Of a stretch of 64,000 nucleotides of DNA, positions 1-64,000 are shown one piece after another. Position 1 is the stretch's first letter. Every line of letters begins with the position of its first letter. The position numbers and the translations under genes were made by a program. The stretch spans positions 28,569,953 to 28,633,952 of the forward strand of contig NC_036445.1 in NCBI RefSeq assembly GCF_002775205.1. The letters run 5' to 3'. This DNA is from Xiphophorus maculatus. Taxonomy: Eukaryota > Chordata > Actinopteri > Cyprinodontiformes > Poeciliidae. Below the pieces are notes generated by a model, which was not told the origin of the DNA, did not search any database, and saw only the letters and a list, made by a program, of their open reading frames with translations.

Positions 1-4999
<4,999 letters not shown>

Positions 5000-5216
5000 T
5001 GTTTCAAAATATAGGTTTTTTTTTTTTTAAATGCTTAAAATAAATTCTTCCGCCTGAAAAGTTTTTGTTTGTTTGTTTGTTTAAGTTTTAGATTGCTAAA
5101 AATAAAAAAAATAAAAAACAAAAAAATGAAGAAGCCTGACCGCAGAGGCTGGTCGCAGACAGCTGGAGAGATGCTGCTGAATATTTTATGATAATAACAA
5201 ACAGAGGGCTCTTTAG

Positions 5217-5352
5217 ATTGGCTGGGGCCTCGCTCCGTCTGCTGCTCCGCTCGGCCCTCCAATCAGGACCGGCGTCAAGGTGAGCAGAGCTCGCGCTATG
5301 CCCTGATTGGACGGCGGGGACACCACCGAGTGTCCTCTGGCTCGCTGATTGG
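5217..5352 (-). promoter_or_regulatory. sqle promoter region with four CCAAT (NF-Y) boxes
   Basis: This GC-rich stretch lies 218-353 bp upstream of the sqle start codon. It holds four CCAAT boxes within 136 bp: ATTGG at 5217-5221, CCAAT at 5259-5263, ATTGG at 5306-5310 and ATTGG at 5348-5352. Three of the four read CCAAT on the minus strand, the gene's strand. Sterol-responsive promoters typically pair NF-Y with SREBP-2. I could not find a convincing sterol response element, so the sterol link is inferred from the gene. The transcription start is probably between the boxes and 5000. Confidence 0.6.
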
Positions 5353-7068
5353 ACAACCGCGGAGCAGGTTGGTAGTATGATGTGATGTCAATGGAAGGTG
5401 CGTGTTTTATTTCGTCTTTTTTTTTTTTTTTTTTGTCCTGTTCCGAAAGCAGAAGTGACAAAAAAGATGTACTCTGTGAGATCTGACAGGATGGCTCACT
5501 CTTTGGGTAAACCCAGAATGCGGTAACGTAAACATATGACTCAGGAAAAAGCGCAGAGTGAGAGCTCTTCCTGAATTTCTTTCTATGAGCTAGCTCAGCC
5601 TGACAATGTTGGAAATATTGTATATCTACATTATTTCTCGTAAAATGTTGACTAAATAATTGTATGACGTTGTTGAGGGAAAGTGTAACAAAAATGCCAA
5701 ACAATAAAAATATCTCTTGTAGTGACATGAGTTCAAGTTTTGACCTGTGACCTGTTTAAATTTGGACAAATTGACTTCCTTCTTCATGAAAATGATGTAA
5801 TCGTAAATCTCTTACCGTTTATACAGAGACGCGTTTGAAACATGAACTGGAGATAATTTCTTGATTCTTTAGTTTTTCAGGGACAGGCGGAGACTTGACT
5901 TCCAATGTGGAGAAGATTTCACTCTGAGTTGGTGAAGCTCTCTGGATCACTTGTTCAATTTTACAAAAATACAAAGAAACTGTAGCACGAACAACTTATG
6001 ATAATTTCAACAGTTTTTTTTTTTTGCTTGGATGTTCCTTAATACAGGAATGATAACAGCGTATGAAGACTTTTGCAAGGCTCTGTAAAAATCTTCAGTG
6101 TCTGATAATCAAGGCTTTAGGTTTACCTTGACCTCAGTGGCCAACATCAATTTGAACTAAAATATGACACGACTGTATCAAAGTTGAACTGTAACTCCTA
6201 ATGGAAATGATCAGTTATTCAATCTGTGACCAACATTTTAACATTTGTTAGCAATGCTTGCTAATCAGCAGGACAAACCGCACCAGTGTTAACATATCTT
6301 TGATTCTGGCCTTGGCAGAAATAAAACCGTTTCCACACAGAAAAAGACACAGAGACTTTCTGCTGGATGTGTGTCTGAATGAAGCGGTCAGCAGACAAGA
6401 TTCACTTTGCTTCAAAGGTTTTCTATTTCATATCAAGGTCACACTAATGTGTCCCACTTAGTTCTCCATGGCAAATTCCAGACTATTCACCTGAAAATAA
6501 ACGGAAACAAAAACTCTAGGGCAGAGGAGATGTTTGTTTTAAGTTTCTGAAGCTGCAGTAGAATCAGATGTGACAAGATTCCTGTTAGACTTTCTAATAG
6601 TGACGAATCCATCCATCCATCTAAAGCTGCTTTTCACTGCAGGGTCAGGTGGAGGCTGGTATCCGTCTCCAGCAGTCACTGGGTGAGAGGTGTTGTAAAA
6701 AAAAGTTAACCGTTTTATTTTTTGGAGTGTAGGAGGAAGGCGGATTACCGGATGAGAACCGTTGCATGTGGTGCTAACTGCACCGCCTTGTATGTTTATG
6801 TTCATCCTACCGTAAAACATCCAGTAACCCAACAAGACAGGATTAACAGGAAATAGAAAGAAAACAACACAACAGAAATTATGATGCCTGCAGAAATCCA
6901 ACCTGAGACACTTCATTTAAACATCTTCAGTTATATTAAAAAATAAGGTAAAGTCTCCCTGAGGATGTTTTACAGTTCAAATATTTCTCCATGACTCCAG
7001 AAGCCAGCAGTAGAAGCTTCTTTACTCCAGTATAGACAGCTTATTAATGAACCTCTGTGTTCCACACC

Positions 7069-7098
7069 TACCTATTATTATTATTATTATTATTATTT
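7069..7098. repeat. (ATT)n microsatellite
   Basis: About ten ATT units followed by further AT-rich sequence. Confidence 0.85.
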
Positions 7099-7119
7099 TT
7101 ATTTTATTATCTTTGAAAC

Positions 7120-7500
7120 CAGAGTTGGGTATTTACGTTTACTTGAGTAACTTTTTGTTTGTTTCTTCAAAAATGAACTTTTAGGATCAGTTTTACTACA
7201 CTGTACTTTTTACTTTTAATTTTATTAAATTATTTTATTTTATTATGAAGTATCGCTACTCTTCCTTGATGAGCATTTCTGGATCATCTACCCACTGAGA
7301 GTAACGTCACTGAATGAACAACAAACGTGAATTAACCAAACGCATGCAGTTTTTGTTGAAGTTTTAATTTTTAAATAAATTGATTTGGAAAAGTGTTATG
7401 CTATGTAATTATGCTATTTACATGAATTATTTTCGTTTTGGACTTTAGACTACCAAAACTTTCACGGAGCTTTATAAAAGCTGCGCAGTTCGCTCATCAA
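7120..7500 (+). repeat. hAT-like dispersed repeat (family H), copy 1
   Basis: Begins AGAGTTGGGTA..TACTTGAGTAAC and shares long blocks with 11140-11660 (ACTGTACTTTTTACTTTTA, CTACCCACTG, GCATGCAGTTTTTG). The superfamily is inferred from the terminal wording common in fish genomes. Confidence 0.45.
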
Positions 7501-7687
7501 ACACAAGGTGTCACTGTTTCCTTTTGAAAGTTTTGTTTTGCTCTGTCGCCTGAATCACGTGACTATTTTCTATGCGATGAAAACTGCTGTGGTCTCACAA
7601 ACCCCCTCAAGTTTCACGCTGTAGTAGAAGAAGAATATCCAAAACTCACGTGTTACACACCTTACACTCTGCTGCTTCAGTGTTTGA

Positions 7688-7690
7688 TTT

Positions 7691-7742
<52 letters not shown>
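7688..7742. repeat. poly(A)/(TA)n microsatellite
   Basis: A run of about 15 A followed by about 18 TA units. Confidence 0.9.
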
Positions 7743-7746
<4 letters not shown>

Positions 7747-8101
7747 CCCAGCTTATAGAATTTGTTTTATATTATTTTTTTTTTCTTTTTACTGATTTCA
7801 GCCTTTGCTCCTCACAGTTCTAATGGGTTCAGTTTATAGTTTGTTAAACCACTTGATTCATTCAAAAGAGAAATAAAACAGTTTTTTCATTCAGTCATGT
7901 TACTATGATGAACATTAAAGTATTTTGTAGGAAGCTCACAGAAGTAGATCACAATTAGAACATGGGAGAAAAAATATGTTGTTTATAAAGATTTTTACAA
8001 ATGAAAATCTGAAAAACGTCGCCCTCTTTTAGAATGATGACCTAAGTTAAAGTCAGGTGTCACCTCGTCTACAAACACAGATGTTCTGTGAAAGCCTTTC
8101 A

Positions 8102-8131
8102 TACGGTAACTAAGGTTCATTAGTTACCGTA
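8102..8131. repeat. perfect 12-bp inverted repeat
   Basis: TACGGTAACTAA and its exact complement are separated by a 6-base loop (GGTTCA). No poly-T follows, so there is no reason to call a terminator. Confidence 0.7.
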
Positions 8132-8304
8132 GACCAAACAGAGTCATAAAGACCGAGGATAAAATCTGCTTACAGCAGCTTATGTCATAAAATAATATAC
8201 AGAGCTTTGTTTGGAGCTCTGTTCGTTCCATCTGCTGGTTTTAGGAAGTATGAGACCTACATGAAAATGGAGCTTTGATTAAACGTAATAAATCGGAGCA
8301 TATC

Positions 8305-8490
8305 TGTGTTTTAGAATGGCCTAGTCAAAGCCCAGACCTAGCTAAAACAGAGAATCTGTGGCTAGCTTTAAAAATGCATTTTCCCAAATGCTCTTCATCC
8401 AGTCTGAGATCAGGTTAATGTGCAGAGCAATTGGCTAAATTTCAACCTGTAGACGTGCAAAAGCTGAAGACGACTATTAGGTTAATTGAT
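8305..8490 (+). mobile_element. Tc1-like transposase remnant
   Basis: DNA wording of a common fish Tc1 element: AGAATGGCC.AGTCAAAG.CCAGACCTA, then GAGAATCTGTGGC, corresponding to the SPDLNPIEN.W catalytic region. Broken by substitutions and lacking both ends. Confidence 0.6.
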
Positions 8491-8509
8491 CGCTATAAAT
8501 GTCCCTGTA

Positions 8510-8511
<2 letters not shown>

Positions 8512-8541
<30 letters not shown>
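8512..8541. repeat. (TG)n microsatellite
   Basis: About 15 TG units. Confidence 0.9.
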
Positions 8542-8543
<2 letters not shown>

Positions 8544-9116
8544 CATGTGTTCACGATTGAGCTGATCAGATTTCTTGTCCCAGCTCATAAATACTAAAAA
8601 CAAACCCAGGAAGTAAATCTGTTGAAGGCGTTTCCATTTCCTCTGCTGTTGTGAGAAACAAACCATCAGATCCAACTTTCAGGTTTTTGTTATTTGTAAT
8701 GGTGCATTTAGAAAACGCTGAAACATCAACAGAAAAAGTAGAAATGACAGAACAGACAGACAGATAAATCATAAATATTAAATTAACATGTTTTTGCAAA
8801 GTACAGGTTTTATATTACAGCCTTTGGTCTGGATCATGTCAGGTGGAAACGCCCCTAAAGTCCTGCTTATTACATCTCATCTCCACAGACTTACACCATT
8901 TGCCTTCACACATTAATAAAGAACATTTTTATATCACCTAAAACTTCTCCCATGATTACAACTGCAGTCTTTTTTTTGCATAATAAATCAGCAGAATGGA
9001 AGGCAAAACGAAACGGACCGAGCACCTGGCACTGCAGAGGCACCTGAGCCCTTAACGCCTCTGGTTTGGCATCGTTGATGTTTGGCACATGAGGGTGGCT
9101 TTGCACTTTCAACTGG

Positions 9117-9154
9117 ATGTGTGTGGGTGTGTGTGCGTGTGTGTGTGTGTGTGT
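9117..9154. repeat. (GT)n microsatellite
   Basis: About 19 GT units with two interruptions, downstream of the rnf144b stop codon. Confidence 0.85.
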
Positions 9155-9300
9155 ACAGAGGAGCGTTGCAGAAAGAAAAAAAAATAAAAAGAGCCCTGTG
9201 CAGGAAAACATTCGAGTCCCAGGCGTCCAGTTCCAGGCTGCCACGGTAACCGCTGCATGGCGACGGACTTACATTCCACATATTTACACAGAAACAGTGA

Positions 9301-9306
9301 TTTATT
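9301..9306 (-). terminator. probable rnf144b poly(A) signal
   Basis: AATAAA on the minus strand lies about 160 nt downstream of the rnf144b stop codon. It predicts a short 3' UTR ending near 9280. No transcript evidence is available, and other AATAAA sites occur further downstream. Confidence 0.45.
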
Positions 9307-9463
9307 TATGAAGGCGGCCCGCTGAAGGCTCCACAGCCTTTAGAGAAAAAAATAAAAAATAAAATAAAAGTTTGTTTCCAAAGTTCTTCCAGCAGTTTCC
9401 ACCTTCTGGTGTTATTGAGGCCAGTGGAGTCATCCCGGTTCAGGCACATGGGGGCTGAAGCTG

Positions 9464-11683
9464 CTATGAGGATGAGGAGGAGGGGGGCTCTGGGAGGCTG
9501 GAGTCTCTCTTCCTCTTCTTCTTCTTCTGCTTCCTGCTGCAGGGTTTGCACATGCAGCACAGGATGCAGGGCGACGCCAGCAGGAGGAGCGGAGACGTCA
9601 CCAGGACGATGATGCTGACCCCCACCAGGATGCCCACCACCTGGTCCACAAAGACAAGCTGGTATGAAACATGCATTAAGCCAGGGGTGACCAAAGTGCG
9701 GCACGGGGGCCGCTCATGGACCTCTGAAGGATTTTTTGTGGCCCTTGACCACAGTTCTATATTAAAGCAAATCTGGACTGCAAGTGCAGGTGGTTGATGC
9801 AGATTTATTTGATTTTGTCTTTTAGGTGATATTTTCTCAGAAAAGAAAAATTCTTAAAGGGGCAGAACTATGTATTTTCCAGGCACACAGTGTCTGGAAA
9901 ATACATTTTATAGCACAATCAGGTAGCTATGTAGTTATAAAAATGCTGAATACATCAAATATAACTTAAAAGAAATCTGACTCCTTGTTTTAGCACCTTG
10001 AAATTGGGTCTGTGTCACTTCTCAGCAAGTTGCTGCCTTAACACGCCACCTAATTAAACATGTAACCATGAGCATAATGTAACAGCTTAGAGGCTAAGAC
10101 ATTGAGACTGAGGCAGGTGTTACTTTTTAATCAGGACAGAGTAGTCTACTAGCATGTTTATGTGTCAGAATGGTCCAGTCAAAGTCCAGACCTAAACCCA
10201 ATTCAACTTCTGAGGATAAATGTAAAAAATATATTCATAGATGTTTTCCATACAATATGGGCTTCACTTATTTTAGATCCAAAATTGGCTCTAAAAAAAG
10301 AAGAAGCATGCCACACTTTTCAGATTTTATTTTGTTAAAATATGTTCATACTGGTATATAAATTTCCTTTTAACATCACATTTATCTTCTACTTTGTCAC
10401 ATAAGAATCTAATAAAATATACTGGAGTTTGTGACAAAACATGAGAAAGCTCATGTTGACGTCTCCTGTAACAAAGCTGGAGGTTGGAAAAATATCACAT
10501 ATCTGCATATTCTCAGCGTTCTGGTCATCTGGGTCATCATCGGACTTGCGTCTAAATTTAGAGCATGTTGAATAAACACAGCAGCCCGCATGTCGAAGCA
10601 AAAACGTGTACGGGCAAAACAACAGAGCTCAGAGCTGAAGGGAGTTTAGAGCGGAGAGCGGGACGCAGGCGTCCTGTTCACCGCAGGACGGAGTTTGGAC
10701 GCTTGCATAGGAACGTAGGACCTGATGGACGAGGGCCGAGAGCTGTGCTTCTTTGGCTCCAAAATAAAGAGAACTGCGTCATGGAAATTTTACTGTTCTG
10801 TTTCAATTTCTGTGGTGAGAACTTGTCTCTGACAGAGAGCGGAAATGAACTCTATAAAAGCTGAAGAAGGCTTATGATTCCAGGCTCAGAACCTGGGCGG
10901 CTCACACTCCTGCCTCTGAAGGCTAATCCGTCCTAACATTGAAATGGAGGAAACACAATGTGAGCTCACCTGCGTCCGGTTCCACATTACAGAGGCCCTG
11001 GAGTGTCCCAGCTTGTTTCTGCAGGGGCCCTTATCGTAATGCCTCAGGAAGATGTCCCCCTGCAGGGAAACACGGGACGTAAGCTCCAGTTAGAGAAGAG
11101 TGTGTTCAGAGCCGTGCAGAGCTGGACAGGAACTAGTTACATTGACAGATTTACATCAGTACGTTCTTGGCAAAAATGGTCCTCTTACTACGCTGTACTT
11201 TTTACTTTTACTTAAGTAACTTTATTATGAAATATTGCTACTGATTTGAGTAAAATGTCTGGATTCTCCACCCACTGGAGTCACTTCACTGAAAGAAAAA
11301 CAAACTCGTTTTAATCAAAAATTCACCAGACACAAACACACGCCTGCAGTTTTTGCCAAGTTTCACAAGTTTTATATTGAAATCAATATGATTTGGAGAA
11401 ATGTTTCTTTTTCCTGATGTTGTTATTTTGCAATTGTATCATTTATATGAATTGTATTAATTTTGGTCTTTAAAATAGCACAGAACTCTATATTTTGCTC
11501 CGTCTGAGGATGATTTAAATATGAAATGATTCATGTGTTCATCAGTTTGTACTCGAGTTTCCTTTTTACCAAATACTTTTTTTTAACTTTTACTTGAATA
11601 AAAACATGTTGCAGTAGTGCTACTTTTACTCGGGCCCAATCTTTGGGTACTCTACCCACCTCTGGAAAGCATGTCAGCAATTG

Positions 11684-11720
<37 letters not shown>

Positions 11721-14700
11721 GCCACTCACATCCAGATTCTGCAGGCAGTACCAGCAGAAGGTGTGCTTGCAGCTCTTGCAGAGCATCTGTGCACAGCCCT
11801 GGTTCCTCTCGATGTAAACGCCACACATGGGGCACTGCTTGATGGACGCCTCCGGGTCGCTGCGGAGAACGAGGCGGCGTCGGGCACACAGAGGACCGTT
11901 ATTGTCATAATTAATCAATTAACTGGATAACAGCAACAACAACAACAAAAGGCACATTCTGCATATTTTTTATCTAGCCACTGAAGTATATTAAAAATAC
12001 ATTAGATGATGCAAAAAAAAAAAAAACTCCCCAAAATATTTTGAATCCTTTTTAAAATAAAAACTGTATTTTGTTGCCTAACGTGCAGCAGCGGCTTTCT
12101 TTCAGTGAACGATTGATCAGTTGTAGTAAAGGATGAATCTGGAGCTAAAACAAACTTCTAAGGTCAACATGTGAAAATCTCAGGACTTTCTGCTGGACTG
12201 AACATCAACACAGCGTGTTTCTGAAACACTGATTAATAACTGATTAGCAAAAGTTGATGAATAGATTTTATTTTTTAATTTTTTTTTTTTCCAGAACGTG
12301 AACTGGGTGAAGCTAAAACGATCGCTTGAATTTTATGCAGAACATAATTACATCAAAAGATTTTTTTTTAATCTTAAATGCAAAATGGATATGTTTTTTT
12401 TAACGCTTTGGCTTAATTATCGCTCCAAATATGTTGTTCTTTCAGCAAATTCCCTTTTTTTGAGTCTGCATTCTCCAGTTAACGATGAATCGATCACTAA
12501 ATTAGTTCACAATAATGCCAATAATCGATTCACCACGATTAATCGGTATTCCGTTTTCGGAAACGTGGGGCTTTCTGCACTTCCGTGACAAAAGTGTGAA
12601 CTCTGGATTTCTGGAGGAGTCGGGACTCGCTCTGATTGTTCAGGACGGCGGCAGAATCAGGGAAGGACTTTCAGAGTCCGTCGCTCTGCCGGGTCGGCCA
12701 TTGTTCTGATTACTGTGGATTTAAAAGTTAAAGAGGAAGAAACCTGAGCAGTAGAGCTGTAAAGATATGGGACATAAAAGTAAAACAATGAGGGAGGGGA
12801 GAAACCATGCAGGGGGAATCTTTGGGATATTTTAAAAAATGTAGGAGTTTTACAACAAAGCTTCTAAGTGAAGTATGACATTGTTGAGCTAAACTCTGTG
12901 GGGGAATTTCCTTCACTTTCTTTATCTTCCTCAGCACTCGGCCTTCACTGCAGCCTCTAACTAACCCTGTGGCCTCCAGGCCTCCTCTTCCTCCTCCTCC
13001 TCCCTTTGGCACAGAGACAATGAAATTCCAGTTTAACTCAGTGGTTCCCTGATGACATCAGTCAGGTTGGCACAGCCATAGCAAGGCAGATTATGCAGCT
13101 GTACGCTAGCACACTGAAGGCTCTGCTGAGGAATACCAAGCTATTAATGCTGAGATAATAGATTTATTCAGCACAGGTCCCATCACTGGGCTCAAGGAAA
13201 AACAAATTATCTTTTTAACACTTTCAGTGTGCTGGATATAGCAGTCAGACTTAGCTTAAGTTGTTTTGCATAGACATGCCAACACACTTCACTTTTCGGA
13301 TTTTTCTTTTTCATAATCATGTAATCTCCCACCCATAAAAACACTGCAAATACACAAAATCTTACCAATTATTTTTGATCTAGTTTCTAGCGCAAATATC
13401 TCAGTACACTTGAAATTAGACAAAACTAACTTTCAAGTTACGTTTTCAGAAATACACAGAAGCTTTTATTAAGTCAATAATTCTTGAATGTAGGTAAAAT
13501 AGTACTAAATCATTGGCAGATTATTTCACTTATAACAGGATATTTCCTCATGCTATAAGTGAAATAATCTGGCTGTGGAACTAGACTAAGGAGTTCTTGA
13601 TCTAAATCAATCTCCTACGTCTGTATGTTAGTTTTGTCTTATTTCCAGCATCCTGAGATATTTGCACTAGAACAAGATATAAAAAAAATATTTAGTAAGA
13701 TTTCATGGTTTTTTGCACAAAATCTTTTTTGCTGATAAATGTCACCAGTTTTTTTCTATTAATGATATTAATGTCTGTGTGTGTTTTGGTTTGTCCACTT
13801 TCAATGTTGTTTGTCAAAATGTTACGTACTTCACAGATAATCTTGCTGCTATCCCAGAGACGTAGTTTACATGTACAAAACACATTTTCAGTGAATGTTT
13901 CTTTTCTTATTAAAAAGAAAAATAGACATCTGAAAAGTGGGGAGTGCATTGGCATTTCTATGCAGAATAATTTAAAGCTCAGTCACCGAAAGCATTAAAA
14001 GCATCATTTGTTATTTATCAAGATATTTGGGCTAGGAACTAGATTCAAAATAATTACTTGTGTTTTTGCAGTGAACACGTTAAAGTATGTGATTGTAACA
14101 TGACTAAATGTGAAAAAGTTTAGAGGAAGGAAAAACATTGGCAAGGTGCTGGGACGTTTTGAAACTTCTTCTATGAGCAGCTGAAACCAAACCAAGTGAC
14201 TGACCTGCTTTCAGGAGACAGTGGGGGTAGCATCATGGGCTGGCCCTCGGGGCAGGTGTGGCCCTCCAGCCAGGGGCCTCTGCAGCTGGAGCAGAAAACA
14301 ATGTGACAGGCGGGGCAGGCCACGGCGCCGGGCCGGCCCTCGGTGGTCGCCTGCACACTGCACACTGCCTGACATTCAAGCACCGGGCACCACGCTTTGC
14401 TGGGGTCCAGCTTCACACCTGCAGAAACACACGGACAGGAACATAACATGCATAATACACAGAATCAAAAATTCTTTAACATTTTCATCCCCTGTCTTGT
14501 TTCCAAACACATTAACTCAGCTACAGGACGAGCTGCCGCTGTATTTTCTAAATAAATGCAGAACCCAGGAAAAACATGGAGAAAACTGTGGAGACTGCAA
14601 AGAAAGAAACAAAAATCTAAAATAAGAATCACTGAGACTAATATTTGGAGTTGGCATGGCTGCATTCAAATAAAACCTATTTGTAGGGTTCTGTCAGGTT

Positions 14701-17700
14701 TGATGTGTCTAACCTGTAATTGCTGCTAACGCATTCTTTATTCAAAAAAAGGGATCTGATCATCCTGTCCAGGCAACTTTAAAACATTCACAAAATGAAC
14801 CAGAGGATTTATCAACCTGAGTGAACTTTAAAGGGTGAATAATCTGTTTTTCATGCGAAGCTGCAGATTTAAACCTGACAGTGAACACCCAGCAGCGCTG
14901 GACTTCGTCTTCAGTTGTATTCTGTAATCTCGGAGGATTACGTCAGTGTAAATAAATACTCCTGTTAGATAGTTTTGATTGCTTAGCAGTTACAAGTAAC
15001 AATGGATAAACAAAGCTTCAGTTTAGCAGCTCCTGTTTAATACAGCGGTGCTATAGAGCTACACAAACACATTAGCGTTCCCATGCTAGCAACTGTTTCC
15101 TGGACTATAAAACTGAGCAGTTCCCCCATATTTCATTTTTTTTGTTGATGTATGAAGTTATAAGACAGGGTTAGACCAGGTGGAATAAATTTGGAACGTA
15201 TTAATTTATTAATGTAAATGTGCCAGAATTAGCTAAAATGATATTTTTCAGCTGTTGCCTCTGGACAAAGAGCATTTTGTCTTTCTAAAATCAAAGTTCA
15301 TACAAAAGAAGTTTATAGTCACTTAATCTTTTAATTTGAATCTGGATGATCTTTCTATAAAGCAAAACTATATCTAAGCTGATGAATTCAACATTGTTTG
15401 CTAGCAGAAGCTAGTCGGAGGTAGTGCTAGCTATGGTGTCCAGTGTAATATTCTGTTAAACCTTAAATAGAAAGTAGTAATCAGAACCTAACACTTCTTT
15501 CTATTTTGCAGACAAAGTGTTAGATGTTTTGAGGGAAGTAAAATATTTATTAAGATATTAAAATAAATGGTCTATAATGACGATAATATACAGCAGTATA
15601 TTGTAAGTATCAGCTAATATGATGGTGCATTTACAGCCATATTTAATAAATGATATACTTTCAGATGAGACTCTTTTGTCAGAGTAAAAATACCTTCAAC
15701 CTAATCCCTGCGAAAACAAAAAATCGTGTCGAAATTTTTACTTAGTTTCTTCTGTTTGGTCATTTAAAAACTTTTTGTCCAGTTCTGAATGACAAAACTA
15801 ACTTACATGCAACTTCTCAACAAGATATAGTAGCTTATTTTAAGTAAATAATTCTTAAATATTGATAAGTACTAGTTCCACAGGCAGAAATTTCACTAAC
15901 AAGATTTTTACACGTTTTTGTCCATGTTATCAATGAAGAAAGTGTACTAAGATATTTGCACTAGAAGACTTTGTAAGATGTGACATTAAACATACTTCTC
16001 ATCCAGAGCACATTTATGTATACATTTTTTTATTGGTCTGATATAATATTCAAGTTCTTAATGTGACTTCATTACTTGTAAGTGGAAAATCATCATAATT
16101 AAGGCAAACATCCATTTGTGTGTAAGTAAGCTATATAATGCATTTCATTTAATGATGAGATGTGTGAAATAAATTAGACTTTTCAATAATATCTTTCAGT
16201 TATTACTTCAAGTATTTTTCAGGCTTTTGGAAACTCCGGAACATGTTGTTGTTTTATAATAGCTGTGAAATTCATCACATTTTATCTTTTGCATTTTAGT
16301 TTTGTGCGTTTCTTTCACCATATGGAGCAGCGAATATCTGGAAGAAATGGTAAAATATTGAAAGAGAATAAGAATAATGCTAACATTCTTAAAGGTGTGT
16401 GAAGTGACAGTTCAATTGGGCTAAAAACGCTTAGCACATTATCAGTGTTACAATATTCACAATTACAATAAAAGTGCAGCTATAAGATGAGACGTAAGAA
16501 GCAAAACTGGAGGTAACCGAGAACAAAACAAAATCACATTATTCTTTTGAATATAATTTCAGAAGAAAACTATGTAAGCCACATGATCACATGTGCATTA
16601 AAAAATGCAGTAAGAATATTTGAACGTCAGTTTGTACTTTCACTATGAACCATGACGAAGGGAGTCGTTGCAGCCAAGCAGCACAGCGGTCAGTACTTTG
16701 ACCTTTGTCTCACTTCCAATAATTTGAGTCTCATGATCCGCAGCAAGAGTAAACAATCCCAGTGATTGGCTCCACGGCGTACTGTTACCGTACAGCTGGG
16801 AAGGAGCAAAATACACCTTCATAACAAACTGTTGTTGGCTTGCAAATCATAAATGTCAGCAGAAAGTTATGTGAACAGTCTCACTTCTCAAAGAAGTTCA
16901 CAGAATGGGCAAAATTATTATTGTTATTTATTTATTTTTATTTATTTATAATTTGTTTTACAAAACTGCACAACGATGAAATAAAATGTTAAAATGACTG
17001 CATGTTTATGTTCTGGCATTTTAATGGAACTCAGGGTAATACAGTTATTTCTTAAAAAAAAAACAAAAAAAAAACAGCACACTGTGCAGTAATAATAATA
17101 ATGTAGTTCTAATGTTATTTTGGGCTTCTAGAAGCATCTAGGATGTGGCAGTACTCACCTCTCTCAAACTTCAGGCGCTGGTACAGCTCCACCTGATACG
17201 GAGCTGCTAAACTGGCGACCTGCAATCACAGAGAGAGAGAGACCCGAGTCACACACCCAACACACACAGGTGTTTAGATCCAGGTGTTTTTCAGATCCAT
17301 TCTGTGCTGGGCTGCATTTGCCACTAAATGCATTTTGTATTAACTTGTTAATATTCATGTATGAATATGCTACTTGTTGCTGTGGTTCTGTTTGTTTGTT
17401 TCTCTCTCTTTCTCCAACTGTAGAAGCCAATTTCTACAAACTAATGTTCCCTCCCTTGTTTCTATCCTCTCCTCTAATCTCCTTTCCCTGGAAACCTTTT
17501 CCCCACCTTTACATTTGAAATAAACCCAAAACAATTTCTAATAAATATCATATAGACATGTTATGTTGTGACGTTGCAAAAACAAGATCCCGCCCCCCAC
17601 CGTCCTGAAATAATTTTTTCTTCTTCTGTGGTTTTTAAATAATTTTGACAACTAAAGCACAAATACTCAAAGCTAAAGTGATGTGTGTGTTTTTTTTGTT

Positions 17701-20700
17701 TTTTTTTGCAAGACTGTTTTTAAGCAGTAGCTTGTGAGTCAGCCTGTTTCAACATCTCTTTTTCTGGAGCATCACTTTCATGCTTTCATCTAGTGTGTGG
17801 TTCAATATCTCCTCACTTTACTGTTGCCACTGAAACACATAACAGTTCACTTTGTAATATCATCAGAGTAAAAATATTGTCACCTTAGTAAAATACTGCC
17901 CCAAGTTATTTTTTTGTCAAAAGTGATTTTCTTGCCTAAATGATTTTTTAATAAGAAAGAGGTGGTGAAAATGTATTTATAGTCATAAAACATGTATGGT
18001 AAAATTTAGCAACTTATTGTTTCGTAAGTGTGGTTGCAAGACAACAAATCTGGAAATGTTCTGTGATTAAAAAAGGGGAAAAAAAACCCAAACCAAAAAT
18101 GATGACTACCTGCTTTTTACAGACAAACATGTTTTGTATACTATATAAATATGTAAGATGGTAGAAATAAATGTATCCATCCCACATTTAAATTAATAAA
18201 ATATGTTAAGCGTAGCATACTTCCTGGGTAGGGTGACCTTTCAAAGTTGAGGGGAAGCGATTTTCAAGGGACCCCAGAGCCCACCCCACACAGCCGTCTT
18301 TGTATCACAACTGTCTTAGTTTGGTTCTTCATGCGAGACATTCTCAATTTACAGGACATACCTCTGAGTCGAGCAGGGCTCCGGTTTTTGGGCAGGCCAT
18401 ATCCGGACAGGTGATTGCAGCGCCGCCACCCTCCATTATGGACAACTGGACGTACTGTTGCAAACACTGGAGGGGGCAGGACATGCAGCAAAGTGAGATT
18501 TATTATATTTTGGTGCACCAATTGCAGTTTTCTGACAGAACACCGATCTTTAAAAAACCTGACATGCTGATTTTGACTTTGGTCGATGGCTATTTATTTA
18601 TTTTTTGCCTAAAAAGTTGTTAAATATAGCAACAATGACCCTGTTTAAACGACAGCCATCCATTGAACGTCGTTTCTGTTAACACATTTACCTACCAATG
18701 TCCTAATTACAATCTCCTTTACACAGAAACAGTAGAGATGTGAACATTTTGTAATACTCTCACCGTGCCACAAGTTGGCGCTATGGTCTTTAAAACTCTT
18801 TACCTGAAAGCCACCAAAACTAATCAACGTTCAAGATGGCAGAGAACCTGTTTCTATGGACAGACGACTAGGTTCAGCTGTTTCCTAACATGACCGAGTT
18901 AGAAAACCACCAAATTTTTAGCCATTGTTGATATTTGCTTCTTCTGTGGTTTTTAAAATTATGGGCAGCCACTATGTGTTCATCTTCTGATTCCAGTCGT
19001 TCTGCGCATGATCCAGGGATTCCCCAGAATTTTAAAAAAATCTATTTTTGTGTATTTTTTACACAACGAAGACCAAGACGTTTTCAAACCATTCCACTCT
19101 GAAACCTGTTATCAAATTGAAGCATTGTCAGAGAAAACATTTGTCATCGTCATGTAAATGAACAACACAAACGCAACAAAACATTTCCCAGGGTTTCTAT
19201 AGGTTTCACCAAGTCCAATTTAAGACCATTTAAGATCATTATGAATGGAATTTAAGACTTGTACCTCCACACCGCCCGTCAATGGACGCAGAGGTAAATT
19301 TGCCCTTACCCATGACAAACGCAAAACGATACTTTGCCAGCTAGCTAGCAAGCGCATGTTAGCAGTGAGTTACTGGTAGCCTCAACCATAGACTTAATAC
19401 ATTTGTTGTATCATTGTTTAATTATAATGTCTATTGTCTCGACCGTCTTGAGTCACAGAATGCAGTGCAGCTGTGTGAGTGCGACAAAAACTTTTCCTGA
19501 CAGAAAGAAACATTCATACATACGAAATAAATAGTCTTGCCAAGACAAAATTTAAGACCTGTGATTAACATTTTAAAGGCCAACTTACTTTAACATTAAT
19601 TTAAGAGATTCTGAGGCCTTAATTTTAGATAAATGAATTTAAGATTTTTTGAGGACCAGAACACGTGTAAAAAGGACCAAAGTCACTAAGATGGCAACAG
19701 TGGGGTGACTGGTGTTGACGTGACTTGGTGGGCGGGTTCGTCAGCAGAGCGAAGCTGATTTTCAGACCTTTGCGAATGTAGATAAGATTGGTGGATAACA
19801 TTGGTTTCACATGTCCAAAATGATCAAATCTGGGCCAGTTTGTTGGTGCACCCCATGTCTTATGCACTGCAGAAGACTCACAAATGCCACGCCTTTTGAA
19901 AAACAAAAAAGTCATCATTGCATCAAAATAAAATAACAGCACGTCATCTAGAAATACAAAGGAAGCAGTCAAGGAAATGAAGTGTTGTGAAACCAGGGCA
20001 GTTTATAAGTCTGACAGAAGCTTTTTTAGCGCCCACATGTCAAAAGTCACATGTTGCCTCAACTGTGAATTCTAGAAAGGAAGGAGGAACTACACAAAGA
20101 TTGCACAAATACAAACCAGTTTGAGGAACAGAAGAAGAAAAAAAAAGTCATTTGAATATTACATTTCTGTGGAAGAAGACAAGCAAAGAGCCTGAGTGGA
20201 AGTTTGAAATGAGTTGCTAAACGGGGTGGGACCAACGCGAGCCTTCTGCCATCTGACAGCAGAAGGCTCAAGGTATTTGTGATTTACACAACAGAGACAA
20301 TCTGAATGTACTGGCTCCATTTCATCTTTTCTCCTTCTTAAAACAAGGCCATATGTAGGCGTTGTTTTGGTTTCTGTGACCTTATGCGTCCGAAGCCAGG
20401 GAGCTGGGATAGAGATTAGCACCTGGTTCCCTCTGACGGGAATCCACTCCGTTTGGAACAGATGGGACGCCAACGTCTGGCCTCCACTCATAAAGATTAC
20501 AGCTCTGTCTTCTAAAGATAGTGCTACCGATCTCGTAACAAGTGTGAAAGCGAAACTCCGCCGATGACTGGGTGCCGGCGAATACAGTCAGCAGCTGGGA
20601 GCAATCTGAAAAATTCCACGGACGAGTTAAATGGAATCAAATAGGCGAGGGAGTGCCAGAACCTTCATCTCACCAAAATGGAAACGTCTGATATGTGCCA

Positions 20701-22280
20701 ATAAACGGCTCTATTTTAGGGAGCAGAAACTGCGTAAAAATAATCGCCGAGTGCGTTTGTTTTGGATCGCTTTTGGAACACCGTCGCTGCCAACACTGCA
20801 GCAAAACAAGAGCGCTCTGAAATTGTATGCGGTAATAACACCCTGTTCTATTTACGGTGCTCTTCAGGAGTTTACGCACACTTACTGCTGAAACCAGAAG
20901 TTTACATACGCCAAATAAAAAGACATGCAGTTAACTCAAACAAGTCGGTTAACCTATAAGACGTTTCTAAAGCCACGACATCATCATCTGGGCGTTTAAG
21001 GAGATAAAAATCATTGTGGATGTAAACTTCTGACTTTAAAGAAATAAATGTCTGAAATATTATTTCTCTCACTGTGAGACATTGAGCAAACAGAAATAAT
21101 TTAGATAATTAGAACTGATCTAAAACAATAGAGGATTGGTCTAATTTAATTTCAGAGAATGAGAGAAAAAAAAGGTAAACGTGTCATTTTATAGGGTGAA
21201 TGTGAACTTCTGGTTTCTACTGTATAAGCACTGATGTCAAATTCATTTGTGATTCTTTAGTCATGCATTTAAACAGTTCTTCGTCAAGGTGAACTGATAA
21301 GAATACACACAGCTTCAGCGACGATAAACACAGTAGATAAAGGTCTGGGTCAGGTTAGGAACTTAATGTGCAGCCTGCTTCCTCTATTCCAAAACCAGGT
21401 TTATTGTGTCCCGCTGTCATACACAACTGAGTTAAAGCTTCAAACTCTACTGCATGGATTATGTTGAAAGTTAATAGAATTTAAATGAACTCCAGCTTTT
21501 TTCAGAAGAAGAGTGTTTTGGATGTGCCGCCTTGACTGTGCTGGAAGATTGTTATTGGCCACAGTGTGTGGTTTCGCTGGAACTTAAAGCTGCAGTATGT
21601 AACTTTTACAGAAATAAGTTTTTTGTTTTTTTTCTATATTTGTTAAAACCGTCGCCATGTCGTGACAGTATGTTACGGACAGATAATCTGTGAAAAGATC
21701 AATCTTCTGCACCTCCTCCCTGAGCTGCTACTGCCGTCTGAAGAAATGCACCATTCCTGACCAAAAACAACCAATCAGAGACAGGAGGAGGGTCTTAGTG
21801 CTGTCAATCAAACTCTGACACGCGTTGCTAAATGTGCTGACGGCGGAGAAACAACTTACCATTGCAGTTTAGTTTTATCCTTGTGTGTATTCTTGAAAAT
21901 CCACAATACATTCAAACAAATGCACCAGATTCTCTTTTCAAATTAATAGAAGTTGGTTCAAATGCATCACTAAAGAAGCAAAGCCAATATGGCAATTATT
22001 AAAAATCTTTGTAAACTTCTGGCCAGAAGCTTGTACGCTGTGAATCCCAGAATCCCTTCCTCAGATCAGCATCTGCCCTGAAGTCGGACATGTCATCGCC
22101 GCTGCTTACCGCTGTACAGAACGTGCACTTGCAGCCCTCCAGCTCCCTGATGACGGCGAGCGGCTGCAGGCTGAGGCACAGCTTGCAGAACACATCCTGG
22201 CTACTCGGGGGACCGGCGGCGGCCATCACTGGTGACGGATCCCTGGCTTCCAGGTGAATGGAGGGACTCCTGTTGGCCAT
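9464..22280 (-). CDS. rnf144b: E3 ubiquitin-protein ligase RNF144B (RBR family), complete
   Basis: RING-between-RING ligase that passes ubiquitin through a catalytic cysteine and is membrane-anchored by a C-terminal helix. Coding exons in order: 22110-22280, 18362-18466, 17159-17219, 14205-14418, 11730-11859, 10970-11059, 9464-9640. Phases agree throughout and give 315 aa (human is about 300). RING1 starts at CKLC (about residue 32) with CKCTFC and CLQQY. The IBR lies in exon 4 ([21 protein letters not shown]). RING2 lies in exon 5 ([19 protein letters not shown]), with the presumed catalytic Cys at residue 206. The last exon carries the transmembrane helix (about 258-286), a Cys-rich turn, then a basic and poly-Ser tail. 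The helix wording [17 protein letters not shown] favours RNF144B over RNF144A. The start sits in an excellent Kozak context (ACCATGG). Confidence 0.95.
9854..10035 (+). repeat. TTAA-type MITE family A, copy 2, truncated
   Basis: Starts TTAAAGGGGCAGAACTATGTATTTTCC and continues through TAGCACAATCA and TAGCACCTTGAAATTGG. The second half is missing. It lies in the last rnf144b intron. Confidence 0.55.
10150..10430 (+). mobile_element. Tc1-like element remnant, 3' part
   Basis: TCAGAATGGTCCAGTCAAAG and GTCCAGACCTAAACCCAATT, then CACACTTTTCAGATTTTATT. These are the catalytic-region and tail wording of the same Tc1 family as at 8305 and 59100. The middle is deleted. Confidence 0.6.
11140..11660 (-). 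repeat. hAT-like dispersed repeat (family H), copy 2
   Basis: The right edge GGGTACTCTACCCACCTCTGG, reverse-complemented, gives the AGAGGTGGGTAGAGTACC start typical of this group. Internal blocks match 7120-7500. It ends within 100 bp of rnf144b exon 5. Confidence 0.45.
11689..11716. repeat. CA repeat beside an rnf144b splice donor
   Basis: About 14 TG units on plus, CA on the transcript. They begin about 14 nt into the intron after the donor of exon 11730-11859. Confidence 0.85.
12050..12570 (+). repeat. hAT-like repeat, partial
   Basis: Shares with 62013-62646 the stretch AACATGTGAAAA.CTCAG..CTTTCTG and the end TCGATTCA.CACGATTAATC, which is typical of fish hAT derivatives. Confidence 0.45.
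13343..13725. repeat. palindromic MITE family C, copy 1
   Basis: Starts CACTGCAAATACACAAAATC and TTACCAATTATTTTT, and ends with the approximate complement (AGATATTTGCACTAGAAC ... TTTTTTGCA). Whole-element inverted symmetry indicates a foldback MITE. A terminal fragment of a second copy lies at 14025-14075. Intronic in rnf144b. Confidence 0.55.
14419..17158. other. rnf144b intron 3
   Basis: AT-rich and noncoding. Apart from MITE family C copy 2 I see no gene, RNA or ordered structure. Confidence 0.5.
15755..15990. repeat. palindromic MITE family C, copy 2, degraded
   Basis: Contains GACAAAACTAACTTACA, CAACAAGATATAGTAGCTTA and AAGATATTTGCACTAGAAGA, as in the copies at 13343 and 40978. Confidence 0.45.
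19190..19650 (+). repeat. dispersed repeat family E, copy 1
   Basis: Contains TTTAAGACCATTTAAGA near its start and GCCAGCTAGCTAGCAAG..., ...GTAGCCTCA and GAGTCACAGAATGCA further in. Parts recur at 51390-51640 and 52605-52690. Confidence 0.4.
20884..21226. mobile_element. non-autonomous Tc1/mariner element (MITE)
   Basis: Left end CTGAAACCAGAAGTTTACAT, right end (complemented) ACAGTAGAAACCAGAAGTTC. An internal direct repeat ATGTAAACTTCTGACTTT lies near 21019-21036. This inverted/direct-repeat layout is typical of Tc1 elements. No transposase remains. TA dinucleotides flank it. Confidence 0.65.
21584..21873 (+). repeat. TTAA-type palindromic MITE family B, internally deleted copy
   Basis: Left end TTAAAGCTGCAGTATGTAAC, right end ACTTACCATTGCAGTTTA. 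The middle has CTACTGCCGTCTGAAGAAA and AGGAGGAGGGTCTTA, shared with copies at 35861 and 53444. Confidence 0.6.
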
Positions 22281-22366
22281 GGTGGGAGGAGGCAGGGTGG
22301 CTCTAGGCCTTCCGCTGGCCTTGATGATGATGATGATGATGATGATGATCTACGGTCGCCATGAAC
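22281..22366 (-). promoter_or_regulatory. rnf144b 5' leader with an oligo-histidine uORF
   Basis: The first coding exon appears to begin at 22366, after the acceptor sequence ttctgcttccag on the minus strand, leaving an 86-nt leader. The leader contains an upstream ATG at 22362. It opens a 19-codon uORF (22303-22362) reading M-A-T-V-D, eight histidines, Q-G-Q-R-K-A, stop. The stop lies 22 nt before the main ATG. The histidines come from a (CAT)n microsatellite. The main ATG has the stronger context, so the uORF could tune translation. Confidence 0.6.
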
Positions 22367-23311
22367 CTGGAAGCAGAAATGAAACCGATTTATTCGCATA
22401 CAACTCCGCTTCCTTCCTCTTTGGACTGATTCTGGAAAGTTTACCAACTCTGACGGTTTTCCATGTGCCTGCATTACCACCTCTCCCAATATATGATGCC
22501 ATCTTTCAGGCCAGAGGTCTGTATTTAGCAATCCTAAAGTTATTAGGCATCAGTTCAATCATTCTGAGTGTAAGAATTAATCATATGTTGTGTCATCTCT
22601 ACTGTTTCTTGTCCTGTCCAAGAAACAGCTAAAAATACAGTTTAAGAGTAGAAATCAACATTATGTTGAAAATTCTTGGGGGTTTTCTGTATCACAGTCG
22701 AGGTCCTGTTTTCTAAATTCTGTTCTTTTTTTCTCTTTTCAGTGAACTTTAGTTAGAGGAGTTCACAAGTCATTTTGACCAAGTCCAAGTCAAGCAAGTC
22801 AGTGAAGTCAACAACTGAAACTAACATTTTCTCATCAAATCCCCAACATCTACGTCACCTGACCGCTAACCCTTTATCGCTGAAGGTTTGGTTTCCAGTA
22901 CAGTATTTTTGTAATCACCTTTCAGTCTAATATTTATTAAGTTATGTTTCAATTGTTTAACATTTAATTTACCAACCAAAAATCTGTTGAAAGCCGATTT
23001 ATGTTATTTAGAAAATTGTTTAAATCTAATATTATCCCCATTAGAAATACAAATAGACGTTAATGTTGCAAAAATAATAAGCGTAAGTGTTTTAACCAGT
23101 TAAAATTTTATTTCCAAATGAATCAAACAATCTGTCTTTATAATCACTAAATTAACAACTTTTTATCCCCACTTTCATATTGTCCACTTGTTTATATATT
23201 GCACTAAATGTTGTCTGGCGGCTCTTCTTTTTAATGATATTGGGAACTATTTTCTAAATCCAAATTGTTCTCAACCATAAGTAATAATGTTCAAATTTAA
23301 TAATGTTGAAA

Positions 23312-23346
23312 ACTTAGCTTCGTTCAGCACTTGAACGAAGCTAAGT
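23312..23346. repeat. perfect 15-bp hairpin
   Basis: Arms 23312-23326 and 23332-23346 (ACTTAGCTTCGTTCA and its complement) with a 5-nt loop. Confidence 0.7.
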
Positions 23347-23961
23347 GTTGTAAGTCATGAGTAACATTAATAATGATAACATTTAAAAATATACACAAAA
23401 CATAGCAGGTTTACTCAAGAAACACTGCACACTATCACATTTGTCCAAAATATACTGTAAAATATGTTTGTAAAGAAAACACAGAGCTTATTCTAATACA
23501 TACCACAGTAACACACATCAACAAAAACAGGGGACGAGCTATCAGTTACCGGTTACTACGGTAACCACCCACTGCCAAGAGCAGCATAACAGAACTTAAA
23601 ACACCAATAAATGTCTAAAGAAACATATCAAAAAATAAAGTCAAAGAACAAATAAACTAATTTTGACAAACTTCACATTTACAACATTGTTGCATTAAAA
23701 CCCTGTTACACATGTTTTTTTGTAGATAAAAACGTAACACCGTCACGTCGCCGCGTGCGTGTTGGGCGTGGGCAACAAGAAATCCGGTTCGTTAAAAATC
23801 ATTATAATGAACCATAATAACGTTTAAATAAATATGTGCGAAGCTTAATAATAGTGAAGCAATACAAAAGTAAGAAATTTGCTCCAGAAGATGAATCTAT
23901 GCAGTCTCTCCTTGCCATGAAGACCTTGCTCTTACCAAAAGGCAATTCCATTATTTAGCAG

Positions 23962-24035
23962 AAAAATCAGTAAGTTCTTGAATAATGATTTGTATAAGTT
24001 CTTACAAATCATTATTCAAGGACTTACTGATTTTT
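23962..24035. repeat. 33-bp near-perfect hairpin
   Basis: Arms 23962-23994 and 24003-24035 pair over 33 bp with one G.U wobble and an 8-nt loop. It could be a miRNA-like precursor or a recent inverted duplication. No family is recognised. Confidence 0.7.
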
Positions 24036-26636
24036 TTTCTTCAGCTCTTAAGAAAATCAAGAAAATGGCTGCTGAAGCTTTGTCCCTGTCGCTTGACGGT
24101 TCTGTTTGTAGCTTAGGTACAGTGTGTCTTTTTAAGTGAGAGGCTGTTTAAAAGGCCCTTGATCATAGGAAGTGGTTGGTGCTGTGCAGCGCTTCCAAGC
24201 TCGTTGTGTACGTGTTGCCGGCGGTGCAGGGCTGAGCAGCGTAATGTGGGCCATTCTGGCCACAGACCTCTGTGAGGACAGCTGGGGACATTCAATAAGA
24301 AAAGATCATCAAAAGCAAAACCTAAAACATTCCTGTGCAAATGTTGACGAGTTCCAGATGTTTGAAGCCAATAACTGATTTTTGTGGGGTGTTTTTTCTT
24401 TTTTGTATTGCCATAACAGGCTGACCTGGCCTGTCTTTGAGGTTCACAGTTTCAACGTAGATACGAAGCAGATCAGGTGAAACGTTGAGCTAAAAGCCCA
24501 AACAGCTGAAAAGATGAGCTGTCCAGTCTCATTGATCTTTGCTCCAAACAGCTGGGTGCCTATTTACATCTGACACAGGGAATGAAATCTACCCTCTAGG
24601 CGAAACCGGGTCCATTTATGTGTGACCTGATTATGTGGTTATTATTTGCCTCTCAAGTCTGAACATGGATCTGGGAATGGCATCAAACCCGGCTTAATCA
24701 CCCTTGGAAAATCAGTAGGGTTTGGCAAATGTTCCACTCCGTGATCAGGCTAACTACTATTAGCAATACAAATGACGCACGTATCATTTTACATGTTCAC
24801 AAATAGAAATAATGGCACACAAGCTGACAAAGTGCAAAAACATAAACTGGATTCAGCCCATAATGGATTTTGGGGTTAAGGTTAGTGAGGAAACGCCATT
24901 TGTCCCTGTTAGAATTCTTCCTTCAGAGAGCTTTCCTATCCCAAGCTTGGGACCTTGAAGTATAAATTGCGTTTTAAAATGTCTTGACCAAATAGTGGTC
25001 CTTGTACACCTTATTGTCTAAAAGAACAAGAACTTGTTGCAAAACGTTTGAGATCCAAGCTCTCTCTTCCTCCAGGAACCAGCTCAGTCGAGTTTAGGTG
25101 CAATTTGGAGATGTGTGCCCTTCTCACCAGCTAGGAGAACTGCAGTGCAGCATATCTTGCTTGTGCAAGGTGCCTAAACGCTGTCGATCTCATCCAAACT
25201 CTCATGCACTACAGGTTGACACACCTCAGTCTATGTCTTTGTAGATGAGCTAACATATTGGACGTGTGGTTGCTAGCATGAGGAATGTACACTGCAAATA
25301 GATTGACTGGAAACGGTTTTAGCCACTCCGTTTGTAACGTTTTAATCAATGTACTACAAAATGAAGGGTAGAATACGTTTTATATTATACTTCTGGCCTA
25401 ACCCCCAACAACAGCCATATAAAGAGTTTTTACCTCGTAAAGGGTTCTAAACGTCATACAAAAGCATTCTTTCTTGGTAAGAAAAACAGATCTTTTGTTA
25501 ATAGTTGACAGAGGGCAAGATAAGACTATCTTGGACGATAGATCCAGACCATCTCCAAAGGACAGAGCCCCACCCAAACAACAAATCATTCCTCTGTTTT
25601 CAAAAAAACATGAGCAATAATGCCGTAATCTGGGATTTGCACTTAATCCCGAGAAGGACTGCGGGTTGGACGCGGAAAACAGGGTCACACAGGAAGCTGC
25701 TGTGTTAAAAACAAACTCTGCAGACCGAGCGGCTGCTGAAATCACAAACTGCCTCGGACACGCTGTGAAAGGTGGCAGGAAACTTCTGCAGCAGTTCGAC
25801 CACTGCGGCCTCTTTTAAGGCTGAACGCTCTGTTATTGTTATTATTATTATTGTTATGGGTCATTACTGATCTGCAGTTGCTTCTTTACATGCGGAACAG
25901 CACCTTTTCTGCCCAGTCACGTTTTAATTTCCTCCTGTACTCCCATGCGGACCAGCTGAGGCGTCTGCTATCATCTCGCCACAAAGTCTGCTAGCTTGTC
26001 CCATCCTGCCTGGGCCGTACAACCAACTCTGTGGTCTCACGCTGGAAAATAACAGCCTTCATTCACTCTGCCTCCCTCCATGGAAACTCCCTTATGTCAT
26101 TATTAATACAGAGGAGCTTTTGTTCAGGAGAAACTTTACAGTTGAACTTGAGATAACATCGGTGGGCAATCTGTCAGTAGGGCAGAGCAGCTTCGATGAA
26201 GCAAACCAAAGGTGGTTTTTAAAAGGACCTGCGACTGCAGAATGCAACCGTATTTTAACGCAACAATGCACTCAGGCGGCGAATGTTGGACTGATTTCCA
26301 TCCAGATGTCTGCAGAAAGGGCAAAACTTTGGATTTCAGCCCGGAGGCCTTCAGAAATCTGATTGCACCCGGCCCCTCCATCTGCAAACATTCCAGCTCC
26401 CACCACTGCTACAGAATGTCTTATATCGGCACAGGCTTGTGTGCAGACTGGGTTTTCTTCTGTTTGGATGAAATAATGATTAGTTACCAGTCGGGATGAA
26501 GGTCTGGATGGGAATGCTACACCAGCTGGAGGAGGTGAGAGGAGTTTGGGGGAGCATCGAAGCGTCATTGCTGAGGCCGGGGATGGAAAACCAGATCAGC
26601 CTGGTGAGAAGCTGCTGCTGCTGCTGCAGCAGGCAG

Positions 26637-26638
<2 letters not shown>

Positions 26639-26710
<72 letters not shown>
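26639..26710. repeat. (GT)36 microsatellite
   Basis: Uninterrupted GT run of about 72 bp following a short CTG run. Confidence 0.95.
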
Positions 26711-26712
<2 letters not shown>

Positions 26713-27136
26713 CAGAAATCATATGGCATCACTTTCACTGCTGTGTTCACACACGTCTGTGTAATTCGGAGGCGTTCTAACCCAATAATTTGAATGTTTA
26801 TTTACTTTGAGAGAGACTGATACACGATCACATAACGCTGCATAATAGTGACTTACTGAAGGAGGAAATGAAAGTGGAAATAAATTAGCGTCGATCATGT
26901 CTGCCACCATCGGTTGCTTATATTTATAGCCACATGTATTTGACTAATATCATCACAAAAAAAGAAAAAAAAATGTATTTTTTGCGAATCCAAACTAAAG
27001 ACATCTGCGTTTTTGAAGCTCGCGCTGTCACACAGATCAGAACCGCCAGACGTCTTTTAATTGTCTTTTTTTTTCTTTTCTTTTTTTTTTACATATATCA
27101 TTCTAGTAGCTGGAAATGCGTTAAAGGAAGACCTAC

Positions 27137-27480
27137 CTTGCCTGAGGTGTGGGAGCAGCTTCCAGATCCGCAGCAGCGGTCCTCTCAGAGGAACATATGT
27201 TGATAAAAGAGCCTGCCTCTGTCGTAACCTGCTGTTGGCCTGTGAAGCTCCCGCCGCGGCCCTGGACACGGTCTTCCTCACTGAACTGGAGTTTGATGGA
27301 AGTGGAAAAACATCGCAGCAGCCCCGCGGCTCCCCCCGTCAGGACCGTGTCTCCGTGTGGGAGCTCTGCCTCCGCGGTCTGAGCCCGTCCAGGAAGCTCC
27401 GCTCGCTCTCCACTGAGCTCAACTCACGACTGCTCCTGCTGGCTGACTCGCTCAACTCGTGCTGCTTTCAAGGACGGTCC
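27137..27480 (-). promoter_or_regulatory. probable noncoding first exon and promoter of rnf144b
   Basis: This is a GC- and CpG-rich island in otherwise AT-rich DNA. On the minus strand it ends in a consensus donor, CAAG followed by GTAGGT, with the junction between 27137 and 27136. That fits splicing to the acceptor at 22366 across a roughly 4.8-kb intron. The six-frame translations here have no family resemblance, so I read it as 5' untranslated sequence plus core promoter. The exact transcription start is not visible. Confidence 0.45.
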
Positions 27481-28556
27481 TGAAAATTCAGACTCTACGC
27501 GAGGTAACGCAAAAGAAAAAAATTTCCCCATGTCCCCTAGGGGGCTCCGTACCATTGAATATGCGTTTAAAAGGGCAGTTTTGTGTTAAAATTGACTTCT
27601 ATTAACTTTACATCGTGTTTATAATGTTAGTCCATGATCAAAAACAGAGAAGGAGTTTTAATTTGATTCTTTTAGGCATGTTTGAGAAATCCTTTAATCT
27701 TCCTAGGTATCCATTCCAGGAGAGACAAAACGGTCTCTGCTCAATTTCTGACCTAGTGGGCCGCTAGGGGTGCTATAGCTCCTCCTGGAAAATCCATAGC
27801 ACTTCCATAGAACCACAAAGAAAATATCAAATTATTTTCTTTTTTATCTAAGTTAATATTCTTTAATATGTGGTTGTTGTGGTATTTTCCTTGCTAAATA
27901 CAACTGATTAAAAGGAAATAATCTCGAGTAAAAAAATTTATTGAGTTAAAAAAAAAAATAAAAATAAAAAATCCCATCTTGCAACAGGAAATGAACTTGT
28001 ATGCCTATTTTCACTTCCGGAAAACATGTGAAAGGTGCCGATAATGCAAAAATGGATCGTTTTCTACAACCCAAATTTCCAGGAGGGAACTGTGGATAAA
28101 ACAGAAAAGGTCAGATCACCAGTTTGGCAGAATTCCAGATATTTAAAACAAAAAACTATTCAATAATTTTGTCTTATGAGAAATGCTTACATTGAGATGC
28201 GTTTTTCAGCCATATTGTCCTGACACATGTATTAACTAAATAGCAGAATACCACATATTCACTTTCCTCTTTATTGATGACTGTTGTAGATGTCTGGGTT
28301 CTGCGTTGTTCTGTGTGTTCAGAACTGTAATAACAATGATCCTTCATACCTTCAGATCATCCTCAGTAAGTTGCTTAGCCTACCTTCAACGTCTGCCGAT
28401 AAGGATTTCTGGAGCTGCCACTGCTGACAAGTTCCCCTAACTCATGGAGCAAAAGAAATCTTTGTTTCTATTATTCTCTTCGGAGGTTAATACTATTCTG
28501 AATTTTGGGTTAGGAGTGCTCCTGCCGCATGAACAGGGTGGTGTCTTATCTGGATG

Positions 28557-28603
28557 GTATACCACATCATGCAGATACCACATATCTGCATGATGTAGTA
28601 TAC
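28557..28603. repeat. 21-bp hairpin with one mismatch
   Basis: Arms 28557-28577 and 28583-28603 around CCACA. The arm sequence ACCACATC recurs again at 28615-28622. Confidence 0.65.
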
Positions 28604-28619
28604 AGCAAATGTATACCAC

Positions 28620-29220
28620 ATCAAGAAACTGTTTGACGGCCTAAGGAAACTGTCGCCTACTTGGGGAAAGTAGTTAAACAAGGACGTGTGCAGCCAATTC
28701 AAACGAATGTTTTTTGTTATTGAACATTACCCAATGTCAACAAACAAAAGGGAACTTATGAATTTCCTGCCTGGTGGGTTACTACCGCAGCTCCTGTCCA
28801 AACTTCTCAATTTTAGTTGCTCCCTTGATTAAACTTTCAAAAACAAAGGTTAAATTTATATAGTCAACTTGTTGTCAAGAGGCTTTTGAATACATTAAAA
28901 CAATGTATTTATGTTGTCACTGCTGGTATGCTGCTACAGTATGATGGGAATGATGTTCAACATCCTGCGAGTTTCTTCTCCGTGAAGTTTAACTTGCACA
29001 GCGATACCATTCTGACATTAAAAATGAAGCATTGACTATTGTCCAGGCATTTCAACACACAAGAGCCATAATCCTATCACTTTTTGGATCTTGCTGCATT
29101 GTCTTAATCACTGACAGATGTAGTGGTTTTTGTTTTTCAGGTATTCGCCACATAAAAAGTTCTGACAAACACGGAGAAGATGGCTTGTCAAGAGCCCCTT
29201 GCTCTTAGGGCGTGTCATCA
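28620..29220 (+). pseudogene. decayed Ty3/gypsy LTR-retrotransposon pol fragment
   Basis: Broken frames carry recognisable pieces, in order, of the end of reverse transcriptase (TNKREL followed by a short Phe-Leu stretch, then VAPL-like), the connection segment (CCQEAFEYIK) and RNase H (about 28910-29110). A piece resembling the ...LSRAP terminus follows near 29185. Several stops and frameshifts interrupt it. No LTRs, gag or integrase are seen. It is a dead fossil. Confidence 0.65.
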
Positions 29221-29708
29221 CTTTGTGCCCACTGATCAAAGCTCTCTTGCCCCACTAGTTACCTTAAAGTGTTGTCTCTACTGTAGATATAACACCAATA
29301 ATTGTTGGCTTGTAGTTTTTGGACTGGAGCTTTGAATTACGGTATCTAAATTAGAGAGCATGGCAATTTCCAACAAAGCATTTCCACGATTTAATGTCAC
29401 AAGTATTAAGTGTAGTCTTAACTGGATTCTTAGTGGAATCCATTTTTTTAAGAGAGGGGTGGTGATGACTCCACCGCTAAGGGTCTCTTTCTGTTTTTGT
29501 TGTAGTTTCTCCTGGTCACCGTTGCTCCAATCTAATATTCAAGGTGACTTCCCTGTTCAGTGGGAGCCAAACACCACAGTATTTGGTTTTTTGTTATGTC
29601 TGAGTTTTTGCACCATATACATTTCCACACATCCAGGCATTCTAAAATTACTGATAACTGTTCATTTTGGGTTTATTTAAATAATTGATTTTCTTAAAAA
29701 ATTACCAC

Positions 29709-29732
29709 CTCGTGTTAATATTTTAACACGAG
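29709..29732. repeat. perfect 10-bp hairpin
   Basis: CTCGTGTTAA, loop TATT, TTAACACGAG. It is followed by a short tandem of GTTTGTTACAGTCC units. Confidence 0.6.
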
Positions 29733-30289
29733 TTTGTTACAGTCCCTCAGTTTGTTACAGTCCATTAGTCAGGCTGTAACAAGTGCGAGAATGAAATGCC
29801 ACAACAGAATTTAAAGGAGTTTGTATGCTGTTGGCTCCACATAAAGTGTAAATGCTAGAATGAGTGTGGGAGGAGGACCAGGAGTGAATGATGGACGTTT
29901 AAAAAAACGTTTCAAATAGGACAAACAATGACTACGAGCCCAAATAAATAAGTGATGTAACTAAGCGATGCAAGTCTTTTCCGCTCTTAAGTTATATTAC
30001 ACATTTGGAAGCAACTTAATGAGTTGCGCTTACAAAGAATTGTCTAAAAAACAGAAAATATCCTGTGGGTTGGACTTGCTTGGCCAAAATTACTGTTAAT
30101 TTCAGAGGAGAAAATTACTGAAAGGCAGTCATAGCTCATGTAACTCCTCATCAAAACCAAAGCGTGGAAATGCACGTATCTATTACTGAAAGGACAACTT
30201 GTCTGGTTAATCAGTCAAGCTAGAGACGCAGAAGCTCAAACTGGCTGCCACTCTTCCCAGCAAAGAACAGAAAACAGAGGCCTCAACAG

Positions 30290-30740
30290 ATTGAAACAGA
30301 GTCCAATAAGTCTTGATTTCTGCAGCAACATTCAAATCATAAGGTCAGAATTTGGTGTAAGCTACATGAAAGGGTGCATACATCCTGCCTTGTATCTACA
30401 ATTCATGGTGTTAGTGAGATGGTGTGTTGGAGACCAAATTACCATCGTTTGCACAACACAGTTGCGTAAATCTTCCAATGGCTACATCCAGCATACTTTA
30501 AAGCAATTTCCTATTCTTGTCTCCTACCACATCACACAGCTTCAATTATCTAAAACTGGGTTTTTGAACATGACAATGAGCACTGTACTCCAATGACCTC
30601 CGCAGTCACCAGAACTCGAGCCAAAATAGCACCTTTGGGATGTGAGGGAACAGTATATTCACATGACGGACGTGCAGGCGACAAATCCAAGATGTTGTCA
30701 AGTCAGCAGGAATCACTATGTTGTGGCCATTTTTCGTAAT
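30290..30740 (+). pseudogene. decayed Tc1-like transposase
   Basis: Pieces of a Tc1 transposase appear in order: a YMKGCIHPAL region, then PPQSPELEP and HLWDV around the catalytic DDE segment, then MTDVQ. Stops and frameshifts break the frame. A different Tc1 lineage from the remnants at 8305 and 10150. Confidence 0.6.
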
Positions 30741-31078
30741 CCTCGATGAATCTCTACGATAAACAAAAGAGGAAGTTGTGAAAGGGGAACATTTGAGGTA
30801 CATAATTCTTCTAAGTGTACCCAATAAAATGGCATTTTAGTGTGTAGCATATGTAGCGTGTTGTTAAGGCAAAGGAGATTGCTCTGAAGAAAACAAAGTT
30901 CAACCAAGTCGTGTTGTTTATGACACTGATCTTTCCCAGAAATGACAGCTTGAAGTGCAACCCCCAACACCACAGCTTCCCCTTCAACTTTTATACCCCA
31001 GCTCTGTGTGTCTGATACAAGAAGCTGATTTTTGAAAAGTTCTTAACAACTTATTTCTGTAGGAGCAATGGCATGATA

Positions 31079-31080
31079 GC

Positions 31081-31136
<56 letters not shown>
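31079..31136. repeat. (AAT)n microsatellite
   Basis: About 19 AAT units, 400 bp upstream of the RHIM-like gene promoter. Confidence 0.95.
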
Positions 31137-31138
<2 letters not shown>

Positions 31139-31528
31139 TGCGTTATACAATTTTCTACAGGTTGTGGGTTAAATAACCCTCATTTGTGTGCTTTTTGTTA
31201 TACTGTGGTCTCAAAAAAATATGCAGGTTTGAAACTTGCATCAGACGAAAACAGCGCAAAGACAGTATCTGCTTAAAGGTACAAAGAAAAATGAAACCAT
31301 GGCACGTTTTTATATTTTATATTCAACATGTGCGACAACAAAAAAGGTCTCAGACCTTATTTGGCGCTGATGCACAAGTTTACAATAGGAATTAAACACA
31401 AAGAGTATGATGCAATCTAAAACGAGAGCTTCTCCTCAGTCGCCGGCGCGCGTGTCGAAGAGCGGCTCGACTGTAAATCACCTGACATAAACCGCAAGTC
31501 AGAGCGCGCATGCGCTGGGATTTTTCAC

Positions 31529-31536
31529 TATATAAG
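31529..31536 (+). promoter_or_regulatory. TATA box of the small RHIM-like gene
   Basis: TATATAAG lies 49-56 nt upstream of the chosen start codon at 31585 and predicts a start of transcription near 31560. A CpG-rich block (31440-31515) sits immediately upstream. The box falls inside an open frame beginning at 31510, which argues that the upstream ATG at 31510 is not used. Confidence 0.6.
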
Positions 31537-31584
31537 AAAGTGGTCGCCTCTTTTAGAGATTATTTTATCACAACCACTGGAGTC

Positions 31585-32977
31585 ATGGGCAGCCCCAGCC
31601 AGCAGAACCCGAGTTCCGCGACTGACAATAATCTGACTAAAATAATAGAAAGAGCACCGACAACTCAGGTAAGGTTACGGCAGCGTCACGGACGCTTAAT
31701 ATGCTTCCCTTGGCATTAAACAACATAAAAGTCAGGTTGTCGACTAAAATAGATGGGTTCCCAACGTACAAACGATTCTAAAAATGTAGTTTGGCTTCTA
31801 TCTATAACTTTAGAGCGATTTTCTATGATATTTTCCAGTGAAGGTAAAGGGGGTTTGGAGGGAGTGCGGGGAATCCCCGTCGCGCGACGTGAAGTTTAGG
31901 AGCGAGCACGAGACTTAAAAACTCGTTTGACTGCCTTTCCTTTGTTTCCAAGGCCGTATGTTAGAAACTCAGATGTATTTGTTGCTCCCTGCTGCAGGTT
32001 ATGACGTTTAAGGGGTTCAGCATGCAGAAACTCTTCCAGGTGATGCAGGCGGTGGCCATGAGAAGCTGCAGCAAAGCCTGCCAGTTCTTCTGCCTTCCTG
32101 CTGTTGAAAAGAGGAACGATTCCCCAGGTAAATAATTAAAGTAGAAAACAAATGTGTGTGTATATATACATACATACATTTGTGGGAATATGGCGACGTG
32201 GAGGCCGAAAAGTTCCAAATCAACATCTGCTTCACTACTGTTGACAGATCAGACGCTTCATCGCAGGGAGGAGAAAAACGCACAAGGTAACCAAGGTTTT
32301 TATTGTTCAGTCTCTGTTTTTACTGTTTTGTAAAAAAAAATCACCTGAAGACTTTTTAAAATACATATAAATTTCTTGTTTTATTTATATTTGAATATAA
32401 ATATAATAGGCTTATATGTGGATTATGTCAAGTAAAGCAGCTGTTGGATGCAAAAAAGTTTCTTCTTCAGTAAATAATGACGTAATTCCGCTGTGGCGTC
32501 ACTCTGGAAAAAATCTACTTCCCGTTTCAGTGTTCTTTCGCTTTTCACTACCTCCACTGACAGATCGACTCACGAGCCCGCCCCCTACCGTTCTCATCAT
32601 CAACATCAGCAACTCCACCATGGTCAACTGCGTCATCGGGGATTCCCACCCCTCCGCAGCGGCTGAGCGGCGGCCTCTGATGGAGGACTCTGAGCAGCAG
32701 AAAGTAGGTGGGTAACAACTGCAGCTCACACTTGTGCATCTTGAGTTATTTATTTTCTCTTTTTTGGCACCTAAACACATCCTGCTCACGTGTTACAGTG
32801 GAGGTGAGCTGCAGTTGCTGCCAAAGCCTGCAGGAGGCAGCACAGGCCGCTCCTTCAGAGCCTCCCCATCCACTCGCGGCGCACCAGAACATCATCATCC
32901 ACAGCTCGTGCCTCAGCAACGTCATCGTGGGAGACAACAACTACATGCACGTTCAGCAGGACGAACTGCTCGACTAA
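31585..32977 (+). CDS. unrecognised 191-aa protein with a C-terminal RHIM-like motif
   Basis: Five exons: 31585-31668, 31998-32127, 32248-32286, 32564-32707, 32799-32977. All are bounded by GT-AG and in phase, giving 191 aa. The start at 31585 (GTCATGG) is the first ATG after the TATA box. The C-terminus reads IIIHSSCLSNVIVGDNNYMH, then VQQDELLD. The core V-I-V-G-D-N-N-Y-M closely fits the RHIM pattern (I/V)-Q-(I/V)-G-x-x-N-x-(M/L), with Ile in place of Gln, and resembles the end of RIPK3 as I remember it. Exon 4 encodes a weaker copy, LIINISNSTMVNCVIGDSH. RHIMs form amyloid contacts in necroptosis and TRIF/ZBP1 signalling. No kinase, death, TIR or Z-DNA-binding domain is visible. Exon 2 is Cys- and Met-rich (MRSCSKACQFFC). 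A RHIM-only adaptor, or a decoy derived from a ripk-type gene, is the best guess. The gene model is firm and the function is inference. Confidence 0.8.
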
Positions 32978-33655
32978 AAGCCGAGAGACGTCTGAAGCCT
33001 CTCACACTAAAAGGCAGCGCTGCAGGAAGGAGGCGGCTGGATGTTTCGGTTCTCCTTCAAGCATTCTCACGGACATAACTGCTGGTTTGTTTGTCCCATG
33101 ACTTGTGAGCATGTCAAAAAAAAGAAAGAAAAAATCTAGTAGAAACGAAAGCACTCTTAAAGGTTCTCTCACTGTGGTCCTCCTCGGAAGCGTCGGGCGT
33201 TGTGCAATGCTGGAGCTTCTGCTTCCCTGACATAAAGAGGGGGAACTTTTACTGTAATGAACTACTGCTGACTCAGTTTTATGTGGTGGATTGTTGATTT
33301 ATTTTATTGGTTTACTGTATATATATGTGTGTGTGTGTGTGTCAATTATCAAGTTTATATCAAAAATCCTGTCCAGATAATGGGTTATGATAAAATGTAA
33401 GGCCTATGGTCATTAAGAGTAAACTTGCCAGTGCTATTTATTGCTCAAAGTATTTTTTAATATACATATATATATTTAATTTATTGACATTTCCGACTCA
33501 TTTTTCCCTCGGGGAAAACCTTGTAAGTGTACGAAACGGAAAAATGTAATTTAGCTTGTATTGTTGGATTTGTGACACTCCGCTTCTAATCAGTTTGCTT
33601 GTTTGATTCATTTTAAAAAAACATTTGTAATATTTTGTAATACTACTTTTTTTAC

Positions 33656-33661
33656 AATAAA
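33656..33661 (+). terminator. poly(A) signal of the RHIM-like gene
   Basis: AATAAA lies about 680 nt after the stop codon at 32977, implying cleavage near 33680. The 3' UTR (32978-33680) contains several ATTTA-type elements near 33436-33480 and a TG run near 33328-33342. These are compatible with an unstable, inducible mRNA, though AT-richness alone could produce them. Confidence 0.6.
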
Positions 33662-33745
33662 GACATGTATAGTTTACATATTTTTGTCCAATTTCTTATA
33701 TATTTTTTTGCTTAACTTGCAAACATGGCGGTGGAAGAAAAAAAG

Positions 33746-36700
33746 TCACTTCTTCTTCTTCCCTTTCTTCTTCTTGCCTTTCTTCTCCTCTACCTTCTTG
33801 TAGGGGCCGAGGCCTCTGCGGACCATGGTGCCCCTCCAGTAGGCCTGGAGCTGCACAGATCACAACAAGAACATCAGCACACTGAGACCGGTCCGTCTCC
33901 GTGTGCTGTTCCGGTTGGACGCCGTTACCGTTGTGGCGGCTACAGCTTTCTCCTCCAGTTGGCTTTGCAAGTCCTGGTTCTTCTTGTCCTGCAGCACCAC
34001 CCGCTCCATCTCCTTAAACTGAAACCAACCATAATTGGTGATGTGATTTAAAGGTGAGCCGTATGGTAACCGCTCTGCTGTGAGCGCTGCTGCTCACCAT
34101 CCTCCTCATCTCCATCAGCTTGTCTATGTTCAAAGTTCTTTTGCAGCCCAGGTTATCCAGCTTGCTCTGCTTTTCCTGCTGCATCTTCTTGGTTTGCTGC
34201 TTCCACTTGTGCAGCCTCTGTTGAAACTCCTAATCAGAAACATAAAATTATGTCATGTGTAATACTAATAGAGTATTACTATTACTAGTACTACTCTACT
34301 AATAGAGTACTACTATTTTTAGTTAATACTAAAGTACTAATATTAGTAGCAGAACACTTGGTAGTGATTTATCAAATCATATACATGAATTCATGTCTTT
34401 GTTTTTTTGAATATCCCTCTTAGAAACTTCATTAGCCGTCCACGGCAACTATTCCTTGGTTCATACTAATTCATAATTCTGTCTACGCAACAGAAGAAAA
34501 TTACAGTAGCTTCAAACAGGATTTTTTTTAAAAAAACTGGAGAATAAAAAATATGCTGTGGCAAAACATTTGCACCAATGTTTGACACACTTATGCTTAA
34601 GGCAGTATTATGTAAAGTTGAAAAAAAAGTTTTTGAGCTTTACCTCAAGCTACCTCCTCACAGAGCGCCCCCCCCCCTCCCTTCCTTACTCCCCCACTCA
34701 GCTCCTTCAGACTAGCCAGCAGCAACTTGCAATCACCTGGTGGTACTGAGCATCAGCTGAGCTCATTGTAGCAGCTATCTTTCAGTAATAGAGGAGCCAC
34801 GTTGTGACGACTTCCTGAAGGCGGAGCTTCAGAAATAACAGGAGTTTTTAAAGAGACAGAGGCCCAATTTCAAGGTGATAAATTATGAAGGAAGATTTCG
34901 TTAAGTGATATTTGATGCATTTTTATAACTTAGGTTAACATAGTTGATTGTGCTACAAAATCCCACTATGTACTTATTATACCGCCCCTTTAATGGTATC
35001 CAAACATGATTCCCAGTTGGTAGCTTTAAGTTCCAGTACCCACATGTGAAAGTTTAAAGAAGCCCTGGAGTTCTTGCTCCTGGAACAGGTTTTTGCTTTC
35101 CTCAACTAGACTTTGAACCACATGTGAATTGCCCAGCAGTTAGATTAACCCTGCACTCTACATTGACATCTCATTCAGGACGTCACGTTACCAACCTCGT
35201 ACTGAACCTGGAGGAACGTCACAGTCTCCTTGTGAAATCTCGTCTCTTCTTCCATCTGCTTCTGCATAAGCTGAGAGCAAAGGCGAACAAAACTATGAAG
35301 GAGCGAAGTTCTATTTGACAGAGGAGGAAGTTCTGGCACGTATCTCTGGGAGATTGGGGGTGATGTGAAAGAAAGATTGGAGATTGATGTACCTCCAGCT
35401 GGTCCAAAAGTTGAGCCTTCTGCCACGTCTCTTTGACTATTTGTGGGAACAGGACCGTGGTTTTTGTCTTCTTTTTATTCTGCAGTTTCGATGTTTCTTC
35501 TTCCAGGTCATTCAAAAGGAGGTACATTTTCTGTGGGGGAAAAGTTATTGGAAGAGCCGAGAGTCCTGGGAGGCATTTTCTTCGGTTAACACTCACTGAC
35601 CCTTGCATTAGGTAAACTGCTTTTCAACACAAATTGCAACTGAAATGATCATATGCAGAACGGGGAGCATGGATGACTTTGAATGTAAAATGACTGTTGG
35701 TGCCATACGGGCTGCTCTTAGTATTTCACAAACTGAGATTTTCACACACAACCAGAAAACAGTCAGAAGAAGTGAAAATATCAAGTGTTTATACATAAAG
35801 AGGAAGACAATGTGGAATTGGTGCAAAAGAAATATGGCATCAATCTGGCCACTCTGAGTATTAAAGGTGCATATTTTTACACACATATATATATATATAT
35901 TTTTTTTTTTTACTAATATGTAAAAAACATATGTTTTTTTTACATTTTTGTTAAAACTGTTACTAAATTCTGACAGCATAATATGAGTCAGATAATCTGA
36001 AAAGATTGAGTTTCTCCACTTCCTCTCGGTGCTCCTACTGCCGTCTGAAGAAACGCACCACTTCCAGTCAAATAAAACCAGTCAGAACCAGGAGGAGGGT
36101 CTTACCGCTGTCAGTCAATCTCAGGTATGCGCTGCTGAGTGTACTAATGGAGGAGAAACAAGTGGGCGTTGCAGAAAAAATGTTTATCCACCGTCACGGC
36201 TCATGCTAACTAGCGTGGGAACTCATGAAGGAGAGAGTGTGAGTGGTGCATACATGAACGTGATTGACAGCGCTAAAACCCTCCTCCTGGCTCTGATTGG
36301 CTTTTTCTGGCGGAGCTGTGTGTTTCTGTAGTTGGCACTGAGAGAAGGCAGAGGAGCGCGATTTTTTCCGCAGATTATCTGCCTCATATTATTCTGTCAC
36401 GACACGGTGAAAGGTCTAACAAATACATGACGGAGAACTGAGGCAGTTTTCCGCTCTAGTGGTTTTTCCTTTAGGTAAGGCACAAATAATAACTGGACCA
36501 GTGAGCACACGTTAACACCGCTAATCTCTCACGTGGATTTGATCCTTTTTGTCCTCGATTTCCTGCTGTAGTATCAGCAGAGCCTGTTCTCTCTCTTTCC
36601 GCTTTTTTTCATCCTCTCTGGGTGGGGAGACACACCACATAAGATTCACAAAAATAAAACATTTATTCGTGGAAATACTGGCAGCGTTGAACCTTTTCTT

Positions 36701-38404
36701 CCTGGCTGCTTTCTGTGCCTCATCCTCCTCCATGGCCTGAGGAATTGACTCAAAACTCTGGGTGTCCTCCAGCTCACAGCACAGCTTGGTGACGTGATGG
36801 TCGATGAACTGACTGCAGACACAAACAAAACCTATTTAAAGGGGGGAGGAAGGGAGAGACCTGATCCAACATACTTCTAGTTTTTTATTGTTCTGCTAAT
36901 TACTCACCATTCTGCTTTGAGCTGCACCAGCCTGTCTTTCTCCTAAACATGGGCATAAAGAAACGCACGTAAGGAGATATTTTTCATCCAGGAAACCTTC
37001 CCAAACACTAAGGAGGGAAAAGAAATCCAGAGAGCATCAAAAACTATTCAGCTGAAAGGTGATAGTAATCACCATCATGATGGAACTGTCATAAAGAGCA
37101 GATCAGAGCAACACCCAGCTGTTTCTGCAGAAGCGGTTTCTGGCATGTGGGCAGTTGCCCAGGGCTGCCTCTCCTGTAGGGCGGCATGAGCTGCCACATT
37201 ACTAAACTGCGTGCAGTTGAATCTGTAGCCTATTTCTTGCTTGCTTACCTAACAAAGGGTAGGATATTTTTTAATAACAGTTGTGCAATTGAATTTGTGT
37301 TCCAAAATAACTGTCTTATTTTTAAAATTGTAGATTTTAGTCAGCAGTTGTGCAGTCCAGATTAACATGCAACTCTAGTGCGCATGATTTTGCAAATGTT
37401 TAACTATTGGTGCTGTTGTTTTTAACTATATAAATCTTTTGTATTAGTATTGTTTAATTTGAACTGCATGGCATGTAGTATGTTTGTGCCTTGCTACATG
37501 TGTTTAAAGTATCACTCTAGTTTCACTATTGAGAAAAAAAAAAGAAAAAATTAAAAGAAATCTGTGTCCATGATGGTACATGATAATCTAAATCAAGGGA
37601 GTCAAACTCATTTTTGATCTGAGCCAAATCAAGGTCATGAATGCTCTTAAAGGGCCGGTTGTGCCAGAATGCGTTGATAAAAGCAGTTCACAAATTGTTA
37701 AAATATCAATGAATTCTTAAAATTAAATAATGTCTTTGGACATCTTTTCAGTCCCTCCAAGATTTCGTGTTTGTGGTACTAATTTAGAAATATTTGCAAT
37801 ATTTGCACTTATTTATGATGATAAAAGCAACTTTTTATTACTCTCTGTATAGATCATGGACTGCAATCTGACATCAATTAAAGCAGAGGCAGCTGTTTAG
37901 TGGAAGTAAGAACGTTTTTGACAATTTTTGAGAAAAATCTACAATAAACTCTCAATTATGTATTGGCTCCATAAAGTGAGGGGATTTGCATGAATTTAAT
38001 ATATAGTGAATATAATAGATAGATATAATTTGGCAGGAAAAAGATAAAAACTGCTTTGATTTGATTGATAACATAATATTTAGACACAACTAGTGTTTCG
38101 TCTAAAACCTAGAGGGCCATATAAAAAGCTATGGTGGGCCGGATTTGGCCCACGGACCTTGAGTTTGACACATGTGATCCAAATGCTGCATGGAGCATGT
38201 TGGCCCAGGGCACCGAAGAGGCTAGGACCGGCCCTGGTGTCCTGTTGGGGTGTGAAGCAGTGGTAGGACCTGTGTGGATGTGGAGCCTCGCTCCCTGCTG
38301 ATCTGCACCGACAGGGAATGTCCCAGTAAGTCCAACTGGTGAACGCAGTCTTCCAGTGCAGCCACTGTTCTCAGGCTCTGAATCTTCGATAAGGATAAGG
38401 ACAT
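33746..38404 (-). CDS. iqcg: dynein regulatory complex protein 9 / IQ motif-containing G, complete
   Basis: Subunit of the nexin-dynein regulatory complex in motile axonemes. It binds calmodulin through an IQ motif. Exons in order: 38270-38404, 36908-36942, 36693-36812, 36533-36617, 35393-35530, 35196-35270, 34098-34229, 33929-34018, 33746-33850. Phases agree and give 304 aa. Most of the chain is charged coiled coil (for example ARKKREDEKKRKEREQALL). The C-terminus has the family IQ signature LQAYWRGTMVRRGLGPYKK and a Lys/Gly-rich tail ending in KKGKKKK. The N-terminal exon (KIQSLRTVAALEDCVHQLDL) aligns with the DRC9 segment that contains VLEDTTDQL. Human IQCG is about 440 aa, so this model lacks roughly 130 N-terminal residues. 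Exon 1 is preceded by an acceptor, but the upstream exon I find has no usable in-frame ATG. Confidence 0.92.
34597..34993 (-). repeat. TTAA-type MITE family A, full-length copy
   Basis: Bounded by TTAA on both sides with inverted ends (TTAAGGCAGTATTATGTAAA / TTAAAGGGGCGGTATAATAA). Lies in an iqcg intron. The most complete member in the window. Confidence 0.65.
35861..36435 (+). repeat. TTAA-type palindromic MITE family B, long copy
   Basis: Starts TTAAAGGTGCATATTTTTAC. The halves are inverted copies: CTGACAGC..AATATGAGTCAGATAATCTG on the left mirrors CAGATTATCTGCCTCATATTATTCTGTCA on the right, and GAGGAGGGTCTTACCGCTGTCA mirrors TGACAGCGCTAAAACCCTCCTC. Intronic in iqcg. Confidence 0.65.
37590..38175. 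repeat. hAT-like repeat with GTCAAACTCA termini
   Basis: Left end GGGAGTCAAACTCATTTTTG, right end CTTGAGTTTGACACATGTG, preceded by the fish-repeat wording GGGCCGGATTTGGCCCACGG. Apparently nested in a second repeat spanning about 37140-38236 whose ends contain GCCCAGGGC. Intronic in iqcg. Confidence 0.55.
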
Positions 38405-38589
38405 CCTGAGTGGAGAACAGCGGAAAGGTCAGTGGATTCCTCCGCCTCCACGCCGTTATTTCACTGAATCAAATGTTGAGGCTCATAAAAACACAACTTC
38501 TAAACCACTTCCTCATTACAGTAATTCAAAAACAACGAGTTGACTAACTTCCGTTTCACACGAAGTGAGTCTGACTAGATAGCACTTAC

Positions 38590-38696
38590 GTGTCGAGTAA
38601 TTACTCTGGTGAGTTCCGTTTTACTGCCAATTTCTGTCGCACGACTCAGACGGTGTAATTAGCCTGAGCTAATGTTTGGCGTGTCACCATAGTAAC
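38590..38696 (-). promoter_or_regulatory. iqcg promoter: X-box (RFX site) plus probable noncoding exon 1
   Basis: GTCACCATAGTAAC at 38683-38696 fits the X-box form GTNRCC-N2-RGYAAC completely. RFX factors use this site to drive ciliary genes. On the minus strand, about 100 bp further along, a strong donor (GACAC then GTAAGTG) ends a putative noncoding exon at 38590. It would join the acceptor just before the ATG at 38404 (ctgttctccactcag). The arrangement fits a ciliary promoter for iqcg. Confidence 0.6.
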
Positions 38697-38993
38697 AGGA
38701 CGTACCCCCCGCCCCACCCCCTCTCCTCCTCCGCAGTGAAAAGTAGAGCAATTTTTATTGTTGCTACTGTCTCAGATAAACCCGCGTACTCACTTTGGAA
38801 TAATTTTATGAATTTATTATTTGTGTGGTTGGAAAGTTAAATGCAGCTACATTCATATAGTCCGTGATGATGCTCTGCACTTTGGTTCTCTATGTAGTTT
38901 TGAGATTTTAATTTTCCCTCTTGTTAATAAAATGTTGTTTTATTTATTATTAAGCTAATATTAACATCTAGAACTCCTGAAATCCCAGTGATC

Positions 38994-38995
<2 letters not shown>

Positions 38996-39036
<41 letters not shown>

Positions 39037-39037
39037 T
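38996..39037. repeat. (ATT)n microsatellite
   Basis: About 13 ATT units between the iqcg promoter and the spire1 3' end. Confidence 0.9.
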
Positions 39038-39969
39038 TTGCCCTTCTGCTCTTCGTCTGAACAAAACATAAAGACTCCGCTCATGTATTGCAATACAGTT
39101 TATTGTCGTCGCTCGCTGGACTCTCTGCAGGTAGTTACAGATTAAAGGTAATACAGACCGAGGGAACAAGCTACGCTGGAGTACATGCATGTTGCTGCCC
39201 GTCACACCGTACCCGCTCCCCGATGCAGCTCGCCGCCTGTTGTCGCTGTCCTCACCGAGACAACATCCACCTGACCTACACACTCACAGACAAACCATCA
39301 CAAACAAAGTATGTACACCGACGCCGGGCGACTCTTCAACGAATGAGCGATCACGAAAGGCAGCTTGTAAGGCAGAAATATACCAGGTAGATGAGAAACG
39401 CGTCCCGGCAAGAAGGCAGATTGTACCTCCTTCCACTCCGGATGATGATTATAAAACATAAAAGGCATTTTTTTAAAATGTTATGTCCTGTGCATAAAAC
39501 AGCCAGACTGTGAATTATTTGCCGCCCATACAGTGACCTGGGGTTTCATCTGTAGATGAGGCATTTCATTATGACTAACCTTTACACAATGCAAACATTG
39601 TGACACGAGGAGTTAATAGAACGAAAAGTAAACGAGCTACTATATGTTGATTAGTGTCAAGAGACAATTGAGATTATGCAAAAAATAAAAATAAAAAAAA
39701 TAGGCACGTATGACATGAAAATTATTCAAAGACAAATCGAATAAAAATAAACAACCAGATGGTTTGCTTTGCAGAACAACAGCATTGATGTCACAGAACT
39801 TCACAGCCTCTGGAAAGATTTGTGTGTAAAAAATAGGGAATATTTTTAGATTATGCTTGTGGTTTGTTTCATTCATAACAACAACAACAACAAAAAATAC
39901 ATGCAGATTTTTTTTTAAAAAACTAAAATCGAGAAAAAACTCAGCCACTTGTATCTATCGAGACTATTT

Positions 39970-40540
39970 CTGATGTGTTACATTTTTAGAAGTGTTAGGC
40001 GAATGCGACCCAAATCCAATTTTTTTTCCCGCCCAAATGCGACTCATATCCAACTTTTTCATGGCAGTCTAAACAGACCAATTCCCATTTCTTGAAATTG
40101 GATCTGTGCCATTTCCACATGCGGTACTAAATCAGATAGATCTCCAATTGCTTTCAAGGCATCTGCAGTCTGAATAGTCACGCTGCATTTCATCTGACTT
40201 TTATGTGGCTGGCGTGAGACACGCGTCATAATTCTGCACCAGGAGAAACCAGATGCTGTAAATCTGGATGTAAACAATGGCAGAAAATTCTAATTATGAA
40301 ATTATAATTTCTGAGTCATTGAAGTGCATCACATCACCATCCCACCACTCTTGGTTCTGACTGTGCATCCAAATAGACTTCTCCAAAGAAGACGTCAATG
40401 CTCCACAAAATGGGGACTGCCATTAGTTGTGCTTTCTTTGTCTTGTTATGAAAATCTGACTTCAGCAACAACAACAAAAAACACATCGGAATTGATCATC
40501 TAGACCTGCTGTGTGGACGTCGCCATAGAGACCCAGTAGT
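39970..40540. repeat. unclassified dispersed-type repeat
   Basis: Opposed blocks such as CCAATTTTTTTTCCCGCCCA and GAAATTGGATCTGTGCC, with AAATGCGACTCATATCCAAC. The wording is typical of a teleost DNA-transposon derivative, but the ends are not resolved. Confidence 0.3.
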
Positions 40541-40977
40541 TCAGCAGTGGTTCTGTTACAGCAAAATAACATCCAGCATCATCTCTGGTAAACACCCAAG
40601 TTCTGACAAAATTACCTTGTATACAAATAATTCATTTAGTAGATATGAAGTAAATGTTGCTCATGAGAAAGTAAAAACAGGCCCAGATAAAAGTGGCTGA
40701 GGTGAGCTTCCTCCTGGTGGATAGGCTGAGCAGCTCCATCATCTCAGCCCAGACTGGAGCTGATCTAAATCTGATTAATGACAGTAAACCGATCAGGACG
40801 CCCTGATCGGTCACTCAGGACCTAATTTGAAGCTGTTTCATTTTGTGGGATGGATTTCTTACTCAAACGAGAGCTTTGAGCAGACTTGGAAGTCACTAGA
40901 GGAACTGTGTATCTCTTTTGATTTGAGAATAAGCTGGGATGTGTTGCAGGGCTAAATGATGCTAAAGCATGGAGTTA

Positions 40978-41350
40978 CACTGCAAAAACACAAAAGTATT
41001 TTTTTTTCTTGTTTTTAATGCAAATATGTTAGTTTTGTGTCTTTTTTAAGAGTACTAACTTAAAAAGTAACATTTCAGCAAGATATAGGAGCCTATTTTT
41101 AAATAAATATTTCCTTAATTTTTTTTTTGTTTGTTTAAAGTACTAATTCCACTCGCATTTTTCACTAATTATATGATATTTTTCTCATGTAATAAGTGAA
41201 ATAATCTGCCAGTGGAACTAGTACTTTTTTAAAATCAATATTAAGAAATTATTGACTTAAAACAAGCTGAAAAGTTACTTATTTCTTACCTTATTTGTCT
41301 TAGTTTTTATCATTTCAAATGTACTAAGATATTTGCACTAGGAACTGTTC
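40978..41350. repeat. palindromic MITE family C, copy 3
   Basis: CACTGCAAAAACACAAAAGT at the left and ACTAAGATATTTGCACTAGG at the right. AAGTGAAATAATCTGCCAGT and TAGTTTTGTGTCTTTTTTA match the copy at 13343. Confidence 0.55.
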
Positions 41351-42148
41351 CTTCTGTGATCTTATCTTAAATAAACAGACAACAATGAACAGATGGATGA
41401 ATTGTAGGCTTCAGGTAGGTTACCATGGCAACAACACCCCCAAGAACGAAGGTTTTTGTTTGTCAAAAAAAAAAAAAAAGTATAACTGTATTTGGCACAA
41501 ATGAATATTTAAAACAAAACGTTGTTTCTGTCTGGTTCTAATTCTGTCAGAAACGTCTTGCCTTTCCTCCAGAGAAACAAGCAGAGCGAAGCTCTCAGGT
41601 GGGCTGACAGCAGCAGTGAGGAAACATCTCCCTGAGCTGTGTCCATCGGTGAAACCTAAAATAGAAGGTGGCTTTTCCTTTTTCTTTTTGTTTTCTTTTC
41701 AGACGCGACCCTTTACAGAACACACACATACACCCAAACACACATGTAAAAAACTAAATTATAACCCATATAAAATATACAGCTTTATATTCTGTGTTTT
41801 CTTGAGCGTCTCTCTCTCTCTCTCTCTCTGTTTAATCCTCTGGTTTGTGCTTTTAAATGAATCTGAGTTGACCTGGACCGCTCTCTTGTGCCATCAGTGG
41901 TGAGATGTCAGTCCACTCGGACTCTCAGGTTGTTTTACGTCGACCGTTTGTGGGCGGAGCAGAGTAAGACTCAGATGTTGGCTAGGGGAAAGGGGCGGGG
42001 GCAAGAACTGAAAAAGACTGGCGGTCCCTGCAACATGCAGTTGTGTGGAGTTGCTGTGCATGATGAGGAGGAAAGGAAAACTTTGTCTCTAAAAGTTCAT
42101 GTGAGTCGTTCCGACCGCTCTCTGCGACCCGGCTGAGCACGGGCGCCT

Positions 42149-45100
42149 TTAGATTTCGTTGATTGTTCGTTCCGAGGGCCTGTAGCCCTCGGCCCCTTTA
42201 GGGGACGACATGTAGAAGGACTGCGTCTTGCGTTTTAAGCGAGCCCTCTTGGTGGCCAGTGACAGGCTGTGCTTGCTGGAGGCGATGATGTCAGAGATGA
42301 ACTTCTTGCAGTCCACACACACCTCCATGGTGGCCCAGTCCTCCGTTAGCTCGGGGGGCAGCTCCAGTTCCTCGTGAGACTTCAGAGAGCCGTGCTTCGA
42401 GAGCCTGCGGCAAGCAGAGACAGACAAATACCAGGCCTCTGTAGAAAAGCTTATGAGATCATTAAACTACTGGCTTCAGGTGGCTTCAACAGAAACAGTT
42501 AAAACATTCAATAAGTTACAATATGAATGAAAAGTCATCTTATTTTAGGAATTTTGTTACTAATCGAGACACTTGATATAGATTCATTCCTCAGAGATGG
42601 ATGTTTGGAAGCCTATACTTCTATTAAAGGGGCAGTGAAATGTATTTTCCAAGCATATAGTGTCATTTTATAAACAATCAAGTAATGATGTTACATTCAG
42701 GTGTTATAAAAATTCTATATATATCAAATATAATTTACTTTGTAGTTTAATGGCTTGAAACTGGGCCTGTGTCTCTTTAAAAACAGCTTTTGCTGAGACT
42801 CCGCCTTCAGGAAGTGATCACTCCTCTATTAGCCGTTAAACAACGTTTTCAGCAGCGATGCACTAAGAAGTAGCTCCTATAATGAGCTCAGCAGATGTGC
42901 AGTTCCACCAGGTGTTAAAGGTGTTACTAATTGCTGCCGGCTAGTTTGAAGGAGCTAGCCGGCAGCTAGCTCCGGCTAGCCGGACTCTGTGGAGTCACGG
43001 CTGCTCTGTGAGGCGGAAGCTCAGACGCTTTGAAAGAGCAGCTCGGAGGAGGAGCTGCGTCTCGAAGGCGGAGCTCGATCCACCCAGGGTTTATGAGTAG
43101 CTAAATGGTTATCATGGGACATTAAAGGATTTGTCAGACATGCGTGAAATGTGAAAAATGTATAAAATCATTTGCTAAACAAGTACAACAAGGTTTAATT
43201 ATGATTGTTGATTTTGTCTGTAGATATGTTTTAGAAAAATATACAGAAAAAATTCCGTTGTTTGGATTTTGAAAATGCTGTATGTATAAAAAAAAGTGAA
43301 CTTATAATAATCTTATGCTTCCACCTACACTTTTTTCGGCCCACATTTTGCGTTTTGGACACATCTGATTGATTAAAAGCTATTTTTAAAAGCAGTAGTG
43401 TGTACGTTTAATACCTGCTTAAAGGTTATTACTTTTAAAAGATTATTTTACTCTGACAATCTGACAAATACATTCAAATTTATTGAACATTTCTAGACTG
43501 TAATCTTCCAGACTTGCAATTTTTGATTCTCTCCACTAGATGTCAGTGGCCGGCTGTGTGAAGCAGCAAACTGTGAAGCCTCAGCTTGTTGGAAGAAGAC
43601 GCAGCTCAGCTTTGAATTAGAAACACTGAACTGTTTTGTCTTCTCAGCTTCAAAACAGCAACATTCTATTAGCAGTTCTCATATTATTTCTATGTGTATT
43701 TCAATGCAGAATAATTCACTTTTTTCCCGGCAGCAAATGAAGAGTTCTGGAGCTCTTACTTGGACATGGTTTTGTGGATACTGTGGCGCTGTTGGCTCCC
43801 TGACGGTTTGTCAGCCTTGGCAGCTGCAGCTGCTCCCGTAGCTTTCCCAGCTCCTTTAGATGCTGCCTTCGTAGCTCCTTTCAAAGTCGGGGTGGAAGCG
43901 GCCCCTCCCGCTGCCGCTGACGGCCCCGGCCCTCCGGCCACAGAGAGGCCTTGTCCTACGGCAGTCATGGCACTTATTCTGTCTTTGGGCAGAGTGTTGG
44001 TGGATCCGATGGAGTAGATCGGGAGACTGGAATACGGTTTAGATGGAAGCCGCATCTGGTGGAAATTGAAGGCAGAAATGTTATCAGTGGTATATAGTCG
44101 TATTTATGGCGTATGAGGGCCATTGTACATGGAAAAAGTAAATGAGTAAATTTTCACCAAAAAAACTTTTAGATTAATCTCAGAAATTTTCTAGAAAAAA
44201 AAAAGGAAATCTCTGAGCTATAAAAGTAGAAAAACTGCAAGAAAAGAACTCAGAAATGTTGAGATTAATCCCAGAAATTATCTGGAAAAAAGGAAATTTC
44301 TGAGCTTTAAACGTTCAAAATCTGATAGAAAGAAATCCTGAAATTTCGAGATTAAAATTTTGGAATTTAGAAAATTCTCTAGCTTTTTCTGTAAAATTTC
44401 TGAGATTGATTTAAAAATATTTTGGTGAAATTTTTACTCCTTTTTTTCCATCTACAATGGCCCTAATGCACCGTCGCATTGACGCCACAGTGAGCTGATT
44501 GGCTGATGGATTCATTCTGTGTGACGTACCTTTTTGCAGCACTGTGAGCACACAGGCCTGCAAACAGAAGGTTTGAAACAGAGAAAGACATTAATTATAG
44601 TCAATGCTGCAAAACACGAAGAGACATCCAGCTTGTATAGATTTCTAAATATGAAAAAGTTTACTTTATGCAGAACTGGCAGGTATAGGACCAGGTGAAG
44701 AAGGAAAACCTTTTGGTTCGACAGCAGAAGCAAAGCTGCAATAAAACATGAATGGAATTATTTAGTCCACTGACAACTACAGTACATGTACACTCAACAA
44801 TAGAAAACTATTTTCTGAAGAAAAATGTATAAAGTTGTGAAATAAATACCCATGTTCCCAAGACTTTACATTAATGGGCATAATAATGACATTATCTGGT
44901 CCTCATCAGTTAGCATTGCCATAGTAGATAAATATACAGTTCTTCTCTATATATGGGACTATAACTTAGATTTGGGCATTTATTTCTAAACGCATCACAA
45001 AACCAGGAATAGGTTTTTGTTTTGAAGATCTGGTAGAAATCAGATGATCCTGACTTGTTTCTGCTAAGCGTGGAGTAAACCTCGGCCATATGATTCATTT

Positions 45101-48100
45101 AATGGTACCTTGCCCTTCTTCATGGCGTTGTAGATGTCTTTGTACTGCTGGAACTTCTCCAGCTCTGCTTTCACCAGCACCTGTCTGATATGCATCACTT
45201 CCTCCACCGTCAGAGACAGACACTCCACGGGGAAACAAAACTCCTCCTGCAAAACACCCCCCAACAAAACAACACGCTTATTTAAACCCAAACACTTCAA
45301 AACTAAAGGCAAAATCATAACCGTTTTTTTTAACCCTGTCTATATCACATCAGCCTTTAAAGAACCATTAAAAAATGCATTTATACTTTGTGATATCCAA
45401 ATGGTGGGCTGCACAGTGGAGCAGTTGGTAGCCCTGTTGCCTTGCAGCAAGAAGGTCCTGGGTTCAATTACCAGCCAGGGGTCTTTCTGCAAGGAGTTAG
45501 CATGTTCTCCCTGTGCATGAGTGGGTTCTCTCCGGGTACTCCGGCTTCCTCCCACAGTCCAAAAACATGACTGTTAGGTTAATTGGTCTCTCTAAATTCT
45601 CCCTAGGTGTGAGTGTGTGTATGCATGGTTGTGTATCCTGTCTGTTTCTGTGTTGCCTTGTGACAGACTAGATGTGACAGCACTTGATATTCCAGAAACT
45701 GTTTTAGTATCTACTTGCACTAAGTTTAGAAAAGCCACAAAGTCCGTAACCCTGGTTAGTAACTTTAGGCCATGGCAGAAGTTTGCTGTTACTGTTGATA
45801 AATGGAGCCTAAAGAAGTATTAGGAGATGATAGCAGGGCTACAGTGGTAGCACCAGGATTGACTGAGAGGAGACTGGCAAACCTTAAGTGATTCCCTTCG
45901 TCTGATGCAAACACTTCTGCACAGAACAAAAAGCACCTTGACCAAACCCAACAGAAATGCCTCAGCGGGGTGGGAGCTCTGCAAAGAATAGAGAGCTGGG
46001 GGAGACGGGTGGAGGAGGAGAAGCAGGAGGGAAGTGATCCAGGAAGGATGCGAGGCTGTCGCCCCGACGGTCTGAATGTGAAGACGGATGAGGTGTTTGT
46101 GGGGAAAAAGGAGAACAGAGCAGCTGGATTGAGTAACTGATTGTACTTTACTGAAAGGGTGACCAAAGGAGAGAGCTAAAATGAAAACGGTGATCTATTT
46201 AACTTTCAAACCAAAGCAAGATGCAGTTAACTTCTTTAAAGTTTTCTTTTTGGTTATTCTTTCACATAATTTCCAATTTTCACAAATCAAATGTGTGCAA
46301 ATCTTTGTCGATATTCTGCTACTGTAAAAAAAACAACACAACTTCCCAACTGTGGTGTTTCCAATAAATAAGAAATGAAATTAAAATCACACGTGAAAAT
46401 GCTTGTTCATGCGACAAGTCACAAAAATCATGGCAGTAACAGATGTAAACAGTTACATGAGATATATTCATATTTCATCCATGGCACTAGAACTCATCAT
46501 CTATCAGAGCTCTGGTGGAACCAGCCGCAAACTGTCCAGGAAAAAAAACACAAAACCATCATCCTCCTACCGCCACTTCCTGTCGTCTTCTTTGTTGTCT
46601 TTGCCAGTAGTAACATCCGGCTGTTGATCATGTGACTCATGTCATGCGAAAACTGCGCTTCCATTCCAGTTTTGCGAAATACTCCAATTTTGATACGGCT
46701 GAAAAACCACGTCATCCTATCAAAAATTGTGAGTTCTTTTTTAAATTGGCGCTTTTCTGCTAAGCAAATTTATTTTCACAATTTAAATTTGGGCACTTAA
46801 TCAATAGAAAGGCAGCTAGTGTTTCAGACGCCATTTCACAGTTTAGGAGTGAATGAATGCGGGGATCTCACTCACCAGAGACTTGGAGTTCTGCTTGGAC
46901 GGCGGCTGAAACTGTCGGACGCTGGTGGGCGTTTCCTTCTCGATGGAGTGTCTCCTCTGGGGGGTCTGACGCCTCTCTGGCTGAGGTGTGGAGGAGATGG
47001 GCAGGAACATGGGAGGGGCTGGTGTAAGAAAGGACAGACAACATATGAGGAAACGTCAATCAGAAATTATTTTTGAACTGATGAGAAGTTAACACCCTAC
47101 CTGCGGTAGAGAACTCTGCTGGCATCTTTAGTGTGAATTCAGGTTAGTTGAACCCAAAGGCTAAAGCTAACATTTGGCTTAAGGAGACCCAAAGCAGACT
47201 TCTAACTTCTCGAAACATTGATGTACTTTACTGTGTCCTTAACAAGCATGTGACTTATTAATAATAATTATGGTTCAACTGAACATCAGCCTTCCACTCA
47301 GATTTATGCAGTTTTCACAACAACCTCATAGGGGGCAACAATGTAGTGTTCTACTGTATTTAACAGAGGAAGAGAAGAAGAAAATAATGGAAATGAAAGA
47401 ATCAAGCAATTTTTCAACAGTTTTGGGGTTTTAGTTCTCCCTGAAATATTGATAATCAACACTGGGAAAACAGCAGAGCTTAGCCAGATGTATTTCTCTG
47501 AAAACAAATAGTGATGCATGATACAGTGGCATCGACATTGGTAGGGGCTGATGTTAGTTTTTTTTTTTTTTTAACATATAGGTATTGGTCCAATGAGTAA
47601 AGCTGGTCCAATAAAATAAAAATTCATAACTCTCCAGAGGGTTCTGTATCTCAGAGCTTAATTAATATTTTTGAAGAGACCATTTTGTTTACAGAGTCAT
47701 CATAATCCATTTGAATGGTTTTGGTTGTGTGTGATTTTTATTTTCACTTTATTTGTTGTTTTGTTTTTGGCTATTGTGTTTTATTTTGGATAATTAAAAT
47801 ATGTCACACTTCCATTGTAGAGTGTCCTGTGCAAAATTAAAGTTTATTATTCTTGCAAACTTGAATTACTAAGCCGTTATAAATATATTACTTGAAAATG
47901 GTCTCAAAACGGCAATATTATCGTTTACCGCAATAATTACCGGGACAATTTATCGTCCAGCAGAATTCGAATGCCTGATGCAGGAAATACAATACCTTAC
48001 CAACTATTGCATCTAAGCGGTGCAGTGATGTCACAATTGTGATTTAGCTCTAATTTATAATCAATTAATTGAGTAAGACATTGACTGCTCATAACGTTTC

Positions 48101-51100
48101 ACCAGAACCTCACTTTAATAGTCCTGAACTATTCCTTTAACCAAAGAACAAAAAAATCCCACATTACATAAACTCTGAGTCATGTCATGACTCAGTCATG
48201 GCAAGGTTGTTAGATTAAATCTCACTTGTTGCTATCAGGTAAATGTTTTTATTAAAACAGCCAATTCAGCTCTGATGAAAGGTGAAAAACCTTTCACCTT
48301 CTTGACTCACTTTTCTTTCCCAGTGCAGACTCTGGGGACGTATCATCCATCAAAGACGTTGCCACGCTGGAGTTGCTTGCCGATGTGCGCCCGACCCACT
48401 CGTCCTGAATACACAAATGTTACCATGCCCTGCACTCGTCTTTTTGCTTCTGAAAGGTGAAGCTTAAAAACAAAAAACAACTTACATCAGAGTCGGAGCT
48501 GTCCAGCTCAGCCAGGCTGGGCGCCTTCAGGAGTTTCTTCCTCTGAGGGACGGACTGAGATCCGGAGGGCTCTACTCTGGGAGAGCGTGACCCGTTGGTC
48601 AGAGACAGAGTACTGGACGTCCTCCTGCCCATGTACGGACTGAACTCATCTGCACAGAGCCACGCAGGAGGCAGTCACTCGACAGGAAGGGAAAGCAGAT
48701 CAAATGGATCTCGACCCGCCTCCTCCTGTGCTCCGTTGCATCCTCATTGGGTTTTACGCCGGATCTTTAAATTGGTTTTCTCTTCTTTTCTCCTCCCTTG
48801 CCCCCATTTATAAAATGGCAACCAGATCCGTCTGAGTGAAAGGATGGAATTTAATCTGCCACAGAGGACCAGGGTTGGAGATCCATTTGAGGGTGGAGGA
48901 GTTTGGGAGTTATGCGGAGGAGGTTCAAAGGAGAACGTAGAAAACGCAGACAGGTTAAATGAAGTATTTAGATTATCTATGACTTCCTTTTATTTACCAC
49001 TAACTCTGATAATATTTATCTTTTTGTGTGAACTACGTCCTCAAATGTAAGGCCTTACTTTATATTGACCAAACTGGAACTGGGATGAGAGCAGAATATT
49101 TAAAGCAAAGGACAAAACCTTCACAAAGTTTAGTAGAAAACGAGGAGCGTAAGAGGAGGAGGTGCAGGAGTACAAGCCTCTCTAAAACCCAACATTTCTA
49201 AGAAAAAAAAAAAAATCAAACAAGACTTTTAAGTGATTTACTCAGACATCATTTTGCATTCTGCATAGCTCTTTCAGCTCCCAGCAGTTGAGTTTTTCTT
49301 TTTTTTTTCTTTTTTTTGGGAGACGTTAGTTTGCAGCCAGGGAGGGGAGACAGAAAAGGCCAAAAGATTAAAGCCAAACAAGGTTGTTCAAACCGCAGCA
49401 CTGCTGATACGTTACCTACTCCTGTACGGAACAAATCCTGAGGCATACTGCGAGTTTTGCCAAAACCTAAAAGGTAGACACCTCTCTTATTAGAGCAGCA
49501 CAGAGAACATAATGCAACTAAACCATTAACTGCATCCAAACAATCCATATTCTCAAATATCAGCGGTACCTTCTCAGCTAAACAGTTTAACACTTTTTAA
49601 GCCTTTCTCTTCCCTGTTCCTGATTGAGGGATTTCCAACCTGTTTTCTTTGAACTTTTCTAATATATCACATCAATCTTTCATTTGTGGCTTGCATTGCA
49701 AGTTTGGTTTGAAGAAGTAAAAAGCATGATATCGACCGATACCGATCGGACACAAAAAAAACCCAGCTGAATTGACTTAAAATGTTTCTTTCTTCGAAGT
49801 ACAGACATAAATGTACAGAATTAGTCATTTATTTGATTACTCTGCAGCACATTTAAATACACCAGCAGCTTCACAAGCTGGCTCAAACATGTAGAAAACC
49901 CCCCACAACTTTCATTTGTTCAGTCAGTGTAACTAGCAGTGTAACAGCTAATGTAAAATAAATAATAAAGAAACTGAAACTGACAAAAATAATAGGTTGA
50001 CTGTTTTGGTCAAACATATAGAAATAAACCGCAACAAACCTTTTTTTTTCAAATAGTTTAGAAAATGTATTTATATTCTAAATAATGTAACATAAATAAT
50101 GATGATGTGGCTCGGAGCGCAAAGCATAGAATTAGACTGACTAGATCTGCACTTATGGTTCTGGAACTTTGTCCCCGAGAGCCGATCTGGAATTCTTTTT
50201 CAATATCTGGACCAATACAGATATTAACATTGCATCTCTAGAACACAGTGGACTCAATCTGTCATTACTGCTAAATCATTACAGACGAATGACTGTACAC
50301 ACAACAACACACACGGATCACCAGAAAACATAAATGTCAGAGGGTTGGACTTAAAGACTGTGGTATGATGAGGGACACTGACATCAGTAGGAGGCAACAT
50401 GGACCACAGCATCATACTGCCTCTGCAGTCATTTCAGATTGTACATTAGAGGTTACCATGGCAGCATGTGGTTCACAGTGGTGTGACACTTTTACACATC
50501 ATGGACCAGATCTTTGAGAAGAACCCTTCTGGTTAAATATCTGCCTGTCTCAACATGGCACAGTTCTAAAAACCAGCATTCACTGAGGTATTAATAGTGT
50601 TCATCACAAAGCAGTGACATTATTCATATCATTCGACTTGACTATACTTTTCCTTGTGAATAACTCAGTCCCTGAGCTGTGATTTTCTTTTAAAAGCTCC
50701 AGAGTAGTAACAGATCTTTAAATGTCCCAGACTGCCTGCAAGGCAAAACGATCTGTTCCAACCAGCCAGAGAGCCGGGCTTAATCTCCTCCTTTGGGACG
50801 ACGCCGTTTTAATGAGAAATAGGGGAATCCCTTCTCTTAGAAATTGGAAAAAAAAAGAGAGAGCACGCAGCAAATCTTTAAAAACAGATTTGATGATGCA
50901 ACAGATATTGTTTTTGTTTTTTTTTCTTCTTCTTGGTGACGTTGGGATTAAGATACAGAGATTTTTCCAGGTCAAAAATATTTCTCATAAGCTGAAATAA
51001 AATCAAATGATCCTTCAAAATATGGTTTCTAATAAGAAAAATGTATGTTCAATTTTATGTAAGTGGCTCCCAACATTGATTTTGGTCTGTTGAAAAAATA

Positions 51101-54100
51101 GATTAAATAAATAATATTTATTTAATTAAAATTTTAAATATTATAAACATTCAAATATTGCTTCTTTTTTTTTTGGTGTGGTAGTAAATTTATTAATCTG
51201 GGACCTGAGTCCTAATTTTGTAACACAAACAAGCAAGGTGGTATGACAATAAAAAATCCTTTAATCCTTGAATCCTTGAAAATAAAATGGCACTGCTGGT
51301 GAGATTAGCTAAAAATCTTGATACATTCTTACTTTAGTCGAAGACATTAATTGCAGTTCCTCTTTTTAATCCTTTTCCCTTTTGTCATCCATATATCTGT
51401 GATAGACGCAAAAAAGCTGGCTAGCTAGCAAGGGTACACTAGCATCTAGTTAGCGGTAACCTCATCCGCTTCAAGTCACAGAACGCAATGAAAATGTCTA
51501 TGTGCAACTCAAACTTTTGCTTGAAATAAAAAAAAATACTATATGTAAGATATGACTAAATAGTTCTGCCTCAACACAAATTAAAGTCATGTGATTAATG
51601 TTTTTAAAGTCAACTTGCTTGCAAATTTCATGGCAATATATGTATGTAAAGGCAAGCCTCAGAATAAATGAAGTACATAAATATAATTATCCCTCTTCTT
51701 TGTATTTTGTATTCTGTAATCCAGTTTGTGAGTGGTGTCTTAGGCCCTTTAGTTGCTAAGCTACACACAGTTTCCACCAGCTACTCTGTAACTTGCTTTT
51801 TGCTGCAAGAAATGTGGGTTTTATAACATTTTTTTCTAGCAAACCTTTTAAAAACAAGTCCCAGAGCCCCATTTAGTGTCATTAAAATTTGTTTCAGTGT
51901 TTGTTCCCCTAAGGATCCTCTTGCTGATCAGTGTCCCACTTAGCAACAGCTAACCACCACACAGAAGCATGACATGGAATGTGTGCACAGTCAGTACTGA
52001 GCATGTGTGTGTGTGTCTGTGTGTCTCTGCATGTGTGAGCTGATAAAGCAGATGAACAGCCACAGCACGGTGGAGGAAATGAGATAAAAAGCCAGGTAAG
52101 CAGCAAAGGGAAACGTTACCTGACGCATCAAAACTGAAAGACATGCTAAGAGGCCGAATTACTGCAACGAGAAACAGTCACGGTGCGGGGCGGTTACTGC
52201 ATGTTAAAGCAGGACTTAACTCACACAAGAGAAAGCAAACGGCTTCTTTCTGGCTAATAATATTAATAGGGATATTAACAGCTTTCACATCAAAACAGAT
52301 ATTTTCTCTTTTGTGATGGATTTTGTCCGACAGATTCCTGGTAGCTGTGTCCGCCTGTGGGAGCCAGCAAAACTTACCCAAGTCTGCCCAAGTCTTAACC
52401 ACTATTTTTTTAAAAGCTTTGATCCACCAATTTTGCTTGCAGTGATTGCCTGAAAATATTGCACAGCAAAATAGTAAGTTGGAGGTATAATCAATCTGTT
52501 TCATTACTTTATTTTTTAATTATTCTTTTTAACCACAGTTCAAAAGTAACGTATGATTTTCATTGGTTAATTTTTAGAACATTTTTATTCATTGCCATCA
52601 AAGCTGCATCTGTGATAGACGCAAACAAACCTAGCTCGCTAGCTAGCAAGGGTATATTAGTAGCTAGGTAGCAGTAGCCTCAAGTGATTTCAGCAACCAT
52701 TTCGGGCTTTTTGGTCATACTAACAATTTTGACAGCAGGTGTAAAGGGGCATAGCATCTGACCTGAATGTCGTCTGCTCAGCCTTCCTGTTATCTGCTGA
52801 ACTCTGTCTCAATTGGGCTTTAGCGGCTTCCTCTGAATTCATTCTTAAACTCATTTCTTAGTAATTTAGGCTAACTTTAAGTCTTCTTTCCTCACCAAAA
52901 GTGTTGCTAGCTGTTGTGATACGTTCACTTATTTGTAAAAGGACAATTTTTTTTTGGTTGTGGAACTAAATCAGGTTGAAAATTGCGTGACTGAGTCATC
53001 AGACAATGTCTGGATCATTTCTTTGTTTTTACTTCTGGTCTTTATGAGGTCTATGATGTTGGCGCTACCTTAACCCCTTCAGAACAAAATGCCTCTGTTA
53101 TTTACAAATAATACAACAGTTTCTAAGACTTTGAGTTTTGAATGTTAGACTTGAATATTCTTAATGCTCTTGCAAAATTAAAGGTATAAGCCTCATTGAA
53201 GGAAAGGCTAGCTGGTCTCATTATAGACCAGCTGGTCTTATTAGCCACAGACCAGAAACAAACTGCTAACACGTGTAAAGTATTTACCTTATGGAACAAT
53301 AAGGAAGGCTTGATGCAGCACTGTTTTTTTCAGCATGTGGCTACACATAAGAGCAGACACAGTAACTATGAATTTGTCTTTATGATTAAAACAAAGACAC
53401 TCAGCATTATTTCCTGTCCCACCTTCATCCTACGGCAAACTGTTTAAATCTGCAGTATGTAACTTTTATTTTTTTTTAAATTAGATATATATTTGTTGAA
53501 ACTGTCTCTATTGTGTGACAGTATATTATGGGACAGATAATCTGTGAAAAAATTGAGCTCCTCCTTGTGAATGCTAAAGCTAGTTAGCATGACCACAGAT
53601 GACGGCAGATAAACGCTTTTTCTGTAAAGGTGAGTTGTTTCTCTGCCATTAGCACATGTAGCAGCGTATTCACAAGGTTGATTGACAGCGCTAAGACCCT
53701 CCTCCTAATTCTGATTGGTCTGCATTTCTTCAGACGGCAGCGGTAGCACAGGAAGCAGGTGGAAGAGATCAATCTTTTCACAGGTTATCTGTCTCATACT
53801 ACACTGTCACATCAAGGTGACATTTTTAACAAATATGTAAAAAACATATATTTTTAATAAAAGTTACATATTGCAGCTTTAATGCAGAGAACATTAATAG
53901 GCATCAGCAGCCACACAGACATAAAAGGTTAGGAAGCAGTGGCTACAACAGCAAAGAGCAGAGAGGAACATTAGTGATATAGAGCACAAAATGAACTGAA
54001 ATAGCTCCAAGCAATAAGGCCAAAGCGCACTGCATGTGATCAGCTTAAACATTTTAATGTGAACTACAGTATATTTATATGGTGTGTGGAGTGTGCATGT

Positions 54101-57100
54101 TTGTGCTGCATCGTTAATAAATGCATGACGGGTCTCCTTACCCAGCCGTCCTCTGCGGATCTCGTCGGGTGAAACCGGGCGAAGCTTCCTCTCAGCCTTG
54201 ATCTCCTCCAGGATCCGCTCATGCAGGGTCGGAGGAGGCTGAGCCTGAGGCTTCAGCTTACGAGCCGACACCTGGGAGAGGGTAAGATATATAGAGTGCA
54301 ATGGGGGGGAAAAAACACTGACATGAAGGGTCTCCAGGCAGAGGACCTACCTCTGCAGCTTCATGAATTAAATAATCCCCTCAACATCGTCTGCTCGTCT
54401 TGCTGTCAGAAGGAAGACCGTTGCTTTTCACTGACTACAAATATCAGTATCAGTCTATGTTTGTTGCGTACAAATTAAATCTATTCTTTTTTTTTCTCCG
54501 AAGAGTTTTTGCGGCGCTAGTGGCTCGTATTTTTTCGACAGTAGGCAGACAGGAAGGAGGGTGAGGAGAGGGGGGAAGACATGTGGCAAAGGTCGTCGGG
54601 ACCGGGAGTCGAACCCGCGACGTCCGTGTCGAGGACTAAGGCCTCCAAACGTGGGGCATGTTAACCCCCTGCGCCACCACAGCACGCCTCACAAATTAAA
54701 TCTATTCTATTCAAATTGTAAATTGTCTTTTTTGTTTGTAGTGAGAGATTACATTGTGGCAGTAAAAGATGAATTTGTCTTAAAGCTTTTTGCAGCTCTT
54801 TACCGAGGTTGTCAATAAATGCGGCTGGTAAGTTATAATCAAATCCTCTCAGCATGGGACTTCTGTGGCTGTGGGCCAAGAAGCCACTTGTGCTGGATGG
54901 AGCTGTTTCACATGAACGCTCACTGTTTCCTACAGATAAAGACCGATCTGTGCTTCCTCACAAGGATTTTTCTGTTCCGTGCTGAAGTCCGAAGCGCTTC
55001 TTTTTACTCACAGGATTAAGTGGCGGTCTGGACCTGATGAACTCCAGGATGACTTCATGAGCGCTTTTCTTTAACCTCGGTGGGATGTCTCCATTAACCT
55101 GACGGAACAAAGCAGACCCACATGCTAACCAAACCCATCGTGTTATAAAGAAGCTTATTTATAGGCAACAAACCAAAAAAGAAAAGCCAGTAAAAGGCCC
55201 CCATTGGTTGAACTAAGGCTGAATGTTTTGCTAATTCTCAAAGAAATGAACCAATAAGGATGCACTCACACCAACTCTGTTTAGTCCGGTTTAATCAAAC
55301 TCTTTAATAAAACCTGTTTGCCTGGAAAGTCTGGTTCATTTGGGAATGTGATTAAACTCTGATGTGGACAAAAAAAGCTAACTCTGGTGCACCTGCGAAC
55401 CTGGGTATCAGTGAGGTTCGAATGCCAAGTGGACCAGAGACCGCTCCAAAGGCAGGAAGTGGACGATAGCGCAGGGCATACTTCACAAAATGTTAAAAAA
55501 AAAACAGAGTGGCGGCAGATTTTAGTGGTTGTAGGATTTTTACTTTTTCTCTCTGGTAAAAGGCCGTGGGCCATGTGTCCCTGTTGAGCTAGACTCGTTT
55601 TGTCTGTACTCACCCAGAATACCCTGCGATATAATCCACTTCCTGCTTTTGGAGCGGATTCCAGTCGGCTTGCATAAACATATGCATCGGAACCGCGCTA
55701 GAGTTCATATCAATCGAACCGAAACCGTAGGTTTGCAGGCGGACCAGAGTTCAGTTTTTGCTGTGTGTCAGAGTTCGTTTACAGATTCACACCAACACAA
55801 ACGAACCAAACCTTCTAGGCAAATGAGCTATAGTTTGATTAAAGCAGACTAAACTGGTCTGGTGTGAATGCACCATAAGAGGCATGTCTGCAGGGTTAAT
55901 CTCAAGGATTGTTAAAAGTCTCTGTTGTGTACTCCAGGACTAACCATGACTTTGCGCAGCTTGTAGCGTTTGGACCTGATGTCGTCCATGAGCATCTCAT
56001 ACGGAGTGAGCTGGTACTCGATCGGCAGAGGGTTGTACTGACGCTCCTGCACCTTCTTCAGCTTCACTCCTTCACGCAGGTCCCTCATCACCTGCACCCA
56101 GAATCGAGCCTGGCAGAGAGAGAAAACATTTGTTCCATTAGTTTCTGTCCAGCACGTCAGACCGCATAAATGTCATACTTTTGGATGCAGAGTCATAATT
56201 TAGAATAATAAGGATAATACTATGCATTGCTATGGGCAGGCCCCAATAAATCTGAGGTAAGAAGTGTGGTTTCCCACCCAGTCGGCGTTCTGCAGCTCGT
56301 TGAGGTCTCGGACCGGCTCCTCTGAGGATTCCTCCTCCATCTTTCGGAGGTTCTGTTGAAGGACAAGACAGGATTAGTGCGATCACAGCTCTGAATCCAC
56401 TCAGGACAGGCTGGTCTTTACCCCTCAGGAGACAACACGCATCCTGATCCCTGTTAATAAAAGAAGGCTAAAGGGGGCTTTGATGAACGCAAAGCTCATC
56501 AAAAACACTGTCTTTAAATTTTTATACTAAAGAGTTCAGGGAAAAGTGCCTTCAATTTGAGAACATTTGTTCAATGGGAAAAAAATACCACATCACAAAA
56601 TTATTGGTGGCACAAAATAAATGGCTTTTGTACAATTCAGAGTTTCTAGAAAGCTAGATTTTAGTTTTAGAACCAAAAAATATTGTGATGCAGAAATGTT
56701 TGTTCAGTCAAATAATGATCCATAAAATATGGCCGAACCAATACAGAACTAGTTAACTAGAGAAGCATGGGACCACAGGAGAGGAGCCGGGACTAAATAT
56801 TATAGAAGAAGACTCAGTGATGTTCTACTGGTAAAACATGGAAAGATTATTTTTTTCTTCAAATGTTGAATTGATTCTGTGCCCTTAAATTAAAGGCTAA
56901 AAGCATGTTGTGTAGTTTGCACAGATACATCATAAATACACTTCAATTGTAATTATAATTCCATGTAATCTGTGTTTGACTTGGATGAACAAAGTTCTCA
57001 CGTGACTTCCAGCAGAAATGATCCAACCAGTCAGACTGAGGTGTGTGTGTGTGTGTGTGTTTTCAAGCTGCCGCAGCCTGAAATGGTTTCTGCCAAGCAT

Positions 57101-60100
57101 CAATCTCTCCCATCTGGATGAGTCCTGACATCCAAAGCTGCCTGCTCAGTTCACTGCTGATCGCAATGTGAGGATGCTATTTATGGCAACGTTTCCTCCA
57201 TTTGCACTGTTTTAATGCAGCTCCTTTTATTACAGCTTAGCATGCGCTTTATAATTCTCTAGTGTCTCATTTCCTGTGATGTCTCAAATAATAGACCAAC
57301 AAATTACTCTTTTTATGACTTTTTGTTTCAGTTTTCATGGCTTATAAGGACACATTAGCAGAATGTGAAAAAACACAATTTGCTAATTGTGCTGCTTCCA
57401 TTAAATAAGAAATCAAGTTAAAATTACATAAGCATAAGCTTATTCAAGTCATTACAAATCATGTCAGCAACGGATGTAAACAGTCACATGAGATGTATCC
57501 ATGATTCAGCCGTGCTGCGTTTTGGGGAACCTGAAGTTGGTGATTTTACAGAAGAGTTATGGATGCAACACATTCGAATGACACACAAGTTCTTAAGAAC
57601 TGTGTGATGCTGTGAGAACTCTGGTGGAGCCAGCTGTACAATGTCCAAAAAAAAACACTGTCACTCTATTACTACTTCCTGTCGTCTTTGTTGTATTCAC
57701 CAGCTCACGCAATTCGTGTGATGCGAAAAAAAGTGTTTCCATTGCACTTTTGTGAAATACATTTATTTAGATACTGCCGAAAATCCACCTCATATGGTGC
57801 AAAAACTCTTCATCAAAAAACACGAGTTCTGCCACAAGCATCCCTTTGAGGACATTAATGTTGTTGATTTGGTCCAAAATGAAAATGAGTTTGACACCCC
57901 TGTATTAAAGTTAGATAATAACTACTTCTAATCTGTTAACCTAACCTGATATATGCCGAACTATTCCTTTAACAATGTAACTTTGGGATGTGGAACACAC
58001 AGACTAAAGTAACACAGGAGTGTTGTGCTCAGGAGGAAACAGTCCTGAATGCACAATTGAATGATGAAAGAAAAAAATTCTAAATTGCTGATCACATATA
58101 AACACTATTTGTGACACTTTTTTTTGTTTGTTTCACAAATTTCCCTCCATGTTGGAAAACTTTACTTCTTCTACACTAAACTTCTTTTAGGTTATTTTTC
58201 TTTCTGAAACTTCATGTCGAATTTGGAAAATGTGGACTGGCTGTTTAATGAGTCAGGCCTTTGGACGCTTGCTCTAAAACACCTCTGAAATCATTAGTAA
58301 AGATCAGTGTGCTTTAAAATCCGCCTGTGAAAACACCAAACAGTGCGAGTAAGTGTTCACCAGAAAGATAAAAGAGCAGAGTAAGTTGCGGCGACATCCA
58401 GCTGCCTCCCGTGTTTCCAGACAGTCAACAGTTCAGTTGGCTCACCTCCGTCTTCCTGACACTTATGTGAACCTGCACGACGGGCGGCCATTACGGTGTT
58501 GTAAAATACTGTCGACCTGACAGCGGTTCTGTGGGAAACAGAGCTGATCTGCATTCCTTGCTGCCTGCTCCGTTTCCAACAGGAGAGGTCACTGTTTGTG
58601 TGCGCATTCATGGGCGAAAGACAGAGAAAATGAGGCCGACAAACGTGTGAGAGGGTTCTAAAGCAGCTGGGCGGACATCCAAAGCGTTGCCTACGGTTAA
58701 TATTTGTGGAGAGAAATTGTTCTGGTCACATAACAACGCAGCAGTGGTCGGTAAGGAAGTCACAAGGGGCAGCTCAGATGACTGCAAAGTAAAAAGCAGA
58801 AAACAAGGCCAACCAGGAAACAGCCGAATCCACCGGCTGATCCAACAAATGTCCAAGCATCAAATCAAAACACACCTAATCTATTCAAGAAGGAACCAAA
58901 ACAGAGACCAGCTTCATTTCTTCAGACCTGAACAGAGAGAATGCAGTCACTAAAAGGATGTAGTTTGCATACTTGGTATGAATATATGAACATATCTCAG
59001 TTTGTAATCTTTCCCACAATTTATCTACAACGATGAAGAAACAAAAAATCACCAGATATCCAATGTCTTAGTGCTGGCAATCATGCTTCTGTACGTGCTG
59101 CTCACATCCTTCCCCATTTGGTGCATACTGTCCTTCAAGCTCTAGAGTGCCTGTGTGTCAATGATGATGGAAAAGTAGGCAGTGGGCAGCTGGCTGCACT
59201 AGATTTACTTCGGGGTATCACAGTAAAGATAGGGCAACCTTTTTAGTTTATTTGTAAAAACAAATTGAGAACTACATATCATCCGCATCGTAATTATGCA
59301 CTACTTTATGTCGGTCTATCACATGAAATCCCAATAAAATGCATTTATGTCTGTGTCTGTAATGTGGCGTAAAATAGAGCAGCCTGTTCTGGTTTTAAAA
59401 CGCCGCAAAGGAAATGAACGCCTGCGATTTATGCGGCGCTGTAAACACAGCAAAGGTGATTACTTCCGCAGACAATTACTGCAGTCTCGGACTTCCCTTC
59501 CTCTAAAGCTTCTTTCTCAGCAAGTTATGCAACCGTCCAAACCTCCTTCGCTCACTCAGATGCATTACAAGCACTTAAAGGGCAGCGGCGCAGGGCAGGA
59601 GGGAACCCTCAGGTGGAGGCCGCTCATGGGCCGATATTTCACCGCACACTCCAAATAGCTCCTGAGGAGAAACAAAAGTCTAAGATGACTCCACTTGGGT
59701 TGGAGAGTGACAAGGTATGAGGCCCGGTGGAGAAATAGAACCACTAAAACCTGGGAGAGTGGTTAAAAACAGGCAGGATGTGAGTTTGAGGGGGAAAAGG
59801 AACGTGTCGATAAGGTTTCTGCAATGAAAGAATCCCATTGTTAAAGCGTCACATGGAGTGTAGCTCCGCTGTTACTCACAGATCAGAGTTTGCAATAACC
59901 TGCACAGACTATTCAGTGTGGAACGGCAATGTTCTGTAGTGTGTAGGCTAACTGCACAATTACAAACAGCAAACGACAACAGCAGGCACAGCGTGTGATT
60001 GTTTTAATCACAGCTAGATGAATCAGGCAGGAAAACTTGACCTTTTGCTGGGATGACAGTCGGCATGTCGGCGCTTCATGTTATTTATGTCTGACGTGTG

Positions 60101-63100
60101 GAAAGCGCGCGCCGCCGTAGCTTCTTATGTGACCCGCTAGACTTAAAAGGGCTGCATGAACAGAACCTTCAAAACAACAGTTGTGCGCTGAAGTAGTATT
60201 TTATCAATCAAATCAGAGCAGTTTTTATCTGCATGACTACAAACCACATCAATCCCTCCAGTGTTTTGGGATTCTGCCAAAATGTATGCAAAGTGCGCCT
60301 ACCTTTTAAAATATAATTATATAATATATAATTGAGTTTATTGTAAATATTCCATAAAAATAAGTCAAAAACATTGGGTCAGAGTGACCGTTAAACTCCC
60401 ACCTGCAGGTGACAGTATTCTTTACTTCTTCTACCCTGCTGCCGTATTCATGATGTCTCCGTGATCGATATGACGGGTAGCAAAAAGTGACGCTACCGTC
60501 ACACATGAGCACAAATGTAGCAAACTTTCTTGCAAATATTTCAAAACTTGTTTTACAAATAAGAGAAACTCTCCCCCCCCAAATACTTTAGGAACTCATC
60601 GGGATGAAAAGACGTTCGATATCGTTTAGCTTTAAGAAGTACTTAGCGAATGTAGACATATCTATTCATTAATATTTTAATATTTAGTATCAATGAATTC
60701 TTGAGAGCATTCGTGATCGAGATATGGACCAAATTGAAAATGAGTTTGACATTCCAGATTTAGAATGTTCAATTTGACTTTTTGGAGAAAGTAAGACTTT
60801 TTTTATCTTCTTTTTTTTTTTTACTGTTCAAAGTTTAAAAATCATCTAGTTTTTACTTCCAATAAAAACCCAAAACCTGCAGCTGCCTAAAACAGTAGTA
60901 ACATTATTTTGAAATGAGCATTCCTAAAGAGATTTAAAGTGTATTCCTGCATGTTTTTAGTGATGAATAATACATAAAATAAATAGAAGGGACATAAACA
61001 GAACGTTAAAGCTGGGACTGTTATGTCATGAATAATCTCGGATGAGCTCTCATGTCTGCGTTCCATTCATTTCTTTCCCTCCAGTCATAGATTTTTGTCT
61101 CCATCAGCTGACTGACTGTTTTAGCTCTGACGTTTTTTAGAAGAAAACTCAGCAGCCATTTCACTCTGCCTGGGATGGAAGGAGGTAGGAAGAAGGAAGA
61201 ACGTCAGGGTTAGACGATTTCCTTTCCCTTCACCTTTAAAACACGACTACAAATCCTGGAGAAAGTGCAGAAAAACAAAGTAAGAAATTTTGGATAGGAA
61301 AATATAACTAGATGTTATATAGGGTTAGAGGATAAATAAAGTTAAAACATCAAGTTTTATTAAGAGTTTGAGATGATGCGGCAATCATTTTCTACTTTTT
61401 TCTCCCCTCTGAAACGCTCGAACGTATCAGAGTTCTTTAACTGCAGCTGATCTTGCAGAACTTAACGACCACACAGCCGTGACGATGAAGCCTCACCTCT
61501 TTGGCACTCTTGATCTTCTCCAGGAAGGTGCGCAGCTCCCTGGTTTCTGTGAACAGAGCTCGACACACTGCCTGGTAGTGACTCGGAGCGTCCGACACAC
61601 TGGGAAGATGGGCTGTGCACAGCTGGAAATAGGGGGGCGGGGGGTAGTTTTAGTGTACAGGTTGGAAAGTCATGCAGGACAAGTATGATGATTTCAGAAC
61701 TTTATGCCACATAAAACTAGTGATGTTCAGAATCGGTTAACTCAGGTTTCTAATGAACTAATCAGTGCATTTGCTTTTCTTCAACCCAAAATTTCCTGAC
61801 TTTTCTCTCCCTCTCTTCCAGCATCAATATTTAAATAACCACTTTCCATAAATATGAATCTATCACAGTTACTTCACACTGCGCGCAGCAACTTAAAAGT
61901 CCAGAATGTCATTATGTGAACACACGGCAACTGAAATGTAATAGCCCAATAAAAATGTTCTAAGTCGTGTTCCGCAACATTTATTTGCTGTTGCGATATT
62001 TAGCACATGGCGTAGAGCTGCGACAAATTATTTTAGCAATCAATTATTCAATAGATTAATCTGACGATCAATCGGACAAAACTATTGGCAGATTCTTCGT
62101 TTAACCATTTCGGCGGTTTACATACAATAATGGAAAAACATTTTAAAATGCAAAGCACAAATAATTACAGTTGTCTTTTCGAAAAAAGAAAATAAACATC
62201 TTATTGTTAACATAAGGAGGCATCTGCAGCCGAAGGTATTTCTAACATCAACGTGTGAAAAGCTCAGGCCTTTCTGCCTGACTTAGCATCAATACAGTGT
62301 AGGATTAATCCGTTGATTAGTTTTTGGATTAATAATTGCATAGCAAAAGGTGCTTAATAGGACATTTACTTTTTAAAAAAATCTTAAACTAAGACTAAGC
62401 CACTTGAGGAGTTGAGTTGAAAATATTTCTTTACATATCTCTGTTTATTCTTAGAAACAAAATGTATATATTTTGTAAAATGTTTCCTTAATTACTGCTG
62501 TCATTGTGTTGTTCTTCCAGCAAATGGTCTTCTTTGAGTCTGTATACTTCAGTTAATGATAGATCAATTATTAAATTATCTTACGATTATTTCAATCATC
62601 GATTCATCACGATTAATCTGATTACCAGTAATCGTTTCAGCCCTGCAACTGCCCAATGGTATATTGTGCAGCTCTTCTAATTAGCATAAGCATATTTACT
62701 TTATTTTTGTTTACTAATTAGATAGACCTAACGCAACAGTAACTTCAGAAAACAATCTTGAATGAATCTTGAATCTGGATTGTCCTTAAAGGAATTCATT
62801 AGAAAACCTGATGGGTTTATTTTAAGACCATTGTTTTGTTGCAAAGCTCAGATTGGGCCACGATTGAGGTTTTGGACAAATGGCCTCACTTTTGAAAAAC
62901 TAGAAACAAAATCCCTAAAAGCAAACAATAAATAATAACCTTTCTTCTACATACTTTATGGTGAGAATATCTTGAAGAAAATACTGAATTTGGTTCCGTT
63001 TTTCATCCGTAAAAAGTAAATGTTAATAACCGTTAATAGTGTCACCTGCGTTTGATATAGTAGGACAAAGGAATAATGCGAGGGGAGAGATATCAAAACG

Positions 63101-64000
63101 TCTGAGCCAACGTTTTGAACTGACAGCTGGTCAGCCGCCGGGCCGGCCAGCATGTCATGCTGCTCCGGCATGTCAGGCACTGTTGATGTATTTGTGGCTT
63201 TGTGAGTCCGACCGGCTATTTATCCAAAACAGCGTGAGGCCATGTAAGGAAAGAGACGACGACTCGCTGCTCCAACGGTCACCAAGGATACGTGACTCCA
63301 AGGGAGGAAGAACGTGGCCGCCTGGCAGCGCTGTGGTTCTGATATCTGTGTTTACAGTGTCACACGTTTCCCTCAGCTACAGTTTCCTGTTTGCGAATGA
63401 AATTGGTGAGGAAAAACGATTCTCAAAAACTCTCCTCAGGCTTTGAACTTTAAAGATTCAAGAGAAAACACATCCTGAACAGAAGAATCAGAACTATCTA
63501 CATAAATACCCACCATGTTTTCAGGATTAAAACCTACCATTAAGAGACAAATCTTCTGAAAAATGTTTAAAGATGTGCTTGAGAGAATACTGAAAGTAAA
63601 CATCTATTTAATTAATTTTTTTTACACTTGATATGTTCTCTGACCATTTTACTTCTGACCACTTTACTTAAGATCAAAGGCCTCAGCTACATATTCTAAT
63701 GACAGCAAGGAAAATGACTACAGTCAACTGGATGAAGCCCAACTCACCAAATATAAAGCACTGGATATGAAAATTAAACATGTTAATACAATGGAACGAC
63801 TAAGTGCTAAACTAGAACTGAAAGCTGATAAAACCAGATTGAAATGTCAACTCAACGTTGTTATAAAGTATTGCTTAAAATAGAAAATGAACAAAGCCTT
63901 TGCAATGTCCTCCACAAATGAAACTGGTGTATCTGGAACAGTTTGGATTGTTTTCGCCGCTGACCTTCAGGATATCTGTGTAGCTGTGAACGCCGCAGAT
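42149..64000 (-). CDS. spire1: Spire homolog 1 (actin nucleator), 3' part, truncated by the window edge
   Basis: Nucleates actin filaments with formins and couples to myosin V on vesicles. Exons in order: 63965-64000 (partial), 61497-61622, 56278-56352, 55945-56109, 55012-55098, 54142-54271, 48486-48649, 48311-48404, 46876-47018, 45109-45246, 44665-44735, 44530-44557, 43760-44055, 42149-42404. They sum to 1809 nt in frame (602 aa plus stop). The first visible exons are the end of the KIND domain ([20 protein letters not shown]). Four WH2-type actin-binding segments follow ([57 protein letters not shown]). Then come a myosin V tail-binding-like motif ([17 protein letters not shown]), the Spir box ([20 protein letters not shown]) and a FYVE-like zinc finger (CFCC...CQFC...CSQCC...CVDC). 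The ending SERTINEI favours spire1; a spire2 paralogue is less likely. The start codon and most of KIND lie to the right. Confidence 0.93.
42624..43130 (+). repeat. TTAA-type MITE family A, copy 3
   Basis: Begins TTAAAGGGGCAGTGAAATGT. Internal blocks CTCCGCCTTCAGGAAGTGA and AATGAGCTCAGCAGATGTGC match 34597 (reverse) and 508. Includes an inverted GCTAGCCGG patch near 42948-42985. Intronic in spire1. Confidence 0.6.
44107..44478. repeat. repeat family F, copy 2
   Basis: Ends are inverted (TATGAGGGCCATTGTACATG / complement of CATCTACAATGGCCCTAATG). The interior is iterated AGATTAATCTCAGAAATTTT and CTAGAAAAAAA blocks. It fills most of the intron between spire1 exons 43760-44055 and 44530-44557. 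Confidence 0.55.
45400..45670 (+). mobile_element. tRNA-derived SINE-like element
   Basis: Pol III box A-like GTGGAGCAGTTGGTAGC and box B-like GGGTTCAATTACC are followed by the abundant fish repeat wording CTCCGGCTTCCTCCCACAGT, then TAGGTTAATTGGTCTC. Box B is mutated. Intronic in spire1. Confidence 0.6.
46331..46735 (+). repeat. dispersed repeat family D, copy 1
   Basis: Shares with 57390-57835, in the same orientation: TTCCA.TAAATAAGAAAT, GGATGTAAACAGTCACATGA-type sequence, CTCTGGTGGA.CCAGC, ACTTCCTGTCGTCTT and TGCGAAA. Intronic in spire1. Confidence 0.55.
47515..47975. repeat. hAT-type repeat fragments
   Basis: A left fragment (GATGCATGATACAGTGGCAT near 47513) and a right fragment (CAATATTATCGTTTACCGCA, then GGACAATTTATCGTCCAGCA) are common fish hAT-derivative termini. 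Confidence 0.4.
49725..50240. repeat. hAT-like MITE
   Basis: Left end GCATGATATCGACCGATACC, right end CAGATATTAACATTGCATCT. These inverted GATGCA and CGATATCGG style termini are typical of fish hAT derivatives. Intronic in spire1. Confidence 0.45.
51390..52690. repeat. dispersed repeat family E, copies 2 and 3
   Basis: TCTGTGATAGACGCAAA and GCTAGCTAGCAAGGGTA occur at about 51398-51438 and 52609-52652 in tandem orientation about 1.2 kb apart. They also resemble 19310-19440. Confidence 0.45.
53444..53882. repeat. TTAA-type palindromic MITE family B, complete copy
   Basis: TTAA at 53444-53447 and 53879-53882. Terminal inverted repeats CTGCAGTATGTAACTTTTAT / CTGCAATATGTAACTTTTAT (complemented), with internal inverted symmetry around TGATTGACAGCGC. 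Intronic in spire1. Confidence 0.75.
54470..54708 (-). mobile_element. young tRNA-derived SINE with perfect target-site duplication
   Basis: On the minus strand it begins with a tRNA-like head (box A-like TGGCGCAGGGGGTTAAC, box B GGGTTCGACTCCC), followed by a C/T-rich body and an A9 tail. Flanks 54470-54487 and 54691-54708 are an identical 18-bp duplication. Lies in a spire1 intron about 200 bp from exon 54142-54271. Confidence 0.85.
55258..55876. mobile_element. non-autonomous DNA transposon with terminal inverted repeats
   Basis: Left end GGATGCACTCACACCA...GTTTAGTCCGGTTTAATCAA. The right end, complemented, reads GGTGCATTCACACCAGACCA, then TTTAGTCTGCTTTAATCAA. About 45 bp of TIR. No transposase frame. 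Intronic in spire1. Superfamily not assigned. Confidence 0.6.
57390..57835 (+). repeat. dispersed repeat family D, copy 2
   Basis: Same order of blocks as 46331-46735, about 11 kb away in another intron of the same gene, with a 60-bp insertion near 57535-57600. Confidence 0.55.
59100..59350 (+). mobile_element. Tc1-like element remnant, 3' end
   Basis: GGGGTATCACAGTAAAGATA, TTTATTTGTAAAAA and CGTAATTATGCACTACTTTA, then GGTCTATCACATGAAATCCC. This is the tail wording of the Tc1 family also seen at 10150-10430. Confidence 0.6.
62013..62646. repeat. hAT-like MITE with AGGGCTG-type ends
   Basis: Left end TAGAGCTGCGACAAATTA, right end (complemented) AGGGCTGAAACGATTACTGG, with AT-rich inverted ATTAATC blocks at each side. 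Shares internal sequence with 12050-12570. Intronic in spire1. Confidence 0.5.

Follow-up and report, generated by a model that had tools for sequence, protein, structure and literature searches.

A small fish gene predicted to encode a protein with a RIPK3-like, RHIM-like stretch near its C-terminus

Introduction

Four human proteins are described as carrying a RHIM (PMC12119088, PMC9444067). The published consensus of the RHIM tetrad is (V/I)-Q-(V/I/L/C)-G (PMC9444067); in human RIPK3 the tetrad is VQVG (PMC10825024), and the RHIM of this protein forms S-shaped layers with the tetrad at their centre (PMC9444067). Two residues of human RIPK3 lying outside the tetrad, N464 and M468, are reported to be required for inter-filament assembly (PMC7853141). 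The tetrads named for fish RIPK3, i.e. VQFG, LQIG, VQSG and CQIG, all retain the Gln (PMC12119088), VQSG being that of flounder RIPK3 (PMC10825024). Since flounder RIPK1 and RIPK3 need their RHIM to activate MLKL (PMC10825024), fish RHIMs signal. ZBP1 is reported to be missing in every fish species examined (PMC12119088). The RHIM has relatives among short amyloid signalling motifs, i.e. the fungal PP, the bacterial BASS3 and those of flies, which are found in varied architectures (PMC7889193).

Gene structure

The window analysed here, a stretch of 64,000 nucleotides (64 kb) from Xiphophorus maculatus, contains at positions 31585-32977 of the + strand a gene of five exons forming one open frame, all with GT-AG borders as read from the sequence (Table 1). 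A five-exon gene had been claimed in an earlier note on this DNA, and the GT-AG exons, the open frame and the coding-like base pattern bear that claim out; the 191 residues given there have to be corrected, however, as the five-exon model yields a predicted protein of 202 amino acids (189 if exon 3 is skipped). The GC content by codon position is 0.55/0.42/0.69, and that of the exons ranges from 0.50 to 0.59 versus 0.30 to 0.44 in the introns. By its open exons, its coding-like base pattern and its terminal signals, the gene is complete-looking and is regarded as real; it may already be present in public records as uncharacterised. The pattern for kappaB sites has six + strand matches in the window, two of them overlapping at the palindrome in intron 1 and one lying in exon 4. 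A perfect (AAT)18.7 microsatellite is located at window positions 31081-31136, approximately 400 bp 5' of the TATA-like box.

Table 1. Features of the RHIM-like gene and the RIPK3-like RHIM of the same genome. Positions are those of the window unless another sequence is named.
Feature	Position	Strand	Remarks
TATA-like box TATATAA	31529-31535	+	56 bp 5' of ATG; from pattern scan
Exon 1	31585-31668	+	G at both -3 and +4 of the start codon; donor CAG/gtaagg
kappaB-like palindrome GGGGAATCCCC	31868-31878	+	Intron 1; consensus match only
Exon 2	31998-32127	+	43 codons + 1 base; rich in Phe, Met and Cys; no domain above cut-off
Exon 3	32248-32286	+	39 nt, phase 1-1; skipping keeps the frame
Exon 4	32531-32707	+	177 nt, phase 1-1
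Possible degenerate first RHIM-like unit VLIINISNSTMVNCVIGDSHPS	32590-32655	+	Exon 4; tetrad place CVIG; tentative
Exon 5	32799-32977	+	Terminal; phase 1 to stop TAA
RHIM-like unit NIIIHSSCLSNVIVGDNNYMHVQQ	32888-32959	+	Tetrad place VIVG
Poly-A signal AATAAA	33656-33661	+	Putative 3' UTR of ~680 nt before the signal
RIPK3-like RHIM	L062 6281-6460 (C14)		Tetrad LQYG (Gln kept)

Domains and relatives of the predicted protein

The Pfam scan of the 202 residues gave no domain above cut-off and, among the families looked for, no kinase, death, TIR or Z-DNA-binding/Zalpha match, in line with the earlier note, which had seen no kinase, TIR or Z-DNA-binding domain; the first 84 residues likewise had nothing above the Pfam cut-off. 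An OSCP1 match across exons 1-3 (E 0.058, 13.8 bits with a cut-off of 25) was rejected as due to chance and a PHROG match (E 0.41) was also taken as such. No match was obtained with the whole protein in the PDB up to E 10. The protein search of its own genome (704,300,149 bases in 101 contigs) returned seven matches, of which only those to the gene's own exons were below E 1, the next one having an E of 1.19; no second copy was found. At the DNA level, a genome-wide search for the pattern GTGGGNGAYAAYAAYTAY gave a single site (control 0). In collections where a fish orthologue is not expected, two stretches from viral contigs and 22 from prokaryote genome contigs fitted the peptide pattern, none of them being confirmed.

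The RHIM-like stretch in exon 5

Near its C-terminus the predicted protein contains IIHSSCLSNVIVGDNNYMHVQQ, which is followed by DELLD. The sequence SNVIVGDNNYMHVQQ is encoded in frame in exon 5 (32915-32959, + strand), and these five residues precede the stop codon. The protein end reported in the earlier note is thus encoded in frame in the last exon, as claimed, and has only to be extended by DELLD. The comparison of the C-terminal 35 residues with 177,635 distinct PDB sequences revealed, up to E 10, two matches, both to the RHIM of RIPK3 and both weak, with E-values above 1 (1.3 and 1.8); the aligned segments are lsnVivGDNNYmhvQQde in exon 5 and csgVqvGDNNYltmQQtt in RIPK3. The reversed peptide had no PDB match. 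As a yardstick, the RIPK1 RHIM of the same genome matched seven PDB sequences with E-values from 0.056 to 1.3, namely three of RIPK1, three of RIPK3 and one ribonucleotide reductase-like chain that we take to be viral.

The stretch was also scored without gaps (BLOSUM62) against RHIM cores, with shuffles of the window protein as the control. Versus the human RIPK3 core, i.e. the one with the VQVG tetrad, it scored 43, a value reached by none of 10,000 shuffles; this and the PDB search, whose only matches are RIPK3, agree with the closeness to the RIPK3 core proposed in the earlier note. The score was again 43 versus the RIPK3-like core of the same genome, NIHCSSVTGLQYGNNNTMHI (8/20 identical; 0/10,000 shuffles), and 41 versus a 23-residue version of that core (0/10,000). 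Lower scores were obtained with the RIPK1 peptide from the PDB (27; 14/10,000) and with the fish RIPK1 core (24; 95/10,000). Both RIPK3 cores, human and fish, match the stretch with the tetrad in one register. Inspection by eye indicated that exon 5 and the fish RIPK3-like core have in common I-H, six residues, the tetrad and then M-H. The residues DNNYM following the tetrad in exon 5 fit (D/N)-x-N-x-(M/L), a flank pattern that is our own reading of four aligned sequences, the other RHIMs having DNNYL, NNNTM and NHNYM. In our alignment the positions of N464 and M468 of human RIPK3 are occupied by Asn and Val, respectively.

The tetrad itself reads VIVG, with Ile at the usual place of Gln, as the earlier note had pointed out, and therefore deviates from the RHIM consensus, as does the CVIG at the tetrad place of exon 4. 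Furthermore, the Pfam RHIM family PF12721 (curated cut-off 20 bits) had no match in the whole protein, in exons 4 and 5 or in the C-terminal 35 residues, so that the RHIM-profile search proposed in the earlier note came out negative. A scan of the whole genome with PF12721 identified five places, two of them over the cut-off, and the window stretch was not among the five. Because the tetrad lacks Gln and there is no PF12721 match, the exon 5 stretch is named here RHIM-like and is not filed as a member of the RHIM family. The missing Pfam match is not decisive, however: of the two RHIM exons of this genome used as controls, that of RIPK1 is above the cut-off with 35.9 bits, but the RIPK3-like one matches no family either. 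In the PDB, that RIPK3-like exon had three matches, none of them a RHIM. The sequence comparisons support a small protein in which no kinase, TIR or Z-DNA-binding domain can be recognised and which has a RIPK3-like RHIM near the C-terminus.

RIPK1-like and RIPK3-like genes of the same genome

Searching the genome with RIPK1 kinase exons gave 52 matches at 30 loci, and with the human RIPK3 kinase domain as query there were 99 matches at 14 loci. RIPK1 was found on contig C6, with a RHIM and, as judged by eye, a death-domain-like exon. RIPK3-like kinase exons are present on contig C14 (L060 and L062), and an exon with FNIHCSSVTGLQYGNNNTMHI follows approximately 6 kb further on. From order, strand and motif we infer that these exons on C14 all belong to one RIPK3 gene, which has a mobile element between its kinase and RHIM parts. 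LINE-like frames, with endonuclease-like and RNase H-like parts recognised by eye, occupy L062 730-3627 between the kinase and RHIM exons. Two other loci were rejected as RIPK3, one on C2 (L045) being RIPK2-like by eye with a best core score of 25, and one on C18 (L061) carrying ankyrin repeats.

In a 19-column comparison the core of the fish RIPK3-like RHIM scored 25 versus human RIPK3, 32 versus the window core and 45 versus fish RIPK1. By this measure, the window stretch, with its score of 43, is nearer to human RIPK3 than the fish RIPK3-like RHIM is, the latter being nearest to the core of fish RIPK1. With regard to exon structure, little weight is given to the phase of 1-1 that the RIPK1 RHIM exon (138 nt) shares with exon 4 of the window gene. 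The exon with the RIPK3-like RHIM has phase 0 at its start and extends to a stop codon, as exon 5 does. Since the RIPK3-like RHIM with LQYG is missed by the Pfam model, surveys based on Pfam may undercount fish RHIMs.

Chance expectation

None of the other stop-free stretches in the six frames of the window reaches a score of 28 versus any of the three cores. In simulated DNA with the dinucleotide make-up of the window (310 Mb for the cores, 472 Mb for the profile), seven sites scored at least 43 with the human RIPK3 core, i.e. 0.0015 per 64 kb (0.0032 from the fitted tail), and 19 with the fish RIPK3 core, i.e. 0.004 per 64 kb (0.0075 from the fitted tail). With a profile made from four RHIMs the exon 5 stretch scored 29.75, the next best in the window being 16.25, and the simulated DNA contained 37 sites of at least 30 and 124 of at least 28 (0.005 to 0.017 per 64 kb); the profile scores of fish RIPK1 (60.25) and RIPK3 (51.0) are circular, as both helped to build the profile. 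All these rates apply per window, with no correction for the use of several cores or for the way in which the motif was chosen. In 704 Mb they correspond to approximately 16 chance sites with the human core, 43 with the fish RIPK3 core and 55 with the profile at 30; the fitted tails raise the first two figures to 35 and 83, respectively. With tens of chance sites per 704 Mb, the match counts mainly by its place, i.e. in frame, in a true-looking exon and near the C-terminus.

Possible second unit in exon 4

A part of exon 4 resembles the exon 5 unit, with 6/22 residues identical when aligned without gaps. In the register chosen by eye the resemblance was equalled by 86/20,000 shuffles, in a free ungapped comparison by 21/1,500 and in a gapped one by 11/2,000, all three values being uncorrected. 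Versus the fish RIPK3-like core the result is marginal (412/10,000 shuffles; 591/10,000 with the longer core). The idea of a full second RHIM in exon 4 was rejected, as its scores versus the human RIPK3 core and the two RIPK1 cores were not above chance (5528, 7262 and 2162 of 10,000 shuffles, respectively) and the unit had no PDB match. Tentatively, exon 4 may be considered as a possible degenerate repeat of the exon 5 unit.

Comparison with described systems

Among the closest described systems is RIPK3, with which the window protein shares the core VxVGDNNY(L/M)xxxQQ. In the RIPK3-like RHIM of this genome the tetrad is preceded by an equally long turn, and this RHIM too is located in what is apparently the last coding exon, near the C-terminus. 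Unlike RIPK3, the window protein has no kinase that could be found and contains Ile in place of the tetrad Gln; the RIPK3-like gene on C14 and the window on C3 are, moreover, separate loci. RIPK1 offers a weaker core match together with the phase 1-1 RHIM exon, and differs in its location (C6), in a RHIM exon that matches PF12721, and in the kinase and death domains, neither of which is recognisable in the window protein. The window protein perhaps has more than one RHIM-like unit, resembling by description the tandem RHIMs of ZBP1; unlike ZBP1 and TRIF, it has no Zalpha or TIR domain that could be found. The likeness to the viral decoy RHIMs of VZV ORF20 and MCMV M45, drawn by description, lies only in the proposed mode, by which a RHIM without a kinase joins host filaments (PMC7375649, PMC9444067); those are viral, while the window gene has introns, and no relative turned up among the viral contigs scanned. 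The fungal PP, bacterial BASS3 and fly motifs were also likened by description only.

Proposed role and alternative explanations

The reading we favour, to which we give somewhat less than an even chance, is that of a kinase-free, RHIM-like protein of the host that enters the amyloids of RIPK3 and RIPK1, and does so more likely as a limiter than as an activator. A single-copy gene would give rise to a protein of approximately 202 residues in which neither an enzyme nor a sensor domain is recognisable and whose RHIM-like unit VIVGDNNYM, perhaps aided by a degenerate copy in exon 4, would add onto the RHIM amyloids of RIPK3 and RIPK1 and possibly onto those of TRIF. As no kinase would be brought in, the filaments would be diluted or capped, and NF-kappaB and death signalling thereby limited. 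The kappaB-like site in intron 1, a consensus match only, would fit induction by the same pathway, which would allow feedback. The presence of RIPK1-like and RIPK3-like genes in the same genome was counted in favour of this reading. Amyloid formation, the partners, the limiting role and the inducibility are all what we infer for this protein. On reasoning alone, a limiter is in our view the most likely, ahead of an activator, because a protein that brings no kinase would dilute kinase pairs, as has been proposed for the viral decoys. A further reading, which we consider doubtful, is that some fish, reported to be without ZBP1, have a dedicated host protein composed solely of motifs for RHIM-like assembly and a short, unassigned N-terminus. 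Such a protein would join RIPK3/RIPK1 filaments by a Gln-less tetrad and in this way adjust the strength of NF-kappaB and death signalling, as a host counterpart of viral RHIM decoys.

The same stretch might instead have come about by chance in an unrelated protein, the gene being real and VGDNNYM having some other role. This is rather unlikely, although the tetrad without Gln, the absence of a Pfam match, the PDB E-values above 1 and the tens of equal matches expected in the six frames of 704 Mb would all fit it. It has to be set against the approximately 0.0015 sites expected per 64 kb for the human RIPK3 core, against the position of the stretch, which is read in frame within a true-looking exon and lies close to the C-terminus, like the RHIM of the fish RIPK3-like gene, and against the single register in which the human and fish RIPK3 cores place the tetrad. 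A RIPK3 or RIPK1 copy that is decayed or partial, a fragment without its former kinase exons and on its way out, would explain why the RHIM lies in a terminal exon, as it appears to do in the RIPK3-like gene, and why exon 4 has the 1-1 phase of the RIPK1 RHIM exon. Such a fragment is very improbable, given that all five exons are open, their splice borders are sound, the third-position GC is 0.69 and both a TATA-like box and a poly-A signal are present; besides, only the gene's own exons were found below E 1 in the genome, so no part of the protein resembles RIPK1 or RIPK3 enough to be detected in this way.

If the protein does join the filaments, it could also act as an activating adaptor, i.e. 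as a seed nucleating those of RIPK3 or RIPK1 and taking in fish the part that ZBP1 plays in tetrapods, with the N-terminal exons as sensor or anchor. The reported lack of ZBP1 in fish (PMC12119088) and the possible second RHIM-like unit, which recalls the two RHIMs of ZBP1, would suit such a role, as would the report that human RIPK3 with tetrads other than VQVG retained cell-death activity (PMC12119088). We regard it as unlikely, since no domain of any kind, be it Z-DNA-binding, TIR, kinase or death, was detected above cut-off and the first 84 residues had no Pfam match above cut-off. Those neighbours of the window gene that can be guessed are not known to be neighbours of ZBP1, which also speaks against an activating adaptor.

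A RHIM-like protein of the host that lacks such domains would add a further architecture to the human ones, in which the RHIM is in each case joined to a kinase, a TIR or a Z-nucleic-acid-binding domain (PMC12119088, PMC9444067). It would suggest that vertebrates can make a RHIM decoy or seed of their own, and would provide a natural test of whether RHIM amyloids require the tetrad Gln. Neither the term RHIM-only nor a fish protein of this kind was found in the literature searched.

Other genes in the window

Tail-to-tail with the RHIM-like gene, at window positions 33746-36835 (- strand), there is a coiled-coil-like gene with, by eye, an IQ-motif-like last exon; its stop codon (33746-33748) is approximately 85 bp from the poly-A signal of the RHIM-like gene, and three stretches of it scanned with Pfam gave no match. 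An exon with a FAD-binding domain (Pfam FAD_binding_3, E 1.3e-7) is found at 4195-4635 (- strand) and nearby, and has what we take to be the look of squalene epoxidase. At 14174-14464 and 22002-22349 (- strand) there are an exon with an IBR domain (E 5.8e-8) and another, Cys-rich one to which Pfam has no match; they are perhaps parts of an RBR-type ubiquitin ligase similar to RNF144. The exons at 42152-56172 (- strand), with a weak WH2 match (E 0.27), recall, as we presume, the Spire actin nucleator.
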